NCBI GenBank assembly: GCA_004213885.1
Contig: SGYL01000005.1
Location: forward strand, 1-64,000
Reading direction: 5' to 3'
DNA from: Alphaproteobacteria bacterium
GTDB lineage: Bacteria > Pseudomonadota > Alphaproteobacteria > Puniceispirillales > Marisalimonadaceae
Length of the DNA stretch: 64,000 nucleotides
Shown here: one piece after another, positions 1 to 64,000 of the stretch
How the letters are laid out: each line of letters starts with the position of its first letter
Position numbering within the stretch: the stretch's first letter is position 1
Notes under the pieces: model-generated
What the model was told of the DNA's origin: nothing
Database searches by the model: none
Seen by the model: the letters and a program-made list of their open reading frames with translations, nothing else
Made by a program: the position numbers and the translations under genes

Positions 1-77
1 AAGTCTTTATTTATAAATACATTTTTATTAAAAAGACATTCTTGTTAATTATAAGGAATTGTTTTATAAGATGGTAT

Positions 78-151
78 GGCCCGATGGCAGAGTGGTGATG
101 CAGCGGCCTGCAAAGCCGTTAACAGCGGTTCGATTCCGCTTCGGGCCTCCA
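78..151 (+). tRNA. tRNA-Cys (GCA)
   Basis: A full cloverleaf can be drawn. The acceptor stem GGCCCGA (78-84) pairs with TCGGGCC (141-147), the anticodon loop carries GCA, the T loop is TTCGATT, and CCA is encoded at 149-151. The next coding region could be read upstream through this tRNA, which is why its start is placed after it. Confidence 0.95.
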
Positions 152-159
152 AATGTAAA

Positions 160-2265
160 ATGAATAATAGTTCAAAAAAACAAATTGAAAAAGACTTAGT
201 TCTTATTGGAGGTGGCCATTCCCATCTAAATGTTTTGCAATCATTTTCAATGGATAAAATTGATGGATTAAGAATTACTTTAATTTCAGATGTATATGAA
301 ACTCCTTATTCTGGAATGTTGCCTGGCTTTGTTGAAAATCATTATTCTTTAGATGAAATTCAAATTGATCTATACAAAATTTGTTATCATGGAAATTTTA
401 GATTTATTAATTCTAAAGTTAATAAAATTGATGGTATTAAAAATCTAATATATTTTAAAAATAGACCACCTTTAAGTTTTGATTACTTGTCAATAAATAT
501 TGGCATTAACAATGATACAAAAACAATAAAAAATGCTAAAAAATATGCGTTAAAATTAAAACCTATATCTAAAATAAACTATAATGAAATCACTAATAAT
601 TTAGAAGGCAAGAAGGTAGGTGTAATTGGATCGGGACCAGCTGGAGTAGAAATTAGTTTAGCATTGAAAAAAAGATATAATGAAATTGATATCTTTTTAT
701 TTACTGGAAAAAGTGGATTGCTAAGCAATTATTCAAATTCTAGCAAAGATTCAATTTTAAAAAACCTTACAGACGCTAATATAAATGTAATATTCAAAGA
801 TGAGGTATCAGAGGTAAGTAAAAATAAAATTGTTACCAAATCATCTAAGGTTTATTTAATTGACAAGGCAATTTTGTCAACAAATGGAGTTTCTCCAAAA
901 TGGTTAAAAAAAACTAACTTATTATTATCTCGTGAAGGTTTCATACAAACAAACAATAAACTTCAAACAAATTTTAATCATATATTTGCATCTGGTGACA
1001 TTATTAATTTTTCAAATAAAAATTTAACAAAGTCAGGTGTTTATGCCGTAAAATCTGGATCAGTGTTAACAAAAAATATTAGAAATATCATCCTTGACAA
1101 ACCATTAGTTAATTACCACCCTCAAAAATATTATTTATCAATAATTGGTTTATCAAACGGAAAAGCTTTAGCTTACAAATATAATTTATATTTTACATCA
1201 AAACTAATTTTAAATTTAAAGAAATATATTGATTTAAGATTTATAAATAAATTTAAATTATATAATAAAATAGATTACAAAAAAAATATCATGGATTGTA
1301 AAGGTTGTGCTTCAAAAATAAATTTGACAACTTTGAAATCTTCACTGCCTAAAGATATAATTAAATCCTCAGAAGATGCAACTCAAATTACAAAAGGAAG
1401 TTCATATGTAAATTCAATAGATATGATAACATCTATTGTTACAGACCCCTTCCTTCTTGGTAAAATATCAGCCAATCATGCGTTAAGTGATATTTATGCA
1501 AGTTTTGCAAAACCTTTGTCGGCATTAATGATTCTACAACTTCCAAAATCCTCACAAAGTGTTCATTCTAACGATTTAAAACAAATTCAAGAAGGAGCAA
1601 AATTAGTTTTAAATGAAAATTCATGCATATTATCTGGAGGACACACAATGATTGGACAAGATGAAAGTCCAGTAATAGGATTTTCAATAGTTGGCAAGAC
1701 ATTTAAAAGATTAAATAAAAAAATTAATAATCATGACGTGGTAATATTGACAGAGAAACTGGGAACAGGAATAATTTTTGCTGGCGTCAACTCAAATGCA
1801 ATCAGTAGTAAATACATTAAGGATGTTAGCAACCAATTAGAAAAAGGAAATAATAAATTTGGGAAAATATTAAATCAAATCAATCCTCTGGAAGCTACAG
1901 ATATTACTGGTTACGGTTTAGGAAACCATTTAATTAACTTAATTAACAGAAACAAAGATATTAAAGGTATTACTATTTTAAAAGATAAAATTAAACTATT
2001 TGAAGGCGTAAATGAGTGTCTGCAAAAAAATGTAAATTCTTCATTTTATGAACAAAACTTTAATTATGGAAAAAATCAAGTTTTCTTTAATAAAAATGAT
2101 TTGATAAATAAAATATTTTTTGATCCACAAACTGTGGGTGGCATAGCATTTATCATTCCCCAAAAAAGTTATTTAAAAATAAAAAATATTTTAGAAAAAA
2201 ATGAAATTGTATTTAGTAAAATTGGTTTTATAGACAATTCACATAGTCATTTAAGAGTCCTTTAA
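160..2265 (+). CDS. selD: FAD-dependent oxidoreductase / selenide, water dikinase fusion
   Basis: About 701 residues from ATG 160; any longer reading runs through tRNA-Cys. The N-terminal half is a pyridine-nucleotide-disulfide oxidoreductase of the NDH type, with a Rossmann motif GGGHSHL near residues 17-23 and a second GSGPAG near 155-163. The C-terminal half, from about residue 378, is selenophosphate synthetase (selenide + ATP to selenophosphate). The SelD catalytic Cys and Lys appear as C383 and K386 in GCASK, so the Cys form is used rather than Sec. The stop overlaps the mnmH start by one base, so the selenophosphate product is made next to its consumer. This fusion architecture is known in other bacteria. 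The role of the flavin half in selenium reduction is inferred. Confidence 0.93.
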   Translation: MNNSSKKQIEKDLVLIGGGHSHLNVLQSFSMDKIDGLRITLISDVYETPYSGMLPGFVENHYSLDEIQIDLYKICYHGNFRFINSKVNKIDGIKNLIYFKNRPPLSFDYLSINIGINNDTKTIKNAKKYALKLKPISKINYNEITNNLEGKKVGVIGSGPAGVEISLALKKRYNEIDIFLFTGKSGLLSNYSNSSKDSILKNLTDANINVIFKDEVSEVSKNKIVTKSSKVYLIDKAILSTNGVSPKWLKKTNLLLSREGFIQTNNKLQTNFNHIFASGDIINFSNKNLTKSGVYAVKSGSVLTKNIRNIILDKPLVNYHPQKYYLSIIGLSNGKALAYKYNLYFTSKLILNLKKYIDLRFINKFKLYNKIDYKKNIMDCKGCASKINLTTLKSSLPKDIIKSSEDATQITKGSSYVNSIDMITSIVTDPFLLGKISANHALSDIYASFAKPLSALMILQLPKSSQSVHSNDLKQIQEGAKLVLNENSCILSGGHTMIGQDESPVIGFSIVGKTFKRLNKKINNHDVVILTEKLGTGIIFAGVNSNAISSKYIKDVSNQLEKGNNKFGKILNQINPLEATDITGYGLGNHLINLINRNKDIKGITILKDKIKLFEGVNECLQKNVNSSFYEQNFNYGKNQVFFNKNDLINKIFFDPQTVGGIAFIIPQKSYLKIKNILEKNEIVFSKIGFIDNSHSHLRVL

Positions 2266-3305
2266 TGAATATAATTTCAACTACCAAAATTTGGGATAAT
2301 AAAAAATATGATACTATAATTGATGTTAGATCTCCATCTGAATTTAATGAAGATCACATTCCAGGTGCTATAAACCTTCCAGTTTTAGATGATGAGGAAA
2401 GAAAAAAAATTGGAATTATTTATAAAAAAAAATCACCTTTTGAAGCAAAAGTTTTGGGATCTTCATTAGTTATTAAAAATATTTCAGAATATTTAATAAA
2501 AACACTTAAAAATAAAAATGGAGCATGGAAACCACTAGTTTATTGCTGGCGTGGTGGACAGAGATCTAAAGCATTATGCCTTATTATGCGAGAAATAGGA
2601 TGGCGTGTAAATCAATTAGAAGGAGGATACAAATACTATAGGAACGATATCACAAAAAAATTGCAAAAATTATCTCCAAAATTAAAAATTATTTTAATAT
2701 CAGGAAAAACCGGGACAGGTAAAACTAAATTATTACATGAAATAAAATTAAACAATGGACAAATCCTAGACTTAGAAGGTATTGCTTGTCATAAAGGCTC
2801 TTTATTAGGTAAAGATTTAAATAATAACCAACCTTCTCAAAAACTTTTTGAAAGTCTATTATATGATTCTTTAAAAAATATAAATTTAAGAAAAAATATT
2901 TACTTAGAAGCTGAAAGTAGCAAAATTGGAAATTTACATATACCTCAACCTTTATGGAAAAAAATGTTAAGTTCAAAGAAAATAAATATTGAAACTACTT
3001 TTGAAAGTAGAGTTAAATTTTTATTAAACGATTATAAATACGCTCAGTTAGATAATAATTTTTTTAAGCCTTTGATAAATGGATTAAAAAGAAGATTATC
3101 AAAAAAAATAATTGCTGACTGGAAGCAGTATATAAAAAATAAAGATTGGAAACAATTAACTGAAAGTTTATTAACCAACCATTATGACCCAGCATACATA
3201 TCAAATTATGAGAAGAAAAATCAAAAAATTATTAAAAACTTTACTTTTAATAAAGTAACTAAAAGTGAATTAAATTTATTAGCTAATAAAATTTTAAATC
3301 TATAA
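2265..3305 (+). CDS. mnmH: tRNA 2-selenouridine synthase
   Basis: 346 residues. An N-terminal rhodanese domain carries the active-site C94 in YCWRGGQRS. A C-terminal P-loop domain has GKTGTGKT at 147-154. MnmH (SelU/YbbB) uses selenophosphate to replace sulfur in 2-thiouridine at the wobble position of Lys, Glu and Gln tRNAs. The start overlaps the selD stop (TAATG), which indicates translational coupling. No selA, selB or selC is seen in the window, so the visible selenium route leads to tRNA modification only. Confidence 0.95.
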   Translation: MNIISTTKIWDNKKYDTIIDVRSPSEFNEDHIPGAINLPVLDDEERKKIGIIYKKKSPFEAKVLGSSLVIKNISEYLIKTLKNKNGAWKPLVYCWRGGQRSKALCLIMREIGWRVNQLEGGYKYYRNDITKKLQKLSPKLKIILISGKTGTGKTKLLHEIKLNNGQILDLEGIACHKGSLLGKDLNNNQPSQKLFESLLYDSLKNINLRKNIYLEAESSKIGNLHIPQPLWKKMLSSKKINIETTFESRVKFLLNDYKYAQLDNNFFKPLINGLKRRLSKKIIADWKQYIKNKDWKQLTESLLTNHYDPAYISNYEKKNQKIIKNFTFNKVTKSELNLLANKILNL

Positions 3306-3352
3306 ATTTTTTATATACATATTTATATTTTTGTGTATTTTAGAGAAGCAGT

Positions 3353-3427
3353 TCCTCGGTAGCTCAGTGGTAGAGCAATCGGCTGTTAACCGATCGGTCG
3401 GGGGTTCGAATCCCTCCCGGGGAGCCA
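3353..3427 (+). tRNA. tRNA-Asn (GTT)
   Basis: The acceptor TCCTCGG (3353-3359) pairs with CCGGGGA (3417-3423), with one G-T pair. The D-arm is GCTCAGTGGTAGAGC, the anticodon loop contains GTT, the T loop is TTCGAAT, and CCA is encoded at 3425-3427. Confidence 0.95.
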
Positions 3428-3448
3428 TAAATTTTATTTTATTTTTAA

Positions 3449-4447
3449 ATGAATATTAATAACAATTTTGTAGAAGCTATTGGTAACACACCACTTATAA
3501 AGCTTAATTATCCAAGTAAAATTACGGGATGTAATATTTATGGGAAAGCAGAATTCCTTAATCCTGGAGGGTCTATAAAAGATAGAGCAGCTAAAGCCAT
3601 TATCCTAGATGCAATTAAAGATGGTAAACTCAAAGATGGTGGTACAATTGTTGAAGGAACAGCAGGAAACACTGGCATTGGCCTTGGTTTGGTTGGGAAT
3701 TCAATGGGTTTTAAAACAATTATTGTAATGCCAGAAACTCAAAGCCAAGAAAAAAAAGATGCATTAAATCTTATTGGTTGTGAATTGAAACTAGTACCTG
3801 CACTACCATATTCGAACCCTGGCAATTATATCCGTCAATCAGAAACTTTAGCTAATGAACTTAATAAATCTGAACGAAATGGCGTTTTATGGGCAAACCA
3901 ATTTGATAATATATCAAATATGAATGGACATTTTAATACCACTGGGCCAGAAATTTGGGCACAACTAGATGGAAAAGTTGATGGTTTTACATGTGCAGTA
4001 GGAACTGGTGGCACTTTAGCTGGAGTGAGTAAATACTTAAAAAAAAAAGAAGATATTAAAATATTTTTATCAGATCCGTATGGTTCAGCACTATACAACT
4101 ATTACAAAAAAGATGAACTTAAAGCAGAAGGTAATTCAATTACTGAAGGAATTGGTCAAGGTAGAATTACAGAAAATTTAAAATACCTTCTTGTTGATGA
4201 CGCTGTTAGAATTAACGATAAAGAAGCTTTAGAAATGATTTTTAAACTGCTTAAAGAAGAAGGTTTGTTTTTAGGTGGATCAAGTGGCATTAATGTATGT
4301 GGTGCTATAAAGATGGCAGAAAAACTTGGCCCTGGTCATAATATTGTTACGATTTTATGTGACTCAGGTCAAAGGTATCAATCAAAAATATGGAATAAAA
4401 GTTTTTTAAAATCAAAAGACTTACCTTTTCCAAGTTGGATGGAGTAA
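3449..4447 (+). CDS. cysK: Cysteine synthase (O-acetylserine sulfhydrylase family)
   Basis: 332 residues, a fold-type II PLP enzyme. The PLP lysine is K44 in NPGGSIKDRAA, and a substrate-binding loop GTAGNTG follows. A glycine-rich phosphate-binding segment GTGGTLAG lies in the second half. It converts O-acetylserine and sulfide to cysteine in the cytoplasm. Two bases separate it from the sulfurtransferase downstream, so the pair is probably an operon for cysteine and sulfane-sulfur handling. A CysM or CBS-like substrate preference cannot be excluded from sequence alone. Confidence 0.9.
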   Translation: MNINNNFVEAIGNTPLIKLNYPSKITGCNIYGKAEFLNPGGSIKDRAAKAIILDAIKDGKLKDGGTIVEGTAGNTGIGLGLVGNSMGFKTIIVMPETQSQEKKDALNLIGCELKLVPALPYSNPGNYIRQSETLANELNKSERNGVLWANQFDNISNMNGHFNTTGPEIWAQLDGKVDGFTCAVGTGGTLAGVSKYLKKKEDIKIFLSDPYGSALYNYYKKDELKAEGNSITEGIGQGRITENLKYLLVDDAVRINDKEALEMIFKLLKEEGLFLGGSSGINVCGAIKMAEKLGPGHNIVTILCDSGQRYQSKIWNKSFLKSKDLPFPSWME

Positions 4448-4448
4448 A

Positions 4449-5291
4449 ATGAAAGATATTTTTTTATCAGCTAAAGAAGTTAATGAATTAAAAAAAACCA
4501 AACAAAATATAATTATATTTGATTCATCATATTTTTTGCCAAATACAGGTATTAATGCAATTGATGAATATAACAATGAACATATTGAAAATGCGATATT
4601 TTTTGATATTGATAATATTTCGGATCCAAATAATGACCTTCCACATATGTTTCCATCTAAAGATGTTTTTCAAACACATATGCAAAAACTGGGGTTAAAT
4701 AATAATGATATTGTAATTATTTATGATAACTCTCCCCTATTATCATCAGCTAGATGTTGGTTTTTATTAAGATATTTTGGACATAAAGAAATTTTTATTT
4801 TATCTGGTGGCATTAAATCTTGGAAAGAAAATGGTTTTAAAACAACTAATGAAGTATCAAACATGTCATTTGGAAATTTTAAAGCAACTGAAGAAAATAA
4901 AAAATTATTAATTAAAATTGAAGATATGAAAAAAATTTCTGATAATAAATTCTTTCCAATACTTGATGCAAGATCATTTGAAAGATTTTCTGGAAGTGGT
5001 GAAGAACCAAGACCAAATTTAGAATCCGGACATATACCTAATTCTTTAAATCTTCCAGCATCGAAATTATTAGATAAAAATGGCACTCTAATTTCTAAAT
5101 CTGAGTTTAAAAATTTAATTAATGATTTAAATTTAAATGAAAATAAAAAGGTTATAACAACCTGTGGATCTGGAGTATCTGCATGCGTGATAGCTTTATC
5201 TTATTACAGAATAGGTAACGAAGATATCCCTGTTTATGACGGATCATGGTCTGAATGGGCTTCAAAAAACATGAAAATTAATAAGCTTTAG
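4449..5291 (+). CDS. sseA: 3-mercaptopyruvate sulfurtransferase (two-rhodanese protein)
   Basis: 280 residues with two rhodanese domains. The catalytic loop in the C-terminal domain is CGSGVSA with C239, the signature that separates mercaptopyruvate sulfurtransferases from thiosulfate sulfurtransferases. It moves sulfur from 3-mercaptopyruvate to thiophilic acceptors. It follows cysK by two bases. Its end overlaps the convergent aapP by four bases. Confidence 0.9.
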
Positions 5292-6040
5292 TGATTTAAA
5301 ATCTGACTCAAAAATAGTTTAGTTCTATCGCTCGATGGTTTAGTAAAGAATAATTTTGGAGTATTTTGCTCTATAATTTCACCTTCATCCATAAATATTA
5401 CTCTATCAGCGACTTTTTTTGCAAAACCCATTTCATGAGTTACAACTAACATAGTCATGCCAGTTTCTGCTAATTCAATCATGGTATCTAATACTTCTTT
5501 AATCATTTCAGGATCTAAAGCTGAAGTAGGTTCATCAAACAACATTATTTTTGGTTTCATACATAATGCGCGTGCAATAGCTACTCTCTGTTGCTGACCT
5601 CCAGAAAGTTGACCAGGAAATTTTTGCGCTTGCTCAGGAATTTTTACTCTTTCAAGATATTCCATTGCCAATTCATCGGCATCTCTCTTCGGCATTTTTC
5701 TCACCCAAATTGGAGCAAGTGTACAATTCTCTAAAACAGATAAGTGTGGAAATAAATTAAATGATTGGAATACCATCCCTACATCGCTTCTTATAGCTTC
5801 AAGGTTTTTCAAATCACCAGATAATTCGATGCCATTAACAGAAATATGTCCTTGTTGATGAACTTCTAATCTATTAATACATCTAATTAAAGTTGATTTT
5901 CCAGATCCTGATGGACCACAAATAACTATTCTTTCACCTTGTCCTACTTCAAGGTTTATATTTTTCAGAACATGAAATGACCCAAACCATTTATGCATTT
6001 CATTAATTTTAATGACATATTCTTTAATTTTCTTATTCAT
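5288..6040 (-). CDS. aapP: General L-amino acid ABC transporter, ATP-binding protein
   Basis: 250 residues. Walker A GPSGSGKS is at 42-49, signature LSGGQQQ at 145-151, Walker B IMLFDE at 165-170 and the H-switch is H202. It belongs to the GlnQ/HisP class for polar amino acids. It is the last gene of aapJ-Q-M-P, 19 bases after aapM, and powers import through AapQM. Confidence 0.95.
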
Positions 6041-6059
6041 ATTTATTCCTTTAAAACAG

Positions 6060-7175
6060 TTAGTTATGCTCTGTACTTAATTTTTTTTCAAGCCATAATG
6101 AATACCTGGACATTGCAAAACAACTTACAAAAAATATAACGGCGACAAACAAATACGTTTCTGTTGATAATCCATTCCATTTAGTATCTGCAAGTGCCGC
6201 TCTACCTATTCCAAGAGGGTCTAAAAGACCTATAATTACAACCAATGTTGTATCCTTATAAAGGCCAATAAATGTGTTAACAATACCTGGTATTGAAATT
6301 TTTAACGCTTGCGGAAGAGTAATAAATCTTGTTGTCTGCCAATATGTCAAACCTATTGCATCAGCTGCTTCATACTGTCCTTTTGGAATAGCTTGAATAC
6401 CGCCTCTTATAACTTCCGCAATATAAGCCGCTGAAAAGAAAGTCATCATTATAATTACTCTTATAAGTAAATTGAAGTTCGTACCAGGTGGTAAAAAATA
6501 ATTTAACATTGTTGATGCAACAAATAATAAAGTTATTAATGGTACTCCTCTCATAAATTCAATAAAACAAACGCTTATTACTTTCACTAATTTTAATCTA
6601 GACTGCCTACCTAAAGCCAAAAGTATCCCCAAAGGTAAAGAACACGCAATACTAGTAACTCCTATAATTAACGTAAGCATTGCTCCACCAAAAAGATTGG
6701 TTTCAATCATTAGTAGATTAAATAACCCTCCTTTGATTAAGATAAAAGCAATGAAAGGATATAAACAACTAAATATAAGCATGTATTTTCTAAATTTTAT
6801 GTCAGGATAAAGTAATGGTGCTGCTGCAACAAATAACAAACAAAAGGATGCATCTATTCTCCATCTTTCAGCCAGAGGATAAAAACCATAAATAAATTGA
6901 TCAAATCTTTTGACAATCACTGCCCAGCAAGCGCCATCAGCTATTTTTCTACAACCTGGTTTATCATTAGCATCTACAACTGCATCTACTACAAACCAAC
7001 TTAAGCCTCCCTCAATTAAAAGATACAAAAGATACAAGGATAGCAGTGTTAAAATGGAATTACTTAATGAAGAAAAAAGATTATTTTTAAACCAGCCAAC
7101 TACTCCAACTGTTCCTGGTGGTGGAGGTAAATCAGGATGAGTTCCAGGAGCGTAATTATTTTTATTAAAAACCAT
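6060..7175 (-). CDS. aapM: General L-amino acid ABC transporter, permease AapM
   Basis: 371 residues, an integral inner-membrane HisM-type permease with several hydrophobic segments. The EAA loop reads [20 protein letters not shown] and docks on AapP. The length fits AapM, which is longer than HisM because of an N-terminal extension. The start overlaps the aapQ stop by one base. Confidence 0.95.
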
Positions 7176-8338
7176 TATCTATCCACCAATTTAACACTAT
7201 AATTATACCAATTCATTAATGAAGATATACTTAGAGAAATACATAAATAAATAAGTAAAACTAAAACCATAGTTTCCATTTCTCTTCCAGTTTGGTTTAA
7301 AGAGATACCACCCAAAGTTGCAACTAAATCCATATAACCAATAGCTATAGCTAACGATGAATTTTTTGTTAAATTTAAATACTGACTGGTTAATGGTGGA
7401 ATTATAACACGTCTGGCTTGAGGTAGAATCACCAAATTCATTACTCTGTCAGGCTTTAATCCAATAGATTCTGCAGCTTCTCTCTGTCCTTTATGAATTG
7501 CCAAAATCCCTGCTCTAACAATTTCTGCAATAAACGCCGCAGTATAAATTGCCAAAGCAAATGTTAATGCTATTAATTCAGGACTTAAATGTAAACCACC
7601 TCTAAAATTAAATCCTTTTAACTCTGGAATACTAAAAGAAATTGGAAAGTTGTTCAATAAAAGCGCCATGCAAGGAAACACAATAATTACCATTAAATTT
7701 ATCCAGAAAACTGGGAATTGTTTTCCTGTTTTTTCTTGTCTTTTTCTAGAATATTTACTAAATAAAATTGCAAATATAATCGCTAATACAGTAAATAAAT
7801 AAAATAATTCAATTCCAGCTTCAGCAACAGGTTTCGGTATATAGAACCCCCTATTTGTTAGGTAAGAAACATCAAAAATATCAATAGCTTGTTTTGGATG
7901 TGGCAAAGTATTGATAATTATTCCATGCCATAATAAAATATGAAGTAAAATTGGTACATTTCTAGTAAATTCTACATACCAATAAGCAATTCTATTTGCT
8001 AACCAATTTTTCGATAATCTTAGAACCCCTAAAAAAAGACCAAAAATTGTTGCTATAACTATACCACAAATAGCTACCAACCCAGTATTAAGTAACCCAA
8101 CTATAGCAGCTCTTAAATGAGAATCTCTATTGTTATAAGAAATTAAATATTGATTAATGTCATACCCAGCTGGAATAAAAAGAAATTCAAAACTGAGATC
8201 TTTTCCTAATCTTTCAAAATTACCAGAAACATTTCCAGCAAGCCAAGAAATAAACCATCCAAATATAATCAAAACGATAATCTGGACAATTATTTCTCGA
8301 GACTTTTCATTTCTCCAAATTTTCAAAAAATTTAACAT
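7175..8338 (-). CDS. aapQ: General L-amino acid ABC transporter, permease AapQ
   Basis: 387 residues from ATG 8338. An in-frame TTG five codons earlier (8353) is possible, but neither has a strong ribosome binding site. It has several membrane segments, a large insertion typical of AapQ, and an EAA loop EAAESIGLKPDRVMNLVILP. It pairs with AapM to form the channel. A terminator-like hairpin separates it from aapJ, so its expression is probably lower than that of the binding protein. Confidence 0.94.
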   Translation of the reverse strand: MLNFLKIWRNEKSREIIVQIIVLIIFGWFISWLAGNVSGNFERLGKDLSFEFLFIPAGYDINQYLISYNNRDSHLRAAIVGLLNTGLVAICGIVIATIFGLFLGVLRLSKNWLANRIAYWYVEFTRNVPILLHILLWHGIIINTLPHPKQAIDIFDVSYLTNRGFYIPKPVAEAGIELFYLFTVLAIIFAILFSKYSRKRQEKTGKQFPVFWINLMVIIVFPCMALLLNNFPISFSIPELKGFNFRGGLHLSPELIALTFALAIYTAAFIAEIVRAGILAIHKGQREAAESIGLKPDRVMNLVILPQARRVIIPPLTSQYLNLTKNSSLAIAIGYMDLVATLGGISLNQTGREMETMVLVLLIYLCISLSISSLMNWYNYSVKLVDR

Positions 8339-8400
8339 ATTTAGACCATACAATAGATGTATTTTAGTACAAATATTCTAATATTACATTAAAATAAATA

Positions 8401-8429
8401 AAAAAAAACGCCTCTTAATGAGGCGTTTT
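8401..8429 (-). terminator. Intrinsic terminator or attenuator between aapJ and aapQ
   Basis: AAAACGCCTC (8405-8414) pairs perfectly with GAGGCGTTTT (8420-8429) around the loop TTAAT. Read on the minus strand, the stem is followed by a run of T (8401-8408). It lies just after aapJ and before aapQ, a common way to make more binding protein than permease. Confidence 0.88.
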
Positions 8430-8447
8430 ATTTGTTAGATATATAGC

Positions 8448-9461
8448 TTACTTAATTGGCGGGATGTAATGTAATCCACCATCTTTGTAAAGTGCATTCA
8501 TACCTCTTACAATTGTTAAAGGGTATAAGTTTCTTTCAAAACTTTCAGCATAATTACCAACTTGACTAATTACATTTACCGCCCAGTCTGCAGAAAGACC
8601 AAGTTTAGACAATCCCTGTAAAGGGTCTTTTCCAAGAAGTCTATTAATTTCTTTGTCTTTATTGTCCTGTGCAGCTAATTTTTTAACATTTTTTGATGTT
8701 ATACCTTTTTCTTCAGCAGACATCATTGCTCTTAATACCCAAGACACAACATCGGCCCATTGATCATCACCATGTCTTACAACAGGGCCTAAAGGCTCTT
8801 TTGAAACTATCTCTGGTAACACAACATGAGCGCTAGGATTATCAAAACTCATTTTTGTAGCATAAAGTCCAGATGCATCTGTTGTGTAAACATCACATCT
8901 ACCAGCTTTATATAGCTCTTGTGCTTCAGCATTAGTTTCAATTGGTACTGGATTATACTTCATATTATTGCCAGCAAAAAATTCAGCTAGGTTTAATTCA
9001 GTAGTAGTACCTGTTTGAATACATACAGATGCGCCATCTAATTCTTTAGCAGATTTCACTCCTAATTTTTTTGGCACCATGAAACCTTGGCCATCATAGT
9101 AGTTAACACCAATAAAAGTTTGAGCTAAATCAACATCTCTTGAAAAAGTCCAAGTTGTATTTCTAGAAAGGATTTCACCTTCACCAGCTGCTAATTTTGT
9201 AAATCTTGTTTTACCTGTAGCAGTAGTATATGACACTTTATTTGCGTCACCTAAAACTGCAGCTGCAACAGCTTTACAAAAATCAACATCAAATCCTTGC
9301 CAATTTCCTTTATCATCAGGTGCAGCAAAGCCAGCTAAACCAGTGTTAATAATACAGTTTAACTTACCTCTAGCCCTGACATCGTCAAGTGTGCCTGCAA
9401 GAACAGATCCTGCAAACATTACTCCAGCGACAGAAGCCGCTAAAAGTGCTTTTATTTTCAT
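8448..9461 (-). CDS. aapJ: General L-amino acid ABC transporter, periplasmic binding protein
   Basis: 337 residues with a clear Sec signal peptide (KIKALLAASVAGVMFAGSVLA, cleavage after ALA-like residues near 22). The mature part is a bacterial solute-binding protein family 3 domain (DDVRARGKLNCIINTGLAGF). It captures amino acids in the periplasm for AapQMP. The start ATG is preceded by GGAGG at good spacing. It is the first gene of the operon, and the gap to divergent metC holds the promoters. Confidence 0.96.
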   Translation of the reverse strand: MKIKALLAASVAGVMFAGSVLAGTLDDVRARGKLNCIINTGLAGFAAPDDKGNWQGFDVDFCKAVAAAVLGDANKVSYTTATGKTRFTKLAAGEGEILSRNTTWTFSRDVDLAQTFIGVNYYDGQGFMVPKKLGVKSAKELDGASVCIQTGTTTELNLAEFFAGNNMKYNPVPIETNAEAQELYKAGRCDVYTTDASGLYATKMSFDNPSAHVVLPEIVSKEPLGPVVRHGDDQWADVVSWVLRAMMSAEEKGITSKNVKKLAAQDNKDKEINRLLGKDPLQGLSKLGLSADWAVNVISQVGNYAESFERNLYPLTIVRGMNALYKDGGLHYIPPIK

Positions 9462-9570
9462 TTATAGTCCTCCATAAAAATTGTCATGACATTCCATGAA
9501 TTAATGACTAATTTTGTACATGATGTTATTAATAATTCAAGGAAAATCGTAAATTTAGAGTTAAACCAAT

Positions 9571-10755
9571 ATGAAAAAGAAAAAATTGCAAAAAATTGAA
9601 ACAATTGCTGCACATGCTGGATTAAAACCTAAAGAAAACCATGGTATAGTCAATCCACCTGTCTATCATGCAAGTACAATACTTTCCTCTTCTATGAAAA
9701 ACTATAAAGATAGAAGTGGAAAAAAATATACATATGGAAGAAATGGTACACCAACATCTGAAGCATTAGAAAAAGCTATCTCTGAATTATATGATACAGA
9801 TGGTTGTGTTTTAGCTCCTTCAGGCATGTCAGCAATTACAAATAGCTTTATGGGCGTTTTAAAGTCAAAAGATCATGCTTTAATACCTGATTGTGTATAT
9901 GGTTCTGCAAGAAGATTTGTTGAAGAGGAATTTAAAAGATTTCAAATTGAGCATGATTTTTATGATTCAAGAGATCTTTCAAATTTAGAAAGTAAGATTA
10001 AAAAAAATACTAAAATTATTTATTTAGAAAGCCCGGGAAGTTATACATTTGAAATAATAGATATTAATAAAGTAGTAAAATTAGCTAAGAAATACAAAAT
10101 CACTACGATAATAGATAATACATGGGGAACGGCACTATATTTTAATGCTCTCAAATTTGGTGTCGATATTGTTGTTGAAGCAATAACAAAATATATTGGT
10201 GGTCATTCAGACGTTATGATGGGTGTAACTGTATGTAATAAAAAATATCTTAATTTAATTAATAGATGGAAAAGAAATTCTGGGCAATGCGTTGGGCCTG
10301 ATGATATTTTTTTAGCATTAAGAGGATTGAGAACTCTGCCATTGAGACTTAAACAATCCCAGGAAAGCTCAATAAAACTTGCACATTTTCTAACTAAGCA
10401 AAAAGAGGTTAAAAAAGTTTACCACCCTGCTTTAAAAGAACATCCTGATCATAAATTATGGAAAAGAGATTTTAGTGGTGCATGTGGAATATTTGGTATT
10501 GAATTTGAGGATTATATAACAACTAAAATGGCTGAATATTTTGCAGATAATTGTCTTTTATTTGGAAAAGGAGCTTCTTGGGGTGGTTACGAAAGCTTAA
10601 TGACAATGACTGATGTAAAATCCAATAGAACAATTAATACAAGTTATGTACCTAAAGGAGAATATTTAAGAATTTATGTCGGAATTGAAAATATAGAGGA
10701 TATTTTAGATGATGTAAGAGATTCGTTTACAAAGATGAGAAAAAAATTCAAATAA
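9571..10755 (+). CDS. metC: Cystathionine beta-lyase
   Basis: 394 residues, Cys/Met metabolism PLP family. The PLP lysine is K207 in AITKYIGGHSDVMMG and the pyridine-N aspartate is D182 (IIDNTWG). The YGRNGTPT segment also fits the family. It cleaves cystathionine to homocysteine, ammonia and pyruvate. A gamma-synthase or gamma-lyase role is possible in this family, but the motif around the lysine (KYIGGHSDVMMG) is that of MetC. It overlaps the convergent oxygenase by eight bases. Confidence 0.88.
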   Translation: MKKKKLQKIETIAAHAGLKPKENHGIVNPPVYHASTILSSSMKNYKDRSGKKYTYGRNGTPTSEALEKAISELYDTDGCVLAPSGMSAITNSFMGVLKSKDHALIPDCVYGSARRFVEEEFKRFQIEHDFYDSRDLSNLESKIKKNTKIIYLESPGSYTFEIIDINKVVKLAKKYKITTIIDNTWGTALYFNALKFGVDIVVEAITKYIGGHSDVMMGVTVCNKKYLNLINRWKRNSGQCVGPDDIFLALRGLRTLPLRLKQSQESSIKLAHFLTKQKEVKKVYHPALKEHPDHKLWKRDFSGACGIFGIEFEDYITTKMAEYFADNCLLFGKGASWGGYESLMTMTDVKSNRTINTSYVPKGEYLRIYVGIENIEDILDDVRDSFTKMRKKFK

Positions 10756-11632
10756 GAGCCTCTTCTCCTTCAATTGTAGTTCTTCTCATATCCCTTGTTT
10801 CATTAACATCATCAAAAGATCTTACACGATGCATTGTTTGTCGATTATCCCACATTATTAAATCATTAACTCTCCATTTATGCACATACTTAAACTTTTT
10901 TTGAGTTGCATATTCAATTAAATCATCTACAAAACACATTGTATCGGGTCTTAACCATCCTTTGATTTTTCCAATATGACTTGATAAATATATTGTTTTT
11001 CTATTATTTTCTTTAATTTTTCTTACCAATGGTTGAAGAACTGGTTTAAAGTTTTTAATTTCGTTTTTTGATAATTCTTTTTCCATATCAAACCCAAGTC
11101 TTTGCCTTGAGTAAATTAATGAATGCTCACAATATAAAGTTTCAATTTTATTTCTGATATCATCTTCAAGGTTTTCATAAGCTAACCTCATGTCAGAAAA
11201 TTCTGTATTTCCACCTTTTTTGACAATTGTTTTCGAGGATAACAAAGAATATTTTGCAGGTATTTTTTTAAATGAACTATCTGAATGCCATAAACGATTA
11301 CCTAAATTAAAAATTCTCCTGGGATCATTTTTTTTAAATACATTTAATTTTTTATCAATATTCGACACATCAGCTAGTTTTGTGGATAATCTTCGATCAT
11401 TATCTTTAGTTATATTTGATTTTTTTCCAGAGTGCTCAATATTTCCAAAGTATTCAGAAAAATTCACTTGCTCGTCATCAGTTAATGATTGATTTCTAAA
11501 TACAAGAACACCAAATTTATCTATACTTTTTTGCAGTGTATCAATTTTACTTGTGTTTAATTTATCCTTTAAATTGATTTCACTTACAAAAGCAACAAAT
11601 TTACTATTTTTTTTTAATGGTTTAATTTTCAT
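10748..11632 (-). CDS. TauD/TfdA-family Fe(II)/2-oxoglutarate dioxygenase
   Basis: 294 residues. The iron triad is visible as H116-x-D118 (LWHSDSS) and H268 (TMHR). The 2-oxoglutarate-binding arginines are in RDMRRTT (280-284). Family members hydroxylate sulfonates, aryloxyacids or carnitine-type substrates; the substrate here cannot be told from sequence. It is transcribed alone and convergent with metC. Confidence 0.85.
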   Translation of the reverse strand: MKIKPLKKNSKFVAFVSEINLKDKLNTSKIDTLQKSIDKFGVLVFRNQSLTDDEQVNFSEYFGNIEHSGKKSNITKDNDRRLSTKLADVSNIDKKLNVFKKNDPRRIFNLGNRLWHSDSSFKKIPAKYSLLSSKTIVKKGGNTEFSDMRLAYENLEDDIRNKIETLYCEHSLIYSRQRLGFDMEKELSKNEIKNFKPVLQPLVRKIKENNRKTIYLSSHIGKIKGWLRPDTMCFVDDLIEYATQKKFKYVHKWRVNDLIMWDNRQTMHRVRSFDDVNETRDMRRTTIEGEEALI

Positions 11633-11676
11633 ATAAGTTATCTTATGTTTTTGTTAAATTACTTAAAAGGAAAAAA

Positions 11677-12147
11677 ATGAAAAATTTAATTATATTTTTG
11701 ATTTTAATGCTTTTACCACAGTTTGCTTATGCGAAAGAGAACTTAGTACTTAAAGGATATTGGTTTGAATGTGAATTTTCTGAAAAAACAGTTCCACCAA
11801 AGGATCAATGTGAAATGCTTGATGACGATGGTTTTAATTTTAAGGAAGATGTTGCTATTCATGTAAAAAATATTTCAAGCAAAGAGACTAAATGTAAAAA
11901 AAATAAGATTGGACAATGTTTTCAATCAAATACAAAATCTATAAATATTACAATTGGCAGATCAGATCAAATCAAGTTTCAAGATTCAAATTTAATTTTA
12001 ACCTTTTTAGGTTGCAGTCAGAAATTCAAACTTAAAAATTATATAAATTTCATAGAAGCAATGCCAGATAAAAAGAGATGTTTTTGGACTGGGAAAAAAC
12101 ATTTTTATTTAAAAAAATTCGATGGATCAGTTAATATTAAAAAATAG
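11677..12147 (+). CDS. Small secreted protein of unknown function
   Basis: 156 residues with a signal peptide (hydrophobic core LIIFLILMLLPQFAYA, likely cleavage after AYA). The mature part has several cysteines (ECEFSE, QCEML, TKCKK, GQCF, LGCSQ, KRCFW) that could form disulfides in the periplasm. A ribosome binding site AAAAGGAA precedes the ATG. I do not recognise a family. It is followed two bases later by a membrane protein gene and so is probably cotranscribed. Confidence 0.7.
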   Translation: MKNLIIFLILMLLPQFAYAKENLVLKGYWFECEFSEKTVPPKDQCEMLDDDGFNFKEDVAIHVKNISSKETKCKKNKIGQCFQSNTKSINITIGRSDQIKFQDSNLILTFLGCSQKFKLKNYINFIEAMPDKKRCFWTGKKHFYLKKFDGSVNIKK

Positions 12148-12149
12148 TT

Positions 12150-12584
12150 ATGAACTTGTTTAATATAATAAAATTTGGCCTGATCTTTATCCTTTTAAGC
12201 TTTTTATCTATTTTATTTAATATTGTAATGGGATTTATTGGTATTCAATTTTTTTATGGAACTATAGTTGCTCTTTTAATTACTATAATTTCAATTTACT
12301 TTAAAGTCATACTGCCATTGTATATAGGATCATTTTTTGGAATGATACATGTTCTAGAATGGCACTGGTTAATAGCAACATTGATTTGTTTGCCAGGATT
12401 ACTTTTTATTACTCCAAACTTATTCAAAAAAGTATTTAATATCAACACCCTAAGATCAGGCAATAACTTTAATTTTAAAAGTAATAATAATTCAAATTTC
12501 AAACATACTATGAAAACAAATGTTAAAAATGAAGACATTATTGAAGGTGATTATGAAGTGATCAAAGATGAAGATAAAAAATAA
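12150..12584 (+). CDS. Small integral membrane protein
   Basis: 144 residues. Three to four hydrophobic segments occupy residues 5-100, then comes a polar, Asn- and Lys-rich cytoplasmic-type tail (NNFNFKSNNNSNFK). No family recognised. It sits two bases after the preceding secreted protein gene and its end overlaps the next gene by 17 bases, consistent with one short operon. Confidence 0.65.
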   Translation: MNLFNIIKFGLIFILLSFLSILFNIVMGFIGIQFFYGTIVALLITIISIYFKVILPLYIGSFFGMIHVLEWHWLIATLICLPGLLFITPNLFKKVFNINTLRSGNNFNFKSNNNSNFKHTMKTNVKNEDIIEGDYEVIKDEDKK

Positions 12585-12981
12585 AATAATAATCATAATT
12601 ACTACTTTTTTTCTTTTTTCAGTTAACACTGCAAAATCTTATGAAGTTACACTGCCAAACTTTGGATTCATTTGTATCAATAAAATAAATAATGAAAAAT
12701 TCGAGTTTATTTTTTCACGAAATGATAACGACACTTCAGACATAGTTTTTCGGAGAATAAATGGCAAGTTTAAATATATTGGAAATGTCCTGGCACAAAA
12801 GAGCGGTTCTTATGTTTTATGGGAAGACAAAAGTTTTTACAAAACTACAGAATTTGCATGGAATTTAGATAAAGTAACTTCGACTTTATCACCAATAATA
12901 CTTAGCGTTGGATTAGACATTGAAGATAAAAGTAAAATACCGATCAAAATGACATGCAATAGTAGAAGTATTTATTATTAA
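12568..12981 (+). CDS. Small secreted protein of unknown function
   Basis: 137 residues with a hydrophobic N-terminus (IIIIITTFFLFSVNTAKS) that looks like a signal peptide, with two cysteines in the mature chain. The start lies inside the preceding gene and no ribosome binding site is obvious, so coupling is likely. Its C-terminal part (FAWNLDKVTSTLSPIILS) reappears in a decayed fragment near 47.2 kb, so it belongs to a small family in this genome. Confidence 0.62.
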   Translation: MKIKNKIIIIITTFFLFSVNTAKSYEVTLPNFGFICINKINNEKFEFIFSRNDNDTSDIVFRRINGKFKYIGNVLAQKSGSYVLWEDKSFYKTTEFAWNLDKVTSTLSPIILSVGLDIEDKSKIPIKMTCNSRSIYY

Positions 12982-13041
12982 AATTTTAAATCAAACATTA
13001 TGTCTTGTATTTAATTTAGCTTTGAATTAAAAACTAATTGT

Positions 13042-13118
13042 GGGCCAGTAGCTCAGCTGGATAGAGCAATTGCCTTCTAAGCAATAGGTCAGGGGTTCGA
13101 ATCCTCTCTGGCTCACCA
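13042..13118 (+). tRNA. tRNA-Arg (TCT)
   Basis: The acceptor GGGCCAG (13042-13048) pairs with CTGGCTC (13108-13114). The anticodon stem ATTGC/GCAAT encloses CTTCTAA, giving TCT. The T loop is TTCGAAT and CCA is encoded at 13116-13118. Confidence 0.95.
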
Positions 13119-13131
13119 TAATTAATAGTTC

Positions 13132-13449
13132 TTAATGAGACCATAAACCTTTTCTTTTAAAACTAAAGTTGTCTGCATAAGATTTTGGCTTAATTGTTTT
13201 AGTATTATTATTTAAAATCCTAAATTTTAGTGCATGAAGGTCAGCATAATCAATTGCCTCTTCCTTTGAGTTGAATTTTAAAACAATTTGCTTTGAAGTG
13301 TCATCACTACCAGACCAACCCATCAAAGGATCTAAGTTAGTTTTTGAATAACTAATAAATTTTAAAATCCAAAATTTATTTGTTGCTAAACCTGACTGCA
13401 TCGCAGACTTAGTTGGTTTATAAATTACTACATCTATATTATCTGACAT
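13132..13449 (-). CDS. NADH dehydrogenase accessory subunit, NDUFS4 family
   Basis: 105 residues, matching the ETC complex I subunit conserved region. Visible hallmarks are an N-terminal IYKPTKSAMQSG, the core NPLMGWSGSDDT-like segment and FNSKEEAIDYA followed by a basic tail (KSYADNFSFKR). This 18-kDa-type subunit is typical of alphaproteobacteria and mitochondria and helps to assemble the NADH-binding module. It stands alone, away from the nuo operon, as usual. Confidence 0.88.
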   Translation of the reverse strand: MSDNIDVVIYKPTKSAMQSGLATNKFWILKFISYSKTNLDPLMGWSGSDDTSKQIVLKFNSKEEAIDYADLHALKFRILNNNTKTIKPKSYADNFSFKRKGLWSH

Positions 13450-13490
13450 AATAAAAACATATAAAAAATAATTTAAATTTCAAGTAAAGA

Positions 13491-14255
13491 TTAACCATTT
13501 ATAGAATATCCACCATCAACTGGGATTGCAGTTCCTGTAATGTAATTAGATGCTTCTGATGCTAAAAACACAGCAATACCTCCTAAATCATCAGGATCTC
13601 CCCATCTTCCTGCAGGTGTACGCTCTGTAACTCTTTGCTCCAAACCAGGAATATCTAAACGTGCCTGTTTTGTTAATTCTGTATCAATATATCCAGGTAA
13701 GACAGCATTAACTTGAATATTTTTTGATGCCCAAGTATTAGCAAAACTTTTAGTAAGCTGCACTACCCCTCCTTTACTTGCAGAGTATGCACTCCCTAAT
13801 GGAGCTCCAAACAAAGAATGCATTGATCCAATATTAATAATTTTTCCAGATTTATTTTTAATAAAATGCTCGTAACAAGCTTTTGAACATATAAAAATAC
13901 TGACAAGATTCGTATTAATAATTGATGTCCACTCTTTTAATGAATATTCCTCTGGCCTTTTTCTAATATTTGTTCCAGCATTATTTACTAAAATATCTAT
14001 TTTTTGGAATTTATCTACAACTTGATTAACCATATTTTGACAAGAAAGTTCTTCATCAACATCAACTTCTACAGCCATTGCTTCAATATTACTATTTTTT
14101 AATTTATCAACAGAAAGAGTATTTTTGTCTTTATTTCTTCCAGCAATAATTATGTTTGCACCAGCATCACCCATGGCTTTTGCCATTGCATAACCAATCC
14201 CTCCATTGCCACCAGTTATAAGAGCAACTTTTTTATTTAAATTAAAAAGATTCAT
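13491..14255 (-). CDS. SDR-family oxidoreductase, KduD-like
   Basis: 254 residues, classical short-chain dehydrogenase. NAD(P) motif TGGNGGIG is at 14-21, NNAG at 91-94 and the catalytic set is S144, Y157 and K161. The C-terminal pattern PAGRWGDPDDLGG and VDGGYS is typical of 2-dehydro-3-deoxygluconate and gluconate dehydrogenases. GAGGT precedes the start. The substrate is unproven. A related SDR sits at 27.8 kb. Confidence 0.82.
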   Translation of the reverse strand: MNLFNLNKKVALITGGNGGIGYAMAKAMGDAGANIIIAGRNKDKNTLSVDKLKNSNIEAMAVEVDVDEELSCQNMVNQVVDKFQKIDILVNNAGTNIRKRPEEYSLKEWTSIINTNLVSIFICSKACYEHFIKNKSGKIINIGSMHSLFGAPLGSAYSASKGGVVQLTKSFANTWASKNIQVNAVLPGYIDTELTKQARLDIPGLEQRVTERTPAGRWGDPDDLGGIAVFLASEASNYITGTAIPVDGGYSING

Positions 14256-14284
14256 ATTTTACCTCATAATAAATTTTTTGATTA

Positions 14285-14584
14285 TTATATGTTATTCAAA
14301 AAATCATAAATTTTCTTCTTAAAAACTAATAATTTATTTTTTAATAATAAATTTTCATTTTGAAGTTTAATAATTTTTTGTTCCATTTCTTCAAACTTTT
14401 TAGCATCTAGATTGTATTGACTATTTTTTTGAGATAAACATGAGTTGTAAATAGTAATTTCTTTAGGTGTAGTATCTTTTAAAATGCATTCATGAGAAAA
14501 AGATTGATTACTTTTAGTAAAGATAAATAACAAAAGATAAATACTCAAATATAATTTGTTTTTTAACTTTCTTATGATTATCAT
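14285..14584 (-). CDS. Small exported coiled-coil protein, unknown
   Basis: 99 residues. A hydrophobic N-terminal stretch (LYLSIYLLLFIF) acts as signal or anchor, then come two cysteines (HECILK, NSCLS) and a C-terminal heptad-like segment (EEMEQKIIKLQNENLLLKNK) that should form a coiled coil. No family recognised; real-gene status rests on its protein-like organisation. Confidence 0.5.
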   Translation of the reverse strand: MIIIRKLKNKLYLSIYLLLFIFTKSNQSFSHECILKDTTPKEITIYNSCLSQKNSQYNLDAKKFEEMEQKIIKLQNENLLLKNKLLVFKKKIYDFLNNI

Positions 14585-14632
14585 CCTCTAGAGATAATAT
14601 ATTTAAACTTTTTTAACAATAGGTTTTCTTTT

Positions 14633-15052
14633 ATGTCTTTAAACTCTTTACCACCGTTAGTTTTTAAATCATTTATTGGTTTTGACGAATTATTTGATGA
14701 AATATCAAGAATAAATCATAATAAAAACTCTAACTACCCTGCATTTGATGTTATTAAAACAGATGAAAAAAAATACGAAATTAATTTGGCGGTAGCTGGC
14801 TTTAATGAAAATGAAATTGAAATAGTTTCTATGCAGAATATTCTATCTATAACAGGAAAAAAAAATCAAAATAATGTCCATAATATAATCCACAAAGGTA
14901 TTGCTCTTAGACCTTTTGAGAAAAAATTTAATCTAGATCCTTTAATGGAAGTTACTGAAGCTATACTTTCACAAGGGATGTTGAATATTAAGCTCTTTAA
15001 ACGGGATCCTGTTATTATTCAACCAAAAAAAATTGAGATCAAAACTACATAA
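14633..15052 (+). CDS. Hsp20/alpha-crystallin small heat-shock protein
   Basis: 139 residues, IbpA-like. The N-terminal segment FIGFDELFDEISRI and the alpha-crystallin core (YPAFDVIKTDEKKYEINLAV, then LSITGKK) fit class A small heat-shock proteins. These are ATP-independent holdases that bind unfolding proteins in the cytoplasm. It overlaps the convergent PhyH gene by eight bases. Confidence 0.88.
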   Translation: MSLNSLPPLVFKSFIGFDELFDEISRINHNKNSNYPAFDVIKTDEKKYEINLAVAGFNENEIEIVSMQNILSITGKKNQNNVHNIIHKGIALRPFEKKFNLDPLMEVTEAILSQGMLNIKLFKRDPVIIQPKKIEIKTT

Positions 15053-15938
15053 AAGCAGATTTTGAGTTGCCAGTTTTTTGCGTTTTAAATATTGAGCCAT
15101 AATCACTAGGTGGAGGCAAAGGTATTCTTACAGGTATATTTTCCATTCTGGGACAAGTGGAAATTTCACCCGAAATCAATTGAGATTTCATTTGTTTCCA
15201 TAAGTCATTAGGTGAAGTAAATTTCATATATGATGGAGCACCTACTAAAGGCCAAGAATCTGCTGCACTTAATTCATAAAACAACATCATTCTTCTTGAT
15301 GAACTTTTGTTGGTAGCAGAGCCATGAAGTAATCTTGCATGATGGATTGATATTGAACCTGCTTTTCCAGTAAGCGGAATAGCATCATTCAAATTAAAAT
15401 CTTTATCTTCTGGATCAATTGCCCCACAAAATATACCATTTGAATTATTATGACTAAGAACAGGTCCTTTATGAGATTCAGGAATTACCATCAAAGGGCC
15501 ATTAGACAAATTTACATCATCTAACATTACTCCTACAGCAAGGACATCGTCGTTAGTATGTGGATAAAATGCCCAATCTTGATGCCATTCAACAGCAGAC
15601 CCACCTTTTTCGAACTTTGTGTTTAATTTACTAGATTTCAAAAGAATATTGTTGCCCAACAAATCTTTAAGAGCTTTAGTAATATGTGAATTTTTAATCA
15701 AATTAAAAAAATGGTTATTTATTAGATGTGGTTGTTTAACTCTAGTTAATCTAGGATTATTTTTTGAGTGATTATCTTCTAAATCAAAAATATCATCACT
15801 TTCTTTAATTCCTCTAGACTTTTCAATAAACTGATCAATTATATCACATGTTTGACTAATTACATTTTTACTTAAAAGCTCTTCAATTACAATAAAACCA
15901 TTATTGTTATAATCTTGTATTTGATGTTTAGTTAACAT
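15045..15938 (-). CDS. Phytanoyl-CoA dioxygenase (PhyH) family protein
   Basis: 297 residues. The Fe(II) site is H119-x-D121 (VEWHQDW) and H205 (LLHGSATN), with basic residues SSRR for 2-oxoglutarate. Bacterial members act on ectoine, phosphonates and various small acids, so the substrate is not predictable. It is divergent from an MFS carrier gene, which may share its substrate. Confidence 0.84.
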   Translation of the reverse strand: MLTKHQIQDYNNNGFIVIEELLSKNVISQTCDIIDQFIEKSRGIKESDDIFDLEDNHSKNNPRLTRVKQPHLINNHFFNLIKNSHITKALKDLLGNNILLKSSKLNTKFEKGGSAVEWHQDWAFYPHTNDDVLAVGVMLDDVNLSNGPLMVIPESHKGPVLSHNNSNGIFCGAIDPEDKDFNLNDAIPLTGKAGSISIHHARLLHGSATNKSSSRRMMLFYELSAADSWPLVGAPSYMKFTSPNDLWKQMKSQLISGEISTCPRMENIPVRIPLPPPSDYGSIFKTQKTGNSKSAFM

Positions 15939-15980
15939 TTAAATATATTAGAATACTTCAACTTTTAAAAAAAGATATTT

Positions 15981-17195
15981 ATGAAAAGCATAACTGTAAA
16001 AGAAGATTCTGGCTTGGCTTGGATTAGATTATTATTAGTATTTATATTATGTGCATTGGGTTTTATTGGAATGTGGTCTATAGTAATGATTTTGCCAAGC
16101 ATAGAATCAGAATTCCAAATCACAAGGTCTTCTGTAACGATACCTTACGTTCTTACCATGTTAGGATTTGGTATAGGAAATATTATAGTTGGAAAATTTT
16201 CTGATAAATACGGAATAAAAAAACCTATAATCTTTGGCTTCATTATTTTAATTGCTCTTTATTTTATTTCAGTACTATCACCAAATTTTTATATTCTATC
16301 AATAATACAATTTGGATTAGGCTTTTCGTCAGCAGTTTTTTTTGGACCCATGATGAATGATATCAGTTATTTTTTTAAAAAAAAAAGAGGGCTTGCTGTT
16401 TCGATTACTGCAAGTGCACAACATTTTGCGGGTGCTATGTGGCCATTTTTGTTAACATTTTTACTATTAGAACAAAAATGGAGAGAAGCACATATATTAA
16501 TAGCATTAATATGCACAATTGCTGTACCTATTTTATGTTTTATTATCTTTAAGTTAAATTATGATAAAAAATTATTGATAAATAATTTAGATAATTTTAA
16601 AAAAAATATTCGAATTCCTTTTTCAGATAATAAATTCCAAAGATTATTAATGATTGCTTCCATCGGCTGTTGTGTTGGCATGTCAACGCCACAAGTTCAT
16701 ATTATTCCATTATGTATTGATCAAGGTTTAAGTATCATCACTGGAGGAAAAATTTTATCTATAATGTTATTTTGTGCTGTTTTAAGTAGAATAATGTTTG
16801 GATATATATCAGATATAATTGGACCATTAAAAACTTTATTAATTGGATCAACCTTGCAAATGATGACTTTAATTTTATTTATTCCCTTTAATAATTTGAC
16901 CGGATTATACGTAGTTTCTATTTTATTTGGTCTATCACAAGGTGGCATTGTTCCGAGTTATGCTTTGATAGTTAAAAAGTATTTGCCTAACAAAGATGCT
17001 GCAGAAAGAATTGGATTGATAATTTTTTTTACTATAATTGGAATGTCAATTGGAGGATGGATGTCTGGAAAAATTTATGATTATACCAACTCTTACAGTT
17101 TAGGATTTTTAAATAGTATTCTTTGGAATTTACTTAATGTTGTGATTATATTTTATTTATTTGTAAGTTTTAAGAGATCTAAAATATCAATTTAA
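15981..17195 (+). CDS. MFS transporter
   Basis: 404 residues with about 12 hydrophobic segments. The loop GKFSDKYGIKKPI between TM2 and TM3 is the A-motif of the major facilitator superfamily, and a second half-motif GYISDIIGP follows the central loop. The general form is that of oxalate/formate or monocarboxylate MFS carriers. The substrate is unknown; it is divergent from the PhyH oxygenase. Confidence 0.83.
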   Translation: MKSITVKEDSGLAWIRLLLVFILCALGFIGMWSIVMILPSIESEFQITRSSVTIPYVLTMLGFGIGNIIVGKFSDKYGIKKPIIFGFIILIALYFISVLSPNFYILSIIQFGLGFSSAVFFGPMMNDISYFFKKKRGLAVSITASAQHFAGAMWPFLLTFLLLEQKWREAHILIALICTIAVPILCFIIFKLNYDKKLLINNLDNFKKNIRIPFSDNKFQRLLMIASIGCCVGMSTPQVHIIPLCIDQGLSIITGGKILSIMLFCAVLSRIMFGYISDIIGPLKTLLIGSTLQMMTLILFIPFNNLTGLYVVSILFGLSQGGIVPSYALIVKKYLPNKDAAERIGLIIFFTIIGMSIGGWMSGKIYDYTNSYSLGFLNSILWNLLNVVIIFYLFVSFKRSKISI

Positions 17196-17240
17196 ATTTT
17201 TAATAACTTAAATATTATAGTTTAATGTCGTTTTTTTTAT

Positions 17241-17825
17241 ATGAAAATTATATTTTTTTTATTTTTGTTATTATTTAATTTTTCTACTTATGTGATATCA
17301 TGTCCATCAAGTGGGGATGGTGATTGTGTTCCAAGTACTGAAATTACTGACACTTCTAATCAAACGAATTCACATGTATCTGGTATAAATACGTCATCAA
17401 GCTATGAAATTGAGGAGAGTGATGGTGGTTTACCAGATGACTACATTGTGAAGCCATCAAGTTATTTAAAAAAAATAAATGAGAAATCTAAATTAAGTTC
17501 TAAAATTGAAAGATTAAATTTCGATTTAGATGGCATTATATATAATTCATCAAACCAATATAACTCTAACTTTAGTGGTCAGATAAATGACAAATTATTT
17601 GAGATTAATAGGATAATGGTTGAAAATAAGAATATTGATAGAAATATTTTTAATCCATTACATCAAAATATTAACAAACTTTTAAATTCTATTATTGGTT
17701 CTTTTAATGATGACAAATCTTTAAAATTTCAGAACTACAAAATAGATAATTCTGATATATTTTATCAAATTAAAAAATATAATGAAATTAACGATATCGT
17801 TAAAACTTTAGAAGTAATGAATTAA
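17241..17825 (+). CDS. Putative lipoprotein or secreted protein, unknown
   Basis: 194 residues. The signal sequence ends in VISC, which is compatible with a lipobox (Cys as residue +1 of the mature protein). A Ser/Thr/Asn-rich low-complexity stretch follows, then a helical C-terminal half. No recognised domain. A short AAAACTATAGTTTT palindrome after the stop may end it and the convergent GST gene. Confidence 0.55.
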   Translation: MKIIFFLFLLLFNFSTYVISCPSSGDGDCVPSTEITDTSNQTNSHVSGINTSSSYEIEESDGGLPDDYIVKPSSYLKKINEKSKLSSKIERLNFDLDGIIYNSSNQYNSNFSGQINDKLFEINRIMVENKNIDRNIFNPLHQNINKLLNSIIGSFNDDKSLKFQNYKIDNSDIFYQIKKYNEINDIVKTLEVMN

Positions 17826-17827
17826 AA

Positions 17828-18670
17828 CTATAGTTTTATATTTTTAAAATCCTCTGATGAATGTCTCTCTCTTAGTTGATAATTGGGATGACCACTTACT
17901 TTATTAACTATTTTACCTTTTTTTACAGCAGGTCTTAAATTAATACTTTCAGCCCATCTTAAAACATTTTTATATGAAGATACATCTAAAAATTCAGCAG
18001 CAGAATATAATTTACCTAGTGTTAATTGACCATACCAAGACCATATTGCAATATCGGAAATTGTATATTGATCTCCACATATGAAGTTTTTATTTTCTAA
18101 ATGTTTATTCAATAAATCCAATTGCCTTTTAGTTTCCATTGCAAATCTATCAATTGGATACTCAAGTTTTTCAGGAGCGTAACTATAAAAATGACCAAAT
18201 CCTCCACCTAAGTATGGAGCACTGCTCATTTGCCAAAACAACCAGTTCATACATTCAACTTTTAATTTGGTTTCTTTTGGCAAAAAATGATTAAATTTTT
18301 CAGCCAAATACAAAAGAATAGAACCTGACTCAAATACAAAGATTGGCTTTTCATCACTGTAATCAACTAATGTAGGAATTTTTGAATTAGGATTAACTTC
18401 AACAAAACCAGAAGAAAACTGTTCACCCTTGCTAATTTCAATTAGCCAAGCATCATAATCAGCATCTTGAATTTTTAGTTCTAATAACTCTTCAAGTAAA
18501 ATTGTTATTTTTACACCATTAGGTGTACCTTGTGAATATAGTTGTAGTTTATGTTTTCCAACTGGTAAATCTTTATTAAACGTTGAACCTGATATTGGTC
18601 TATTTATTTTAGAAAACTTTCCGCCATTTTCCTTATCCCATTCCCATTTTTTTGGAGGTGTATACATCAT
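17828..18670 (-). CDS. yghU: Glutathione S-transferase family, YghU-like
   Basis: 280 residues. The N-terminal extension followed by a thioredoxin-like domain (LQLYSQGTPNGVKITILLEE) and an all-helical C-terminal domain fit the YghU/YfcG disulfide-bond reductases, which bind glutathione and act on peroxides or disulfides. Two adjacent ATG codons (18670 and 18667) can start; AAGGAAG spaces better with the second. Confidence 0.83.
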   Translation of the reverse strand: MMYTPPKKWEWDKENGGKFSKINRPISGSTFNKDLPVGKHKLQLYSQGTPNGVKITILLEELLELKIQDADYDAWLIEISKGEQFSSGFVEVNPNSKIPTLVDYSDEKPIFVFESGSILLYLAEKFNHFLPKETKLKVECMNWLFWQMSSAPYLGGGFGHFYSYAPEKLEYPIDRFAMETKRQLDLLNKHLENKNFICGDQYTISDIAIWSWYGQLTLGKLYSAAEFLDVSSYKNVLRWAESINLRPAVKKGKIVNKVSGHPNYQLRERHSSEDFKNIKL

Positions 18671-18701
18671 AACTTCCTTAATTTTTAATTTAAAATATTA
18701 A

Positions 18702-18842
18702 TTATTTAACTTCTTTTAATGTTTCAACAATACTATCCCTTGCACCACTATCTAAAAAAAAGTCTTTCAAAGTGTTAGAAATTTCTGGATAATAAGTTGC
18801 CAACCCAATACCAATTACAATGCCTAAAATAAATTTGATCAT
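18702..18842 (-). CDS. 46-residue small membrane protein
   Basis: The minus strand reads ATG at 18842 to TAA at 18702. A hydrophobic segment (FILGIVIGIGLATYYP) is followed by a short charged helix (NTLKDFF, ARDSIVETLKEVK). GGGAG lies six to seven bases upstream of the ATG, and the product has one clean membrane span, so I accept it as a gene. Function unknown. It follows the GCT-like/DUF924 pair in the same orientation. Confidence 0.6.
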   Translation of the reverse strand: MIKFILGIVIGIGLATYYPEISNTLKDFFLDSGARDSIVETLKEVK

Positions 18843-18894
18843 GTCAATCTCCCATAAAAGAATTTAATTTAAAGAATAAATTTGTAAATAAAAA

Positions 18895-19293
18895 TTAAAT
18901 ATTTTTTAAATGATCAAGCTCTAAATCAAAATCTTTATACCCTTGGTAAATTAATTTCATATAAGTATTAGATGGCTTTAATAACTTATTTGAATTCATA
19001 ATATATGTCATTGTTTTAATTGAATTATATTTGAAATATATTTTTGAATATAATTTTGGAAAATCCTCATATACATCTAACTCTTTTTCACAATGTTTTG
19101 TGATTTTCCATAAACCTATTGGAACAAAACTCTTATTATTTTTTATAATGTTAGCATATCTATTAAAAACTAATTTCCATCCAAAAAGTTTATTAACTCT
19201 AATTCCATTTAGATAAAATACAGGTTTAGCTCTTGGACATCGTGATCTCATTAGTTTAAAGTTTAAATTTGATCCATAAGCAATATAATACAT
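18895..19293 (-). CDS. Gamma-glutamylcyclotransferase-fold (AIG2-like) protein
   Basis: 132 residues. YGSNL at 6-10 is the substrate-binding motif of the fold, and E76 in VYEDFP is at the position of the catalytic acid. Family members form 5-oxoproline from gamma-glutamyl amines. It overlaps the DUF924 gene start or stop by one base, suggesting cotranslation. Confidence 0.78.
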   Translation of the reverse strand: MYYIAYGSNLNFKLMRSRCPRAKPVFYLNGIRVNKLFGWKLVFNRYANIIKNNKSFVPIGLWKITKHCEKELDVYEDFPKLYSKIYFKYNSIKTMTYIMNSNKLLKPSNTYMKLIYQGYKDFDLELDHLKNI

Positions 19294-19832
19294 TAAAAAG
19301 AACTTCCTGGTGTTTTTAAAAAAGTTAACTCCTCATCAGTTGATTTTCTATTTAAAATTTTATTCCTATGAGGAAATCTTCCAAACTTTCTAATAATGTT
19401 AAAATGCTTAAGAGCAGAACCAAAATTTTCTTTTATCCCCAAATTACTATACAGATTTAATGAAATAATTTGGTCTTCAAAAATTTTACTATGCATAAAT
19501 GGCATAAAAGCAAATATTTTTTCATTTTTATTAAACTTTTGATAAAGACCTAAATGCATTATCTCTTTTGATAAAAAAAGAGCCAAATGATCTGAATTAA
19601 AAGCTTCTGGTTTATTTCTAAAAATATTTCGGGAAAATTGGTCAATCACTATTATTTCAGCTAATCTACCTTTTTCACATGTTTGCCAAGATGTAAGCTG
19701 ACATTTAATCGCAAGAGAATGAATGTTTAAAAATCTACATCTAAGAAGATCGTCAAATTTTTTATTTTTTTTCCACCATTGTTTAGGTTCAATTTCATGA
19801 AACCAAAAAGTAAGAATATCATTAAAATGCAA
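19293..19832 (-). CDS. DUF924 family protein
   Basis: 179 residues. The start ILTFWFHEIEPKQWWKK and the block IIVIDQFSRNIFRNKPEAF are the hallmarks of DUF924, a helical family of unknown biochemical role found in proteobacteria and eukaryotes. It is upstream of, and coupled to, the AIG2-like gene. Confidence 0.85.
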   Translation of the reverse strand: MHFNDILTFWFHEIEPKQWWKKNKKFDDLLRCRFLNIHSLAIKCQLTSWQTCEKGRLAEIIVIDQFSRNIFRNKPEAFNSDHLALFLSKEIMHLGLYQKFNKNEKIFAFMPFMHSKIFEDQIISLNLYSNLGIKENFGSALKHFNIIRKFGRFPHRNKILNRKSTDEELTFLKTPGSSF

Positions 19833-19884
19833 GTTTTATTTCCAAATTTTTGTTCAAATATCTAAGAGACGGTTACCCAACCAA

Positions 19885-21063
19885 TCAAATTTCGAAAAAT
19901 TCAAATTGAGTTTTATTTTTATTAATATAACTCCAATCGTAGACTACACCAAGCCCCTCACCCTCAGGAACATCTACAAACCCATTGTCATCAACACAAT
20001 CAAGCATATCGCTATATCCACATAAGTATATGGGCGGTATAGCATTATCACAGTCTGGACCAACTAAAGCTACCTCGTAGTAATTTGTATTTCTAATTGC
20101 AGACATCATAATTCTGTGAGCTGGTCCACAAGCATGTATCTCAACATCAACACCTAAAGATTCTGCTAGATGCGCGATCTTCATTCCTCCTGTTATCCCC
20201 ATATCATATTCAGGATCCATTCTTAAAAAATCTGTTCCTCCTGCTAAAATAAAATCTGCTTTAGGCTCTACACCTCTAACATGTTCTGTTTGAAGTATTG
20301 GAGTTTTTATAAAACTTCTTAGCTTTTTATGACCAAAAGCTGACACACCAGAATCTCTATATGGATCCTCAAGCCAAAAGTAATTTGCTTCATCACATGC
20401 TCTGCCAACAGCCAAAGCGTCCGCAAAAGTTCTTAATTCACAAGCAGGATCTAGCATTAAAGTCATTTTGTGACCAACTTTTTTTGCAACATGTAAAATA
20501 TTATCAATTTCTTCTTTGACATTTCCCTCATTCCAACCATGAATTTTGAAGGCTTTATATCCAATATCAAAGCATTTTTCAGCAAAGTCTGCATATGCTT
20601 CTTTGCAGTCTAATCCACCATTCCTATCTCCATGATATGTACTGGCATATGCTGGAAGTTTATTTTTAAAACCACCTAACAAATATTTTACTGAACATTT
20701 ATATTTTTTGCCAAACCAATCCCACAAAGCAATATCAATCGGTCCATGCCCCATATGATCAAATTGTCTTAATTCTCGCTTAAAATCATCATAAATGCCC
20801 TCTCTTTCTTCGGCATGTCTCCCAAGTAATTTAGGAGCAAGCATACATGATTGTGCAAAAGTTGAGGCTGTTGAACACCAGTGAGTAACATATTCACCAA
20901 CAGTTCCATCATCTGTAATTATTTTAATAGCAAACTTTTTTAATTCACTGACTTCACCTTTTGAATACCCAAAAGCACCTACACTATTAGCTCCAGTTAA
21001 ATTACCTAAATTATTAACAGGGAATTTAAATTCGTGAAGTTCAACTTTTTTAATTAATGTCAT
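19885..21063 (-). CDS. Mandelate racemase / muconate lactonizing enzyme family protein
   Basis: 392 residues, enolase superfamily. K173-x-H175 (FKIHGW) is the general base region, D205, E232 and E260 are the magnesium ligands (MLDPA, WLEDPY, TEH), and a histidine lies in EIHACGPAHR. Such enzymes dehydrate or racemise sugar acids or related carboxylates. Three bases separate it from the PhyH gene upstream. The three genes 19885-22848 form one operon, so the substrate is probably a modified sugar acid or similar carboxylate (inference). Confidence 0.86.
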   Translation of the reverse strand: MTLIKKVELHEFKFPVNNLGNLTGANSVGAFGYSKGEVSELKKFAIKIITDDGTVGEYVTHWCSTASTFAQSCMLAPKLLGRHAEEREGIYDDFKRELRQFDHMGHGPIDIALWDWFGKKYKCSVKYLLGGFKNKLPAYASTYHGDRNGGLDCKEAYADFAEKCFDIGYKAFKIHGWNEGNVKEEIDNILHVAKKVGHKMTLMLDPACELRTFADALAVGRACDEANYFWLEDPYRDSGVSAFGHKKLRSFIKTPILQTEHVRGVEPKADFILAGGTDFLRMDPEYDMGITGGMKIAHLAESLGVDVEIHACGPAHRIMMSAIRNTNYYEVALVGPDCDNAIPPIYLCGYSDMLDCVDDNGFVDVPEGEGLGVVYDWSYINKNKTQFEFFEI

Positions 21064-21066
21064 AAT

Positions 21067-21861
21067 TTAATTTTCATATACGACAGGAAAATCCTCAACA
21101 TCTAATTTATCTCCTGTATTTAACTTAATATGATCAAAAGGTGGTGAACCTTTACCTTTTCTATCAACAAAACGTGTCTTTTCACCAACACATCTTGCCG
21201 AAAAAACTCGTCTTCTTAAACTTTCATTAAAATTGGCGCTTGCACCATGAATTATTCTAAAATCAAAAGCTATTGCATCACCTGGCTCCATATCCCAAGC
21301 AAGAATACTGTAAGAATCTAAATTATTTTCAATATCTGGCATTTCTTCAGTGTTATCATTTTCATATAAATCATTTCCATTAAATCTTTTAGGTCTATGA
21401 ATTTTACCTGTTAAATGGGATTTAGATATGCACTTTAAACATATTTCTTTTGAAATTGGATCTAATGGTATCCAAAAACTTACATTTTGAACACCATCAA
21501 CACAATAATATGGAAGATCTTGATGCCATGGAGTAGCTAATGATGATCCAGGATCTTTTACTAAAACATGATCATGAAAAAAACGAGTAAATTGTGAATT
21601 CATTAAAGCCGAAGAAATTTTTCCGATATCAGAATTAAATATAAAATCTTTAAATTCATCAATTCTATTCCAGTTACATAAATCTTGAAAAAATTTTGCA
21701 GTACCATCTTCAGGTAAGTATGACCTTTCTCTTGGACTTGGATTTTTAATTAATTTTTCAATTCCAGTTTCTAAAGTTTCAACCCAATCAATGAAAACTC
21801 CTTTTAAAAGAATAGCACCGTCTTCTTTATAAGATTTAATCTGATTATTTGAGATGTCCAC
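21067..21861 (-). CDS. Phytanoyl-CoA dioxygenase (PhyH) family protein
   Basis: 264 residues. The iron ligands are H113-x-D115 (TPWHQDLPYY) and H205 (IIHGASANF), with SLRRRVFSAR supplying the 2-oxoglutarate arginine. It is the middle gene of a tight operon with an enolase-superfamily enzyme and an NAD-dependent epimerase. The three together look like a catabolic pathway starting with an oxidation. Confidence 0.84.
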   Translation of the reverse strand: MDISNNQIKSYKEDGAILLKGVFIDWVETLETGIEKLIKNPSPRERSYLPEDGTAKFFQDLCNWNRIDEFKDFIFNSDIGKISSALMNSQFTRFFHDHVLVKDPGSSLATPWHQDLPYYCVDGVQNVSFWIPLDPISKEICLKCISKSHLTGKIHRPKRFNGNDLYENDNTEEMPDIENNLDSYSILAWDMEPGDAIAFDFRIIHGASANFNESLRRRVFSARCVGEKTRFVDRKGKGSPPFDHIKLNTGDKLDVEDFPVVYEN

Positions 21862-22848
21862 TTAGTTAACCTTATTTATTTCTGGACAACGACCTAACTC
21901 TTTGAGTTGTTTAAAAGAATTATAAGTATCACTAATTCCTTCTTCAACAGAATATGAAGGGTAATTTCCTATTAATTTTCTGAGTGGTTCATCACTTAAA
22001 TCAGGTGGAAAAGGGAAATTTTGACCTGAACAAGTTACTTTTGCTTCAGGTTTAAGAGATTTTAATATAGAGATACCATTTTCAATAGTTTCACATTGAC
22101 CATTCAAATTAAAAACATAAGCTTTGGTAAATTCCTTCATTACAGAATAAATAAATGCTGAAGCCGCTTCACCTGCGTACAACCAGCTATATTTACCCTT
22201 ATACGGAATGTCATATTCTTCATCTAATGCCACTGATTGAATTGCTATTGTATTTTTTGAACTTACACCTTGATCTCTTGTTAATCCATAAACAATATTT
22301 GGTCTAATGCCAATTGAAGGTATTTGAAGGTCTGAATTATAAACATAAGCTGTATGTTCATTAGCTTGTTTATAAACACCATAAAATGTTTCTTTCCAAT
22401 TCCCGCCAGGAGGCATGCCTAAAGAGGCTACCGATGAAGCATAAACTATTCTTCTTAACCCAATCTCTCTGCAAACTTCAAATACATTAATTGTACCCTC
22501 AACATTTACTCTTGCACCTAAAGCAGGATCTGCTGCGCAAAAAGGCACTTGTAAACCTGCTAAGTGAATTATTGCAGAAGGATTATATTTTTTTACTAAA
22601 TTAAGAAGCTCAGGATAATTGGTAACATCATTTTTTTCCCAAGGAACTTTTTCTGCATCATCTCCCAATATCAAACTTAATCTTCTCTTTGATTCAGAAA
22701 GATCAAAACCTACACATGGGATTTTAGATTTGGTTAATATTGATAAAACCCAACTTCCAATACATCCACCAGCTCCTGTTACTATAATTGGAGTTTTAAA
22801 ATCATGCTCATTAATGATAAATTTACTTGTTAAAAAATCTAAACTCAT
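21862..22848 (-). CDS. NAD-dependent epimerase/dehydratase family protein
   Basis: 328 residues, extended SDR. GxxGxxG is seen as TGAGGCIGSW (24-33), and the catalytic YxxxK lies in FYGVYKQANEHTAY. It is the first gene of the three-gene cluster and directly abuts the PhyH gene. Substrate could be a uronate or aldonate, as in uronate dehydrogenase (inference). Confidence 0.82.
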   Translation of the reverse strand: MSLDFLTSKFIINEHDFKTPIIVTGAGGCIGSWVLSILTKSKIPCVGFDLSESKRRLSLILGDDAEKVPWEKNDVTNYPELLNLVKKYNPSAIIHLAGLQVPFCAADPALGARVNVEGTINVFEVCREIGLRRIVYASSVASLGMPPGGNWKETFYGVYKQANEHTAYVYNSDLQIPSIGIRPNIVYGLTRDQGVSSKNTIAIQSVALDEEYDIPYKGKYSWLYAGEAASAFIYSVMKEFTKAYVFNLNGQCETIENGISILKSLKPEAKVTCSGQNFPFPPDLSDEPLRKLIGNYPSYSVEEGISDTYNSFKQLKELGRCPEINKVN

Positions 22849-22895
22849 GCTTCACCTCAGTAAAATGATATATGTAAAATTAAATATATCCAATT

Positions 22896-23648
22896 CTAAT
22901 TTTTAAAATCTTTTACACATCTAAAACCAATATATACAGCTGACATATTTTTTGGTTTTATTGTGTTATAACCTTGAATCATTTGATTTTTTCCATACCA
23001 CCAAGATCCTCCCTTGGTGCCTTTGTAGGAATTATCATTTATATCAACCCATTCCCAAACATTTCCGCCCATATCATACAATCCATTAATCCCCTTTTTT
23101 GTTGAAGAAGTTGATACATGGCCATAACCACGTAACAAAAATTTAGAATATTTTGAAGGATAGTTAAAGTTACAATCATTCAAACAATTAAGACCTAATG
23201 TGTTTTCACCAGTTGGATATGGATAAGATTTTTTAAATTTATAACCATCTTTATTATTAATTCTAAACTCAGTATACGCAGCTAATTCCCATTCATTAAT
23301 TGTAGGAATCCTTTTTTTATTCCATTTACAATAATTTTCTGCTTCATTAAAATTGATATGAACAACTGGCTCATTATCTAAAGCTGCCAAACCATATGGC
23401 TTTTTCCAGTTCCATCCATTTTTTTGAACCCATCCATTTTCATACACAAGTCCACCTCCATTTTTTTCAGCCAAAGAGATAAATAATGTTTCTTTGGCAT
23501 AAACTTTAAATTCGCCAATAGTAACTTCTGTCTTATCAATTAAAAAATTTAAAATTTTCTGCATTGTTTTATCATCAGAATAAGTGATGCTAATGCTTAA
23601 AAAATAAGCCATAACAATAATCAAAATTTTTACAAATAAATTATGCAT
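22896..23648 (-). CDS. SUMF1/FGE-fold secreted protein
   Basis: 250 residues with a signal peptide (LIIVMAYFLSISITYS). The formylglycine-generating-enzyme fold is clear: EVTIGEFKVY, VVHINFNEAENYCKW, RIPTINEWELAA, NGLYDMGGNVWEW and a final IGFRCV. The segment TKGGSWWYGKN lacks the active-site cysteine pair of true FGE, so oxidation of sulfatase cysteines is unlikely. A binding or structural role is more probable. No sulfatase gene is in the window. Confidence 0.83.
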   Translation of the reverse strand: MHNLFVKILIIVMAYFLSISITYSDDKTMQKILNFLIDKTEVTIGEFKVYAKETLFISLAEKNGGGLVYENGWVQKNGWNWKKPYGLAALDNEPVVHINFNEAENYCKWNKKRIPTINEWELAAYTEFRINNKDGYKFKKSYPYPTGENTLGLNCLNDCNFNYPSKYSKFLLRGYGHVSTSSTKKGINGLYDMGGNVWEWVDINDNSYKGTKGGSWWYGKNQMIQGYNTIKPKNMSAVYIGFRCVKDFKN

Positions 23649-23734
23649 AAAATAACCTTAACTAAAAACTTTAAACATTCCAAATATGATTGATTTAAAA
23701 AATAATAAATCAATATGAATTAGACACTTTAATA

Positions 23735-24418
23735 TTATTTTTTTCTTCTATTTTTATTTAACAAAAATTTTATTGTAAGTGGTAAAATTCCAATTAGTGA
23801 AAAAGATATTAAAACTTGAAAAGAAAGGATATCTGAAAAAGAGTTTATTTTAGATAACTCATTACCCGCATTAACATAAACCAATGTTGCAGGAAACATT
23901 CCTAACATACTTACCCAAAAAAAAGTGCTTAATTTAATAGGCAATAATGATGTGACAATATTTACAACAAAAAAAGGGAAAACAGGAACCAACCTTAATG
24001 CAAAAATATAAAAAATTCCTTCATTAATAAATTCATTATTAATTGTAACTAATTGTTTTTTATATTTCTTTTGTATAAAGTCATAAAATAAAAATTTAGA
24101 TGTCAAAAAAGCAATTGATGCACCAACTGTGCTACATAAAGATACTATAAATGCTCCTAAGGTTAGCCCAAATATATATCCTGAGAGTAATGTTAACAAT
24201 GTAGCAAATGGTAAAGATAATGCTGAAGACATTATATAAATCAATGAAAATATTAAACTAAATAAAAGAACATTTTCTTTAAATAATAAACGAAAATTTA
24301 TTAAATTTTCCTTTACATAACCAAGTGTAAAAAAGTTTTTTAAATCACTAAATAAGAAAATAGATATTAAAATTAATATAAAGAAAATTATAATATATCT
24401 TAAATTTTTAAATGGCAT
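23735..24418 (-). CDS. TVP38/TMEM64 (VTT domain) membrane protein
   Basis: 227 residues with about five to six membrane segments. The VTT/SNARE-associated motif region reads LSGYIFGLTLGAFIVSLCSTVGASIAF, and RLVPVFPFFVVN follows. The family is related to DedA and is linked to lipid scrambling or polyprenyl-phosphate movement. An imperfect hairpin (ATTGATTT / AAATCAAT) lies upstream at 23690-23714. Confidence 0.84.
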   Translation of the reverse strand: MPFKNLRYIIIFFILILISIFLFSDLKNFFTLGYVKENLINFRLLFKENVLLFSLIFSLIYIMSSALSLPFATLLTLLSGYIFGLTLGAFIVSLCSTVGASIAFLTSKFLFYDFIQKKYKKQLVTINNEFINEGIFYIFALRLVPVFPFFVVNIVTSLLPIKLSTFFWVSMLGMFPATLVYVNAGNELSKINSFSDILSFQVLISFSLIGILPLTIKFLLNKNRRKK

Positions 24419-24435
24419 AAATGTTTCAACTCTAA

Positions 24436-24921
24436 TTAAACTGGTTTAATTTCATCATTAATTTTTATCTTACCTCCTTTTATTATTTTGCAGTTTAAAC
24501 CTGAACGGTTATAAAGAGGTAATAAGAGAGGTTTGTTAAGTAAGTCAGATAAATATTTGCAAGGGAAATTTAATCTTCCACCCTCTAAAATGACTTCACC
24601 AATTTGTATCCTTTTTCCCACTAAATAATTGAGCGGCACGCCCTGAGAAGTTAAATTTCTTCTATGCTCATTAGGTTTTAATATAATTTTATCTTTTTGC
24701 AATGGTGGTTGATTTTCTTTAAGGGCAATTAAAACCTCATTTTCAATTATCGTTACATCTCTGATGTCGGGGATATTTGAATACTTTCCTGTATTATTAA
24801 AATATCTATCGCCTTTAATTCCTTTTCCTTCTATCAAAATTGCTTCTTTAAGCTCTTTCATTTCTGAAGAAGCTTTTTCAGCTATATGTATAAATAATAA
24901 CTTTCCTGGACCCCAAATCAT
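24436..24921 (-). CDS. MOSC domain-containing protein
   Basis: 161 residues. The MOSC core is seen in IEGKGIKGDRYFN, RRNLTSQGVPLNYLVGK and the conserved Cys in LNFPCKYLS. MOSC domains receive sulfur as a Cys persulfide and are linked to molybdenum-cofactor enzymes and reduction of N-hydroxylated compounds. It follows the TVP38 gene closely on the same strand, but no functional link is evident. Confidence 0.83.
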   Translation of the reverse strand: MIWGPGKLLFIHIAEKASSEMKELKEAILIEGKGIKGDRYFNNTGKYSNIPDIRDVTIIENEVLIALKENQPPLQKDKIILKPNEHRRNLTSQGVPLNYLVGKRIQIGEVILEGGRLNFPCKYLSDLLNKPLLLPLYNRSGLNCKIIKGGKIKINDEIKPV

Positions 24922-25030
24922 AATTGAAAATAAATTAATTTATTTTTTTATTCAAGTTTCAAAAAATTAAGATATTTTTAATTTCTTAGTTAAGATTTAA
25001 TAAATTATTTAGATATGATAATTATAAAAT

Positions 25031-25930
25031 ATGAATAACAAAACTTGGTTACTTGTAATTTTGCTTGGCTTTATTTGGGGAAGTAGTTTTTTATTTACAG
25101 AAATTTTATTGAATTATATTAACCCAGTTTTAATTGTCTTTTTTAGAGTTTCACTAGCATCAATAATTTTAATTATTTATGTATTTTTTTTTACTAATTT
25201 AGAATTTAACTTTTCTAAAGAAATCCTTTTAACTTTTTTTACGATGGGATTATTAAATAATGTAATACCTTTTTTATTGATAGCATTTGCACAAGAAACA
25301 ATAACAGGTGGACTTGCCTCAATACTAAATGCAAATACTTCTTTTTTTACAATTTTTTTAGCATCTATTTTTCTTAAAGATGAAAAGTTAACTAATTATA
25401 GGCTACTTGGAATTATAATTGGGATAATTGGCGTAATTGTCATAGTTGGGATTGAAAATTTATCAAATATCAAAAATTATAATTTTGGAATAGTTTTAAT
25501 GTTATTTTCTTGCTTATCTTATTCATTTGCAGGCATCTTTGCAAAAATCAAACTCACAAATATACACCCTACTATTTCTGCAACAGCAATGCTGTCAATG
25601 AGTACCATTATTCTTTTTCCCTTTATAATTATATATAATGGCAATGAACTAATTAACATAAATTCTTCAGTTTTATATTATTCATGCATGTTTGCATTTA
25701 TTTGTTCTGTATTGGCTTATTTTTTATATTTCAAAATACTAGAAACTAATGGAGCTGGAAACTTGCTAATATGCACAATAATAATTCCTCCATCATCGAT
25801 TTTATTAAATGCTTTTTTTATCAATGAAATAATTAAAATTTATGAGTTGATTGGATTGATGATCATCACTACAGGTCTAATCATATTAGACGGGAGAATA
25901 ATAAATTTTATCAAAAATAAGTTTATTTAA
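25031..25930 (+). CDS. EamA-family (DMT superfamily) transporter
   Basis: 299 residues with ten hydrophobic segments in two EamA repeats. The first starts GFIWGSSFLFTEI and the second near GIVLMLFSCLSYSFAGIFAK. It is a likely exporter or importer of small metabolites; substrate unknown. It overlaps the convergent VOC gene by four bases. Confidence 0.85.
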   Translation: MNNKTWLLVILLGFIWGSSFLFTEILLNYINPVLIVFFRVSLASIILIIYVFFFTNLEFNFSKEILLTFFTMGLLNNVIPFLLIAFAQETITGGLASILNANTSFFTIFLASIFLKDEKLTNYRLLGIIIGIIGVIVIVGIENLSNIKNYNFGIVLMLFSCLSYSFAGIFAKIKLTNIHPTISATAMLSMSTIILFPFIIIYNGNELININSSVLYYSCMFAFICSVLAYFLYFKILETNGAGNLLICTIIIPPSSILLNAFFINEIIKIYELIGLMIITTGLIILDGRIINFIKNKFI

Positions 25931-26466
25931 GATTCGCTCAATTTTCTTATAGCTAAAGATACATCTACATCTTCAATATTTAAAGCACCTCTTTTAACTC
26001 TTAAGTTATGAGCCTTTTCAAGAACATTAGCATGAGAATAACCAAACGGCGGTTCAAATTTATAACTTGCTAATTCTATTAAAAGCCCTAATGGATCTCT
26101 AAAATATATTGAATCCATAAAACCCCTGTCCTTTATTCCAGTATTAGCAAATCCATTTTCAGAAAGATTTCTTTCTGCAACTCTTATTGTACTTTGGCTG
26201 ACCCAAAAAGCCACATGATGCAAAGATCCAATTTTATTTTCTAACTTAGTTTTATTTGGTTTTCTTTTTTCATCTGTAAAAACTGTTACTGTTGTTCCAT
26301 CTCCACAATCAAAATACAAATGATTAATATCATGGTCATCTAAATTAGGTTGTTCAAAAATAAATCTCATACCAAGAATATCTTGCCAAAAACTTATAGA
26401 AGTTTTTTTATCAGCGCCATTTAATGTGATGTGGTGTATTCCTTGAGCTTGTAATATGCTTTTCAT
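25927..26466 (-). CDS. VOC-family (glyoxalase/bleomycin-resistance fold) protein
   Basis: 179 residues from ATG 26466. An in-frame TTG seven codons upstream is less likely. GIHHITLNGAD, LHHVAFWV and a glutamate in LLIELASYKF give the metal-binding pattern of ring-cleaving dioxygenase-like VOC proteins. It precedes a run of genes on the same strand. The substrate is unknown. Confidence 0.8.
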   Translation of the reverse strand: MKSILQAQGIHHITLNGADKKTSISFWQDILGMRFIFEQPNLDDHDINHLYFDCGDGTTVTVFTDEKRKPNKTKLENKIGSLHHVAFWVSQSTIRVAERNLSENGFANTGIKDRGFMDSIYFRDPLGLLIELASYKFEPPFGYSHANVLEKAHNLRVKRGALNIEDVDVSLAIRKLSES

Positions 26467-26504
26467 AGTTTTAATAAACAAAATCAATATTTAAAAATAT
26501 AATC

Positions 26505-26780
26505 CTACTTTAGTTCAATTTCTATAAAACTGTAAGGAAATTTATTGTTATTAATGACGTTATGATTTACCCCCTTCTTCTTAAAATAACTTATTCCTTT
26601 TTTTAATTCTGAGAATGTAGTAGAACCATCCTCGTCGATGATTTTTAAAACCCCATCTTCCATTGGGACAACAACATAATCATATTCGTGAATATGTTGG
26701 CCTGTTTCTTCACCAGGCTCAAATATCCATTCAGTAACCCTAGTTCTAGAATTATCAATCATAACTTTAGATTTTGCCAT
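26505..26780 (-). CDS. Small cupin-domain protein
   Basis: 91 residues, a single conserved barrel. GEETGQHIHEYDYVVVPMEDG is cupin motif 1 (two His and a Glu/Asp) and KKGVNHNVIN is motif 2. Such proteins are dioxygenases, isomerases or ligand sensors. It lies 38 bases upstream of the VOC gene on the same strand, so the pair may be cotranscribed. Confidence 0.78.
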   Translation of the reverse strand: MAKSKVMIDNSRTRVTEWIFEPGEETGQHIHEYDYVVVPMEDGVLKIIDEDGSTTFSELKKGISYFKKKGVNHNVINNNKFPYSFIEIELK

Positions 26781-26931
26781 AATTTCATTTCCTTACTTAT
26801 TTCTATTTTAAATCTATAATTACTTATTTAAATATAAATTAATTAATATAAAATACATTAATGTCTAATAAACAAAAAAAGCCATTATTTGGATAGAATT
26901 ATTTTTTTGGGGATTATTTGTCCTTAAAGAT

Positions 26932-27711
26932 TTAATTTAATAACCAGTTAAGAAGATTTTTATTAAAATCCTCACTTTTTTCAACAGAAATATAATGTCC
27001 TGTTTTTTGAAAAATAATTTTATCAAAGCTATTTGTACAATTTTCTTTTACAAATTCAATATAAGGTATGTCAGATAGATTTCCTGTATTTATAAACATT
27101 CTTTTTCCAAATTTATTTATTGTGGTGCTTTGCATTAATAAAATTGGAACATTAAGTGACTTTAGGATAGGCTCTAAACAATGACCATCAAACCAAATTG
27201 CATTTCTTCTCAAAGTTTTAGAAATTTCAAATTTTATAGATAAAGCTCTTTTAACTACAAATTCCTTTAAGTTATCAAATTTACTAGAAAAAATCATTTC
27301 TGAAAACATTTCAGATAAAACATCCTCATATTTATTTTCTTTAATAGAGTTTTCAAATTTATTAATTATTTCAGAATAATTATTTTGATCGCAGAACTTA
27401 CTTCCATCAACTAAAACAAGTCCAATAGTTCTATTTTTTAAAAGGTTTGCCAAATAAACAGCTATTCTAGTACCCATGCTATGTCCAATAAACACTATAT
27501 TTTGTATATTATTTTTTATTATGAATTCTGCACAATCAAGAGATAATTGTTCTATACTAATAGGTAAATTATTGGAATTTTTATTGTCATGCCCCCTAAG
27601 TAATGGAATTTCAACTCTAAATTTGTCTTTAAAAAAAATAAATTGATTTTTCCAATCTTCTGGCCCCGAACAAAAACCATGTATAAAAAATAGACAATGT
27701 TTATTTTTCAT
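26932..27711 (-). CDS. Alpha/beta hydrolase
   Basis: 259 residues. Oxyanion region HGFCSG is near residue 11, nucleophile S78 in GHSMG, and the catalytic His is in TGHYISVEKSEDF near the C-terminus. The family includes esterases, MenH-like lyases and pimeloyl-ACP esterases. The specific substrate is not visible. Confidence 0.83.
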   Translation of the reverse strand: MKNKHCLFFIHGFCSGPEDWKNQFIFFKDKFRVEIPLLRGHDNKNSNNLPISIEQLSLDCAEFIIKNNIQNIVFIGHSMGTRIAVYLANLLKNRTIGLVLVDGSKFCDQNNYSEIINKFENSIKENKYEDVLSEMFSEMIFSSKFDNLKEFVVKRALSIKFEISKTLRRNAIWFDGHCLEPILKSLNVPILLMQSTTINKFGKRMFINTGNLSDIPYIEFVKENCTNSFDKIIFQKTGHYISVEKSEDFNKNLLNWLLN

Positions 27712-27794
27712 AAAACTTAATCATTTTTATTAAAACCATATCAATAACTAAATTATTAAAAATGTAATTGTATGTATCTTTTTAGTAGAATGTT

Positions 27795-28565
27795 TTATCT
27801 TCCCATCCAACCACCATCAACGGTAAGTATTTCACCATTAACATAATTAGACGCCTCAGAAGCTAAAAAAACTGAAGGACCAGCAAAATCACCTGGCGTA
27901 CCCCATCTTCCCTGAGGAATTCTCTCTAAAATAGCTTTATATCTAACTTCATCATTCCTTAAAGCTTCTGTATTATCTGTTGCTATATATCCAGGAGCAA
28001 TTGCATTAACGTTTATTCCTTTAGAGGCCCATTCATTTGCAAGTGCTTTTGTCAACTGCCCTATACCACCTTTAGAAGCAGCATATCCAGGAACAGTAAT
28101 TCCTCCTTGAAAAGTTAAAAGAGAAGCTATAAATATAATTTTCCCTGATCCTCTTTTAATCATTTCTTTTCCAATTTCTCTACTTAAAAGAAATTGAGAT
28201 GATAAATTAACCTCTATTACTTCATCCCACCACTCAGTGGGGTGATTTTCAGCTGCATTTCGTCTTATAGTTCCAGCGTTATTAATTAATATGTCTGGTA
28301 CAATTTTTTGATTTTTCAAATTTTTTACAAAATTAAGAAGTTCATCCCTTTTAGAAAAATCAACTTTATAACCTTTAAAATCTCTACCAATTTTTTTAAT
28401 AGAGGTTTCAACTTCGCTACCTGATGAAGATAATGACGCGCTTATTCCCAAAATATCAGCACCTGCACCAGCTAATGCTTCTGCTATTCCTCTACCTATA
28501 CCACGACTAGCACCAGTAACTAGAGCTAACTTTCCAGTTAAATCAAAAGACTTTAAAATTGACAT
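27795..28565 (-). CDS. SDR-family oxidoreductase, gluconate 5-dehydrogenase-like
   Basis: 256 residues. TGASRGIG at 17-24, NNAGTIRR, and the catalytic YAASK are all present. The ending IPQGRWGTPGDFAG and TVDGGW is typical of KduD / gluconate 5-dehydrogenase types. It follows the zinc alcohol dehydrogenase by three bases. The pair probably oxidises a sugar, polyol or sugar acid. Confidence 0.84.
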   Translation of the reverse strand: MSILKSFDLTGKLALVTGASRGIGRGIAEALAGAGADILGISASLSSSGSEVETSIKKIGRDFKGYKVDFSKRDELLNFVKNLKNQKIVPDILINNAGTIRRNAAENHPTEWWDEVIEVNLSSQFLLSREIGKEMIKRGSGKIIFIASLLTFQGGITVPGYAASKGGIGQLTKALANEWASKGINVNAIAPGYIATDNTEALRNDEVRYKAILERIPQGRWGTPGDFAGPSVFLASEASNYVNGEILTVDGGWMGR

Positions 28566-28568
28566 TAA

Positions 28569-29603
28569 TTAATCTCCTACTTTAATTAAACTTTTAAGTG
28601 CAGTTGGACTGTTAGATAAACTATTAAAAGCATTTTGAACTTCCTTTAAATCACTGACATCAGTAATTATTGTATCTGCATCAATCCCACCAGATTCTAA
28701 TATTTTAATTGCTTTTTCATAATCTTCCTTTTCGTAAACACGAACTCCAATCAACTCTAATTCTCTCCAGAAAAACTTAAACATATCAACAACTGGTTTT
28801 TCTGCATGAATTGCAACCATTACAATTCTACCTCTTGTTGCAGCACACTCTGTCATTACATCAACACCTTTTTGTGAACCTGAAACTTCAAAAACTACAT
28901 CTGCACCTTTATGATTTGTTTTCTTATTAATCTCTTCAATTAAATCAATTTCTTTTGGATTTATTGTTTCAAAACCTAATTTCTGTGCGATTTTTAAACG
29001 AAAAGGGTTTACTTCAGAAATTATTACTTTACCACCAGAATCTCGAGCAACCATGGCAACCAAAACTCCAATTGGCCCTCCACCAATTACCAAAACATCC
29101 TCATCTTTTTTTAAACGTGAAAGTCTTACATCATGACAAGCTACAGCAACTGGTTCAATTAAAGCAGCATAATCCATTCTTAGGTTTTGAGGAAGATGAT
29201 GTAAAGTGTGATAAGGAATATTCCATATTTCTTGAAGAGCTCCGTCTGTATCTAAACCTAAAAATTTGAGATTATGACATATATGCTCGAAACCTGACTT
29301 ACAAGCTGGACATTTTCCACAATGATCAAGAGGACGCACAACAACTGGTTGACCAATTTTAAAACCTTTTACATTTGATCCAATTTGATGAACATATCCT
29401 GACATTTCGTGGCCTATAATTCTTTCAAATCCAACCCTTTTATCCATATGACCTACAAATACATGCATATCAGTTCCACATATTCCAACATAGGCAATTT
29501 TAACTGCCACTTCATTTGGCTCTGGTTTTTTTAACTCCACCTTTTCAACTAAAAATGTTTTTTTACCTCTGTAAAAGGCCGCATTAATTAAATTATTGTC
29601 CAT
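28569..29603 (-). CDS. Zinc-dependent alcohol/polyol/threonine dehydrogenase family
   Basis: 344 residues from ATG 29603. This start has AGG six bases upstream, better than the in-frame GTG at 29615. The catalytic zinc ligands are in VGICGTD and GHEMSGY. The structural zinc site is CGKCPACKSGFEHIC. The Rossmann motif is VIGGGPIGVLVA. Family candidates are L-threonine 3-dehydrogenase, sorbitol dehydrogenase or L-idonate dehydrogenase; linkage to the KduD-like SDR favours a sugar-acid or polyol substrate. Confidence 0.84.
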   Translation of the reverse strand: MDNNLINAAFYRGKKTFLVEKVELKKPEPNEVAVKIAYVGICGTDMHVFVGHMDKRVGFERIIGHEMSGYVHQIGSNVKGFKIGQPVVVRPLDHCGKCPACKSGFEHICHNLKFLGLDTDGALQEIWNIPYHTLHHLPQNLRMDYAALIEPVAVACHDVRLSRLKKDEDVLVIGGGPIGVLVAMVARDSGGKVIISEVNPFRLKIAQKLGFETINPKEIDLIEEINKKTNHKGADVVFEVSGSQKGVDVMTECAATRGRIVMVAIHAEKPVVDMFKFFWRELELIGVRVYEKEDYEKAIKILESGGIDADTIITDVSDLKEVQNAFNSLSNSPTALKSLIKVGD

Positions 29604-29758
29604 TAGAATCCTCACTAATAAGTATAAAAACTACCATTTGATTGATTTATTGTCATCACATTAATAAAAGGTAAAATTAAAATTTTTTATTTAATAAAAT
29701 GAATTTGTTAATTATTTTTTTGTTTTTTCTAATAGCAAATTTATGCTAAGATTTAAAT

Positions 29759-30127
29759 ATGAAAGATTATTTCAATATCAAAGCCACTGGCAAAAATATT
29801 GAGCTTGGTTCTTTTTTTCAAAAATATAACCTAAAAAAACTTTCATCTGTTTTCTTAAAATACTCAGCTAATCCAATTAGCGCTAATACAGTTTTAGAAA
29901 AAAGAAATGTTTTTTTTAAGGTCAAATTAGATATTTTAATTGATAATAACATCAAGTTTGAAACATTAGGACGTTCTAAAATTGCAACTTTAGCACTTGA
30001 TGAAGCAGTTGAAAATATCTCAAAAAGATTAAGAAGACATTATAGAAAAATTAAGAACCATAGATTGCTTAATAACAGAATTGATAATGTAAAAAAAGAT
30101 TTAGTTAGGTTTCACCTGAATTCATAG
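29759..30127 (+). CDS. hpf: Ribosome hibernation promoting factor (HPF/RaiA family)
   Basis: 122 residues, short form. The N-terminal FNIKATGKNIELG, the central acidic/hydrophobic sheet and the basic helix ISKRLRRHYRKIKNH match the S30AE domain that binds the 30S decoding site and silences ribosomes in stationary phase or starvation. It stands alone and is followed directly by a strong hairpin terminator. Confidence 0.82.
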   Translation: MKDYFNIKATGKNIELGSFFQKYNLKKLSSVFLKYSANPISANTVLEKRNVFFKVKLDILIDNNIKFETLGRSKIATLALDEAVENISKRLRRHYRKIKNHRLLNNRIDNVKKDLVRFHLNS

Positions 30128-30155
30128 TTAAACTCTAAAAAGAGTTTAACTATTT
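30126..30155 (+). terminator. Intrinsic terminator of hpf
   Basis: AGTTAAACTC (30126-30135) pairs with GAGTTTAACT (30142-30151) around TAAAAA, followed by a short T-rich tail. It overlaps the last bases of the hpf stop region. Confidence 0.78.
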
Positions 30156-30223
30156 GATTACATTATTAAGTTCTAAATTGTATTAAACAAAAAATTTGTT
30201 TTAAAATTTTGTAATTTAAAATT

Positions 30224-30545
30224 TTATGAGTTCGGTGATTTATGAAAACTTGAAATTTCTGATGCTTTATTTACGATTCTATTAAAATCTGTTTCTTGTA
30301 AAATCACAGCTTCATCAAAAGATCCTATTGACATGATAACCATTTTGATAGCGCCAACTGTTTCAAAATCATTCGCTGAACCAATTTCAACCACATTATA
30401 GTTTCCTCTAGTTGGAAATAATTAATCAAGTTTTCCACCTGCTTGTCCATCATTGAAGATATAAATGATTTACGATTTTGAGATGGATTATTTATAAAAC
30501 CAGTTAAACCAGTCTTACTATATTTACCCAAAAAATTAACTTTAT
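30224..30545 (-). pseudogene. Decayed GYD-domain protein gene
   Basis: The minus strand reads GKYSKTGLTGFI and a Ser/Met-rich helix in one frame, then continues as GNYNVVEIGSANDFETVGA and ILQETDFNRIVNKASE in another frame to TAA at 30224. The join at 30418-30445 needs several one-base indels to restore AGGKLINYF-PTRGNYN, and one frame contains TAA there. The pattern GKL..YF.T.GNYNVV is that of GYD (dimeric alpha/beta barrel) proteins. A sequencing error is possible but would require multiple indels in 30 bases. Confidence 0.72.
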
Positions 30546-30631
30546 AAATTTTCCTTCATTTTAATTATTATAACGTCATGAAATAAATATTAAATATTAG
30601 TTTTTTTTAAAATTTATGATAATTTATATTC

Positions 30632-31027
30632 ATGAGATTTTTAGCAAAAATTTTAGTTGCAGGCTTTGTTATTTGGCTTCTTAGTATTGGAATAATGGGA
30701 TTATTTGGTGTTTCAGTTCAATTTCCATTTACAATTACTGAAGAAGGAGAAATTGCTTATTACAGATGGCAAGGCATAAGATTAGCAGTCTTTTTTACTT
30801 TAGCTTATTTTGGGATTCAATATGTACTAGGTTTTAGTAAAGAGGTTTACCCAATAAGTTTTGTTAAGGTTTATATATTTAATATGTGTTTTTTTGGGGT
30901 TATACTAATGTATAGACTAGATGTGCCTAAAGAAGAATATTTAATACCTGCTTTTTGGTTGGCTTTTTTATTAATATTAAATATTGCTACAACAAATCGT
31001 TACCGAAGGCTATTTAAAAAAAAATAA
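30632..31027 (+). CDS. Small integral membrane protein, unknown
   Basis: 131 residues with four hydrophobic segments (about 5-28, 48-66, 78-94 and 104-120) and a basic C-terminus (TNRYRRLFKKK) expected in the cytoplasm. No known family recognised. It sits between two decayed genes at the left edge of the variable region. Confidence 0.62.
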   Translation: MRFLAKILVAGFVIWLLSIGIMGLFGVSVQFPFTITEEGEIAYYRWQGIRLAVFFTLAYFGIQYVLGFSKEVYPISFVKVYIFNMCFFGVILMYRLDVPKEEYLIPAFWLAFLLILNIATTNRYRRLFKKK

Positions 31028-31067
31028 AATTAATTCCAATTTAAACATTAATTATTTTACAAAGACC

Positions 31068-31395
31068 TTAATACTCAACGTCATAAATTATAACACCTCT
31101 ATTTGAAAAAACTTTCCATTCAATACCAGTTTTGGTTTTAAATTCAATTTCAGCTTCTCTAAAAATTTTTTGACATTGTACAAAAAATTTTCATCTTTAT
31201 ATTCCCGCAAATGGCCTAATCTTAGAGTGCCTTCTTTATTCCAAATTTGAGATGCCGTTTGACGGAGTGCTCAAGCATTTTTGAATTTTTGAAATTTTCT
31301 TCCATTATTTTCTCCCATTCCATCTGACCCGCCTTTAAATCGCTTTGGGATTGAAAATCACTAGTTATATAACTCATTAATTTTGAATCTGGCAT
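31068..31395 (-). pseudogene. Frameshifted paralogue of the 45.5-kb small-protein gene
   Basis: From ATG 31395 the minus strand reads MPDSKLMSYITSDF and MEWEKIMEENFKNSKMLEHS. It shifts near 31265 to TASQIWNKEGTLRLGHLREY, and again near 31176 to QKIFREAEIEFKTKTGIEW and NRGVIIYDVEY before TAA at 31068. The QIWN-KG-EY and NRGV blocks align with the gene at 45469 (QIWNVKG, FEYES) and the broken copy at 48.5 kb (VWNKG, NRGIVV). At least two frameshifts, so not expressed as one protein. Confidence 0.72.
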
Positions 31396-31453
31396 TTTGT
31401 AATCTCCATTTTGATAATATTAATATAATACTATAACTTTTAAAATACTCCTC

Positions 31454-31482
31454 TTGCATAATGAACTTTTGAATATTATTAT
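31454..31482 (+). promoter_or_regulatory. Predicted sigma70-type promoter of the glutamine-riboswitch unit
   Basis: TTGCAT at 31454-31459 and TATTAT at 31477-31482 are separated by 17 bases. A start about seven bases downstream would put the first riboswitch helix at the 5' end of the transcript. Confidence 0.62.
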
Positions 31483-31489
31483 ATAGGTA

Positions 31490-31539
31490 CGTTCATCCTT
31501 TAGGACGGAAGTAAGTATTTATATAATACTGAAGGAACG
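31490..31539 (+). promoter_or_regulatory. Glutamine riboswitch aptamer, first of two in tandem
   Basis: A three-way junction. P1 is CGTTC (31490-31494) with GAACG (31535-31539). P2 is TCCT (31496-31499) with AGGA (31502-31505). P3 is AGTATT (31514-31519) with AATACT (31525-31530). The conserved joins CATC, GACGGAAGTA and GAAGGAACGCA match the glnA / Downstream-peptide RNA families, which bind L-glutamine in cyanobacteria and marine metagenomes. The assignment is from memory of the consensus. The fold and the second copy are seen directly. Confidence 0.85.
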
Positions 31540-31548
31540 CATTATCAT

Positions 31549-31595
31549 CGTTCATCTCGTAAGAGACGGAAGTAGGTAATGATGCCGAAGGAACG
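31549..31595 (+). promoter_or_regulatory. Glutamine riboswitch aptamer, second of two in tandem
   Basis: Same architecture as the first. P1 is CGTTC (31549-31553) with GAACG (31591-31595). P2 is TCTC/GAGA closed by GTAA (31555-31566). P3 is GGTA/TGCC (31575-31586). The P2 and P3 pairs differ from copy 1 but remain paired, which is internal covariation. Bases CACCT (31596-31600) directly after P1 can pair with AGGTG (31616-31620) of the ribosome binding site, a plausible expression platform acting on translation. The ON or OFF sense cannot be decided here. Confidence 0.86.
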
Positions 31596-31623
31596 CACCT
31601 AACTTTAACAGAGGGAGGTGACT

Positions 31624-31740
31624 ATGACATACAGACAATATCAATGGAAACAGTGTGTAATTGCACGTAGACGTGCACTTATTCATAAGTTATTGAATTA
31701 TCGTACACCCATGTCTTGTAAGTGCAAATTGGCTACTTAA
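31624..31740 (+). CDS. 38-residue highly basic peptide under glutamine riboswitch control
   Basis: Starts MTYRQYQWKQC and ends with CKCKLAT. GGGAGG (31613-31618) lies five bases before the ATG. It has five Arg (three consecutive at 15-17), four Lys and one His with no Asp or Glu, three Cys, and a probable single helix over about 4-25. Downstream-peptide riboswitches precede short ORFs of this type. In cyanobacteria a glutamine riboswitch controls the glutamine synthetase inactivating factor GifB, also small and basic, so a nitrogen-signalling inhibitor peptide is a reasonable but unproven idea. It is followed by a terminator, so it is a one-gene unit. Confidence 0.78.
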   Translation: MTYRQYQWKQCVIARRRALIHKLLNYRTPMSCKCKLAT

Positions 31741-31753
31741 GCAAACTACTAAT

Positions 31754-31785
31754 GGGAGTAAGTTTAAAAACTTACTCCCTTAAAT
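31754..31785 (+). terminator. Terminator of the riboswitch-peptide unit
   Basis: GGGAGTAAGTTT (31754-31765) is perfectly complementary to AAACTTACTCCC (31768-31779). It stands between two convergent genes and may serve both, although the T tract is weak on both strands. Confidence 0.78.
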
Positions 31786-32132
31786 TAATTTTTAAAAACA
31801 AGTGTTATAAGTTTGATAATATAACCATAAAATATGGTTAACATTGCTACCGATAAGGCTAGCCCTGTTTTATCAATATCGCCCCAATTTTCCCATTTTC
31901 CAGCAGTTAAAGCTATTAAACCAATTAATGTGCCAAACCAACCAAAATAAACTGCACCATTACCACAATTTAGTATAAATTTTTCATTTTGATTTTTTAA
32001 CAATCCATAACCAACACTTCCACCAGCAACAAATAAAAAACTTAAAATATCATTATAATAATTAAACCCAACATGGGATATAGCTCCCATAATAATAAAT
32101 AAGCATATAAATAATCCAATATATCTTTTCAT
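31785..32132 (-). CDS. Small MotA-like membrane protein
   Basis: 115 residues with four hydrophobic segments. ILSFLFVAGGSVGYGLL and FGWFGTLIGLIALTAG recall the N-terminal part of MotA/ExbB proton-channel proteins, but the length is only about half of MotA and no partner is nearby. Family assignment is tentative. It is convergent with the riboswitch unit. Confidence 0.58.
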   Translation of the reverse strand: MKRYIGLFICLFIIMGAISHVGFNYYNDILSFLFVAGGSVGYGLLKNQNEKFILNCGNGAVYFGWFGTLIGLIALTAGKWENWGDIDKTGLALSVAMLTIFYGYIIKLITLVFKN

Positions 32133-32468
32133 TTTATCCTCAAAAAAGTTTTATAATTAATTTAAAAAATAAAGTAATTTTAAAAATAATGGAATTAATA
32201 ATGAGGTCTATAAAAATATGGTTGAGCATTAATTATATTCCTGAACCTATATACAAATCAGCTAGGTAAAAAACTCTTATTAGATTAAATTTTATTGTCA
32301 TTTTGTCAATGCGTACAAAATCTGAACCAGTTTATGTATTAGGCCCAAAAGAAAGAACATAAGAATATACCCAAAAGTAAATAGCAAATGTGTATTGTAA
32401 TTTTAAAAATAAATAACACATGTTATATAATCTAATAAAATATACTGTATTTCTCTAAAGGAGTTTTC
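32133..32468. other. Non-coding gap
   Basis: About 336 bases, very AT-rich, between divergent genes. The last part holds the promoter area and the AAAGGAG ribosome binding site of the CBS gene. I see no credible ORF, tRNA or strong hairpin. Confidence 0.5.
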
Positions 32469-33002
32469 ATGTCACGCATAGGTACAAGATTAATTGATAG
32501 ACCTGAATTCAAAACAAAACCAAAACCTATAACTTTTCTAGCTACTGATAAAGTTTCAGAAGCTGTAACTGTAATGTCTGAAAAAAATTATGGTTCGGTA
32601 ATAATTGTAGATAAACAAGAAAAAGTTATTGGTGTAGTAACAGAAAGAGATATTGTCAAAAAGCTAGTTAATGGTGGATTATCACCAAAAAATACTAAAT
32701 TAGAGAAAATAATGACTAAAAATCCTAGAGTTGCTAATGAAAATGATAATGTAGTAGATTGGTTGAGAATAATGTCCAACGATAGATTTAGAAGATTGCC
32801 AGTTGTAGATGAAAAAAACAAAATCAAAGTTATTTTCACTCAGGGTGATTTTGTTTCTTACACATGGCCTGATTTAATTTACCAAGCTTCTCAAATGGCT
32901 AAATCAAGCTTTATGAAAGGTTTTTCAATTAACTCATTGTTTATTTTCATGATAGTATATGCCGTTGCTATATTTGCAACAGTTAGAGCTTTTATCAATT
33001 AA
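32469..33002 (+). CDS. CBS-domain pair protein with C-terminal membrane anchor
   Basis: 177 residues. Two CBS motifs (SEAVTVMSEKNYGSVIIVD then VIGVVTERDIV; VANENDNVVDWLRIMSNDRF then FTQGDF) form one Bateman module that would bind adenosyl nucleotides. A C-terminal hydrophobic segment (NSLFIFMIVYAVAIFATVRA) should anchor it in the inner membrane. AAAGGAG precedes the start. It is probably a regulator of a membrane target; the target is not evident. Confidence 0.78.
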   Translation: MSRIGTRLIDRPEFKTKPKPITFLATDKVSEAVTVMSEKNYGSVIIVDKQEKVIGVVTERDIVKKLVNGGLSPKNTKLEKIMTKNPRVANENDNVVDWLRIMSNDRFRRLPVVDEKNKIKVIFTQGDFVSYTWPDLIYQASQMAKSSFMKGFSINSLFIFMIVYAVAIFATVRAFIN

Positions 33003-33027
33003 CACACTTATTTGAAGGTTAATAAAA

Positions 33028-33366
33028 ATGTCAATTTATAATAAAATGGTTAAGGCAATTGATGATTGTAATTTAGATGATTATTTAAACTTACTTCATG
33101 ATGACTATATTTTTGTAAGACATCAATCAAATCAAGAAGTAACTAAATCTGCATGGGTGCCTGTTGTTACAGGAATGTTTAATGCGATGAAAGAAGGAAA
33201 ACTTAGTTTTGAAAATAACAGATGTATATATGAAAATGATGATATTTTAGTTATTCACAATATAGGTAATTTTCCTGATAATACCAAAGAAGCTATAATG
33301 GCAGTACATACCTTATCAAATGGTAAAATTATAAAAACTGAAAGTGGAGCAACCCGGATTGATTAA
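33028..33366 (+). CDS. SnoaL-like / NTF2-fold protein
   Basis: 112 residues. YNKMVKAIDDCNLDDYLNLLHDDYIFVRH is the typical cone-forming start of SnoaL-like domains, and the short beta strands after it fit the fold. Members are enzymes or ligand binders. It follows the CBS gene by 25 bases on the same strand, so it is probably cotranscribed. Confidence 0.68.
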   Translation: MSIYNKMVKAIDDCNLDDYLNLLHDDYIFVRHQSNQEVTKSAWVPVVTGMFNAMKEGKLSFENNRCIYENDDILVIHNIGNFPDNTKEAIMAVHTLSNGKIIKTESGATRID

Positions 33367-33396
33367 TTATGTTTTAAACAAGTATTAATTGAATGA

Positions 33397-34392
33397 CTAA
33401 ATTACTTTTTTAAAATTATTTTGAGAAAGTTTATAAAAAGAGTTTTTTAAATATATAGCTAATGATTTCATGGCAGAAACATTAGCTCTTTTCTCAGCAT
33501 CACTATTATAGTTTGTGTTTGTATTAATATCATAAAAATATGGTTTTGAGTTTTCATCACATACAAATTCAAAAGCTGCAACATTAATACCTTCATTTTT
33601 CATGAGTTGCTTCATTTTAGGAATGGTTTTTTGACCTATGTCACTATTTTCAAAATTCAAGTCAATTTCAAATGTGTTTCTCATTAATGAATCTGTTGGA
33701 CAAAAGTCTTGACCAACTTCGCAAGCATCTGCTGGACAAAGCTCAAATCCATCGGAAGTATCTACATTTACTGCATATTCAAATTCACCGCCAATAAATT
33801 CTACACGAGTTATTTTATTATCAATTGGTTTTATATATTGCTGAATAAGTGTAATTCCATCAATAGATTCACTAAATTTTTCTCCATTAACATATTCAAA
33901 AACTGCATCTTTAGATTTTAAAAGTTGTACGCCTAAACCTTTGCCAGCTCTATTATGTTTTGTAATAATGTCTTTATAAAAAAATTTATCATATGCATCA
34001 ATTAAATCTTCTTTTTTTGTGACAGCAATTGTTGATGGAACATTTAATCCTACAACACTAAGAGATGCATATTGAACCAATTTTGAAATTTCTAAATTTA
34101 ATGCACTTCTACCATTAATAACGCTGGAATTTTGTGACTCTAACCAAGATAATAGACCAATTGTACTCTCAGGTGCAAATCTATTCCCCCTAGTATGTGA
34201 CGAGGCACTCATTCTATTGTAAAAAATGCCTTGAGGTGCTTTAGCTGATATATCTAAAATAGAATGACTCATGTCCCAATCTTCAAATGGCACATTCATT
34301 TTTTTTAATTCTTCACAAAGAGGTTTTGTCCACTCTTGGTTTTCATGAATGATATAGATTGATGGCTTCGAATTAAATGATAAATTAAACAT
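33397..34392 (-). CDS. ATP-grasp (RimK-like) ligase
   Basis: 331 residues. The middle shows ATP-grasp features: KDIITKHNRAGKGLGVQL (phosphate-binding Lys and Gly-rich loop), TLIQQYI, and metal ligands at the end (FEFVCDE...YFYDINTNTNY). RimK relatives join amino acids to peptides, proteins or cofactors with ATP. No carrier peptide or partner is visible next to it. Substrate unknown. Confidence 0.75.
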   Translation of the reverse strand: MFNLSFNSKPSIYIIHENQEWTKPLCEELKKMNVPFEDWDMSHSILDISAKAPQGIFYNRMSASSHTRGNRFAPESTIGLLSWLESQNSSVINGRSALNLEISKLVQYASLSVVGLNVPSTIAVTKKEDLIDAYDKFFYKDIITKHNRAGKGLGVQLLKSKDAVFEYVNGEKFSESIDGITLIQQYIKPIDNKITRVEFIGGEFEYAVNVDTSDGFELCPADACEVGQDFCPTDSLMRNTFEIDLNFENSDIGQKTIPKMKQLMKNEGINVAAFEFVCDENSKPYFYDINTNTNYNSDAEKRANVSAMKSLAIYLKNSFYKLSQNNFKKVI

Positions 34393-34536
34393 ATACTGTA
34401 TTTTTTATTTATTATATTGAAGTTACTTGATTGATCTAGGTTTTTAGAAATTAAATAAATTTATGATTACCAAATAATCAGCATTTATATAATTACAACT
34501 TCAGAAATTAAATTAATTATCTTATATAAATCATCT

Positions 34537-35064
34537 CTACCTTATAAATTGGTCAATAAAATTTGACCCTAAACCAACTTCTATAAAATGCTTTCTAGCA
34601 ACTTCAATTCTATCAAATACATCTGTAGAGCCTATTGTGTTTCCACTTTCATCACAATAAAGTAAAGCTCCAGTATTATGAAATAATGTAATCATTTCAT
34701 CACAATCCTCATCAACTACCAAAGTATGAATTTCACCAGGTGGTTCAAATAAATAAGAACCTTCTTTTGCAACCCAATCATGTTCAAGATATCTCCAAGA
34801 GCCTTTTATAACATATCCATGAACCGGAGCTGGGTGCTTATGCCTAGATAAAAAACCTCCACCTATAACTTTAGTCAAATGAACCCAATAACCTTGACTG
34901 ATATTATAGCAAAGTGGTCTTGACCAACGCCCAGGTGATAATGGAACCCATAACCTATCATCATCTTTAGAAAAGCTGTCTTGGATAAATATATCAGAAA
35001 TTTTATTACTTGGATTTGTTCCTTTATAAGGTTGAGGAATTAAATTTTGAATTGTATTCGTCAT
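34537..35064 (-). CDS. Cupin dioxygenase-like protein (dihydroxyacetophenone dioxygenase family)
   Basis: 175 residues. Cupin motif 1 is RHKHPAPVHGYVIKGSWRYLEHDW, and motif 2 is FEPPGEIHTLVV; both metal-binding histidine sets are present. The arrangement resembles 2,4'-dihydroxyacetophenone and acetylacetone-cleaving dioxygenases. The substrate is not known. Confidence 0.75.
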   Translation of the reverse strand: MTNTIQNLIPQPYKGTNPSNKISDIFIQDSFSKDDDRLWVPLSPGRWSRPLCYNISQGYWVHLTKVIGGGFLSRHKHPAPVHGYVIKGSWRYLEHDWVAKEGSYLFEPPGEIHTLVVDEDCDEMITLFHNTGALLYCDESGNTIGSTDVFDRIEVARKHFIEVGLGSNFIDQFIR

Positions 35065-35195
35065 CTGAATTCTCCAATATAAAATTTACTTTAATATAAT
35101 TAAAAAATTTTTGAAGGTATTTTTTAGTTTTAAGTATTATAATCAAATACTAATTAATCTTTGTAAAATTGTTTATAACATTGTTATCTGAATAT

Positions 35196-35492
35196 CTACA
35201 AACTGATTTTCCTCCAGTTTATAGAAATCTTTATACCGATTTCCATCATTTGTTTGAACAAATCTTTATTTCTAGAATTAACCTTATTTGAGTGTTGTTC
35301 ACTTTCCCACAAATTTATAAAGAATAATGTTATATCATCTATATCAACAAATTGAGTTAAGAATAAATTCTCTTTAAAAAATTCATCCACCCTTTTTATC
35401 AAATTTTCACGAAAGGTTTCTTTTGATAATTTATTTGGAAATTTTAATGTATGAATTCTAGTAAATATCTTATCCTCCTGAATCACTTGCAT
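35196..35492 (-). CDS. Small alpha/beta-barrel-like protein with a doubtful start codon
   Basis: 98 residues from ATG 35492, but that ATG has no ribosome binding site. A strong GGAGG lies inside the frame, five bases before an ATA codon, and the protein after it (FTRIHTLKFPN) aligns with how related genes begin (MYARIAEFQ in the 35.5-kb pseudogene). The true ATG has probably mutated to ATA, so the gene may be weakly translated or dying. Size and predicted strand-helix order suggest an ABM-type barrel; no family is certain. Confidence 0.5.
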   Translation of the reverse strand: MQVIQEDKIFTRIHTLKFPNKLSKETFRENLIKRVDEFFKENLFLTQFVDIDDITLFFINLWESEQHSNKVNSRNKDLFKQMMEIGIKISINWRKISL

Positions 35493-35526
35493 GTATATGT
35501 GTTATCAATCCAAGAAAACATTTTAG

Positions 35527-35811
35527 TTATTTATCAAGTCTAAATACTCTTTCACCTTCAATAAGTTTTATTCTTGTACTACCTTTAAATTCATTTAATT
35601 CAATAACCATGAGTTTCATTATTTTATCTGCATCTTTTTTTGAATTGAATTTTGAACCAATAAAACCAGAATTTTCATTAATTCAAAATACTTCACAGCT
35701 CAATTGACCATTTGCAATATTTCTAGGTAACATTACATTCTGCAAAAAGCCAATCATCATATCACAATTAGTTTTTGAAGTTGATTGAAATTCAGCAATT
35801 CTTGCGTACAT
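35527..35811 (-). pseudogene. Small alpha/beta-barrel gene interrupted by an in-frame TGA
   Basis: From ATG 35811 (GCTTTAAG before it) the minus strand encodes MYARIAEFQSTSK and QLSCEVF, then TGA at 35683-35685, then INENSGFIGSKFNSKKDADK and ends at TAA 35527. The frame is intact for 95 codons apart from the TGA. A Trp-to-stop change (TGG to TGA) is the simplest reading. Selenocysteine readthrough is possible in principle but no Sec machinery is seen here. Confidence 0.68.
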
Positions 35812-35865
35812 CTTAAAGCCTATAATTTATTTTACCATAATTAGAATAATATAAAAATTAGATTA

Positions 35866-36008
35866 TACAAATTTAATACATTTAACCAATTAGTATTTTT
35901 AATGTTAAAATTTCAATGATAAGCCATAGTTGCATGGGTAAATGTATATAGTTGATATGAGATATATTGGGATGTTAGCGCGTTTACTAGTTTAATGAAG
36001 ATATGCCA
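35866..36008 (+). repeat. Variable-region intergenic element, copy A
   Basis: Begins TACAAATTTAATACATTTAA, as in copy D, and contains the conserved core ATGTATATAGTTG (35942-35954) and ACTAGTTTAATGAAG. It lacks the two palindromes of the longer copies. It lies directly upstream of the SHOCT lipoprotein gene in the same orientation. Confidence 0.62.
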
Positions 36009-36050
36009 AAAAATTATTGTAACTAGAAAAAGTTTTGATAATGTTGCTAA

Positions 36051-36512
36051 ATGAAAAATTTTTTTTATATTATTACCCTTCTAGTTTTATTTGGCTGTGC
36101 TGGAAGCGCAACTCATGATGTTGTTAGTGCATACCAGTCTAAAGATAGGAGTTTAACTTGTTCAGAAATTGATAAAGAAATTGTTCGAGCACAAGTTATA
36201 ATTGATGGGGTTAATGAGGATAAATCCGGAATATCAGGTGCAGATATTATGGATGGTCTACTTTATTTTCCTTTTAACATGATAGCGAAAAGTCAAAATT
36301 ATAAAAACTCTTTAAGTGCCGCTGACAAAAGAATTGAAAGATTGGAAAATCTTAAGGATGACAAGGATTGTAAGGACACATCACAAGAAATGGCCAAAAC
36401 AAAATCTTCACTATCTCAAGAACTAAAAGAACTGACAAAAATGTATAAAAGTGGCGATTTATCAAAAATAGAATTCGAAAAAGCTAAAAATAAACTTTTG
36501 TTAGGAAACTAA
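36051..36512 (+). CDS. SHOCT-domain lipoprotein
   Basis: 153 residues. The signal peptide ends in the lipobox LFGC, so the mature protein is lipid-anchored at Cys16. A coiled middle part follows, and the C-terminus ELKELTKMYKSGDLSKIEFEKAK is a SHOCT (short C-terminal) oligomerisation motif. Function unknown. It overlaps the convergent M48 gene by four bases. Confidence 0.75.
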   Translation: MKNFFYIITLLVLFGCAGSATHDVVSAYQSKDRSLTCSEIDKEIVRAQVIIDGVNEDKSGISGADIMDGLLYFPFNMIAKSQNYKNSLSAADKRIERLENLKDDKDCKDTSQEMAKTKSSLSQELKELTKMYKSGDLSKIEFEKAKNKLLLGN

Positions 36513-37339
36513 AGATATTCAATCTTCACTTTGGGTATTAGCCTATTTAAATTTTTAATTCTGTTTTCTGTAATAGGATGTGTTCTTAAAACTTGAGGTA
36601 AATTTCTCAAAAAACGAGCTCCTATATCGTGTTTAGATTTATATTTTTCCAGTTTTTGAGAATAATTTTTTAAATTCATCCAAAATGAAACTGAACTTTC
36701 AGGTTTGTAACCTGCCAATGTCATAAACCTTAATCCCAACTCATCAGCTTCTGTCTCTTGAAACCTGCTAAAAGGAAGAAAATAACCAATTTCACTTAAA
36801 GCCGAACCAGAACCTATTATACCACCTGTTGCAGATGAAACGAGCTCTAAAGCAACTGCATGACTCATTCTTTCTTTTGAGTGCCAAGCAACCACGTGAC
36901 CCATTTCATGCCCCATTATTGTTGCTATTTCATCTTCATTCTTAGTAAAGTCTAGAATTCTTGAAAAAAAAACTATTTTTGCCGTAGGCATTGCAAAAGC
37001 ATTAATAGTTCTTTTATCTTTAACAATGTTAATTTCGTAGTCATATTGATATTTTTCATACTCATCTAATCTGTTTTCTATTTCAAAATACTTTTTAATT
37101 CCAATTTCAATTCTTTTTCCTATCTCTCTAACTTTTTTGACTAGTTTTTTATTTTTAACTAAATCATTATCAGCAAGAAATTCATAATAGTACTCGTCAC
37201 TCATATGTTTAACAATTCTTTCAGGAACAATGCTTAGTTGAGACCTTTTGTTTATAGGATTATAAGAACAACTAGACAAACTCATAGCACAACCACAACC
37301 CAAAATCCTTGTAAATTTTCTTCTACTAATTTTTTTCAT
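36509..37339 (-). CDS. M48-family metalloprotease
   Basis: 276 residues. HEMGH gives the zinc site, with the third ligand in ETEADELG. The N-terminus SRRKFTRILGCGCAMSLSSC combines a twin-arginine signal with a possible lipobox Cys, so it should be exported and perhaps lipid-anchored. It is related to LoiP/BepA-type proteases that look after outer-membrane proteins. Confidence 0.85.
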   Translation of the reverse strand: MKKISRRKFTRILGCGCAMSLSSCSYNPINKRSQLSIVPERIVKHMSDEYYYEFLADNDLVKNKKLVKKVREIGKRIEIGIKKYFEIENRLDEYEKYQYDYEINIVKDKRTINAFAMPTAKIVFFSRILDFTKNEDEIATIMGHEMGHVVAWHSKERMSHAVALELVSSATGGIIGSGSALSEIGYFLPFSRFQETEADELGLRFMTLAGYKPESSVSFWMNLKNYSQKLEKYKSKHDIGARFLRNLPQVLRTHPITENRIKNLNRLIPKVKIEYL

Positions 37340-37487
37340 ACTAATAATTCAACTATATTCTATCTTTATCAATCCATTGAGGATATTCCTTTTTAGCATT
37401 TAGTTTATTTTCAACTTCCATTAAATTAATATTGCTTTTATCTGAGGCCGATAGATACCTCTTCAATATCCATATCCTTATTGAACC

Positions 37488-38249
37488 TTAATGTCTGCTT
37501 TTGTTAAAGTCGCTACTCACTTCACCACTTAAACAACGAGGGACTCTTGGATAATTATCTGTGATAAAATATACATATTTGCCTTTATACATGCCTCCAT
37601 TACATTCATCGATTTTATCATTATTACCTTGATAAAAAAAATCTTCGTTATAAGTGCCATCATACTTTCCAAGAGGACCAGATTTTCTAAATCCATCTTT
37701 TAGGACCCAAGCAGACATTTTTCCTTTTATATAGTGAATCTCAAATCCGTCACCAGCATAACCTATATGACTTTTTTTTAAATTATTTACAAAGCTAGTT
37801 GGTAGACCATGATAATGATACATTCCACCTCTTCCTACATGTGCGTTATTAAAATCAAGCCCTAACCTACCCTTAAGACCAAAAATATCCACACTCCAAT
37901 TTTTCTTCCCATTACGACTATGTCCCCTTGGAGCTTTTGGATCCCAAAAACCAGCTGTAGCTGGACGAAATAAAACTCCGTTTAAAGCTATTCCAATTAT
38001 ACCTTTAATTTTTGTACTAGCAGTTGATTTTTTGGGGTATCTTGGAACGCAAACATGTATTTTTTGTTGAGATATAGAGTTAGGATTTCCTTTATTAGGA
38101 AAAACACCCGTTTTGTGATCAGGCATTCCATTACTATGAAAACATCTCTTATCTTTTGTTAATGATATTTCAAATTTATTTAATTCGGCAGCAACTAACT
38201 TTATAGGTAAAAATAATATTAATAAAAACACATATATTTTATTTTTCAT
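37488..38249 (-). CDS. YHYH-domain secreted protein
   Basis: 253 residues with a signal peptide (IYVFLLILFLPIKLVAA). The name motif appears as GMYHYHGLP, with a preceding block of conserved Gly/Asn residues (GIALNGVLF, DFNNAHVGRGG). YHYH proteins are periplasmic or extracellular and of unproven activity; metal binding by the His residues is likely. Confidence 0.8.
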   Translation of the reverse strand: MKNKIYVFLLILFLPIKLVAAELNKFEISLTKDKRCFHSNGMPDHKTGVFPNKGNPNSISQQKIHVCVPRYPKKSTASTKIKGIIGIALNGVLFRPATAGFWDPKAPRGHSRNGKKNWSVDIFGLKGRLGLDFNNAHVGRGGMYHYHGLPTSFVNNLKKSHIGYAGDGFEIHYIKGKMSAWVLKDGFRKSGPLGKYDGTYNEDFFYQGNNDKIDECNGGMYKGKYVYFITDNYPRVPRCLSGEVSSDFNKSRH

Positions 38250-38364
38250 TTGAAATCCTCTAAAAATTTACAGTTCCGTTGAGATAATAAATATGTAAAT
38301 ATTAATGTAACTTAAAAAAATTTTAAATTAAAAAAAATGATTCAGAAGAAAACTTTTTTCTGTT

Positions 38365-38652
38365 TTACTTAGCTTTGTAATCTAATTCGTCATTAACTAT
38401 TCCAGTCTCGATATTTGCTTTGCAAGAAAATCTATCTTCATAATCTTTGAAAAATTCCTTTAGCACAGGAATATACTTTTGAAGGTTTGCTTGATTATCA
38501 AATGTAAAAATACCAAGCCCCTTATCAGGTGTTATATGGTATGCATCGACGGCAATTAATCCTTTTAAATTTGAAAGGTCAAAGTTTGATGCTACATATT
38601 GATGACCTACATGCATTAATTTAGGATTTGAGTATCTAAGATTTAAAAACAC
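38365..38652 (-). CDS. Small protein, possibly 5'-truncated barrel domain
   Basis: 95 residues if started at GTG 38652; an ATG is available at codon 13. Neither has a ribosome binding site. The middle LGIFTFDNQANLQKYIPVLKEFF resembles the second strand-helix unit of dimeric alpha/beta-barrel domains. The 5' end may have been lost. No family is certain. Confidence 0.42.
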   Translation of the reverse strand: MFLNLRYSNPKLMHVGHQYVASNFDLSNLKGLIAVDAYHITPDKGLGIFTFDNQANLQKYIPVLKEFFKDYEDRFSCKANIETGIVNDELDYKAK

Positions 38653-38799
38653 ACAAAACTTAATAATCTCTAAAAATTAATTAATCACAATGGTAAATAG
38701 TTATCAATAATAAAAATCATTTATACATATATAAAATTACAATATACTAATTTTGAAAACAAAATTTCACATCACATTGAATACTTTTTATAAAAATAT

Positions 38800-39205
38800 G
38801 ATACATTTTAATAGTCTACCATAAGGTCTGCTCCCTTAACAAACAAAATAAATATGTTTGCATATCAATAATTTACGATGATAGTTTAACAGGAAGTGGT
38901 GCGCTCTAGAGGAGTTCTATTCCTTGTGTATGCACCACAAATAATATCATTCTAGCTATAGCTTAGGATATGTATTCATATCGTGATGTCACACGATTTG
39001 TTTCACAGTTTGTTTTATATATAAAATTAACCGTTACTAGCATAGGGTAAGTGGTACATCCTAGGTGTTAATAATACCCCCTTTATTAATGCACTTATAT
39101 GTAACACTTTAAGTGTTATCACTCCCCACGTAAGTACCATAGAGTTATGCATAGATTTATATAGTTGGTGTGTGTGATTGATTGGGGTATGAGTGTGTTT
39201 GGGTC
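38800..39205 (+). repeat. Variable-region intergenic element, copy B (expanded)
   Basis: The start (GATACATTTTAATAGTCTACC) matches copy D with a few changes. It then has ACATC-CTA-GGTGT (39056-39068), the palindrome TAACACTT-T-AAGTGTTA (39102-39118), the core ATTTATATAGTTGGTG (39155-39170) and GATTGGGGTATGAGTGTGTT. It is longer than copy D because of an inserted hairpin segment. No gene in the same orientation follows, so the gene it served may be lost. Confidence 0.68.
38896..38938. repeat. Inverted-repeat hairpin inside copy B
   Basis: GTGGTGC (38896-38902) pairs with GCACCAC (38932-38938), with a second short pairing inside (GAGGAG/TTCC region). It is absent from copies C, D and E, so it looks inserted. 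Confidence 0.45.
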
Positions 39206-39222
39206 AGTAATGATATTTACTT

Positions 39223-40005
39223 TTACTTAAAAACAGCGGATACATTTCCAAATAACGATGATGTAACCTGTATTAATTTATTATCATTTATAGCAATTGG
39301 AAGTCCATAGGCTCCAGTCAAAATTAAATTACCTTTTTTTAAAATATTGCCTATTTTATCCTGTTCTTTAACTAACCATTCAACCTCTGACAACATATCA
39401 TAGGGCCACTTTTTATCTGACCATGTATCAATTATCTCTTTATCAAAAATAAGCTTTAAATCAGTTAATTTAGAATTGACATTTCCTTTTGTAGGCTTTC
39501 CTATTACTACACCTGCATGAATAGCATTATTAGTGAGTAGTTCAGCACCAAAAGGTGGATTACCATTAAAAACTAGATTATGAATTTCAATTACAGGATG
39601 AATGGTTTCTATTGAATCTAAGATATAATCTAAATTTACTGATTCAGGTTTTAAGTCACGGTTTAATATAATTCCAAACTCTGCTTCTATTGCGGGATTT
39701 GAATAGTTAATTCTTTCTAAAGTTATACCATCAGAGTATAATTCATTTTTCCAAAGTCTTCCCCAAGCTGGTTTAGTTAAACCCATTTTAAACTGCGTAT
39801 CTTTAGATATACATCCAATTTTATATCCTATAACTTCTTCACCTCTTTGCTTTCTTAAATTTGTTACAGCTTGCTGAATTCGAAAGGCATCTTCAATACT
39901 TATAGATATTTTGTCTTTAAATATTCCTGATGGGATTTTTGCGTCATAATCATCTAAAATTTTATGTGCATAAACATCTAATTGAAATTGACTTAATTCT
40001 ACCAT
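39223..40005 (-). CDS. 2-keto-4-pentenoate hydratase / fumarylacetoacetate hydrolase family
   Basis: 260 residues. The FAH-fold metal ligands are in AIEAEFGIILNRD and the Glu further on (VIEIHN). GYKIGC near residue 60 and the ending LTGAYGLPI fit hydratases of the MhpD type. They hydrate 2-hydroxypenta-2,4-dienoates in aromatic meta-cleavage. No other meta-cleavage genes are near, so the physiological substrate is open. Confidence 0.8.
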   Translation of the reverse strand: MVELSQFQLDVYAHKILDDYDAKIPSGIFKDKISISIEDAFRIQQAVTNLRKQRGEEVIGYKIGCISKDTQFKMGLTKPAWGRLWKNELYSDGITLERINYSNPAIEAEFGIILNRDLKPESVNLDYILDSIETIHPVIEIHNLVFNGNPPFGAELLTNNAIHAGVVIGKPTKGNVNSKLTDLKLIFDKEIIDTWSDKKWPYDMLSEVEWLVKEQDKIGNILKKGNLILTGAYGLPIAINDNKLIQVTSSLFGNVSAVFK

Positions 40006-40067
40006 TATTAACTTACAAATAATTATACAAAGTTAGCCTACATGATTTAAGTAACAATTAAAGGACT

Positions 40068-40964
40068 TTATTGTGATTTAATTTGAATATCCTTTTTGGC
40101 TACAATTAAAACACAAGTCAACCCGATTATAAATGCACCTAAATAAAACAAGGGTTGCATTTTTTCTTCAAAGTAAATTACTCCAACTAATATTCCTAAA
40201 GGAACGGATATATACCTTAAAGGAGCTAAAAGACTCACTGGAAGTAATTTATGACTATATGACAAGCATATTTGCTGTAAACTTGATAAAACACCTATTA
40301 AAATCAAAATAAAATAAGAATTTTCTATTATTTTGAAATCAACATCGATAATTACACAAATTAAATAAAATACTACTGCTCCAATAATATTATACCACAA
40401 AGCTGTTGTAGTAGGATGGTCTGTATTTCCCAATTTCCGAAGAGAAATAAGCATTATCGATGCACACAAGGGGCAAAGAATTCCATAAATAATTCCAAAA
40501 TTATTAAATTTTAATAACTCATAGCTTGGATTAATTATTAAAAAAACCCCAATAAATCCTATCAAAGCCATTATTATTTTAAAAAACCCAACTCTCTCAT
40601 TAATAAGAATTGGTGCTAACAATGTCACAAATAACGGAATTGTATTTAATAATGTAGTCATTAAACTTAAGTCAATATATTTAAGTGCAGCAAATAAAAA
40701 ACCAAATGAAAATAATCCAGCTGCAGTTCTGACAAATAACCCTGATTTAGATATAATTTTAAAAGTGTCTTTTTTTCTTTGATAGAAGGAAGTTAAAAAT
40801 AATAAAGGTATACAAAATAAATATCTAAAAAATAAAATCAAAAAAACAGATAGTTCAGCTGCTATAAGTTTTACCAAGGATGCGATAAGAATCGTTGAAG
40901 TAACCTCTACTAAAGAAAGTGAGATACCGAATGATTTTTTTGATTTTAAATTTACTAATTCCAT
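40068..40964 (-). CDS. EamA-family (DMT superfamily) transporter
   Basis: 298 residues with ten hydrophobic segments and two EamA repeats (FRYLFCIPLLFLTSF in the first; GIIYGILCPLCASIMLISLRK starting the second). Small-metabolite carrier, substrate unknown. It follows no obvious operon partner; the hydratase is 62 bases downstream on the same strand. Confidence 0.83.
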   Translation of the reverse strand: MELVNLKSKKSFGISLSLVEVTSTILIASLVKLIAAELSVFLILFFRYLFCIPLLFLTSFYQRKKDTFKIISKSGLFVRTAAGLFSFGFLFAALKYIDLSLMTTLLNTIPLFVTLLAPILINERVGFFKIIMALIGFIGVFLIINPSYELLKFNNFGIIYGILCPLCASIMLISLRKLGNTDHPTTTALWYNIIGAVVFYLICVIIDVDFKIIENSYFILILIGVLSSLQQICLSYSHKLLPVSLLAPLRYISVPLGILVGVIYFEEKMQPLFYLGAFIIGLTCVLIVAKKDIQIKSQ

Positions 40965-41139
40965 AAAAATAATAATTCACATACAAAGTCTGATTGTTAG
41001 ATTATACGTGTTATTTAAAATGTTCTTTTATTATTTAATACACACACTACTAAATAAACTATAACTCTGAATTATGATATCTTACTATAATATCAATAAG
41101 CATGAAATGTGCAAAAGTTTGTGTATCGCTAAAGTTAAA

Positions 41140-41300
41140 TGTTCTTAATGACGTTAAATGTAGACATCATAGGTGTTATTTATAACCTACTTAAAACATT
41201 ATTAAACTGCATTATGTCTAAAATATTAACACCTTTACATGAGCCATGCACATATGGATAGATGTATATAGTTGGTGAGAGTTATAAATTGGAATGTAAT
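41140..41300 (+). repeat. Variable-region intergenic element, copy C
   Basis: ACATC-ATA-GGTGT (41164-41176), CATGAGCCATG and the core ATGTATATAGTTGGTG (41262-41277) are shared with copy D. The second palindrome is degraded. It is upstream of, and in the same orientation as, the DUF3303 gene. Confidence 0.62.
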
Positions 41301-41427
41301 TTATATGCAAATAATATGTCAATAAATGCAAAACAGAATTCTAATAACTACACTTTAAAAATAGTGTAGATAATTTAAGTTATAAATATCTTTTACTAAT
41401 TTCCTCCTTGATTAAAAAGATAAGAAA

Positions 41428-41455
41428 CGGGCTCTTAATGAGCCCGAATTTATTT
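41428..41455 (+). terminator. Orphan intrinsic terminator
   Basis: CGGGCTC (41428-41434) pairs with GAGCCCG (41440-41446) around TTAAT, the same loop as the aapJ terminator, followed by AATTTATTTGTTT. No ORF precedes it on the plus strand within 450 bases, so it may end a small RNA that includes repeat copy C. Confidence 0.75.
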
Positions 41456-41562
41456 GTTTGAATGATTAAATTTTAATCAAATGTACCTATTTAAATTTTA
41501 AACTGTGTAGAATTAATTATAAGTCATGTAAAATATAATATTAAATAAAGAAAGGATAAAAA

Positions 41563-41868
41563 ATGATTTTTATGTGTACTTATCAAGTAGATAGAGACAA
41601 GCAGGCAGATACTCAAGCATTTTTTGCGAATATGACTGATGAGCAAATTAAAGGAGAATATCCTGACGGAGTCAAACAAATTGGTCGTTGGCATGATACA
41701 CCGAACGGCAGGGGTTGGGTAGTGGTAGAAACCGATAATGTAGAAGCCTTGACAACTTGGATGATGGGCTGGTCAGGACAAGCGACATTTCCAATTATAA
41801 CACCTGTTATGGACGATACTAATGGTCGAAAAATGATGAAAGCTGTGATTGCAAGCCAGCAGAGCTGA
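41563..41868 (+). CDS. DUF3303-family small protein
   Basis: 101 residues. MCTYQVDRDKQADTQAFFANM, KQIGRWHDTPNGRGWVVVET and a final PVMDD match DUF3303, a dimeric ferredoxin-like barrel family. A hand count of its first 180 bases gives 72 G+C (40%), clearly above neighbouring genes, a sign of recent arrival. AAAGGA precedes the start. It lies downstream of repeat copy C. Confidence 0.8.
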   Translation: MIFMCTYQVDRDKQADTQAFFANMTDEQIKGEYPDGVKQIGRWHDTPNGRGWVVVETDNVEALTTWMMGWSGQATFPIITPVMDDTNGRKMMKAVIASQQS

Positions 41869-42152
41869 AAAAAATAAAATTTAGGACTTACCCATTGTCA
41901 ACTATTAAGCTCATCAATTATATTAACTTAGTAAAATATAAGTTTTAATTTGCTTATTTTGAAATACATTGTCATTGAATGTTTTATCAGCCTGTATGTA
42001 GCTGAATAAGTCAAAGATTGTAAATACAGCTAAATATGTATAGTTAAGCTGTAAAGAAGATGGTGTAGGATTATAATGAATATTACCCATGAAAATTTAA
42101 GTCTAAAAATTACACGGGATATTTTTATTAAATTAATAGCTAAAATAAGTAT

Positions 42153-42923
42153 TCAAAATAAATTTTTAAATCTGTTTTCTTTATCTAAATTAATATCATC
42201 CAATCCAATGGAATCAAATGGATTTTCAACATTATGTTGAATATTACTTAACATAACCAACACAGAAGAGTATAAGATAGCCACAATATATCCTAAATAT
42301 GAAATAACTTCATTAAGACTTGCGAAATATGGCGCAAAAAGAATAGGAAAAATATTTAAAAAAATCTGGCTATAGGCTTCTAATCCTCTAGGTGTTCTAT
42401 AGTCAGAAATGGAGCTAATTTTTTCAAAAGAAACAATTGTATTATTCAACCAATTATTGATACGTGAAATTTCACCGTCTGATACATCTCTATTTCTTAA
42501 TTTTTCATTTTCATTAGAAATTTTTAAAAAGCTATTATAGATTTTTTTTTTATGTTTATTATTTAAACTTTCTGTCACTAAATCTTTTTTAATATATGAA
42601 AAAAGTTCTTTTATAATTTTGTTAATATCTGAGTTTTCTTTAAAAGGTTTTTTCTTTGACCAATTTAAATGTGCAAAATAAATTGAAGTAAGATTAGCAT
42701 TAATTATTCCATAGTGTTCAAGTGCTTTGTCTCTTCTTTGAAATGCAGAATTAATACTGAAAACAATAGGAAAAACAACTGCTATACCAATAAGAGAAGT
42801 TGGCATATTTCCAACGAGATTAATGCTACCGCACACATAAGTAGTAAAAACAGATAAAATTGTAATAATAAAAACTTTGATGTTAATTATATATAAAAAA
42901 TTTTTCAAAGTATAAAAGTTCAA
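42153..42923 (-). CDS. Bestrophin-like channel protein, paralogue 1
   Basis: 256 residues. Two N-terminal membrane segments, MPTSLIGIAVVFPIVFSIN and AFQRRDKALEHYG, a helical middle domain, then YRTPRGLEAYSQIFLNIFPI and the ending NVENPFDSIGLDDINL. The NPFD...DDI tail and RTP motif fit bestrophins (RFP-TM chloride channel family), which form pentameric anion channels. It is a close paralogue of 44199-44972 and is transcribed with the channel gene between them. The anion specificity is inferred. Confidence 0.75.
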   Translation of the reverse strand: MNFYTLKNFLYIINIKVFIITILSVFTTYVCGSINLVGNMPTSLIGIAVVFPIVFSINSAFQRRDKALEHYGIINANLTSIYFAHLNWSKKKPFKENSDINKIIKELFSYIKKDLVTESLNNKHKKKIYNSFLKISNENEKLRNRDVSDGEISRINNWLNNTIVSFEKISSISDYRTPRGLEAYSQIFLNIFPILFAPYFASLNEVISYLGYIVAILYSSVLVMLSNIQHNVENPFDSIGLDDINLDKENRFKNLF

Positions 42924-43073
42924 AACAATTAACTCCTTTAAAATACAATAGGAAATCTATATTAAGAAAATATTAAATTCCTGAAAAAAATTTAAAACAA
43001 AACAAATTAAATAAATATCTAATATATGTCATTGAAAACTATATCAATCTATAAATTTTTATCTCCAACATGC

Positions 43074-44168
43074 TCAATGTGGAACTACATCTTTGAAAAT
43101 ATATAAATACAAAACTGCAAATGCTCCAAAAGCGAATAAGGGGCTTGCAGTCCTAGCTATTTTTTCTAGACCTCTATTTGTATTTCCTCCTTCTTCGGCG
43201 ATTTTATAATGACTAATTATGCCAATCATAAGATTAAATGTTACAACAAAAGTAGCCCAAATAAACAACCCGTCTGTGAAATTTAGATAATGCGTACTTG
43301 GCAGTGACCCTCCTAGAGAAAATTTTAGTGCAGGTACCGTTAGAAATAATGTAAGTTGTCCACCAATTCTCCAATTAAAAATATCATAATTTCCTGATGG
43401 GTAAAAGTGGTTTAATAGTAATGACAAAAATACTATTGCAAAAATTGGAAAAAGTATTTTTTGTACTGAGTCAATGAAACCGTGTTCTACATTAACATGA
43501 GATATTAAATATGAAAATTTCTCTTTACCTCCGTGATTTAAACTTGTCCTTCCTTGCTCCTCAAGAAGCGTTTTTGTAACTTTCCAATTTCCCTTTACAA
43601 TTTTGTGATGAGCATCATGGTGTCCAATTTCAATGCTACTTGGATAAAACACCATTTTTGATTTATTACCTGAAAACGAAGCGATATCTAAAAATAGATC
43701 TAGATTTCCAAAAGGATATCTTGGCATTTCAGCATCAATACTTAAATCTGCTTCAAACCTCTCAAATAATTCAAACTTTCCTTTGTAAACATCTAATGTT
43801 TTATAATGGGTTGTTCTTGGATTTTCAGCATTAGATACAAAAAATTCAGGATACCAAATTTTTTCTAAATATTTATTAAGTTTTGGTCCATGGATAATTT
43901 CATCCCCGAAATTTGCAAGAAAATCAGAAGTTTTTTTATCTTCCCATATCATTAAAATTTCAACAGATACTTTATAGTGACCCTCACTTATATCTATACC
44001 ATAAATTTCATCATACAAAATTTTGGTCTCAACAAGATGTTCAGTTTTTATTTCAGATTTTTCTAATTTAGTTTGAGATTTAGCATGAGAAGCATCTTTA
44101 GAAAATGATGTGTTTATTCCGGAGAATAGTAAGGTTATAAGTATTATGAAAAAAAACTTAAAATTCAT
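43074..44168 (-). CDS. Pentameric ligand-gated ion channel homologue (Cys-loop superfamily, prokaryotic type)
   Basis: 364 residues with a signal peptide. The extracellular beta-domain has WYPEFFVSNAENP and the segment MPRYPFGNLDLFLDIASF, which corresponds to the FPFD region of the superfamily but without Cys-loop cysteines, as in GLIC and ELIC. Four membrane helices follow. The M2-like helix lies in GGQLTLFLTVPALKFSLGG, and LPSTHYLNFTDGLFIWAT is the M2-M3 loop into M3. A His-rich stretch (GHHDAHH) near residue 190 could bind metal. It is flanked by two bestrophin-like genes, 30 and 150 bases away, on the same strand. Confidence 0.82.
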   Translation of the reverse strand: MNFKFFFIILITLLFSGINTSFSKDASHAKSQTKLEKSEIKTEHLVETKILYDEIYGIDISEGHYKVSVEILMIWEDKKTSDFLANFGDEIIHGPKLNKYLEKIWYPEFFVSNAENPRTTHYKTLDVYKGKFELFERFEADLSIDAEMPRYPFGNLDLFLDIASFSGNKSKMVFYPSSIEIGHHDAHHKIVKGNWKVTKTLLEEQGRTSLNHGGKEKFSYLISHVNVEHGFIDSVQKILFPIFAIVFLSLLLNHFYPSGNYDIFNWRIGGQLTLFLTVPALKFSLGGSLPSTHYLNFTDGLFIWATFVVTFNLMIGIISHYKIAEEGGNTNRGLEKIARTASPLFAFGAFAVLYLYIFKDVVPH

Positions 44169-44198
44169 TTTTTAAACTCCAATATTTCTAAAATTGTT

Positions 44199-44972
44199 TT
44201 AAATAACACTTTTGAACCTGTTATCACTATCTAAGTCTATGTCATCTAATCCTTTAAAATCAAATGGATTCTCAACATTATCTTGAATATTATTTAAAAT
44301 AACTAAAACTGTAGAAAACAAAAACGCCACTAAATAACCTAAAAAACTTATTTCTTGATTTAAATTTGCAAAATATGGAGCGAAAATAATTGGGAAAATA
44401 TTTAAAAATATTTTACTATAGGCTCTCATACCTCGCGGTGTTCTATATTCTGAAATAGCACTTAAATTTTCATATGAAGAAATTACATCCTTGAGATAAA
44501 AATTTATATATCCGATTTCTGTTGGGGTTATGCCTACATACCTAAGTTCTTCATTCTTATTTGCAAAAAAAGAGAAACATTCATATATCTCTTTTTTTAT
44601 TTTTTTATCTTTGCTTTCATTTACTAAGTCTTTTTTGATTAGTGCAAGTAATTTCAAAATATAACTCTTTAATTCTTCTGATATTTTTTTTTTATTTAAT
44701 TTATTATATTTACACCAATGAATATGATTGAAAAAAATTGACACAAGGTTAGCATTTATTACACCGTATAATTCAAGAGCTCTATCTCTTCTTTGAAAGG
44801 CAGTATTGATACTAAAAACAATGGGAAATACTACTGCAATTCCAATAAGAGATGTCGGCATATCACCAGTTAGACCAAAGTGACCACATAAAAATGTCGT
44901 TAACAAAGAGATTATTGCAATCAAAAAAACCTTTGTATTACAAACATATAAAAAATCATCAAAAGTTCTCAT
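44199..44972 (-). CDS. Bestrophin-like channel protein, paralogue 2
   Basis: 257 residues, same architecture as 42153-42923: MPTSLIGIAVVFPIVFSINT, FQRRDRALELYGVINAN, YRTPRGMRAYSKIFLNIFPI and NVENPFDFKGLDDIDL. It is the first gene of the three-gene channel unit. The two copies clearly come from a duplication, and the differences between them are conservative, so both are probably functional. Confidence 0.75.
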   Translation of the reverse strand: MRTFDDFLYVCNTKVFLIAIISLLTTFLCGHFGLTGDMPTSLIGIAVVFPIVFSINTAFQRRDRALELYGVINANLVSIFFNHIHWCKYNKLNKKKISEELKSYILKLLALIKKDLVNESKDKKIKKEIYECFSFFANKNEELRYVGITPTEIGYINFYLKDVISSYENLSAISEYRTPRGMRAYSKIFLNIFPIIFAPYFANLNQEISFLGYLVAFLFSTVLVILNNIQDNVENPFDFKGLDDIDLDSDNRFKSVI

Positions 44973-45468
44973 AGAATTTAATTAAAATAATAAACTAATA
45001 TGAATCCTATTTGAGATTTATAAAATTTCCTATTAAAATTTAAAAAAAGTAAATATTTATACAAATTTAATACATTTAAATGGTATACCATATTGTCTAC
45101 TTTAAAAATAACTATTCTTAGTATAGGTAACTGTAGACACCCTAGGTGTCATTATTATCCTTTTTATTAAGACATTTATACTGCCTAACATTTTAAATGT
45201 TACCACCCCACGCATGAGCCATGGGGGTATGGGTAGATGTATATAGTTGGTGTGTGTGACAGATTGGGGTGTGAGTGTGTTAACTAGTTTTATGAAGCAT
45301 ACATAAGTGTGTTAGGGGTGTTATTAGATTCTTAGTTTTTTGGTGGTAGTTAGGTAAACTCAGGAAGTGTGAAAAACAAAGTGATAAAATTTTGTACCTT
45401 TTTACTTAACATAGATAGCATTGATTGATACTTTCTTATTATAAATCTTTATAGACTAGGAGTTTCTA
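44973..45468. other. Non-coding gap with repeat copy D
   Basis: About 496 bases. It holds the best-preserved copy of the variable-region element; no ORF is convincing. The end carries AGGAG before the TTG start of the next gene. Confidence 0.6.
45058..45300 (+). repeat. Variable-region intergenic element, copy D (reference copy)
   Basis: In order: TACAAATTTAATACATTTAA, the perfect inverted repeat GACACC-CTA-GGTGTC (45136-45150), TAACATTT-T-AAATGTTA (45186-45202), CATGAGCCATGGGGG, the core ATGTATATAGTTGGTG (45237-45252) and GATTGGGGTGTGAGTG. It lies upstream of the 45469 gene in the same orientation. Confidence 0.75.
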
Positions 45469-45804
45469 TTGGATATCAAAGCAATTTTAATGACCTATAA
45501 TACCTTTACTTTTAAGACAGAAGCGCAAATGCTTCTTTTTAAAAGAATTTGGGAAGATAATGGTACAGCACTATTTGATAAAATTAAAAAAAAAGGATGT
45601 ACAAGATTTTGTCTTAATCAAATCTGGAATGTAAAGGGAACATTTAAGATGTCTATTCTTTTTGAGTATGAAAGTCCAACTTCATTTAAACAATGTCAAA
45701 ATGAATTAGAAAATTTTACCAAAAATCTAATGAAAGAACTTCAAGCCGCAGACCCTGTTATAGAGGCAAGTAGAAACATTGTCCTTCAGGACTTGAGAGT
45801 TTAG
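45469..45804 (+). CDS. Small protein, sole intact member of a three-copy local family
   Basis: 111 residues starting at TTG, chosen because AGGAG stands about seven bases upstream; an ATG at codon 8 has no such site. Core blocks are NQIWNVKGTFKMSILFEYES and the C-terminal ASRNIVLQDLRV. The strand-helix pattern suggests a ferredoxin-like barrel. Broken relatives are at 31068-31395 and 48495-48914. It is downstream of repeat copy D. Confidence 0.68.
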   Translation: MDIKAILMTYNTFTFKTEAQMLLFKRIWEDNGTALFDKIKKKGCTRFCLNQIWNVKGTFKMSILFEYESPTSFKQCQNELENFTKNLMKELQAADPVIEASRNIVLQDLRV

Positions 45805-45932
45805 CTCCTTAATAATACAGTATCCTAAACGCAATAAAACCTTTTTTCATACACCATTAATTCTATTTACACTTACACATCTATAAGACTCATTAAAATA
45901 GTTAATAATTTTTTTTAATAGATACTGAAATC

Positions 45933-46622
45933 TTAAAATTTTTCTAGCCAAGGTCTTATTTCTAATTCCCAAGACCATACACTTCTTTTTTGATTATAAA
46001 ATTCTAGATATCTTTTTGCAATCTCATCCGGACATAATTTATCATCATCTTTTTCATATGGTCTATTCTCAGACACTATGCTTCCATCTATTATAAAGTG
46101 ACCTATGTGAATATTTTGTGGATGTAATTCACGTGCTAATGATTGTGCTAAACCTCTTAAAGCAAACTTACCCATTGCGAATACTGATGAATTCGGAAAG
46201 CCCTTTGTGCTGGCAGATGCTCCTGTAAAAAAAATGCTTCCAGAACCTTTTTTCTTCATTCTCTTAACTGATTGTTGTGCAACTAAAAAAGCACCAAATA
46301 ATGTTATATTTAATGCATTTCTTGTGTTTTCTATATCTAATTCTTCAATAGGTCCTCTTACTCTTGAAGATGGATTATAAATCACTAAGTCTGGTTCCTC
46401 CTTTATATCATCTAATTTGCTAAATAAATTTTCAACATCAATTGAAGATGACACATCACACTTAAAAACATTTGCCTTTAATTCTTTCTTAACATTTTCA
46501 AGTTTATTAATATTCCTTGCCACTAAAGAAATAGACATTCCATTTTTATGAAATAATCTTGCAAGAGATAAACTTAATCCACTACCTACACCTATTATCA
46601 AAGCCTTTTTGTAAAGTGACAT
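45933..46622 (-). CDS. SDR-family protein lacking the catalytic tyrosine
   Basis: 229 residues. The Rossmann motif is GVGSGLSLSL (11-20). The position of the catalytic Tyr is Phe: F148 in VFAMGKFAL, with the Lys K152 kept. The NNAG motif is replaced by NPSS. The fold is intact but the chemistry may differ, or it may bind rather than oxidise. The substrate is unknown. Confidence 0.75.
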   Translation of the reverse strand: MSLYKKALIIGVGSGLSLSLARLFHKNGMSISLVARNINKLENVKKELKANVFKCDVSSSIDVENLFSKLDDIKEEPDLVIYNPSSRVRGPIEELDIENTRNALNITLFGAFLVAQQSVKRMKKKGSGSIFFTGASASTKGFPNSSVFAMGKFALRGLAQSLARELHPQNIHIGHFIIDGSIVSENRPYEKDDDKLCPDEIAKRYLEFYNQKRSVWSWELEIRPWLEKF

Positions 46623-46657
46623 ATTATATTCCTATTGAGTATAAAAATTATTAAATA

Positions 46658-46945
46658 TTAAGTCTTTGTAAATGAATCTGAACTCATTATCGTTGCAATT
46701 GCAGTTTCTAATTTGGCTCCAGAAGCGGTTCTAATTTTAGTCAATTCTTCATCACCAGCAAAATTTTGTAAAGATTCTGGGCTTTCAAAATCCATAATAA
46801 CTGTCAATTTATTATCATTATCTTTTTCAGTACCGGCAAATACTAACTTGCCTCCATGTTCATTTAATTTATATTCATTATCAATAAACATTTCTTTCCA
46901 TGGAGTAAAACCTCTCTCCAAATCAATTTCCATTTTAACTATCAT
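46658..46945 (-). CDS. DUF3764-like small barrel protein
   Basis: 95 residues. VKMEIDLERGFTPWKEMFIDNE, the KLVFAGTEKDNDNKLTVIMDF strand pair and SLQNFAGDEELTKIRTASG fit the DUF3764/ABM-like barrel pattern. GGGG precedes the ATG. It is upstream of the SDR gene by 35 bases on the same strand. Confidence 0.65.
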   Translation of the reverse strand: MIVKMEIDLERGFTPWKEMFIDNEYKLNEHGGKLVFAGTEKDNDNKLTVIMDFESPESLQNFAGDEELTKIRTASGAKLETAIATIMSSDSFTKT

Positions 46946-47139
46946 TAATTACCCCTTTGTTGTAAAATCTCTTTATTTATAAAGTTTAAACAATTAACCA
47001 AATTTAAACAAAACACTAGGTTTTTTTGTCCTAATCATTTAAAATTTGCTTTGCATAAATTTGGAGTTGATTTTGTAATGTCACCAAATTTTCATTTATA
47101 TTCAATTAAAATACCTCTTCTCTGCTAAAATTATAATTA

Positions 47140-47300
47140 CTAATACCAAAAATTTTTACTTATGCAGGATTGTTCATCAGGCAAATTTATTAATTCATTA
47201 TTTTTTTTACTTAAAATATATGGCTTTAAATTTTTAGTCACTTCATCAAGATGCCAAGCAAAATCTAAATTTTTATTAATACTATAGAAATTGAACAATA
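47140..47300 (-). pseudogene. Fragment of a paralogue of the 12.6-kb secreted protein
   Basis: The minus strand reads NKNLDFAWHLDEVTKNLKPY and ILSKKNNELINLPDEQSCIS, ending FWY at TAG 47140-47142. It aligns with FAWNLDKVTSTLSPIILS near the end of the gene at 12568-12981. Only the C-terminal third remains and no start is present. The stop of the next gene on this strand adjoins its left part. Confidence 0.58.
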
Positions 47301-47693
47301 TTATTCTGAACTATGATTGAAACCACAATGATGCCTGTTGAAACTAGCTCCAAAAGGAGTTAGTGTGTCAATTAAGTCTTGTTTAGAATTGCCATAAACT
47401 AACCATTTTTTAATATCAACATGTTGCAAAACTTCTTCGGCTATAGGGCTTGACATATGGTTATTTAAACGTTGCATAGCACCATCACTGTCAATAAATG
47501 ACTCTACTAATGTTGCTTCTTTATTATCATCAGACAAATACCATTCATAACTTATAGTTTTTACTTCCTTAAAATCAAACACGTATTTTGCGGCACGGTC
47601 ATTTGCCCATTTTCTAAATTCGTTAGCATCAGACTTGACACTACATTGAATAATAAATATTATTTTTTGTGATTTTGTATTGAGTTCGCCCAT
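47301..47693 (-). CDS. Small ABM-type barrel protein
   Basis: 130 residues from ATG 47693 with AGGA upstream. A longer frame reaching 47867 runs into non-coding repeat sequence and is rejected. KIIFIIQCSVKSDANEFRKW, TISYEWYLSDDNKEATLVES and the helix AMQRLNNHMSSP resemble antibiotic-biosynthesis monooxygenase-like dimeric barrels. It is downstream of the inverted repeat copy E. Confidence 0.7.
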   Translation of the reverse strand: MGELNTKSQKIIFIIQCSVKSDANEFRKWANDRAAKYVFDFKEVKTISYEWYLSDDNKEATLVESFIDSDGAMQRLNNHMSSPIAEEVLQHVDIKKWLVYGNSKQDLIDTLTPFGASFNRHHCGFNHSSE

Positions 47694-48208
47694 TATTTTA
47701 TCCTGTTTTAATTGTAGATTAATTATAAAAGTACATACATAAGTAATCAACGTATTTAGCTTGAATTTATTTAATTTATAAAAAATATAATACAACTTAA
47801 TAAAAAACTCATATGTCGCACACCCTAAATATATATATCTAGCTATACCCATTTCTGACATACACAACCACTATAACCACATTTTATGTACCAGTGACTG
47901 TACTAACACTGACACTACTGTATAATTCTCTATGACTCATTAAAATGGTTAACACGCTCACACCCTAATCTGTCACACACACCAACTATATACATCTACC
48001 CATACCCCCATGGCTCATGCGGGGATAGTGTTAACACTTAAAGTGTTAGGAAGAATAATTTTTAGAAGGTTACTATCACTGATGTAGCTTACAGTTATTT
48101 ACATTAAGGACAGTCATTTTTGTTAATTAATGATAAACACTTTACATAGAGTTTTAATTTTTAATATATTTAAAAGGTAATTTTAATTTATTTACAGAAG
48201 GATTTATT
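47694..48208. other. Non-coding gap with repeat copy E
   Basis: About 515 bases between two divergent small-barrel genes. It contains the element in minus orientation plus a more degenerate second half-copy, and no ORF I would accept. Confidence 0.6.
47820..48110 (-). repeat. Variable-region intergenic element, copy E (inverted)
   Basis: On the minus strand: TAACACTT-T-AAGTGTTA (48048-48032), CATGAGCCATGGGGG, the core ATGTATATAGTTG (47995-47983), GTGTGTGAC and GATTAGGGTGTGAG. A degraded second core (GGGTATAGCTAGATATATA) follows at about 47830-47860. It is upstream of the 47301 gene in the same orientation. Confidence 0.72.
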
Positions 48209-48508
48209 GTGACTAGTAAAGCTGTTTATATGATTGGTGACGTGGATATAAAAAATATAGAAGAATACAAAAAATATATGGAAAAAGTAAAACCTATGAT
48301 TGAAAGTTATGGTGGTGAATATTTAATTCGTGGTGGAGAAATAGATGCTTTGGAAACAAATTTGTGGAAACCTACTAGAATGGTATTAGTAAAGTTTCCT
48401 AGCAAGAAATTAGCAATGGAATGGTATAATTGCGACGAATATAGACCATATAAAAACATAAGATTAGAAAACGCTACTTCAAACATTCTAATGGTTGAGG
48501 GGCTATAA
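48209..48508 (+). CDS. DUF1330-family small protein
   Basis: 99 residues from GTG 48209, supported by AGAAGGA about six to seven bases upstream. KAVYMIGDVDIKNIEEYKKY, IESYGGEYLIRGGE and FPSKKLAMEWYNCDEYRPYK are standard DUF1330 blocks. These are dimeric ferredoxin-like barrels of unproven function. Confidence 0.85.
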   Translation: MTSKAVYMIGDVDIKNIEEYKKYMEKVKPMIESYGGEYLIRGGEIDALETNLWKPTRMVLVKFPSKKLAMEWYNCDEYRPYKNIRLENATSNILMVEGL

Positions 48509-48914
48509 TAGCTATAAAAGAACCTATAATTTTGATTTTAAATATTTGAAATTAGCATGTGGGATGATTACGAATAAAAAAAATACCACTTTTCTAAATT
48601 CACTTTACATGGATTTTTTAACAGAAAATGAATTAGAATTATTTTTAAAATCCCTTGATGAAATTTGGACTACTGAACTTTATGCAAAATTAAAGTAAAA
48701 TAGATTAATTCGTCATGTTATTTCAAAAGTATGGAATAAAGGTCAACATAGGATTACTCAAGTTTTTTAATACGAAAGTCAAGATTCTTTTAAAAAATGT
48801 GAAAGTATTTTGAAAGTTGCTTTTGCACCTGAAAATTGTCCAACCTTAGCAAAATTTGTTTTTAAAATATTTAATAATAGAGGAATAGTGGTTTCTGAGT
48901 TTAAAAATGATTGA
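48495..48914 (+). pseudogene. Paralogue of the 45.5-kb gene with two nonsense codons
   Basis: One frame reads LYMDFLTENELELFLKSLD and EIWTTELYAKLK, then TAA (48696), NRLIRHVISKVWNKGQHRI and TQVF, then TAA (48768), YESQDSFKKCESILKVAF and FNNRGIVVSEFKND, then TGA. The blocks VWNKG, YES..SFK.C and NRGIVV match the intact gene at 45469. The homology begins around 48600; the 5' start is unclear and overlaps the DUF1330 gene end. Confidence 0.72.
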
Positions 48915-49050
48915 AGTATATAAGAAGTTCAGATGTTAAAAAAATAGTCAGAATAAAAATTCAATTTCATAAAGAACTTATTTAACTTGTCATATAATTG
49001 TAATGATTACATGATTCTATTAATTTCCTTATAAATGGAGGATTAATAAA

Positions 49051-49671
49051 ATGAGTGATACTAACTACATTATATTAACAGTAGCCTCTGTTGATTTTAG
49101 TTATAGAGAAAATATGACAAAATTAATGGCTCAGCATTCAAAAGATTTAATTGCTAATGCAGGGGTCAAAGGCACACGATTTGGTTCTATAGGTACTGGT
49201 GAGCATGCTGGTAGCCTAATCTTTATCCAATTTTATGATGAGTTAAATGGATATCAAAAGGCTATGGAATTCCAATCTCAATCACCTGTATTTAAAGAGA
49301 TTATGGATAGTGGAAAAGTTAATCTGTATTTAAGAAATATAGCTACTTCACTACCAACAAAATTTGAAAATAGCACAGAACACCCCAAATATATTGTTAT
49401 TACAAGAGCAGAGGCTGCAATGTCTGATAAGGATAAATTTCTAAACTGCATAAATGATGCTGCTTCTTGTTTTAAGGATAATGGTGCTATTACCTTAAGA
49501 TTTGGTAATTTACTTACTGGTTCTAATGTAGGTAACTATTTACTTGGCGTAGGATATCCATCTATGGAAGCTATTGAAAAAACCTATGATGAATTGTTAG
49601 CACATAGCTCGTACAAAGAACTCATGACTTTCGCAAAGGTGAATATGAGAAATATTATTAAGATTCTCTAA
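49051..49671 (+). CDS. Two-domain alpha/beta-barrel protein
   Basis: 206 residues that form a tandem duplication. The first half has [20 protein letters not shown] and VNLYLRNI. The second has [20 protein letters not shown] and VNMRNII at the same spacing. Both halves end in the same helix-strand pattern. A good ribosome binding site (GGAGG) precedes the ATG. It is probably a fused dimer of the ABM-like fold; the ligand is unknown. Confidence 0.75.
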
Positions 49672-49683
49672 CTAAATGATATC

Positions 49684-49707
49684 TTAGAGACTTTTAAAAG
49701 TCTCTAA
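49684..49707 (+). terminator. Palindromic terminator of the two-domain barrel gene
   Basis: TTAGAGACTTTTAAAAGTCTCTAA is a 24-base perfect palindrome 13 bases after the stop codon. The T tract is weak. Confidence 0.62.
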
Positions 49708-50078
49708 TGATTATATAACTATGCTATAAATTTTGAGATAAAAGATTCTTTTTTTAATAATGTACTAGGAGTCTTTATAAATTATTTAGTTTATTTGATA
49801 AAATAGTAATCAAATATTAATAAATTAATATTGTTTTTGTCCTTACCACTATTGATAATAAAAATGATTAACCTGATGTAATTTTCTAATCATTTAGCAC
49901 TGCTATATATTAATTCATAAAGCATATAACTTTTAGGGTAGGGGTTAAATTTGTCACAATCCTGTCACACACATATTCAAAATACATTGAAAATTAGACC
50001 AAAAAGTATATTATTAAATTAATTACTGTTATCTAAAACGCTAAGTTTTCTAGGGATTTCAGAAGTTCTTGAGAATTT
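49708..50078. other. Non-coding gap at the right edge of the variable region
   Basis: About 370 bases of AT-rich sequence. It has GTCACAATCCTGTCACACAC near 49954-49973 and no ORF that I accept. It ends at the tRNA-Gly fragment. Confidence 0.5.
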
Positions 50079-50143
50079 CTCAGGGGTAGAGCACAACCTT
50101 GCCAAGGTTGGAGTCGAGGGTTCAAATCCCTTCGCCCGCTCCA
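50079..50143 (+). pseudogene. 3' fragment of tRNA-Gly (GCC), probable integration scar
   Basis: From CTCAGGGGTAGAGC onward the sequence is a normal tRNA-Gly: anticodon stem CAACC/GGTTG around TTGCCAA, T arm GAGGGTTCAAATCCCTT, 3' acceptor strand CGCCCGC (50133-50139) and CCA. The 5' acceptor strand GCGGGCG and the first D-stem base are absent; the bases before it (TTGAGAATTT) cannot pair. Integrative elements commonly target the 3' half of tRNA genes and leave such a copy. Confidence 0.8.
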
Positions 50144-50181
50144 ATTTAAATATTTAATATAATTTCTTTAAACAATTAGTT

Positions 50182-51339
50182 TTAAGAAAAAATTTTCATG
50201 TTTTTCATAGCATTTAAAAATTCATCTACAGTTTCATCCGTTAAATTCGGATATTTACTTTTCAGAATTTTGAAACTAACAATCTTTTCACCAAAAGTAA
50301 ATTTCGTTATCTTTATGAATTGATCAGGAACAGGAACCTTATGTTTTTCACTAACTAAAAATAACTTACTACCTTCTTCAGATATAGATATTTTATCAGA
50401 AACTTGATATTTAACACCTTCATTTACAATTTTTTCAATATCATATCCTACGAGTTTATACGGCCAATTTTTAAAAAACTTTAGAGAATGTTCATAAAGT
50501 CCCTCATTATTGATTATTTTATTCAACTCATTTACAATTTTACTATGCAATTCTTTTACATCATTGATTGAATTTAATTCTCTTACATCAGATCTAAAAT
50601 AATCATTTACAATGTAATTTTCCCAATAATACTGAAATAAATCTATAGGTTTCATATATGTTATTCCGAAAGCAATATGAATAGCTCCATTTTTTGAAGC
50701 TAATGCATCATGAAACTGGCCTCTTGGTAGGTAGAGAAGGTCACCAGGTTTCAAGAGAACTTGATCAATGATTTTGCCACTCCTTTTTGTTCTTTCATCA
50801 AGTGTGTTTTTAAAAATTGGATGGTTAATTGGGTCTTGTTCGAAATTTTCATATATATTCCAAACTTTTTCTCCTTCACAATGAAGTGCAAACACATCAT
50901 GAGTATCATAATGTGGTGCAAATGCTTGATGACTTTGCATAGAAAAATATAAATTTGCTTGGCATTTTCCATTTGTAATAATTTGAAGGTCATCTGCTAA
51001 AAACTGTATCTCTTTAGAAAAATAGATCAAATCATTTAAAACTAAAGAAGCGCCTTTCGAAATATAACTTGATACTTTGAGAGGGTCTGGAGACATTTTT
51101 GCGAAACCTAGTGCATTTCCATCGGTTGAAAACTTTGAAAATGGAATAATGTTTTTGTCTAATACTAAAGAAAAATTACTTTGATTCCAACTATTATGCA
51201 TTGAGATCATTTTGTTAAGATTATTTAAATTCATAACATCTTTCAATGATTGGTTTTCATTTTTTAAATGAACATATTTTTTCGAACTTTTTGCTTCTGC
51301 CAAAAGCTTTATTTGTTTATCAGAAAAATAATTAGACAT
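50182..51339 (-). CDS. JmjC/cupin_4-type Fe(II)/2-oxoglutarate oxygenase
   Basis: 385 residues. H143-x-D145 (FAPHYDTHDVF) and H210 (PRGQFHDALA) form the iron triad, and LKPGDLLYLPRG is the conserved loop. The architecture fits bacterial ribosomal-protein hydroxylases of the YcfD type, although a role on peptides or natural products is possible. Confidence 0.82.
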   Translation of the reverse strand: MSNYFSDKQIKLLAEAKSSKKYVHLKNENQSLKDVMNLNNLNKMISMHNSWNQSNFSLVLDKNIIPFSKFSTDGNALGFAKMSPDPLKVSSYISKGASLVLNDLIYFSKEIQFLADDLQIITNGKCQANLYFSMQSHQAFAPHYDTHDVFALHCEGEKVWNIYENFEQDPINHPIFKNTLDERTKRSGKIIDQVLLKPGDLLYLPRGQFHDALASKNGAIHIAFGITYMKPIDLFQYYWENYIVNDYFRSDVRELNSINDVKELHSKIVNELNKIINNEGLYEHSLKFFKNWPYKLVGYDIEKIVNEGVKYQVSDKISISEEGSKLFLVSEKHKVPVPDQFIKITKFTFGEKIVSFKILKSKYPNLTDETVDEFLNAMKNMKIFS

Positions 51340-51409
51340 TTTTAACTAATCCTTTGTTAAAGAATAAATAAAATATACGTATATATATACATCTTATATA
51401 AAGTTTAAC

Positions 51410-51880
51410 ATGAGAATTATTTTTATTTTAATATTAATTTTATTATCTAAAGGAAGTTGGTCTTTTACAGACTACAAATATTTAATTTGTGAAATAGATA
51501 ACCCAAAGGATGAAAGTATTTCTATCGATAAAAGGTTTTTATTTTTTACAATTAATAAAGGCGAATATGTGGAAGAAATTATTAAAATTGATACATCTAA
51601 AGAAAAAATAGATATTTCGAAAGAAAGATATAAAAATGGTTTCTATACTTTTAATGATAACTCAATATCTTTCAATGAAAGATTATTTTTTCGAAAAATT
51701 AAATTAAATAGAAAATTAGATAGAAAGTCATTGAAACTAACAACTCTAAATAATGATCGTTTTATAAGCAATCACAATTGCTTAATAACCAATATCACTG
51801 ACTATCAAAAAAAGATTTTTGATAATATCAGAAAATTAAAAGAAATATGGAAAAGTAATTATAAAGATAATAAAATGTAA
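51410..51880 (+). CDS. Small secreted protein, unknown
   Basis: 156 residues with a signal peptide (FILILILLSKGSWS). The mature part has a few cysteines and a Lys-rich composition. No family recognised. It precedes the DUF1445 gene by two bases, so cotranscription is likely. Confidence 0.6.
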   Translation: MRIIFILILILLSKGSWSFTDYKYLICEIDNPKDESISIDKRFLFFTINKGEYVEEIIKIDTSKEKIDISKERYKNGFYTFNDNSISFNERLFFRKIKLNRKLDRKSLKLTTLNNDRFISNHNCLITNITDYQKKIFDNIRKLKEIWKSNYKDNKM

Positions 51881-51882
51881 AT

Positions 51883-52689
51883 ATGCAAGTTTTAAGTTTT
51901 AAAGATGCAAGAAAGTTAAGTTCACAAGCAATAAGAAAAAGGATCAGATTAGAACATTATAATAATCATACTTCAGGTTTAGCGGCAAGCAAACTTCAAG
52001 CTAATATCGTCATTTTACCTAATGAATATGCAAATGATTTTTTTAATTTTTGTAAATTAAATCCAAAAGCATGTCCCTTAGTTGGTCAAACAAAATTAAA
52101 TAACCCATATTTTAACTCTTTAGGTGATGATATTGATATTAGATTTGATGTACCATTATACAATATTTATAAAAATGGAAATTTAATTACCAATGTTCGA
52201 AATATTAAACAGTATTGGAAAGATAATTTAATAGCTTTTGCTATTGGGTGTTCTTTTTCATTTGAAGATGCATTACTAAATGCTGGACTTAAAATTGACC
52301 ACATTACAAATAATAAAGTTGTTCCGATGTATAGAACAAATATCAAAAATAAAATAAGTGGTCCCTTCAACAGTGAAATGGTTGTATCAATGAGAATTTT
52401 TAATAAAAAGGATATAAATAAAGTAAAGCAGGTTTCAGGCAATTTCTCTTTTGCTCACGGGGACCCAATCCATATAGGCAATCCAATTGAAATTGGGATT
52501 AAAAATATTTTAAGTCCTGACTGGGGAGACAGGCCTAGAAAAAAAAATGATTACGAGGAATATATCTTTTGGGCTTGTGGTGTAACTCCTCAAAACGCAA
52601 TCATCGAAGCCAAGATTCCATTTTGTATTACTCATACTCCAGGACATATGTTAATTACAGACATTTCAGAAAATAGTTTACATAGTTAA
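51883..52689 (+). CDS. DUF1445 family protein (putative hydro-lyase / D-glutamate cyclase)
   Basis: 268 residues. FSFEDALLNAG, VPMYRTNI, GPFNSEMVVSMR, HGDPIHIG and PDWGD are the conserved blocks of DUF1445. The mammalian relative is D-glutamate cyclase. In bacteria the family is often next to 5-oxoproline-related genes; none are seen here. Confidence 0.83.
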   Translation: MQVLSFKDARKLSSQAIRKRIRLEHYNNHTSGLAASKLQANIVILPNEYANDFFNFCKLNPKACPLVGQTKLNNPYFNSLGDDIDIRFDVPLYNIYKNGNLITNVRNIKQYWKDNLIAFAIGCSFSFEDALLNAGLKIDHITNNKVVPMYRTNIKNKISGPFNSEMVVSMRIFNKKDINKVKQVSGNFSFAHGDPIHIGNPIEIGIKNILSPDWGDRPRKKNDYEEYIFWACGVTPQNAIIEAKIPFCITHTPGHMLITDISENSLHS

Positions 52690-52694
52690 TTCAT

Positions 52695-53831
52695 TTACAG
52701 ATTTACAACTTTAATTTTTGATAGTGCCTTTTTAGCCTTTTTAAGGTTACTCGCTAAAATTACTCCCATTCTTCTATAAGGTTTAGTTTCAGGTTTACCA
52801 AAAATTCTGATATCAATAGTTTTATCTCTAAATGCATTTTCAATTCCTGTGATCAAAAACTTTCCTTTTGCATTTTTATCTGCAAGAATAACTTGACTAA
52901 CACCCTTATTAACAAGTTCAATTTTCGGTATAGTAAAATCTAATATTGCTCTAGCATGTAGATCAAATTCACTGAAATTTTGAGTAAACATTGTAACCAT
53001 ACCAGTATCATGGGGTCTTGGACTTAATTCACTAAAATATACCTCATCTTTTTTTATAAAAAACTCTATACCAAACAAACCCTTACCATTTAAATCTTTT
53101 ACAATTTTTCTAGCTATAATTTTCATTTTATTAACAATGTTTTGTTCACATTTTGCAGGTTGCCAACTATACTGGTAATCTCCTCGCTCTTGAACATGAC
53201 CTATGGGCGGACAAAAATGAATTTTACCTTCTGAGTCCAAAATCGTTAATAATGTAACTTCATAGTCAAAATTGATAAATTCTTCAATTATAACTTTTTT
53301 TTTCTTTCCTCTCATACCATTCAAAGCAAACGTCCAAGCTTTTTTAACTTCAGAAACTGTAGAAGCGTAACTTTGACCCTTCCCAGAAGAACTCATGACT
53401 GGTTTAATTGCAACTTTGTCATTAATATTATGAAACATTTCAATTATTTCATACAAAGTTTCTGCATATCCAAATCTTGCAGTTTTAATTCCGAGCTCTT
53501 TTGCTCTATTTCTTATTTTGTCCCTATTCATTGTCATACTTACTGCTTTTGAGGAAGGAATAACTTTTAGACCACTTCTTTCAAATCTTATAAGACTTTC
53601 AGTATCGATTGCCTCAATTTCTGGAACTATTAAATCTGGTTTATGTTTATCAATAACTTGTTTTAAATTATTAGAATTCAACATATCAAAAACTTCACAT
53701 TCTTGAGAAACTTGCATAGCAGGTGCATTTTTATATTTATCACATGCAATTATGTAACAACCAAATCTTTGAAGACTAATAGTGAGTTCTTTGCCAAGCT
53801 CACCACTTCCAAGTAATAAAATTCTTTTCAT
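52695..53831 (-). CDS. purT: Formate-dependent phosphoribosylglycinamide formyltransferase 2
   Basis: 378 residues, ATP-grasp. The start ILLLGSGELGKELTISLQR, the ATP loop KPVMSSSGKGQSY and the metal-binding end (GIEFFIKKDEVYFSELSPRPHDTG) are characteristic. It makes formyl-GAR from GAR, formate and ATP in purine synthesis and is folate-independent. It is transcribed alone and is convergent with the DUF1445 gene. Confidence 0.93.
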   Translation of the reverse strand: MKRILLLGSGELGKELTISLQRFGCYIIACDKYKNAPAMQVSQECEVFDMLNSNNLKQVIDKHKPDLIVPEIEAIDTESLIRFERSGLKVIPSSKAVSMTMNRDKIRNRAKELGIKTARFGYAETLYEIIEMFHNINDKVAIKPVMSSSGKGQSYASTVSEVKKAWTFALNGMRGKKKKVIIEEFINFDYEVTLLTILDSEGKIHFCPPIGHVQERGDYQYSWQPAKCEQNIVNKMKIIARKIVKDLNGKGLFGIEFFIKKDEVYFSELSPRPHDTGMVTMFTQNFSEFDLHARAILDFTIPKIELVNKGVSQVILADKNAKGKFLITGIENAFRDKTIDIRIFGKPETKPYRRMGVILASNLKKAKKALSKIKVVNL

Positions 53832-53876
53832 TTAATTTCTCTTTTTAATTTTTTTAAAAAATCATATAATTTAAAA

Positions 53877-54524
53877 GTGAATTTTTTTGATGAATTAAGT
53901 TTCTCTTATCTTGAATATAAAATCAATAATTCATATACAAACAGATTACTGAAATATGGTAACAGCCCTGAAGGTTTGTTCTGGAAAAATTCGTTTACTC
54001 AAATACATAGATTTGAATTGATAATAACTGCTTTGAATAGATATTATAATCTTAAAAAATTTACAATTTGTGATATTGGTTGCGGATATGGAAAATTATT
54101 TGAATTTTTGACAGATAAATTAAATAAATCTACTTTTCAATATCAAGGCTGTGATTTAAATGGCAAATTGATTGATCACTGTACAAAAAGATTTATGAAT
54201 AAAAACTGTAAATTTTACAAAAACTCATTGCCTAAAGGAATTGTAGACTTTTCTGTAATGTCCGGAACTTTTAATTTAAGTGTAACTGATGATATTAAGA
54301 TATGGGAAAAATATATTTTAAAAAACTTAACTAATATATGGAAACGAACAAATAAGATTATGACTTTTAATTTATTACATCAAAACGAAAAAAAAATAAA
54401 CCAAGGTCTTTACTATACTAATAAAAATTGGATAAAAAACACTTGTGAACAAAGATTTGGACAAACTGAAATCATTTTTTCTTCAATTTTACCTGATGAC
54501 ATTTTAGTTATAGTTAAGACTTAA
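53877..54524 (+). CDS. Class I SAM-dependent methyltransferase
   Basis: 215 residues starting at GTG. Motif I is ICDIGCGYGKLFEF (D66, G68, G70), and GCDLNGKLIDHC is the following acidic-loop region. The substrate is unknown. It overlaps the convergent hydrolase by four bases. Confidence 0.78.
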   Translation: MNFFDELSFSYLEYKINNSYTNRLLKYGNSPEGLFWKNSFTQIHRFELIITALNRYYNLKKFTICDIGCGYGKLFEFLTDKLNKSTFQYQGCDLNGKLIDHCTKRFMNKNCKFYKNSLPKGIVDFSVMSGTFNLSVTDDIKIWEKYILKNLTNIWKRTNKIMTFNLLHQNEKKINQGLYYTNKNWIKNTCEQRFGQTEIIFSSILPDDILVIVKT

Positions 54525-55336
54525 TTCAAATTATTTGCAAAATTAATAATATGATCGGAAAACTCTTCAGGTTCTTCTAATGGAATCAGATGACCACAAT
54601 TAGGCAATTCTATTCTTCTTGAATTTTTTATTTTTTTTACTAACTCTTCAATGTCTTCTGGAATTCTAAACATTTTATCTAAATGACCAGTCATAACTAG
54701 AGTCGGAATATTTATTTTAGACCATTCAAAAGACCAGTTTGCAGATAATGAGCCTTCCATAAGTTTAAAAATACCATCGTTTTTCTTTAAGGGTTTATAA
54801 TTTTCAAAATTTAAAGCGTTAGTTTTTACTTTATCTAAAAACTTTGGAGAAGCTATTACTGGCATTCCCATATCCATTATTAATGCACTGCCTCCAAGTT
54901 TAGCTGCATTTACCATGGCACGATTTATCCAGTCTAGCCTTGGAGAGGGTTTTCTAAGTGTATTGATCAAAACAAGACCTTTCACGTCAATTTCTTCTAA
55001 TGAAGCAATAGCTGCATATAGACCACCAATTGATAATCCACAAAGTATAATATTTTTTAAATTCAAATGCTCAATTAACATTAAAAGATCTGAAATAATT
55101 ATTTCAGATGTTAAGTTGATACTTTCATCAAAACTTGAATTAATTTGTCCACGAAAATTATACAACAAATAACCATAGCCTGCATTTCTTACTCTTTTAC
55201 CTATTACACCGTTCCAGGCAGAAGTATTGCCCGTTAAAGCATTCACAAAAACATATGTATAAGTATTTTGTTTTCCTTCTTCAAATTCGTAATATAAAGA
55301 ATTTTTTTGATCTATATCTAACTTACTCACTAGCAT
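54521..55336 (-). CDS. Alpha/beta hydrolase
   Basis: 271 residues from ATG 55336, which overlaps the end of the upstream gene. A longer reading to 55369 would go deeper into it and is less likely. The nucleophile is in CGLSIGG and the His is in NCGHLIPLEEPEEF. It follows a small membrane-anchored protein gene, probably cotranslated. The substrate is unknown. Confidence 0.8.
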   Translation of the reverse strand: MLVSKLDIDQKNSLYYEFEEGKQNTYTYVFVNALTGNTSAWNGVIGKRVRNAGYGYLLYNFRGQINSSFDESINLTSEIIISDLLMLIEHLNLKNIILCGLSIGGLYAAIASLEEIDVKGLVLINTLRKPSPRLDWINRAMVNAAKLGGSALIMDMGMPVIASPKFLDKVKTNALNFENYKPLKKNDGIFKLMEGSLSANWSFEWSKINIPTLVMTGHLDKMFRIPEDIEELVKKIKNSRRIELPNCGHLIPLEEPEEFSDHIINFANNLN

Positions 55337-55904
55337 TCCTTTTATCTTGAGTATCCATTTTTTCTTCACTCATCACATTTTCATCTATTTCAATTTTTAG
55401 ATGAGTAAAATGTGTTTCTAATTCTTTAATTCTCTTATTGTTGAAATCTATATATTTTTTTTGTTTGTCACTTATATCTAAATTTTCCAAATTCGTTGAT
55501 TGATAGTCTGTAGTATCTTCATCGATTTCTGGTTTAAGTGTCTCATCCCCTATTAAATCTTGAAACTGAGTTATTGCCTCTAATCCTATTTTAATTGCTT
55601 TTCTATCTTCCTCATTTTCAGATTCATCATAACCAACATATAGCGCATGTATTATGTGTTGTTTAGGGTCAGGTAATAATTGCGTATCATAAAGATAGTT
55701 ATTATGTGCGTCTAAATCATTATAAAATTTCGTAAATCTAATTAAGAGTTCTCTAGTTCTTGAAGGCCCTTCAGTTTTTGGTTTTAGAACTTCTTTTTCA
55801 ACTTTAACAGAATTAAAATTATTCCATATTGAAATACATACTAAGGCTATAAATGTAATTAGTAAAGCCAGAACAAAAGGTGTAGTATCTTCGAATGCAG
55901 TCAA
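55323..55904 (-). CDS. Membrane-anchored protein of unknown function
   Basis: 193 residues. One N-terminal membrane segment (FVLALLITFIALVCISIW), then a soluble acidic domain rich in Glu and Asp (DESENEEDR, EIDEDTTDYQ) and a C-terminal coiled region. No family recognised. It is first in a pair with the alpha/beta hydrolase. Confidence 0.6.
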   Translation of the reverse strand: MTAFEDTTPFVLALLITFIALVCISIWNNFNSVKVEKEVLKPKTEGPSRTRELLIRFTKFYNDLDAHNNYLYDTQLLPDPKQHIIHALYVGYDESENEEDRKAIKIGLEAITQFQDLIGDETLKPEIDEDTTDYQSTNLENLDISDKQKKYIDFNNKRIKELETHFTHLKIEIDENVMSEEKMDTQDKRNASE

Positions 55905-56055
55905 TTAAATCCCCAGTTTAATTTTTTTTAATAAAAATAAATTATTATATGATCTTATCATCTAATTTTGAATTGTGTTTTTTTTTTGATGTAAATTTGC
56001 ATTGTGTTACGTTTTAATGTTAGGGTATTTGAAATCAAAAAATAAGGAGATTGAT

Positions 56056-57078
56056 ATGAATCGGAAACTCGGAGCTGTTATTATAGCAGTAGCCGTAGCA
56101 GTTGGTATTTATTTTATGACTGCCGAGAAAAAAATTGAACAAACAGCTTGTGGTAAAGTTACTATTGCAGAGATGAATTGGGCCTCTGCAGAACTTATGG
56201 CAAATGTTGACAAAATTATTTTAGAAAAAGGATATGATTGTGAGGTTGAATTGGTTGCAGGTGCAACTATGCCTACATTTACATCTATGAACGAAAAAGG
56301 AATGCCAGATATTGCTCCAGAACTTTGGAGTAATGCAGTACAAGGTCCACTTTCAAAAGCAAAAGATGAAAAAAGACTTTTTGTTGCAAACCCTGGCCCA
56401 ATAACTGGTTTAGGAGAAGGTTGGTGGGTTTCACCAAGCGTGGTTAAAAACCATCCAGAGCTTAAAACTGTTCTAGATATTATAGAAAGACCAGATTTAT
56501 TCCCACATCCTGAAGATAGTTCGAAAGGTGGAATGATGACATGTCCAGCAGGTTGGAACTGTCAACTTTCTACAAATAACCTTTTTAGAGCATTTAAAAT
56601 GGAAGAAAAAGGTTGGAAATTAATTGATCCAGGTTCAGCTGCTGGTTTAGATGGAGCTATAGCTAAAGCTTCAACTAGAAATGAAAACTGGTTTGGTTAT
56701 TATTGGACCCCTACCTCAGTAGTTGGTAAATATGGACTAGTGAAAATCCCGTTTGGTGTAGATTATGATGATGATAATTGGCACAATTGTATTGTTAAAC
56801 CAGAGAAAGAATGTGCTGACCCAAAACCAACTTCATGGACAAAATCAGTAGTAGAAACTGTTGTAACAGATAATTTCATGAATAACTCTGGTATTGCTTC
56901 AGATTTTATTAAAAATCGAACTTATCCTGGCGAAATAATAAATAAGATGCTTGTATTTATGACTGACCAAAAAGCAACTGGTAAAGATGCTGCTTTTGAA
57001 TTTCTTCAAAAACATGAAGATGTTTGGAAAAATTGGGTATCTGACGATGCTGCCACAAAAATCAAAGCAAGCTTATAA
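56056..57078 (+). CDS. Glycine betaine/proline-type ABC transporter, substrate-binding protein
   Basis: 340 residues from ATG 56056; AAGGAG stands seven bases upstream, so the upstream ATG (56002) is rejected. An N-terminal membrane-like signal (GAVIIAVAVAVGIYF) is present. The mature part is OpuAC-like: VTIAEMNWASAELMANVDK, PDIAPELWSN, GLGEGWWVSPS and a Trp-rich end (WKNWVSDDA). Aromatic residues would form the cage for a quaternary amine such as betaine, DMSP or TMAO. It is the first gene of the three-gene transporter. Confidence 0.88.
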   Translation: MNRKLGAVIIAVAVAVGIYFMTAEKKIEQTACGKVTIAEMNWASAELMANVDKIILEKGYDCEVELVAGATMPTFTSMNEKGMPDIAPELWSNAVQGPLSKAKDEKRLFVANPGPITGLGEGWWVSPSVVKNHPELKTVLDIIERPDLFPHPEDSSKGGMMTCPAGWNCQLSTNNLFRAFKMEEKGWKLIDPGSAAGLDGAIAKASTRNENWFGYYWTPTSVVGKYGLVKIPFGVDYDDDNWHNCIVKPEKECADPKPTSWTKSVVETVVTDNFMNNSGIASDFIKNRTYPGEIINKMLVFMTDQKATGKDAAFEFLQKHEDVWKNWVSDDAATKIKASL

Positions 57079-57085
57079 GCCGTTT

Positions 57086-57127
57086 AAAATTGCTCCTATA
57101 ATTTAATTTATAGGGGCAATTTTTTTT
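57086..57127 (+). terminator. Terminator/attenuator between binding protein and permease
   Basis: AAAATTGCTCCTATAA (57086-57101) pairs with TTATAGGGGCAATTTT (57108-57123) over 16 base pairs with one wobble, followed by T. It resembles the arrangement after aapJ. Confidence 0.86.
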
Positions 57128-57131
57128 AGTT

Positions 57132-58010
57132 ATGGAATGGTTAACAAAATTTCCAGAAATGGATCGGAATGGCTTGAGAGAATTCAAGAAAACTGTAGAT
57201 AATTCTTTTACCTCTTTTTCGAGAAATTATGGTGAAGGAATTGAAAGCTTTTTTGATCCACTTTTGAGTTTTTTGGTTGGGTTTGAAAAATTATTTTTAA
57301 ATACACCTTGGCCTATAACAATATTTACTATTTTATCTATATGTTGGTTAGCTTCACGATCAATTTTAATTGTTTCTGGAACGCTTTTAAGCTTTTTATT
57401 AATTGGTTACTTTGGGATGTGGGAAGATACCATGTCTACTTTAGCTATAATTTTAGTAGCAACACTGCTTTGCATTTGTATTGGCATTCCTATTGGAATT
57501 GCAATGGCAAGAAGTAATAAAGTTCAAACATTAATTTTACCAATTTTAGACGTAATGCAAACAATTCCAAGCTTTGTATATTTAATACCAGTAGTAATGC
57601 TTTTAGGAATAGGAAAAGTTCCAGGATTAATAGCAGTGTGCATATATGCGATACCACCAATAGTAAGATTAACTAATCTAGGAATAAGACTTGTTGATAA
57701 AGACATTTTAGAGGCTGCAGAATCATTTGGTGCAAATTATTGGCAAAAATTATTTGGTGTACAAATACCCCTTGCTCTACCAACAATTTTTGCAGGAGTA
57801 AATCAAACTATAATGATGGCTCTAGCTATGGTTGTAATTGCTTCAATGATTGGAGTTCAAGGATTAGGACTTCCTGTTCTAAGGGCAATTTCAAACCAGT
57901 ACCTTGCTTTAGGATTACTGAATGGTCTAGCAATTGTTGTGTTGGCAATAATTTTTGACAGAGTTACACAAAAAATTGGAGAAAGAATGCAAAAATATAA
58001 AAGCGATTAG
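57132..58010 (+). CDS. proW: Glycine betaine/proline-type ABC transporter, permease
   Basis: 292 residues with about six membrane helices. The loop LEAAESFGANYWQKLFGVQIPLA is the EAA coupling motif. The N-terminal soluble segment is like that of ProW. The stop TAG (58008-58010) directly adjoins the ATPase start at 58011. Confidence 0.9.
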   Translation: MEWLTKFPEMDRNGLREFKKTVDNSFTSFSRNYGEGIESFFDPLLSFLVGFEKLFLNTPWPITIFTILSICWLASRSILIVSGTLLSFLLIGYFGMWEDTMSTLAIILVATLLCICIGIPIGIAMARSNKVQTLILPILDVMQTIPSFVYLIPVVMLLGIGKVPGLIAVCIYAIPPIVRLTNLGIRLVDKDILEAAESFGANYWQKLFGVQIPLALPTIFAGVNQTIMMALAMVVIASMIGVQGLGLPVLRAISNQYLALGLLNGLAIVVLAIIFDRVTQKIGERMQKYKSD

Positions 58011-59057
58011 ATGAATAATTATATCAAAATAAAAAACTTATATAAAATATTTGGCAATAATACCAACGAAGCTCTCAGTTTAGTTAAAGAAGGTATGAGT
58101 AAAGAAGAGTTGCTTGAAAAGACAAATTGTGTACTTGGTCTTAATGACATAAACCTTAATATACCAAAAGGTAAGATACATGTTATAATGGGTCTATCTG
58201 GATCAGGTAAATCTACACTTATTAGACATTTAAATAGGCTAATCGAACCAACTTTTGGTGAAATAACTATTGATGGGGTAAACGTTCTCAAACTTAATAA
58301 TAAAGGATTATTAGAATATCGACAGAAAAATATGTCAATGGTATTTCAAAAATTTGCACTTTTTCCTCATAAAACAATTCAAGAAAATATTAGTTATGGT
58401 TTAATTGTACAAAAAATTTCAGAAGAGATTTATCAAGAAAAAAGTCAATTTTGGTTAAAAAGAGTTGGTCTAGAAGGGTATGAGAACTATTATCCAAATC
58501 AGCTTTCAGGTGGCATGCAACAAAGAGTTGGTTTGGCACGAGCGCTGGCAACCGATGCTGAAATTTTGCTAATGGATGAAGCATTCTCTGCACTAGATCC
58601 TCTCATCAGAGCAGAAATGCAAGACGTTCTAATTGATTTACAACTTGAATTAAAAAAAACCATTGTATTTATAACTCATGATTTAGATGAAGCCTTAAAA
58701 ATTGGAGAAAGAATTTCTATACTTAGAGATGGGTCAGTTGTACAAGATGATAATCCACAAAAAATAATTCTTAATCCAGCCGACGACTACGTGTCTGATT
58801 TTATTAAAGATATTAATCGTTCAAGAGTTATAAAAGCAAAGTCAATTATGACAAAATCTACTTCTATCAAAAAAGAAACTGTTCCTATAATAGATAGCGA
58901 AATGGTTTTAGAGGAAGTGTTGCAACAAATAACAAAAACAAACCATTATTTTGTCCTTGTTAAAGATAATCAAAACAAAATAATTGGAAAAATTACTTTA
59001 AAAGAACTGCTCAACGGCATTCAAAGACCTAGACAAGAAATTAAAAAATATGCTTAG
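58011..59057 (+). CDS. proV: Glycine betaine/proline-type ABC transporter, ATP-binding protein
   Basis: 348 residues. Walker A is GLSGSGKS at 61-68, the signature is LSGGMQQR, Walker B is ILLMDEAFSALDP and the switch His is in FITHDLDEAL. A C-terminal CBS region (from about 285) fits ProV/OpuAA, where it senses ionic strength or nucleotides. It overlaps the convergent UDP-glucose dehydrogenase by four bases. Confidence 0.92.
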   Translation: MNNYIKIKNLYKIFGNNTNEALSLVKEGMSKEELLEKTNCVLGLNDINLNIPKGKIHVIMGLSGSGKSTLIRHLNRLIEPTFGEITIDGVNVLKLNNKGLLEYRQKNMSMVFQKFALFPHKTIQENISYGLIVQKISEEIYQEKSQFWLKRVGLEGYENYYPNQLSGGMQQRVGLARALATDAEILLMDEAFSALDPLIRAEMQDVLIDLQLELKKTIVFITHDLDEALKIGERISILRDGSVVQDDNPQKIILNPADDYVSDFIKDINRSRVIKAKSIMTKSTSIKKETVPIIDSEMVLEEVLQQITKTNHYFVLVKDNQNKIIGKITLKELLNGIQRPRQEIKKYA

Positions 59058-60367
59058 TTAAATGGCCCTCTTCCAACTTGGTGCAGAGTGAATTTTTTAT
59101 TTCTAAAATTTTTAGGATTTAGAGCATTTCTAAAATCAACAACTATATTTCCTTTCATAAATTTTGACAAATAATCTGCTGACAATGTTCTAAACTCAGT
59201 CCATTCAGTTAAAATAATTGTCAGATCAACATTTTTAATGCAATCTTCAATATCATTCGCGAAATATACATTTTTGATGTATTTTGATGCTTCATCCATA
59301 GCAATAGGGTCAAAAACTTTTACCTCTTTTACATTTTGAGCCAAAGAAGGAACTAAATCTAATGAAGGACTTTCTCTCATATCATCTGTTCCAGGTTTAA
59401 AAGATAGTCCTAAAATAGCGACACTCATCCCATTCATTTCATTACAAAGTATGTTATTTAATTTCTTGATAAGTGATTTCTTTCTATCCGCATTATAAGA
59501 GATAACATTATTTATAATTGACAAATCAACATTGTTATCGGAGGCAATTTTTGACAAAGCAATTGTATCTTTAGGAAAACACGACCCTCCATATCCAGGG
59601 CCAGGATGCAAAAACTTATCACCAATCCTTTTATCTAAACCCATTCCTCTTGATATAAAATGTATATCTGTATTTAAGCTTTCACATAAATCTGCCATTT
59701 GATTAATAAACGAAATTTTCATAGCTAAAAATGCATTGGATGCATACTTTATTAATTCAGCTGATTTTAAATCTGTAAATAAAATTGGTGTTTGTATTAA
59801 ATTAAGTGGTTGATAAATATTTTCCATAATTTTTTTTGACTTTTCATTTTCACAACCAATTATCACCCTATTAGGCCTCATAAAATCTTCTATAGCACTG
59901 CCTTCTCTAAGAAATTCAGGATTTGATACTACATCAAAACTTGCATTTCTATTATGCTTTTTAATTATATTTTTTATTTCTAAAGAAGTACCAACAGGTA
60001 CAGTTGATTTTGTAATTATAATACAATATTTTTTTAAAATCGGTGCAATTTCTTTAGCCGCTGCATGAATATATGTCAAATCTGCATGACCATCACCTCT
60101 TCTTTCTGGAGTACCTACTGCTATAAATATTGCATCAGCGTCTGATATTGACTTTTCAATCGAATTAGAAAACTTTAATTTACCATTCTTATAATTTTTA
60201 TGTACTAATATTTCCAAACCAGGTTCATATATTGGTAAAATTCCATTTTCTAAATTATTTATTTTTTTATTATCTTTATCTACGCAAATTACTTCATATC
60301 CAAATTCAGAAAAACAGGTACCTGTAACCAATCCAACGTAACCTGTGCCTATCATTACTATTTTCAT
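59054..60367 (-). CDS. ugd: UDP-glucose 6-dehydrogenase
   Basis: 437 residues. The N-terminal Rossmann GTGYVGLVTG (7-16) and the catalytic C263 in YGGSCFPKD are present, as are the helical linker and C-terminal UDP-binding half. It oxidises UDP-glucose to UDP-glucuronate for surface polysaccharide or lipid decoration. It is divergent from galU, so its substrate enzyme is next door. Confidence 0.94.
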   Translation of the reverse strand: MKIVMIGTGYVGLVTGTCFSEFGYEVICVDKDNKKINNLENGILPIYEPGLEILVHKNYKNGKLKFSNSIEKSISDADAIFIAVGTPERRGDGHADLTYIHAAAKEIAPILKKYCIIITKSTVPVGTSLEIKNIIKKHNRNASFDVVSNPEFLREGSAIEDFMRPNRVIIGCENEKSKKIMENIYQPLNLIQTPILFTDLKSAELIKYASNAFLAMKISFINQMADLCESLNTDIHFISRGMGLDKRIGDKFLHPGPGYGGSCFPKDTIALSKIASDNNVDLSIINNVISYNADRKKSLIKKLNNILCNEMNGMSVAILGLSFKPGTDDMRESPSLDLVPSLAQNVKEVKVFDPIAMDEASKYIKNVYFANDIEDCIKNVDLTIILTEWTEFRTLSADYLSKFMKGNIVVDFRNALNPKNFRNKKFTLHQVGRGPFN

Positions 60368-60435
60368 ATAAAATAATTCACTATTAATTATAAATTTGCT
60401 ATTTAAATACTTAATTTATAGCACATATATATTAC

Positions 60436-61290
60436 ATGCATGTTAAAAAAGCAATATTCCCAGTAGGAGGATTAGGCACAAGATTTTTACCTGCTACAAA
60501 ATCTATGCCTAAAGAAATGCTTCCTATAGTTGATAAACCACTTATCCAATATGCTGTTGAAGAAGCAGCAAATGCAGGAATAGAACAATTTATATTCGTT
60601 ACAAGTAGAGGAAAGTCAGCAATAGAAAACCATTTTGATCATTCATTTGAATTAGAAAATAATTTACTAGCAAAAGGTAAAAGAAAAACATTAGCTTCAG
60701 CACAAGAAATGCTTAAAATACCAGGAAGTTATGCTTATGTTCGTCAACAAGAACCAGCTGGGTTAGGTCATGCCATCTGGTGTGCAAGACATCTTATACA
60801 AAATGAATCTTTTGCCGTGATACTTGCTGATGATTTAATTTTTGGACAAACCACTATAAAAGAAATGATTAAAAATTATACTTCAGGAAATATGGTTGCA
60901 ATCATGGAAGTTGATAAACAAAAAGTTTCATCTTACGGCATTGTCAAAGTTGATAACAGCGATAAAGACTTAATGCAAATAAATCAAATGATAGAAAAAC
61001 CTTCTATAGAAAATGCTCCCAGTGATTTAGCAATAGTTGGTAGATATATTCTTGATCACAAAGTTTTTGATGTATTAGAAAAACAAGAGCGTGGCTCTAG
61101 TCAAGAGATACAACTCACTGACGCAATCTCTTCTCAATTGGGTGAAGTGCCTTGTCTCGGGTATAGAATTCAGAATGAGAGATTTGATTGTGGGTCAAAG
61201 CTTGGGTTTTTGCAAGCTAATATATCATTCGCTTTAAATAGAAATGACTTAAATTCTGATCTTAATAATTGGTTAAAGACCATAATTTAA
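60436..61290 (+). CDS. galU: UTP-glucose-1-phosphate uridylyltransferase
   Basis: 284 residues. GGLGTRFLPATKSMPKEMLP near residue 10 is the nucleotide-binding signature. VEKPS-like and GRYILDH blocks follow. It makes UDP-glucose for ugd and other glycosyl routes. Its stop TAA overlaps the next ATG (TAATG) by one base, which suggests coupling. Confidence 0.94.
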   Translation: MHVKKAIFPVGGLGTRFLPATKSMPKEMLPIVDKPLIQYAVEEAANAGIEQFIFVTSRGKSAIENHFDHSFELENNLLAKGKRKTLASAQEMLKIPGSYAYVRQQEPAGLGHAIWCARHLIQNESFAVILADDLIFGQTTIKEMIKNYTSGNMVAIMEVDKQKVSSYGIVKVDNSDKDLMQINQMIEKPSIENAPSDLAIVGRYILDHKVFDVLEKQERGSSQEIQLTDAISSQLGEVPCLGYRIQNERFDCGSKLGFLQANISFALNRNDLNSDLNNWLKTII

Positions 61291-62699
61291 TGAAAGTATA
61301 TAAACATAATTTTCATCCTAGCATTTTAAGAGAATACGATATCAGAGGCATAATACATAAAACTCTTTTTGACAAAGATGCTTTTATGATTGGTTATTTT
61401 TTCGGATTACTTTGCAGAGAAAAAAATCTTAATAACGAAACAAACATTGTAATCAGTATGGATGGAAGATTATCTAGTCCAGATTTAAAAAAACAAACAA
61501 TGTCTGGTTTAAGCAAATCAGGCTGTAATATAATTGATCTAGGATTAAATCCAACACCCATTTTATACTTTGGAAGTCATAATTTGAATGCTGATGGCGC
61601 AATTCAAATTACAGGAAGTCATAATCCTAAAAATTATAATGGTTTTAAGATGATGATAAAAAATGAACCATTTTTTGGAAAAGATATTCAGAATTTAGGA
61701 ATTAAAGCTAAATCAGGTTCAAATATTAAAATGAATGGTAGTATTGAAAGTTTAAATTTAGATGGAAAGTACTTAGAAAAGATTTTAATGCCATTAGCTA
61801 ATGCTAAAAATTTAAAAGATAAAAAAATTATATGGGACTGTGGGAATGGTGCTACTGGAGATATAATCAATAAAATGGTTAAATTAATACCCTGTAAAAA
61901 TAATGTTTTGTATTCAGAGATAGATGGTAATTTCCCAAATCATCATCCAGATCCAAGTAATGAAAATAATTTGGTAAAACTTAAACAAGAAGTGAAAAGA
62001 CAAAATGCCGACTTTGGATTTGCATTTGATGGAGATGGAGACAGAGTTGGTGTTGTAAACAACAAGTTAGAGTTAATATCAGGCGATATATTAACAACAT
62101 TTTTAGCTCAATCTATATCAAAAAAAAAATACCCAATAATTTTAGATGTAAAATCTAGTCAAAAATGCAAACAATTTTTAGAAAACTTAGGCTATAAAGT
62201 TTTAATTTGGAAAACTGGACATTCTCACATCAAAAATAAAATGAAAATAATTAAGTCTCAATTTGCAGGTGAGATGTCTGGCCATATCTTTTTTGGTGAC
62301 ACATATTATGGTTATGATGATGCTATTTATTCAAGCATAAGATTTTTAGCGCTAATTGAAGCAAACTATAAATTAGATGAATTTTTGAATTACTTCAAAA
62401 ATAGTTTTTCTACACCGGAAATAAAAATCAAATGTTCTGATGATAAAAAATTTAGTGTAATTGAAAATTTAAAACTTAAAACTCAAGATAAATATGCAGC
62501 TAAATATTGTAATTTTATTGATGGAATTAGAGTAGATTTAGATATTGGCTGGTTTTTAATCAGAGCAAGTAATACAGAAAATTCTTTAATATTAAGAATT
62601 GATGGCAATACAAAGGAAAATTTTGTAAATTTATCTAAAGAAGTTGATGCTTTATTGAAAAGTGAAAAAATAAGTGTAAATTATGTTTCGCAAGTTTAA
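61290..62699 (+). CDS. algC: Phosphomannomutase/phosphoglucomutase
   Basis: 469 residues from ATG 61290, in line with the galU overlap; a seven-codon extension into galU is rejected. Active Ser S110 is in TGSHNPKNYNG, the metal loop DGDGDR is at 247-252, and GEMSGHIFF is the sugar-binding loop. It interconverts hexose 1- and 6-phosphates and supplies glucose-1-phosphate to GalU or mannose-1-phosphate to GDP-mannose. Confidence 0.9.
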   Translation: MKVYKHNFHPSILREYDIRGIIHKTLFDKDAFMIGYFFGLLCREKNLNNETNIVISMDGRLSSPDLKKQTMSGLSKSGCNIIDLGLNPTPILYFGSHNLNADGAIQITGSHNPKNYNGFKMMIKNEPFFGKDIQNLGIKAKSGSNIKMNGSIESLNLDGKYLEKILMPLANAKNLKDKKIIWDCGNGATGDIINKMVKLIPCKNNVLYSEIDGNFPNHHPDPSNENNLVKLKQEVKRQNADFGFAFDGDGDRVGVVNNKLELISGDILTTFLAQSISKKKYPIILDVKSSQKCKQFLENLGYKVLIWKTGHSHIKNKMKIIKSQFAGEMSGHIFFGDTYYGYDDAIYSSIRFLALIEANYKLDEFLNYFKNSFSTPEIKIKCSDDKKFSVIENLKLKTQDKYAAKYCNFIDGIRVDLDIGWFLIRASNTENSLILRIDGNTKENFVNLSKEVDALLKSEKISVNYVSQV

Positions 62700-62714
62700 T
62701 TGTAAAGGTAAGTT

Positions 62715-64000
62715 ATGGAAGATTTAGAAATTAAAAGCTCTTTAAAAGTTTCAAAATTGTTAAGTCAATTTTTGGAAAATGAAGTTCTTAATAAGTTGAA
62801 TTTAAATGTAGATAAGTTTTGGGAAGATTTTGATCATATAATTAAAGTTTTTGGACCTAAAAATGAAAATCTCTTAAAGAAGAGAGAAGAAATAAAAAAG
62901 AAAATTGATGCATATTATATTTCAAACAAAGATAAAGCATATAATCATGATGACTATATCAATTTTCTAAAAGAAATTGATTATATTGTTCCTGAAGGGC
63001 CAGACTTCAATATCAATACCGAAAACGTAGATATGGAAATTGCAAAGATTCCTGGCCCGCAACTTGTAGTTCCTGTAACAAATGCAAGATATTCTATAAA
63101 CGCAGCTAATGCTAGATGGGGTAGCTTATATGATGCACTGTATGGTACAGATTTCATATCTGAAGAAAATGGTTGTGAAAAAGGAAATAGTTATAACAAA
63201 AAAAGAGGTGAAAAGGTTATAGCTTTTGCTAAAGATTTTTTAGATAAGCATTTTCCTCTCTCGAATGGATCTCACACAGAGGTCACAAATTATTCTGTAA
63301 TAGATAATCAGTTAACAATTAAACTGTCAGATAACACTAAAACAAATTTGAGAGAAAGTAATAAATACGTTGGGTTCAAAGAAATTAACAAAGATATTTA
63401 TGAAGTTCTTTTAAAAAATAATAATCTTCATGTTATCTTATCATTCGATAAAGACTCCTTAATTGGATCAAGTGACAAGTCTTCTCTTCAAGATGTTATT
63501 CTTGAATCTGCAATAACTACTATCCAAGATTGTGAAGACTCTGTAGCTACTGTAGATGCCGAAGATAAAGTTTTAGCCTATAAGAATTGGCTTGGTTTAA
63601 TGAAAGGGAATCTTGAAGATACTTTTGAAAAAAATGGAAAAAAAATTGTAAGAAAACTTAATAAAACAAAAGTTTTCAAAACAAAAAATGGGGAATTATA
63701 TTTATCGGGATTATCCTTGATGCTTATTAGAAATGTTGGGCATTTAATGACAAATCCATCTATTATTTATTCTGAAAATAAAGAAATACCTGAAGGAATT
63801 ATGGATACAGTTATTACTACTATGATATCCATGTTTGATCTTAAAAACGGAAAGAATAACTCTAAAACTGGTTCTGTATATATAGTAAAACCGAAAATGC
63901 ATGGCCCTGAAGAAGTGGCTTTTACAATTGAATTATTTGCTGCAGTTGAAAAAATGCTTGGATTACCAAATAATACTATAAAAATTGGTATTATGGATGA
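62715..64000 (+). CDS. glcB: Malate synthase G (3' end outside the window)
   Basis: 428 full codons are present; the frame is open to the window edge. IVPEGPDFNINTENVD, GPQLVVPVTNARYS, AANARWGSLYDALYGTD and the segment VKPKMHGPEEVAFT followed by GIMDE match malate synthase G. It condenses glyoxylate and acetyl-CoA to malate. Fifteen bases after the phosphohexomutase stop there is no room for a riboswitch between them. Later catalytic residues cannot be inspected. Confidence 0.93.
   Translation, partial: MEDLEIKSSLKVSKLLSQFLENEVLNKLNLNVDKFWEDFDHIIKVFGPKNENLLKKREEIKKKIDAYYISNKDKAYNHDDYINFLKEIDYIVPEGPDFNINTENVDMEIAKIPGPQLVVPVTNARYSINAANARWGSLYDALYGTDFISEENGCEKGNSYNKKRGEKVIAFAKDFLDKHFPLSNGSHTEVTNYSVIDNQLTIKLSDNTKTNLRESNKYVGFKEINKDIYEVLLKNNNLHVILSFDKDSLIGSSDKSSLQDVILESAITTIQDCEDSVATVDAEDKVLAYKNWLGLMKGNLEDTFEKNGKKIVRKLNKTKVFKTKNGELYLSGLSLMLIRNVGHLMTNPSIIYSENKEIPEGIMDTVITTMISMFDLKNGKNNSKTGSVYIVKPKMHGPEEVAFTIELFAAVEKMLGLPNNTIKIGIMD

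Follow-up and report, generated by a model that had tools for sequence, protein, structure and literature searches.

The window, that is, the whole 64,000-nt stretch of DNA analysed here, carries a compact cassette in which two adjacent glutamine aptamers precede a short ORF and a terminator-like hairpin. The features to which the text refers are as follows, with the basis of each in brackets.

31028-31779, no strand assigned: island of 752 bp holding the cassette and an antisense pseudogene (31088-31395), missing from six congeners
31490-31494 with 31535-31539, + strand: P1 of copy 1, CGTTC with GAACG (sequence)
31508 and 31540, + strand: G23-equivalent G31508 and C60-equivalent C31540 of copy 1 (numbering mapped from the crystal description in PMC11477058)
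31540-31546, + strand: copy-1 tail CATTATC, proposed 5′ strand of a relay helix (duplex energy against permuted pairings)
31549-31553 with 31591-31595, + strand: P1 of copy 2, CGTTC with GAACG (sequence)
31569 and 31596, + strand: G23-equivalent G31569 and C60-equivalent C31596 of copy 2 (numbering as for copy 1; both equivalents are our own mapping, counted from the base that opens P1)
31575-31581, + strand: GGTAATG, covering the 5′ side and the loop of P3 in copy 2, the proposed 3′ relay strand (helix formed in the predicted ligand-free fold; compensatory changes)
31596-31600, + strand: anti-Shine-Dalgarno (anti-SD) strand CACCT, starting at the C60-equivalent base (covariation in 131 unique units)
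31613-31620, + strand: ribosome binding site GGGAGGTG, whose AGGTG (31616-31620) is predicted to pair with the anti-SD strand (sequence)
31624-31740, + strand: ORF of 38 aa, MTYRQYQWKQCVIARRRALIHKLLNYRTPMSCKCKLAT, with its ATG at 31624 (homologous peptides encoded in SAR116 genomes and on 47 viral contigs)
31754-31779, + strand: terminator-like hairpin, GGGAGTAAGTT/AACTTACTCCC (sequence; hairpins of differing sequence lie at the equivalent position in the relatives G019 and G068)

The original prediction read this region as two adjacent glutamine aptamers, and an Infernal search of the window places both copies above the RF01739 gathering score of 35 bits, with 56.3 bits (E 1e-9) for copy 1 at 31488-31543 (+) and 61.3 bits (E 4.2e-11) for copy 2 at 31547-31599 (+). 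These two are the only RF01739 matches in the whole 1.41-Mb assembly. The elements said to be shared by the copies (CATC, GACGGAAGTA and GAAGGAACGCA) and the quoted P1, P2 and P3 pairs of both are all found in the sequence; moreover, G22/G23 of J2/3 are present as GG at 31507-31508 and 31568-31569, and C60 follows P1 as C31540 and C31596. The class named in the prediction was right for the glnA motif (RF01739, type 1) and not for the Downstream-peptide motif (RF01704, type 2), which had no match at gathering score within the window and was rejected on that ground. Tandem Repeats Finder did not detect the aptamer pair. Judged by its sequence, the locus is a real and well-placed member of a known riboswitch class; the new elements are its host, the peptide family, the phage link and the proposed wiring of the two copies.

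The prediction had further described a complete unit with promoter, strong ribosome binding site and terminator. The ribosome binding site and the terminator-like hairpin are there, the latter being missed by the terminator scan because its T-run is poor, but a sigma-70 consensus scan found no promoter of at least 9/12 at the place where one had been put.

In the ligand-bound crystal structure C60 is paired with G23 in J2/3, and without ligand this contact is missing (PMC11477058). In the window the equivalent base of copy 2 opens the anti-SD strand, and the predicted fold has the Shine-Dalgarno (SD) sequence paired with this strand; neither P1 is formed in the predicted minimum-energy fold. 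Across 131 unique units the units' own anti-SD/SD duplexes averaged −5.29 kcal/mol versus −3.80 ± 0.11 kcal/mol for permuted ones, many units being related and the permutation values thus overstating their independence. The two strands covary strongly, as CACCT/AGGTG or GGGTG, CACTT/AAGTG, CACTC/GAGTG, CACCC/GGGTG, CATCT/AGATG, CAATCT/AGATTG and CATTTTC/GAGAATG. Since the linchpin pair and the anti-SD helix both claim C60 and are mutually exclusive, glutamine should expose the ribosome site, and from this conserved pairing we regard it as likely that glutamine turns translation of the peptide ON.

The opposite direction has to be weighed against this, namely that the ligand steadies P1, which then stacks on the adjoining SD hairpin and stops translation, the peptide being made under glutamine scarcity. 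P1 and the SD hairpin do adjoin, none of their pairs overlap, and forcing copy-2 P1 to form leaves the hairpin intact, so that the linchpin base would be the only switching element. However, the linchpin pair and the SD hairpin each require C60, the studied riboswitch members are reportedly activated by glutamine (gifB and a Prochlorococcus type 2, or Downstream-peptide, switch; PMC6316151), and the same platform stands before gltB, encoding a glutamine-consuming enzyme, in the genome G012. We regard glutamine-OFF control as unlikely. A second question is whether the copies act together. Copy 1 has no adjoining ribosome site, and its tail CAUUAUC is complementary to GGUAAUG of copy-2 P3. Over 42 unique linker/P3 combinations the duplex energy of this helix was −3.80 with its own partner versus −2.11 ± 0.23 with permuted ones, and the excess holds at the level of 8 tail groups (p=0.0001); relatedness among units inflates the apparent independence here as well. 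Compensatory pairs are CATTATC/GGTAATG, CATTGTT/GGCAATG and, in one lineage, TATTATC/GGTAATA. The competing reading is that the two aptamers are independent and that the complementarity between copy-1 tail and copy-2 P3 is functionless inherited sequence. It agrees with the literature, where 157 tandem glutamine aptamer doublets are documented and read as pseudo-cooperative, a steeper response being the accepted interpretation (PMC9481103); it agrees also with the weak anchored pair count (strict column), 0.571 versus 0.551 ± 0.016 for permuted pairs, and with two tail groups, CCGAA and CATGC, in which the relay helix is missing. Against independence stand the group-level excess of own-partner duplexes, the compensatory changes, TATTATC/GGTAATA included, and the linker class CATGC, found in amtB and glnA leaders, where the linker is matched instead by a GCATG downstream of copy 2. 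We put independence at somewhat under even chances. The anatomy suggests specific coupling of the copies rather than two independent switches, and we see the chances as evenly balanced that copy 1 licenses copy 2 in phage-type doublets. A leader/P3 pairing within copy 1, which appears in the minimum-energy fold, was dropped, as it is not kept in G019.

The ORF belongs to a peptide family whose core, MTYRPYQWKxFxxARxRAxVHKILNYR, is kept across SAR116 and viral copies (47 IMG/VR contigs). An aptamer lies upstream in 44/44 viral loci with a readable ORF, as a single copy in 42 and in tandem in 2; the remaining 3 of the 47 loci with a homologous peptide were left unparsed in this count. Across the family's core codons the median dN/dS is ∼0.25, and third codon positions vary most; by this codon-level signature the family is under purifying selection. 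The predicted product is a 38-residue basic peptide, in whose AlphaFold model a single helix spans residues 3-27 at moderate confidence (mean pLDDT 71.8). No relative of it was found in Pfam, PHROGs or PDB, and assignment to a known protein family was rejected accordingly. One might suppose that the ORF is a decoy and that what counts is the RNA or its being translated, given that it is short and has no known relatives beyond the aptamer context; but selection acts at the protein level (dN/dS 0.25) and the invariant core is preserved in both host and phage copies, which makes a decoy very improbable.

Among named genomes, the closest locus is in ‘uncultured SAR116 cluster alpha proteobacterium AG-903-E20’, which matches the region at ∼93% identity. 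Because this sister genome with the same locus is titled SAR116, we take the host to be SAR116; the same title led us to reject a Pelagibacterales origin, the group in whose genomes the prediction had proposed to survey the unit, while the alphaproteobacterial chromosome setting that it proposed agrees with this sister locus and with the syntenic flanks. Contamination of the metagenome bin is unlikely, as the flanks are syntenic with eight congeners and AG-903-E20 has the same locus at ∼93%. In six congeners (G002, G005, G007, G008, G011, G012) window position 31027 directly joins 31780, and therefore the 752-bp island is absent there. AAATTAATT is present at both ends of the island, whose history could be an insertion or a deletion between short repeats, as read from these junctions. 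Cassettes at other sites occur in three relatives, intact in G019 and G068 and decayed in G033, where there is one aptamer and the ORF contains stop codons. Such a patchy distribution speaks for horizontal movement or repeated loss. The antisense gene at 31088-31395 (−) is decayed into two ORF fragments; it is intact, with 109 aa, in G006, and a homologue lies 2 kb from the cassette in G019. Elsewhere in the window, 50078-50132 gives a partial, low-scoring tRNA match (31.9 bits, model positions 10-63), probably a remnant or an atypical tRNA.

The link with phages comes from the 47 viral contigs that carry the homologous unit. Those examined encode a T4-type DNA polymerase, a clamp loader, a PhoH-like protein and a DNA ligase, and the isolates closest to them, T4-like and jumbo myophages, show <60% identity. 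No isolated phage encoding the peptide was found by tblastn, and blastn with the 53-nt aptamer found nothing in isolated phages, a result of little weight for so short a query. By the distribution of its sequence, the cassette is a mobile unit common to SAR116 and many aquatic phages. A lone basic micropeptide behind tandem aptamers, as the prediction put it, is indeed what the window holds, but it is no isolated oddity, the unit being common to many phages.

Viral contigs scanned for the pattern of the aptamer core gave at least 120 stretches, a sample in which both the search pattern and the use of IMG/VR introduce bias. Among the listed aptamers, 169/191 unique single-or-last ones lead into an ATG ORF that has a Shine-Dalgarno-like sequence, and among those 169 listed ORFs 98% have at most 70 aa, with a median length of 45 and a median net charge of +7. 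The aptamer-linked ORFs among the matches listed fall into ∼20 groups, that of the window being among the largest. The viral loci L059-L138 show many more families of basic 16-65 aa peptides behind glutamine aptamers; some of these peptides have a YRG (DUF4278-like) motif and some end in a common DPRLQKI-like tail.

Glutamine aptamers in the same order and class also precede nitrogen genes. They stand before amtB in family f3, before gltB in G012, before two amtB genes, glnA and an ATP-grasp gene in G295, and before the ATP-grasp gene alone in family f12. The gltB leader (L008) has a single aptamer and a CACTT/AAGTG platform, consistent with glutamine-ON control. Tandem aptamers precede amtB, glnA and the ATP-grasp gene in G038, G041 and G044 (L003-L005) and in G295 (L287, L293, L296, L297); these tandems differ in their tail (CGGATC or similar), and their copy 2 is enclosed by a CATGC/GCATG pair; this is probably another platform, perhaps an OFF one. 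In G143 (family f12, a 93% complete genome) no glutamine synthetase match was found, though an aptamer precedes the ATP-grasp gene. GlnE is missing in all aptamer carriers of f3, f12 and f144 and present in 258/385 genomes of the class, a pattern that covers three lineages only. In the family of the window (f1), GlnE is half-length, ∼500 aa with one transferase domain (e.g. G000:C4:30228-30950), and closer to the C-terminal half of GlnE. Together this hints that glutamine sensing by RNA may replace the classical cascade.

The target of the peptide is guesswork, because it has neither detectable IF7 similarity (hhalign probability 0.2% against a typed-in IF7 sequence) nor a Pfam match. By analogy, our tentative best guess is that it modulates nitrogen assimilation, for instance by inhibiting glutamine synthetase. 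In the most specific form of this idea the peptide would inhibit host glutamine synthetase in the manner of cyanobacterial IF7/IF17, and its spread by phages would serve to bring nitrogen metabolism under their control. The peptide is small, basic and helical in prediction, it would be glutamine-switched as gifB is, some aptamer-linked phage peptides share the DUF4278-like YRG motif with IF17, and peptide carriers have half-length GlnE only. On the other side, there is no sequence relation to IF7, and half-length GlnE occurs in all family members with a full GlnE match, yet few of them encode the peptide. We regard this specific form, too, as conceivable with rather less than even chances.

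Under the glutamine-ON reading with coupled copies, the cassette would work as follows. When glutamine is absent, the copy-2 tail CACCU (31596-31600) would pair with AGGUG of the ribosome site and block translation, and the copy-1 tail CAUUAUC would pair with GGUAAUG of the copy-2 P3 arm and hinder folding of the copy-2 aptamer. Glutamine binding to copy 1 would draw C31540 into the G23-C60 linchpin pair and release copy 2, and binding to copy 2 would then draw C31596 out of the anti-SD helix and free the ribosome site. The 38-residue peptide, made at high glutamine, would probably damp nitrogen assimilation as in the gifB/IF17 system, perhaps by binding glutamine synthetase. Aptamer identity, the conserved anti-SD pairing, peptide conservation, the phage link and the empty site were computed here; the whole account, a horizontally shared glutamine-ON cassette with series-wired copies and a nitrogen-damping peptide, we hold to be fairly probable. 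That phages and hosts share mobile glutamine-induced micropeptides which reset nitrogen assimilation, with doublets in series forming an RNA AND gate for two glutamines, is a more speculative and rather doubtful extension.

Glutamine riboswitches have been called restricted to cyanobacteria, with the GS, PII and amt associations coming from environmental sequences only (PMC6316151). Against this view, they are now placed on chromosomes of abundant heterotrophic marine bacteria, and hosts can be named for the amt, glnA and gltB associations formerly known from metagenomes only. A literature search, incomplete in coverage, returned no paper joining SAR116 with glutamine riboswitches. Moreover, the peptide family travels with the switch between phages and bacteria at every readable locus, so that phages may be using it to steer the nitrogen metabolism of their hosts. 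If the series wiring is real, it would amount to an RNA logic element, each aptamer's expression platform being the aptamer that follows.

Compared with known systems, the locus resembles type 1 glutamine riboswitches of the glnA motif, RF01739 (PMC2864571; Ames and Breaker 2011; Klaehn 2018), in aptamer sequence and structure, in tandem copies and in the 5′ leader position before a short ORF, and differs from them in its SAR116 alphaproteobacterial host, its new peptide family and the proposed relay helix. With the Downstream-peptide motif RF01704 it would share the glutamine ligand, the ON logic and a short downstream ORF (17-100 aa in RF01704), whereas the window lacks a covariance-model match to that motif and its peptide lacks the YRG (DUF4278) motif. 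As in gifB/IF17 of cyanobacteria, a glutamine riboswitch precedes a small basic protein, but homology was not detected and the peptide has 38 aa against 149 aa for IF17. Glutamine riboswitches linked with tmRNA have been described in OM43 phage Melnitz and Pelagibacter phage Mosig (PMC9004378); like these, the present class includes glutamine aptamers in marine phages of streamlined heterotrophs, and unlike these, it is tied to micropeptides and is found also on a bacterial chromosome.

Follow-up and report, generated by a model that had tools for sequence, protein, structure and literature searches.

A 38-residue cationic peptide gene behind tandem glutamine riboswitches in a marine alphaproteobacterial family, with relatives in viruses

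Main finding

The stretch of alphaproteobacterial DNA that was analysed here (the window, 64,000 nucleotides) contains a small locus that, judged by its sequence, is a self-contained unit of tandem glutamine aptamers, a hairpin over the Shine-Dalgarno (SD) sequence, a short open reading frame (ORF) and a probable terminator. That the 38-aa ORF gives rise to a real, riboswitch-controlled peptide we consider almost certain. A first-pass annotation had described the product as a possible glutamine-dependent regulator of nitrogen metabolism. This proposal stands in part: the frame is conserved behind a tandem glutamine riboswitch and the same aptamer class is also found before nitrogen genes, but homology to the inactivating factors IF7 and IF17 was not found. 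The annotation missed the occurrence in marine viral contigs and in a betaproteobacterial clade, with varied small basic products.

The peptide gene

The gene (31624–31740, forward strand), which was defined from the ORF list, conservation, dN/dS and alignment, starts with the ATG at 31624 and encodes MTYRQYQWKQCVIARRRALIHKLLNYRTPMSCKCKLAT, 38 aa followed by a stop at 31740. Counting on the translated ORF gives four Lys and five Arg (nine together), one His and no Asp or Glu, with RRR at positions 15–17 and CKC at 32–34, which agrees with the composition claimed earlier (nine Lys/Arg, one His, no acidic residue, RRR, CxC). The predicted structure is a single helix of residues 3–27 (mean pLDDT 72.5). 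An SD sequence, GGGAGG, is located at 31613–31618 (forward strand), 5 nt from the ATG. Behind the gene, a hairpin with an 11-bp stem (31754–31779, forward strand; −16.5 kcal/mol, z −5.0) is followed by an AT-rich tract and is probably a terminator; comparable hairpins occur 3' of the gene in two relatives (L074, z −5.5; L079, z −6.8). The hairpin at 31754–31779 was absent from the output of a rule-based terminator scan, and a promoter scan of the host copy yielded no convincing promoter. The next downstream gene is on the opposite strand, and no close same-strand gene follows the peptide.

The four host peptides described below gave no matches to Pfam and NCBIfam up to E 10. Against PHROGs there was one match (0.16), and the best hit of a PDB profile search was to parathyroid-hormone analogues (E 0.31); both were taken as chance. 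Elsewhere in the window, a 57-aa ORF at 31222–31395 (reverse strand) looks like a frame-shifted remnant: at the corresponding position the related genome G006 has an intact gene of 109 aa (L075, 3827–4156), of which the ORF is a shortened version. A partial and weak tRNA match at 50078–50132 (forward strand; 31.9 bits, model positions 10–63) is perhaps a tRNA remnant.

The riboswitch leader

Directly upstream of the ORF, and on the same strand, cmscan detects two aptamers of the type 1 glutamine riboswitch (RF01739), at 31488–31543 (56.3 bits) and 31547–31599 (61.3 bits), both exceeding the gathering threshold of 35. An Rfam scan at gathering threshold gives RF01739 only, without a match to the type 2 model RF01704 (Downstream-peptide) at the site, and these are the only two RF01739 matches in the window genome (1.41 Mb, 84% complete). 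In the four genomes with an intact peptide, aptamer 2, the linker and the tail are near-identical letter by letter, in contrast to a variable aptamer 1 and a variable coding region.

The predicted SD-sequestering hairpin (31596–31620, forward strand) is formed by CACCU (31596–31600) and AGGUG (31616–31620), with CUUU/AGAG pairing inside. It has a predicted energy of −9.9 kcal/mol (z −3.5), and its first pair adjoins P1 of aptamer 2 with a spacer of 0. Its pairing probability is 0.96–1.0, irrespective of whether P1 is forced. In folding of seven constructs from six leaders, the SD hairpin was predicted with and without forced P1; when P1 was forced, the two helices were directly adjacent in all seven, and when left unconstrained P1 formed in only one. 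Since the SD hairpin is predicted either way and P1 rarely forms unforced, the folding energies cannot separate an ON from an OFF switch.

A possible further element, to be regarded as a lead only, is the CAUUAUC linker (31540–31546, forward strand), which can pair with GGUAAUG at 31575–31581 to give a 7-bp alternative helix that would break aptamer 2. Of 27 distinct tandem leaders, 11 can form such a helix between the linker and P3 of aptamer 2; ten have CATTATC/GGTAATG, and L095 has TATTATC/GGTAATA, which differs by one compensatory change. The helix is missing from all seven amt, glnA and CP-ATP-grasp tandems among the 27.

Conservation in the host family

Carriers of RF01739, the window genome included, number 10 among 198 relatives, 9 among 136 genomes from the order and 6 among 385 in a class sample. 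The peptide frame is intact in the window genome (G000) and G006, which form one genus, and in G019 and G048 of another genus of the same family. G006 is the SAR116 single cell AG-903-E20, and G012, of the same genus, is SAR116 AH-287-A08; the SAR116 label of the family is based on these two genomes of one genus, and G019 and G048 are labelled Alphaproteobacteria. A fifth copy (G033) is broken by three stops and has a single weak aptamer (37.6 bits); by its sequence it is a decayed copy and no conserved disruption. Conservation of the frame had been named beforehand as the point on which the proposed function could fail, and what is found is four intact copies and one broken copy with a weak aptamer. 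The family has 58 genomes in the set, and in the remaining 53 the peptide was not found, apart from one borderline match (G039) taken as chance; this absence is soft since most of these genomes are incomplete. With a peptide model, 6 of the 385 genomes of the class sample gave a match at E 0.01, i.e. the window genome and five genomes with short partial matches (E 0.003–0.009) that were taken as chance.

The substitution pattern, analysed by Nei-Gojobori counts of dN/dS, is that of a frame on which purifying selection acts. Between G000 and G048, changes are counted at 16.4 of the 23.2 synonymous sites and at 21.6 of the 90.8 non-synonymous sites (omega 0.13). Other comparisons between the genera gave 0.15 (G006–G019) and 0.23 (G006–G048), with G000–G019 saturated. 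Within genera, omega was 0.24 for G019–G048 and 0.48 for G000–G006, the latter resting on six changes only. Between host and viral copies it was 0.09–0.23 in 14 of 20 pairs, the other six being saturated.

Window-type peptides in viruses

A degenerate pattern based on the peptide, in which the aptamer was not used, retrieved eight viral contigs with four distinct peptides, and in all eight RF01739 lies directly upstream. The aptamer is itself preceded in all eight by TATAAATA, which we take to be a T4-like late promoter. Among four additional contigs of the window type, this element is present in L243 and L254 and absent from L231 and L327; among the matches listed it occurs in 33 of 115 viral leaders of the leader-pattern set described below. 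A tmRNA (alpha or permuted) was found within the fetched stretch in five of the eight contigs. L209 has a primase-helicase stretch in common with P-TIM68, a Prochlorococcus phage, and a stretch for a recombination protein in common with the Shewanella phage Thanatos-1. The short viral contig L327, which is mixed in appearance, carries the SCNC tail seen in the host peptides together with the same tandem leader.

Alignment of 11 window-type peptides (four host and seven distinct viral ones) shows M1, T2, Y3, W8, K9, A14, R15, H21, L24, R27 and A37 to be invariant and R17 (10 of 11), A18 and K22 nearly so. All 11 have the aptamer upstream, although L231, L243, L254 and L327 had entered via an aptamer pattern. 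The window peptide thus fits MTY..[YF][QS]WK....AR.....H..L..R behind a glutamine aptamer, a family definition that is partly circular as it was made on these data. The more divergent candidate L174 was left out of this alignment; in an earlier one that contained it, M1, Q7, K9, H21, K22 and R27 were invariant. Searching 50,697 phage records with the window peptide by tblastn gave no match, a search with the leader DNA gave one that was taken as chance, and a tighter leader pattern gave none in the viral contigs.

Other small basic products behind glutamine aptamers

A pattern describing the leader matched 12 loci in genome contigs and at least 120 in viral contigs. For the 132 loci listed, an ORF was assigned by rule in 127, whereas three were too short and two had no ORF. 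Among these matches, 93 of 94 unique products are small, with 27–66 aa and a net charge between +3 and +11 (those of L101 and L116 were read in a miscalled frame), and the remaining one is a large glutamate-synthase-like ORF. To counter the bias of the leader pattern, a second viral scan used the aptamer core alone and gave at least 120 loci. Of 115 that were examined (104 new, 11 earlier), 100 have an SD and an ORF by the rule, 11 do not and four are at contig ends; since the first ATG that fits within 98 nt is accepted, the rule is biased toward finding some short ORF. Inspection by eye of the 11 loci showed no aptamer in L252, L258 and L296, and YRG-like ORF starts that fall outside the rule in L234, L237, L244, L255, L264 and L291. 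Among the matches listed, 94 of 95 unique core-scan products are at most 80 aa long, and of these 87 have a net charge of +3 or more and one a charge of 0 or below. A charge of +3 or more was found for 87 of 93 products of at most 70 aa, as compared to 117 of 305 control SD-ATG ORFs of 25–70 aa from the same contigs, again among the matches listed; the controls are not proven genes and the products are interrelated, so that a P value for this difference is no strict probability.

The products include the window type, an LWTQYC type, an NTIIFQ type, a 64-aa type with TSGY, a 50-aa type ending in DPRLQKI, and DUF4278. The LWTQYC type is also present at seven betaproteobacterial loci of the leader-pattern set. 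In G552 (L213), a further betaproteobacterial genome, the gene shows an in-frame tandem duplication with an SD-like stretch between the copies. The 64-aa type is also found at a Porticoccaceae locus (L078). Relatives of the 50-aa type occur in the Pelagibacter phages HTVC023P and Mosig; the aptamer is upstream of the relative in Mosig, and none was found upstream in the HTVC023P stretch. Matches to PF14105 (DUF4278) above its cut-off were obtained for the viral products of L104 and L151 and for one further viral product, and the L104 and L151 ORFs have a tandem type 1 leader with CAUC/GAUG pairing between aptamer tail and SD. The product of L259 has a YRG start and a basic helical stretch, with PF14105 at E 0.074 only and PF18419 (ATP-grasp_6) at E 0.0016, below the cut-off of that model. 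L259 and L292 seem to combine a YRG (DUF4278-like) piece with a basic helical piece, which recalls the two-part layout of IF17, with no Pfam match above cut-off. In a PHROGs search with ten other peptides, the DUF4278-like and 64-aa types hit phrog_545, 5049 and 32989, which are families of unknown function. No match was obtained by tblastn in the 50,697 phage records with the 64-aa type, the LWTQYC type and one DUF4278-type viral product.

On sequence comparison the peptide types look unrelated. A common ancestry was considered and is not claimed: hhalign gave a probability of 24% (P 0.00086) for the window type against LWTQYC and 27% (P 0.0007) against NTIIFQ, which is too weak since short helices of similar make-up can yield such scores.

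Covariation between the aptamer tail and the SD

In the Rfam model the aptamer ends in four unpaired positions, which in the peptide leaders are able to pair with the SD. This was examined with 76 unique leaders, drawn from the matches listed, in which the SD side had been left free by the search pattern. A match of tail and SD was found in 74 of these, as CACC/GGTG (54), CACT/AGTG (16) or CATC/GATG (4), and the other two (L101, L116) failed solely because the start rule picked the ATG inside GGATG. For a wider set of 125 tail-SD pairs among the matches listed, with L101 and L116 left out, the mean Watson-Crick run was 3.66, as compared to 3.20 (sd 0.06) with permuted SDs, and none of 1000 permutations reached the observed value; the sequences are related and hence not independent. 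At least four pairs were possible in 49 of 50 leaders with CACCT, 23 of 27 with CACTT and 7 of 13 with CATCT. Tail-SD pairing was lacking with CACCA (0 of 6), CAAAT (0 of 3) and most single-copy tails of this set, and also in many DUF4278-like viral leaders. The leaders of glnA and amt have different tails, CGCA and CGGA. The covariation is thus, at the sequence level, a trait of part of the leaders, present in most marine leaders of this class.

Nitrogen genes behind the same aptamer class

A role of the peptide in nitrogen metabolism is likely, since in other alphaproteobacteria aptamers of this class are found before glnA, before amt, and before glutamate-synthase-like and CP-ATP-grasp genes. 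The aptamer is positioned before amt in three genomes of the same order (G059, G062 and G065; Pfam was run on the G062 product), and in G012 it precedes a glutamate-synthase-like gene with GATase_2 in its first 120 aa, the part that was tested. An alphaproteobacterium outside the order (G295) has eight aptamers in four tandem pairs (L333–L340), which precede glnA, two amt genes and one CP-ATP-grasp gene. In family f12, 23 of 32 genomes carry the aptamer. Reading 27 f12 loci by eye gave the same CP-ATP-grasp gene in 22 (Pfam was run for L009 and L045), Gcw_chp in one, a 77-aa ORF in three and a contig end in one. The three loci with the 77-aa ORF (L068, L069 and L070, genome G521) are near-identical and located on three contigs, perhaps as a phage or repeat. 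At L060 and L065, the start codon of the CP-ATP-grasp gene directly follows the aptamer, so that the SD would be inside it, which suggests an OFF switch at these loci.

Glutamine synthetase (GS) was found in all 12 genomes tested, with a weak match only in G549, and these include the seven betaproteobacterial genomes with the LWTQYC unit that were checked. In the window genome the match to PF00120 is located at G000:C1:107444–108535. GlnE was detected in all nine tested genomes of the window's family, with or without the peptide, so that this family needs no replacement for GlnE. It was not found in eight of eight riboswitch-bearing betaproteobacterial genomes with an LWTQYC-type unit (including G552) nor in the Porticoccaceae genome, all of unstated completeness. 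Among riboswitch-less relatives it was present in 25 of 28, which were the nearest and some small ones of 92 and no random draw; the exceptions are G553, G555 and G567. A function as GlnE replacement was considered and not adopted: the betaproteobacterial loss is a single clade-level event, which cannot prove replacement, and it extends to the nearest riboswitch-less genomes, G553 and G555.

Relation to known systems

The window peptide resembles the products of gifB (IF17) and gifA (IF7) in being small, Arg-rich and cationic and in its expected link to nitrogen assimilation, and like gifB it has a type 1 glutamine aptamer in the 5' UTR. According to a review, three arginines are needed for binding of IF7 to GS (PMC6316151). 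In the window type, R15 and R27 are invariant and R17 is present in 10 of 11 peptides, and the parallel in number may be due to chance. IF7 has 65 aa, in contrast to the 38 aa of the window peptide, the host of which is a heterotrophic alphaproteobacterium with GlnE. By sequence, the peptide does not belong to the IF7/IF17 family: NCBIfam NF052599 (IF7A) gave no match up to E 10, and hhalign gave P 0.038 over nine columns. The identity of the IF7 probe was confirmed by its match to NF052599 (2.7e-36). The first-pass annotation had disclaimed any sequence homology, rightly so, as neither NCBIfam IF7A nor Pfam DUF4278 is matched.

DUF4278 is the domain that forms the N-terminus of IF17, and small DUF4278 proteins of marine picocyanobacteria (PMM1846 type) have been reviewed as being tied to the type 2 glutamine riboswitch. 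Like these, the window peptide is tiny and encoded behind a glutamine riboswitch; unlike these, it lacks YRG repeats and a PF14105 match, and its aptamer belongs to RF01739 instead of RF01704. By sequence the peptide is thus a new family, wired like the cyanobacterial IF/DUF4278 units and outside those families. The peptide sP26 of Methanosarcina mazei is likewise very small and linked to both nitrogen and GS. It has 23 aa, is archaeal and stimulates GS (PMC7760959), and in the latter two respects the likeness ends.

The marine methylophage Melnitz (Kyanoviridae) has the same aptamer class as the window, followed by a short basic ORF. The riboswitch is said in the publication on this phage to be in the 3' domain of ssrA and to control the tmRNA (PMC9004378). 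In record MZ577097 the tmRNA model ends at L212 position 1848 and the aptamer follows at 1856–1904 on the same strand, while the tmRNA feature of the record extends to 1894. The ORF MTLYQQWCYLKAQKEYRRRQKILMYFRIRLKG (32 aa, basic) starts 22 nt after the aptamer, at L212 1927–2025 (record 46469–46567), so that aptamer and ORF together cover L212 1856–2025 (record 46398–46567). It is unannotated in the record, an antisense ORF being annotated instead, and the tail-SD pairing is CACT/AGTG. Since the aptamer follows the tmRNA core, and a 5' leader cannot follow the gene it leads, the published riboswitch control of the tmRNA looks doubtful on this layout. A shared transcript with 3' effects on the tmRNA is a possible alternative.

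Proposed function and alternatives

The explanation that we consider best overall, at about an even chance of being correct, is a stand-alone glutamine-sensing gene of which the cationic helical peptide would serve as a brake on nitrogen assimilation. The glutamine level would set translation of the peptide via the SD hairpin, and the peptide would act in trans, given that no close same-strand gene lies downstream; both steps are strongly inferred. By likeness to IF7/IF17, the peptide may be a stoichiometric regulator that binds to an acidic surface of a nitrogen-assimilation protein, with glutamine synthetase as the first candidate target. Direct regulation of GS or PII, suggested by this analogy, is a tentative idea that we would sooner doubt than assume. 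For use as a brake the peptide would be made at high glutamine, and we lean, with some reserve, towards a switch that is ON with glutamine. Copies or analogues are carried by phages, so that exchange of the unit between host and phage is probable, and phage copies may reset host nitrogen flow during infection.

The opposite polarity, with glutamine stabilising P1 and the SD hairpin stacking on P1 so that translation stops, has a lower yet substantial probability; the peptide would then be made at low glutamine and promote nitrogen scavenging or spare GS. This agrees with the direct adjacency of forced P1 and SD hairpin in all seven constructs, with the occurrence of the same aptamer class before glnA and amt, which are expectedly shut off by glutamine, and with the start codons of L060 and L065 adjoining the aptamer. 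However, the glnA and amt leaders have other tails (CGCA, CGGA), and both Synechocystis gifB and a Prochlorococcus aptamer are activated by glutamine, according to the review (PMC6316151). A phage-derived peptide for phage-host conflict, e.g. superinfection exclusion or takeover of transcription or ribosomes, with the switch providing timing only, would explain the window-type peptides on viral contigs (L209 sharing replication and recombination gene stretches with P-TIM68 and Thanatos-1), the putative late promoter ahead of the aptamer in the eight contigs and in L243 and L254, the tmRNA nearby in five of the eight, and the patchy presence across the family. We nevertheless find this unlikely, as the host copies are under purifying selection on contigs with other ORFs that look bacterial by eye, and as the same switch is found on glnA, amt and glutamate-synthase-like genes.

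The strong positive charge, single predicted helix and lack of acidic residues would also suit a general nucleic-acid or ribosome binding peptide, acting as a growth-rate brake with glutamine as growth signal, but the specific invariants W8-K9, R15, H21, L24 and R27 exceed what charge would need, and this reading appears improbable. Finally, the ORF is very short and one copy (G033) is broken, as would fit a spacer or leader ORF without a functional peptide, or an RNA that is itself the product. That has hardly any probability in view of dN/dS values far under 1, both between the genera and in comparison with the viral copies; moreover, with the next gene on the other strand and a hairpin after the stop, a leader would control nothing, and the aptamer of G033 is weak as well.

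Significance

In earlier publications, glutamine riboswitches are described in cyanophages (PMC9964418, PMC9602691) and in Mosig, AG-345-P14 and Melnitz, with mention of other marine bacteria and phages as carriers (PMC9004378). The glnA motif was listed under 'Cyanobacteria, marine', with tandem copies and, as downstream genes, those for PII, GS, glutamate synthase and ammonium transporters (PMC2864571). A 2018 review gives glutamine riboswitches as restricted to cyanobacteria (PMC6316151). The open-licence PMC literature, as far as its text was accessible, yielded no report of a glutamine riboswitch in SAR116 and none of small ORFs behind phage glutamine riboswitches; earlier mention elsewhere is possible. 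The present results widen the range to aptamers before tiny basic proteins in a SAR116-type family, a betaproteobacterial clade and many viral contigs, with core nitrogen genes of other alphaproteobacteria also behind glutamine aptamers.

The SD hairpin, through its covariation with the aptamer tail, provides a handle at the level of mechanism. The data point to a host-phage regulator family, the ORFs of which were overlooked in Melnitz and carried as hypothetical in Mosig and HTVC023P. A broader view, which we put forward at somewhat less than an even chance, is that marine heterotrophs and phages share a large unnamed class of glutamine-gated micro-regulators acting on nitrogen assimilation and traded between host and phage, of which gifB/DUF4278 is one branch; one riboswitch cassette with SD hairpin would then drive many independently evolved, host-matched cationic peptides. 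Direct regulation of GS outside the cyanobacteria becomes testable with a synthetic peptide of 38 residues, and these units of a switch and a tiny peptide suggest an overlooked control of nitrogen use.

Follow-up and report, generated by a model that had tools for sequence, protein, structure and literature searches.

Repeated intergenic elements at a SAR116 locus as probable right ends of small tRNA-anchored, satellite-like cassettes

SAR116 bacteria are among the abundant bacteria of the surface ocean, and the stretch of DNA analysed here (the window; 64,000 nucleotides of contig SGYL01000005.1) comes from a SAR116 genome of 1.406 Mb. A sequence-only reading of the window had drawn attention to five copies, A to E, of a structured intergenic element and had offered three guesses as to its nature: a mobile regulatory module, a small RNA, or a recombination site through which small genes move. 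Which of these is it? The last proved right in substance, the reading of the repeat as part of an attachment region bordering small cassettes being well supported by its sequence anatomy; the other two were not supported. The best overall reading is of integron-like arrays of tRNA-anchored, phage-satellite-like cassettes, and the five repeats are probably the right ends of such small integrative SAR116 cassettes, with that of copy B intact and the other four decayed.

The copy D region (45060-45330, plus strand) was used as the query in a search of the whole genome. Five related copies were recovered at the places where they had been described, all within 13 kb and with E-values from 2e-139 to 7e-13, the next-best match anywhere having an E-value of 0.05. 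Apart from D itself, the matches spanned 35873-36000 (A, plus), 39022-39199 (B, plus), 41130-41292 (C, plus), and 47931-48058 (E, minus). A MITE or other dispersed repeat was rejected, as the five copies are confined to 13 kb of the 1.406 Mb. The 13-mer said to be common to the copies, ATGTATATAGTTG, is found without mismatch in A, C, D, and E and with one mismatch in B. Taken alone it lies within chance (7 sites at two or fewer mismatches against 4.7 expected); it is the similarity across 100-190 nt of the copies that exceeds chance. We also observed that the copies reach further 5' than had been described, copy B extending to about 38843 and including a tRNA 3'-end core.

The element is found outside this locus as well. 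Copy D is matched in 48 of 198 related genomes (in some by an arm piece only), and the relatives hold about 100 copies, full or partial; a DNA search of 385 genomes from across the class found the attachment unit in the own genome only. The repeat is the inner portion of a recombination arm of roughly 330 nt. In an intact end the order is LE arm, 17-bp core corresponding to a tRNA 3' end, paired integrase arm repeats, and the repeat proper, which we call the E element (190 nt). Of 60 near-full copies of the E element, 28 are preceded by a tRNA-tail core at a distance of 122-145 nt, and in copy B this core matches at 17/17; the tRNA 3' end is repeated at the other end, as in tRNA-targeting elements. 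Also in keeping with such elements, the gene for a cognate tyrosine recombinase (Pfam domains Phage_integrase and DUF6538) lies directly behind tRNA genes, adjoining their 3' ends: 22 of 30 int loci have a called tRNA immediately upstream of the gene, and several others have a partial tRNA tail. Of the 17 int loci in which an E element was found, 16 have it behind int and in the orientation of that gene. Across 12 aligned integrases the R, HxxR, and Y columns, presumably the catalytic residues, are invariant; NCBIfam XerC/XerD/XerA-like models scored the integrase far below their cut-offs, and no IntI-specific model matched. Arm class tracks integrase clade (2 changes, the minimum, against a shuffled mean of 8.4) in a comparison that omits L146 and whose class labels were set by eye, including class 3 for L133, L140, L143, and L154, which regular expressions left unlabelled, and for L152, which they placed in class 1.

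Cores that occur as direct repeats are spaced 872-4090 nt apart (n = 16), and the cassettes measure about 1-4 kb and are arranged in arrays. Where a locus contains int, the core adjoining the E element and the tRNA core face opposite ways, so that simple joint excision with the integrase is not straightforward. No integrase gene adjoins the array in the window; the integrase of this genome is found at the end of another contig and forms, with the own tRNA-Arg(TCG), locus L128.

Within the window, copy B (38843-39200, plus) is a complete attachment unit with LE arm, core, arm repeats, and E element, covering model positions 7-367 of 382. Its core (38897-38913, minus) is identical to the 3' end of the tRNA-Arg(TCG) of the same genome (G000:C8), its paired arm repeats (38997-39020, plus) are of class 3 (TTTGTTTCACAGTTTGTTTTATAT), the class found upstream of the own integrase, and its E element occupies 39024-39200 (plus). 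Copy A (35873-36000, plus) is a degenerate E element that retains the 3' two thirds and has lost core and arms. Copy C has lost its core and carries degenerate class 1 arm repeats (41109-41128, plus) followed by an E element (41133-41298, plus). In copy D, a class 2 arm repeat (TGGTATACCATATTGTCTAC; 45081-45100, plus), a piece that also occurs at integrase starts in relatives, precedes a full-length E element (45105-45294, plus) that forms the left border of a 2.8-kb cassette. The right border is copy E, a full-length E element (47937-48120, minus) inverted with respect to D, and downstream of it is a second, partial E element (3' part; 47808-47851, minus).

Could the repeat instead be a structured cis-regulatory RNA or a small RNA maintained by compensatory changes? 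Both features that had suggested this, the 17-base palindromes and the double change between C-G and T-A, are present as described, and of 28 copies 14 have CG at the pair in question, 11 have UA, and in 3 the pair is broken. However, the RNAalifold consensus of the 28 copies folds at just -0.93 kcal/mol with zero compensatory pairs, palindrome 1, which had been called foldable, is paired in 62% of cells and broken in 38%, and Rfam gave no match to the repeat. A column-shuffle test on 62 aligned copies yielded -8.6 against a shuffled mean of -1.5 and a minimum of -5.9 in 50 shuffles; this local pairing beyond the shuffles comes from the short palindromes, not from one fold. A structured RNA family was rejected for want of conserved pairing with covariation and of an Rfam match. 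The statement that four of five copies point at a small gene is correct inside the window but is not a rule: among 70 copies from 39 loci, the first gene on the side in question has the same direction in 26 cases and the opposite one in 40, and 4 copies have no gene there within 800 nt. With adjoining genes facing both ways, the regulatory module as originally stated is not supported, a promoter or leader of the downstream gene is likewise rejected, and an RNA of either kind becomes highly improbable.

A different kind of likeness came from the 3' end of the element. Over its last ~80 nt the element matches a signal that HMO-2011-type phages carry in the intergenic stretch between divergent gene blocks. 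One such phage is HMO-2011 itself, a SAR116 phage whose record gives IMCC1322 as its host. A cis signal held in common with a phage that infects the same bacteria is what one would expect of a phage satellite. The match of the E element in an unbiased blastn search was to CRP-1, and the CRP-1 block in turn retrieved six other records, among them HMO-2011 (block at 53555-53638) and four other CRP phages. The pattern was present in 46 viral contigs, with a 30-nt span in 39. Three contigs were dropped (L176 and L201, coding and chance-like, and one that was too short), and the remaining 43 were reduced to 20 non-redundant sequences for a phage-only profile. Applied to 619 kb of SAR116 DNA, this profile detected 28 sites at E < 0.01 (best 7e-13), all 28 at copies of the E element, and none in reversed DNA; E-values that include the pattern columns are inflated because the viral contigs had been chosen by patterns derived from the E element (one set also from the CRP-1 match), and the part of the profile outside the search pattern alone gave 8 matches at E < 0.01 and none in the control. 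Copy E carries the block at 47944-48023 (minus; E-value 0.0017), with an exact pattern match at 47943-47972, and copy D has a weak version at 45205-45284 (plus; E-value 0.29), copies A to C being without a match among the matches listed. Among the 198 relatives, 19 genomes yielded 27 matches to the phage pattern, every one with the 30-nt span (control, none), and the block is also present in the int islands of both G063 and G069. E elements of G069, L149, and L094 had chance-like matches only in the phage collection, and a search of plasmids found none, results that count against an easy match; one viral block (L192) used as a query found no isolate.

The presence of a phage signal suggests that the cassettes may be hitching rides on SAR116 phages. 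It is unlikely, though conceivable, that the E element is just a long accessory att arm that resembles the phages through common host factors, for example ones that bind CtrA-like GTTAACCA and DnaA-like boxes, with no phage dependence. Its fixed distance from core and arms would fit such an account, as would the occurrence of both carriers in alphaproteobacteria and the termination of the block in GTTAACCA. Nonetheless, two factor sites would not account for a profile of ~80 nt in which a 30-nt spacing is fixed, and CACAGATYAGG...TGTTAACCA occurs once in 385 genomes drawn across the class and is thus not a common host motif; among the 198 relatives, a looser form was seen in this taxonomic order only. 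Another idea, that the block and palindromes bind a phage regulator or initiator and so act as a switch by which infection triggers excision or cargo genes, or as a decoy titrating the phage protein, with no packaging, draws on the CACTT..AARTG palindromes, of which HMO-2011 has four distinct sites, three in the intergenic stretch with the block, and the window has one each in copies B (39105) and E (48035). Cargo genes that face either way and the lack of a convincing defence family among 10 proteins tried make it quite improbable.

There is very little chance that the repeats are decayed ends of HMO-2011-type prophages. The block is common to both, and CRP-3 integrates in a tRNA-Met (PMC6918029), but the HMO-2011 block and the integrase of that phage are several kb apart, the cassette integrase is of a different, DUF6538 type, and small cargo genes lie between the repeats, with no phage structural gene in the families looked at; integrase type, cargo, and block position largely refute this origin. 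Within the phages, a cos site or terminal repeat is not favoured, since in HMO-2011 about 9 kb separate the block from the terminase gene, and in assembled viral contigs it is not found at the ends. Terms for an origin or packaging site do not occur in the main text of one paper on HMO-2011-type phages. IMG/VR contained none of three E-element or arm patterns and no close relative of the cassette integrase (best 32%), so packaged cassettes are not seen there.

How might phage-satellite-like cassettes work? The tyrosine recombinase encoded just behind the tRNA would recombine tRNA-tail cores, and recombination between cores would allow cassettes of about 1-4 kb, each with a few small genes, to be gained, lost, or inverted in arrays; arrays without int could, judging from their anatomy, be served in trans by an integrase elsewhere. 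The 3' block of the E element, with the CACTT..AARTG palindromes, corresponds to the signal carried by HMO-2011-type phages. Through it an infecting helper phage would be hijacked, either replicating the excised cassettes (an origin-like role is slightly favoured) or packaging them, and the cassettes would then travel as phage satellites. It is possible, and we put it forward tentatively, that gene exchange in SAR116 is integron-like and each cassette a minimal satellite whose att arm bears the origin or packaging signal of HMO-2011-type phages. With no replication or packaging genes of its own, such a cassette would on infection be excised, amplified into concatemers, and shipped between cells together with its small metabolic genes.

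One close parallel is offered by the tycheposons of Prochlorococcus, reportedly described by Hackl et al. in 2023. As judged from citing papers, these are likewise tRNA-bordered islands of streamlined marine bacteria with a tyrosine recombinase and exchangeable cargo, and we too find a tRNA, a tyrosine recombinase, and variable cargo together in a marine genome. Tycheposons, however, measure 4-200 kbp (PMC10872708), whereas here attachment units of ~330 nt are repeated in arrays of about 1-4 kb cassettes, the integrase is bracketed by inverted cores, and the arm contains a helper-phage signal. PICMI, which have int, alpA, and a primase and integrate at fis, and VEIMEs are phage satellites packaged as concatemers (PMC10803314); they too are integrative, very small, and devoid of capsid genes, with helper-phage dependence proposed. 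Unlike PICMI, the SAR116 cassettes frequently lack int, and what they seem to have instead is a phage-like DNA signal. Integrons (IntI/attC) similarly combine a recombinase with an array of small cassettes whose repeated sites mostly share one orientation. In contrast to theirs, the cores here are tRNA tails, the arm-type sites are roughly 330 nt without a conserved hairpin, and the integrase, of the Phage_integrase plus DUF6538 type, matched no IntI-specific model. An attC site was rejected, there being no conserved fold and, by reading, no GTTRRRY pair at the ends. In the additive flexible islands of Methylopumilus, the last 20 bp of tRNA-Lys are repeated and border exchangeable gene groups, much as here; arm repeats, integrase pairing, and a phage signal are not described in the relevant passage (PMC10872708).

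Finally, we note what such a system would mean. HMO-2011-type phages are counted among those abundant in surface ocean waters (PMC9038755), and a shared signal of ~80 nt would link this specific phage group, on the strength of the DNA alone, to a specific gene-exchange system and would name its helper phage. The E block offers a cheap marker for finding satellites of this kind and, in the phages themselves, singles out a candidate for the origin or the packaging site. If true, our proposal would give a simple account of how small genes are exchanged between streamlined genomes.

The repeat family was compact at home and widespread elsewhere. Its five copies in the window (A, 35873-36000 (+); B, 38843-39200 (+); C, 41133-41298 (+); D, 45105-45294 (+); and E, 47937-48120 (-)) were all recovered at E<1e-12 when copy D was used to search the 1.406-Mb genome from which the window derives, and no other match in that genome fell below 0.05. 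Thus, the family is restricted there to 35.9-48.1 kb. Among 198 related genomes, 48 had a match to copy D at E<=0.001, in some cases only to the arm piece upstream of D, and 7 of 90 nearly complete relatives had one. Seventeen of the 19 repeat-pattern loci in the named collection came from entries titled SAR116 cluster (Puniceispirillales) and two from entries titled only as alphaproteobacterium, the genomes being mostly single-cell genomes or MAGs. Iterated profile searches of 40 fetched stretches and the window matched a 190-nt model (the E element) 103 times, in full or in part, and 60 of these copies were near-full.

Alignment of the 60 near-full copies revealed a constant upstream layout, which together with the repeat we call the attachment unit: an outer arm (LE), a core, a spacer, paired direct repeats and the E element. 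The core reads as a tRNA 3' end in reverse complement and was recognisable 122-145 nt upstream of the E element in 28 of the 60; the paired arm repeats are direct, lie about 12 nt apart and belong to one of three classes (the TGTGCATCA, TGGTCTACC and TGTTTCACA types). Copy B is the sole complete unit in the window. Its core (38897-38913) is identical at 17 of 17 letters to the tail of tRNA-Arg(TCG) and was the single match to that tail in the 64 kb at <=2 mismatches. Since only B is complete, C and D retaining arm remnants (class 1 and class 2, respectively) and A and E having none, the window copies are mostly relics. At three fetched loci (L080, 4017-8141; L081, 4903-8338; and L066, 4008-4233) single contigs hold units that are identical or lie head to head, and these could be either inversion products or assembly effects.

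A gene family adjoining the repeat arrays encodes a tyrosine recombinase with a DUF6538 domain (int). Matches to int were found in 87 of the 198 relatives, and the window's own genome carries it on another contig, C8 (27783-28919), whose final 112 nt (29585-29696) are the start of an attachment unit that the contig end truncates. At 22 of 30 fetched int loci a tRNA gene, for Arg, Leu, Gly or Thr, was called directly upstream of int; at several others the tRNA is reduced to a tail. The fetched stretch included an E element at 17 of the 30, and at 16 of these it followed int at a distance of 0.2 to 1.1 kb and shared its orientation, the exception (L141) having it upstream and inverted; L126 and L145 have an additional copy in the opposite orientation. 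The arm repeats preceding int fall into the same three classes as those of the attachment units, class 3 being common to the own-genome integrase and copy B. Arm class tracked the integrase tree rather than the tRNA (2 changes versus 8.4 in shuffles, with five class labels assigned by eye). At four loci (L133, L083, L104 and L098) inverted LE arms and cores bracket int, an arrangement reminiscent of the FRT sites that lie inverted in the 2-micron plasmid of yeast; inversion-driven amplification is conceivable.

How are the copies arranged? Neighbouring E elements (31 pairs) mostly point in the same direction (23, with 7 inward and 1 outward), and the 16 spacings between same-orientation cores have a median of 2283 nt (range 872-4090). 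At int-bearing loci the core that follows int runs opposite to the tRNA core. At four loci lacking int (L084, L086, L088 and L094), the cores repeat the tRNA tail in direct orientation, which is what insertion of a cassette should produce. Copies D and E face inward from the two ends of a 2.8-kb cassette. The window's cargo comprises peptidase M48, YHYH, EamA, DUF3303, bestrophin-like, ligand-gated-channel-like, DUF6974, SDR, DUF1330 and hydratase/decarboxylase-like genes, and DUF6974 is matched by the commonest cargo family of the set (41 members). Within the cassette cluster, at 42153-44972 (-), two bestrophin-like genes about 72% identical in DNA flank the channel-like gene, which has weak similarity to pentameric ligand-gated ion channels (NF033918, Neur_chan_LBD). 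A tandem pair of glutamine riboswitch aptamers (RF01739), each above the gathering score, lies at 31488-31599 (+).

A blastn search of 50,697 phage records with a complete attachment unit gave one weak match, to Roseobacter phage CRP-1 (25 of 25 letters, E=0.009), in a non-coding stretch at the record end with repeated CACTT..AARTG sites. The same stretch also matched the 3' part of the E element, a part that had not been searched for. Used as a query, this CRP-1 block matched HMO-2011 (two records), CRP-2, CRP-13, CRP-345 and CRP-603, all HMO-2011-type phages; the record of HMO-2011 names a SAR116 strain, IMCC1322, as its host. A pattern taken from the 3' block of the E element matched 46 viral contigs, 39 of which had an identical 30-nt span even though gaps of 5-15 were permitted. 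A profile built from 20 of these contigs, with no SAR116 sequence, found 28 sites at E<0.01 (best 7e-13) in 619 kb of SAR116 stretches, each of which coincided with an E element or attachment copy and shared its strand, and nothing below E=1 in the reversed SAR116 sequences. Because the contigs had been chosen by the pattern, we made a second profile that left out the pattern columns; it gave eight matches at E<0.01 (best 2e-6) and none in the control. The pattern itself occurred 27 times in 19 of the 198 relatives, always with the 30-nt span and only within Puniceispirillales (control, 0); the window's match is copy E (47943-47972), and the block is also present in int islands of two more distant SAR116 genomes (G063 and G069). 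Among 385 genomes of the class, the only match outside the order was at 2514-2542 of contig C25 of G254 (L256).

For comparison we consulted, in part, work on PICMI (PMC10803314), Methylophilaceae islands (PMC10872708), HMO-2011-type phages (PMC9038755), RCA phages (PMC6918029) and a Charybdis preprint (PMC12324425). In the parts of the literature searched, HMO-2011, SAR116 and satellite together led to one virome paper; we found no paper linking SAR116 with a phage satellite and no description of the system presented here.

Finally, we consider what the block does in the phages. It was intergenic in 39 of the 46 viral contigs by simple ORF calls, and between divergent genes in 16 of these. 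HMO-2011 has it between the divergent genes gp71 and gp72, with three of the four distinct palindrome sites of that genome in the same stretch; cumulative GC skew reaches its minimum 0.6 kb from the block, although transcription diverges there as well. The terminase gene is about 9 kb from the block. The interval 53176-53664 of HMO-2011, in which the conserved block and CACTT..AARTG palindromes lie between divergent genes, is a candidate for the region where phages of this type begin replication or packaging, and we tentatively favour the origin-like role over the packaging one. The economical reading is that the E element renders SAR116 cassettes replicable or packageable by HMO-2011-type phages.

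Follow-up and report, generated by a model that had tools for sequence, protein, structure and literature searches.

Organization of the locus

The window, that is the whole 64,000-nucleotide stretch analysed here, carries three genes on the minus strand that bring together members of two channel families. B1 (44199–44972) encodes a short bestrophin-like channel protein of 257 aa, assigned by Bestrophin_2, fold search and profile–profile comparison, and is followed by pLGIC (43074–44168), encoding a GLIC-like pentameric ligand-gated channel subunit of 364 aa recognized by phmmer against GLIC and by NCBIfam LGIC_1. The third gene, B2 (42153–42923), encodes a second bestrophin-like paralogue of 256 aa, as judged by its identity to B1 and by Bestrophin_2. 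The coordinates of the open reading frames confirmed the layout described in a first-pass annotation of this DNA, with all three on one strand and gaps of 30 bases between B1 and pLGIC and 150 bases between pLGIC and B2. The B2 start codon is TTG, preceded by AAGGAG, and the N-terminus of the pLGIC protein resembles a signal peptide. Purifying selection acts on each of the three genes (dN/dS ∼0.08–0.28). A scan, which gives no firm guide to co-transcription, found no terminator-like site between the three genes on their own strand, and promoter-like sites at the locus were rarer than in shuffled sequences.

Exactly these three genes lie in a block (41952–45077) for which 11 of 12 genus relatives yielded no close match. 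The surrounding part of the window (29600–49050) is an accessory region, loosely packed, with genes on mixed strands and many open reading frames of ∼100 aa, and its flanks are dense. The small-ORF families in it include DUF3303, DUF6974 and DUF1330, and comparable small ORFs adjoin pLGIC genes at two other loci (L005 and L006). Copies of a dispersed, unclassified intergenic repeat of ∼100–180 nt occur in both orientations at 35873–36000, 39022–39199, 41130–41292, 45101–45306 and 47926–48058, one of them close to the upstream side of B1, and several genus relatives carry copies too. An integron-like cassette array was rejected, as the intergenic repeats, when aligned and folded, revealed by eye no attC-type core sites. 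Searches for a phage, plasmid or viral-contig origin of the block returned no matches and those against phage-protein families no convincing one, and such origins were likewise discarded. A gene of the YHYH family is found near the three genes in both genera that carry the block (window 37488–38249; L004 8065–8934). It lies directly downstream of B2 in the second genus, at ∼4 kb in the window, and with this distance and an identity of only 42% between the two proteins it was dropped as a fourth member.

The pLGIC protein is a divergent Pro-loop channel subunit

GLIC (Glr4197, the proton-gated pLGIC of Gloeobacter) was matched by phmmer with E 3.5e-11 over residues 46–353, which take in the four helices as well as the ligand-binding domain. 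A profile match gave E 1e-10, the NCBIfam models LGIC_1 and LIC gave 3.8e-8 and 2e-7, respectively, and the Pfam ligand-binding model gave 0.0017; the AF2 model (pLDDT 41) was too poor for use. The protein contains no cysteine and hence no Cys-loop pair. On its sequence it is a divergent pLGIC, or ‘Pro-loop’, member that stands outside the strict Cys-loop receptors, so that the earlier description as a Cys-loop-type pentameric channel holds for the family, in both domains, and fails in its wording. With GLIC it shares the extracellular domain, the four transmembrane helices and the lack of Cys-loop cysteines, as well as the proline of the β6–β7 loop (P152), which is absolutely conserved in the superfamily (PMC4795631), the β9 Trp (W195), the M1 Pro (P241) and the M2–M3 Pro (P290). 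The basic residue at 0′ (R267) and the Leu at 9′ (L276) of the superfamily are kept too.

One departure from GLIC concerns the salt bridge that couples ligand binding to the pore. The Asp of the F/YPxD motif and the pre-M1 Arg, which together form this bridge, are present in 93% and 94% of the superfamily, respectively (PMC4795631); as both are given as near-universal and not as absolute, their loss does not cost the protein its Pro-loop membership. In the window, the Pro-loop reads YPFG (residues 151–154; 43707–43718, minus strand), with Gly in place of the Asp, and alignment with GLIC places H229 (43482–43484, minus strand) at the pre-M1 Arg position, so that the D122–R192 pair of GLIC is replaced by G154 and H229. 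Both replacements are found in all SAR116 copies whose sequence covers the two positions; a contig-end fragment in a further genome (G080) has the His, its Gly site lying off the contig. Most other aligned alphaproteobacterial pLGICs keep the Asp and a basic residue. A distant pLGIC from another genome (G445; L081 6941–7633) carries the same Gly and His, which suggests a correlated, perhaps recurrent change at the two positions. Judged from these residues, loss of the bridge could mean that gating is altered or lost.

A further difference from GLIC is the His-rich stretch GHHDAHH (residues 182–188; 43605–43625, minus strand), which does not vary among the four SAR116 copies and is absent from the other aligned alphaproteobacterial pLGICs. 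It aligns with the GLIC stretch ahead of the β9 Trp, which we take to be loop F, and is a plausible metal or proton site.

The M2 pore helix extends from R267 (0′) to P290 (23′) (43299–43370, minus strand), with T6′ and L9′. The sequence N-W-R leads into it, and neither −1′ nor −2′ is acidic; the pre-M2 Glu of GLIC is thus missing, and the M1–M2 loop is longer. We rejected a reading of ion selectivity from these residues, since pre-M2 positions do not predict it in prokaryotic pLGICs (PMC4795631).

B1 and B2 as divergent short bestrophin homologues

B1 and B2 are 59% identical. The Bestrophin_2 model matched B1 with E 4.6e-6 (26.8 bits) and B2 with E 9.4e-5 (22.5 bits), the Pfam cut-off being 27. 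We assembled a set of short bestrophins (∼250–280 aa, 12 aligned) including solo genes from another alphaproteobacterium (G446) and from six genomes that belong to this phylum but to other classes. Bestrophin_2 matched all 12 (E≤0.1) and was the sole family matched by more than one member. The 12-member profile was collinear over 228 columns with that of YneE from E. coli and four other canonical bestrophins (hhalign E 1.6e-5); an unrelated membrane protein, used as a control against an earlier, smaller profile of six rows (A5), gave E 0.41. The AF2 model of B1 was weak (pLDDT 47, whole-chain TM ∼0.35). When this low-confidence model was submitted to Foldseek, all 50 among the matches listed were KpBest, with probabilities up to 1.00 and a best E of 3e-3. 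VIA-align gave Z 11 over ∼120 residues, a supportive value only, as helical bundles alone can reach this range. The PF01062 profile gave no match on the own genome, nor did its controls, which makes this result uninformative. The sequence profiles and the fold search together support B1 and B2 as divergent short bestrophins. The suggestion of two closely related bestrophin-like paralogues is borne out in this way, and the proposed check of whether they might fall outside the bestrophins placed them with that family in both the profile–profile comparison and Foldseek.

The two proteins resemble KpBest and YneE (Bestrophin_2, PF25539) in the order of the helices, a neck segment F-x-x-N-x-A-(F/Y)-x-R, a C-terminal E-x-P-F and, on the low-confidence model, the fold match. 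In B1, the C-terminal motif E-N-P-F-D...D-D (44241–44273, minus strand) is the equivalent of the bestrophin E-D-P-F-G...N-D; the Ca2+ clasp is missing from KpBest itself (PMC8496536). B1 and B2 differ from KpBest and YneE in being short (∼257 aa) and under the Pfam cut-off, in lacking the CERI..TPxPFAY motif, where they have a five-residue insertion, and in the neck, which is IFF instead of IIF. The hydrophobic neck triad on TM2 of B1 consists of I45, F49 and F53 (spacing I-xxx-F-xxx-F; 44814–44840, minus strand), the eukaryotic type, as read from alignments and the hhalign register to YneE, and alignment gives I47, F51 and F55 for B2 (42759–42785, minus strand). The middle Phe (F49 of B1) is invariant in 12 of 12 short bestrophin relatives. 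KpBest is a Na+ channel with an I-I-F neck, and the substitution I66F, which yields the eukaryotic I-F-F, moves it towards Cl− (PMC8496536). From the IFF neck, a preference for anions is the better guess for both B1 and B2. The anion role put forward in the first-pass annotation is thus favoured for the bestrophins; for the pLGIC it is permitted and not predicted.

Linkage and distribution of the two families

A search for the linkage in related genomes, as had been advised, found the same arrangement in a second SAR116 genus (SCGC AAA536-G10, G007; locus L004), where the order B1–pLGIC–B2 and the strand are identical to those in the window. The flanks of the block differ between the two genera, and the common part consists of the three genes. 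Within the 58-genome family, pLGIC is present in three genomes and bestrophin in the same three; the chance of such agreement for the other two genomes is 1 in 1596 when the genome of the window is excluded, a figure that ignores relatedness and serves as a guide only. In the genus-mate MED585 (G046, 5% contamination), pLGIC and bestrophin are on different contigs. Its bestrophin-like gene (L026 7511–9252) adjoins, in divergent orientation, a gene for an Ion_trans voltage-gated channel (E 1.5e-41).

The two families are also found apart. No bestrophin was detected in G080, which has the contig-end pLGIC fragment and is estimated to be 79% complete, nor in AG-404-G18, for which completeness is not given, and both absences are soft. 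The pLGIC of AG-404-G18 (L005 5923–6996) is otherwise ∼78–80% identical and contains an in-frame TAA and TGA, reflecting either a recent pseudogene or an assembly error. Solo short bestrophins, without a neighbouring pLGIC, are found in G446 and in six Proteobacteria that are not members of the class; in G729 (L091 389–1872) and G548 (L092 5664–7195), two related genomes likewise from outside it, the short bestrophin gene follows a gene for an asparaginase N-domain. Among 385 alphaproteobacterial genomes, pLGIC occurs in 13 and Bestrophin_2 in 26, both being present only in that of the window, and there was no bestrophin near 13 other alphaproteobacterial pLGIC loci. We therefore rejected a class-wide association, and the pairing is a SAR116 matter.

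Horizontal transfer of the block

Comparison of sampled stretches from the genome of the window (G000) and from G007 gave 61 reciprocal best pairs, with a median identity of 60.9% and a median pS of 0.648. The three lowest pS values of all 61 pairs belong to the three genes of the block, B2 (0.256), pLGIC (0.425) and B1 (0.51), and the two highest identities are those of pLGIC and B2. The pLGIC protein is 90% identical to that of G007, from the other genus, and only 72% identical to that of its genus-mate G046, with a pS of 0.71, against genus medians of 84% identity and pS 0.544. The low pS values and the closer relationship of pLGIC to the other genus demonstrate, at the level of sequence comparison, that the three genes moved horizontally between SAR116 genera as one block. 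The genes on both flanks of 41952–45077 are found in pieces in genus relatives and, in two of them (G054 and G055), are joined to other neighbours. In a tree, the two B2 copies cluster (support 98/96), which places the B1/B2 duplication before the split of the two block copies.

As the second linked copy arrived by transfer, the linkage cannot be counted as independently conserved; it is one arrangement seen twice, not the product of repeated independent assembly. The expectation that the genes are kept together accordingly held in so far as the arrangement recurs in another genus; it is sporadic, spread by transfer and not broadly conserved.

Discussion

Comparative sequence analysis establishes the families of the three genes, their order in two genera, the movement of the block as a unit and the purifying selection. 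From the co-transfer, the short gaps and the fact that both types occur in G046 even without linkage, we infer a joint function, putatively in anion conductance, and we regard it as about evenly balanced whether the three genes form a mobile SAR116 channel cassette acting in one response. The pLGIC would form a pentamer in the inner membrane and open its channel when the periplasmic domain senses protons, a metal or a small ligand; B1 and B2 would form homo- or hetero-pentameric bestrophin channels, for which the IFF neck favours anions. Both conductances might then serve one response, for example one in which a change in the periplasmic signal leads to a release or uptake of anions that adjusts membrane potential, volume or pH. 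A more specific version, in which a metal- or proton-sensing, anion-permeable pLGIC rewired from Asp/Arg to Gly/His works with a heteromeric bestrophin as a dedicated two-family module, appears unlikely.

The joint-role reading is weakened by the pLGICs without bestrophin in G080 and AG-404-G18, by the solo bestrophins and by the separation of the families elsewhere in the class. These same observations, with the sporadic distribution and the location among numerous small ORFs and copies of a dispersed repeat in an accessory region, favour the strongest rival, namely passive co-transfer of accidental neighbours with separate functions on a mobile block. We consider it a serious candidate, even if not a probable one: the co-occurrence persists in G046 although the genes there are unlinked and very divergent, the block common to the two genera is reduced to just three genes with differing flanks, and the genes are tightly spaced and all under purifying selection.

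Two further explanations accept a functional connection and differ in what the pLGIC does. It might be a cation channel, for instance proton-gated like GLIC, its nearest solved relative, with the bestrophins as the counter-ion path for an electroneutral salt flux. The missing acidic residue at −1′/−2′ speaks against this, even though pre-M2 sequence is no guide to selectivity in prokaryotes (PMC4795631), and we hold it to be rather unlikely. Alternatively, the pLGIC might serve as the receptor of a single mixed sensor–effector complex and gate the bestrophins, instead of or besides conducting. Such a complex would suit a pLGIC deprived of both residues by which nearly all family members link the ligand domain to the pore, and flanked by two genes of a family that is pentameric as well. 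It is nonetheless improbable, since no domain fusion occurs, M1–M4 and the pore residues R0′, T6′ and L9′ are kept, suggesting a working pore, and the pLGIC of G445 has the same Gly/His pair with no bestrophin found nearby.

We found no published description of a pLGIC–bestrophin pairing in the full text of open-licence papers. Bacterial pLGIC neighbourhoods described by Tasneem et al. (PMC549065) include PBP-II, Cache and a Na+/H+ symporter. They resemble the present locus in that a pLGIC gene stands beside that of a putative partner, and differ in that the partners are a binding protein, a Cache domain and a transporter, with no channel of another family; in GLIC, too, flanking bestrophin genes have no counterpart. 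According to an inventory of 2016, the biological role was known for no pLGIC of unicellular organisms (PMC4795631). The pLGIC gene of this marine SAR116 bacterium encodes a relative of the ion channels of nerve receptors, and its travelling as a unit with genes for two channels from a different pentameric family offers a concrete candidate partner and thus a rare clue to the role of a bacterial pLGIC. The salt bridge, in turn, has naturally lost both its ends, a state that the SAR116 copies retain and a distant pLGIC shares, and this offers a natural experiment on the coupling of binding to gating.
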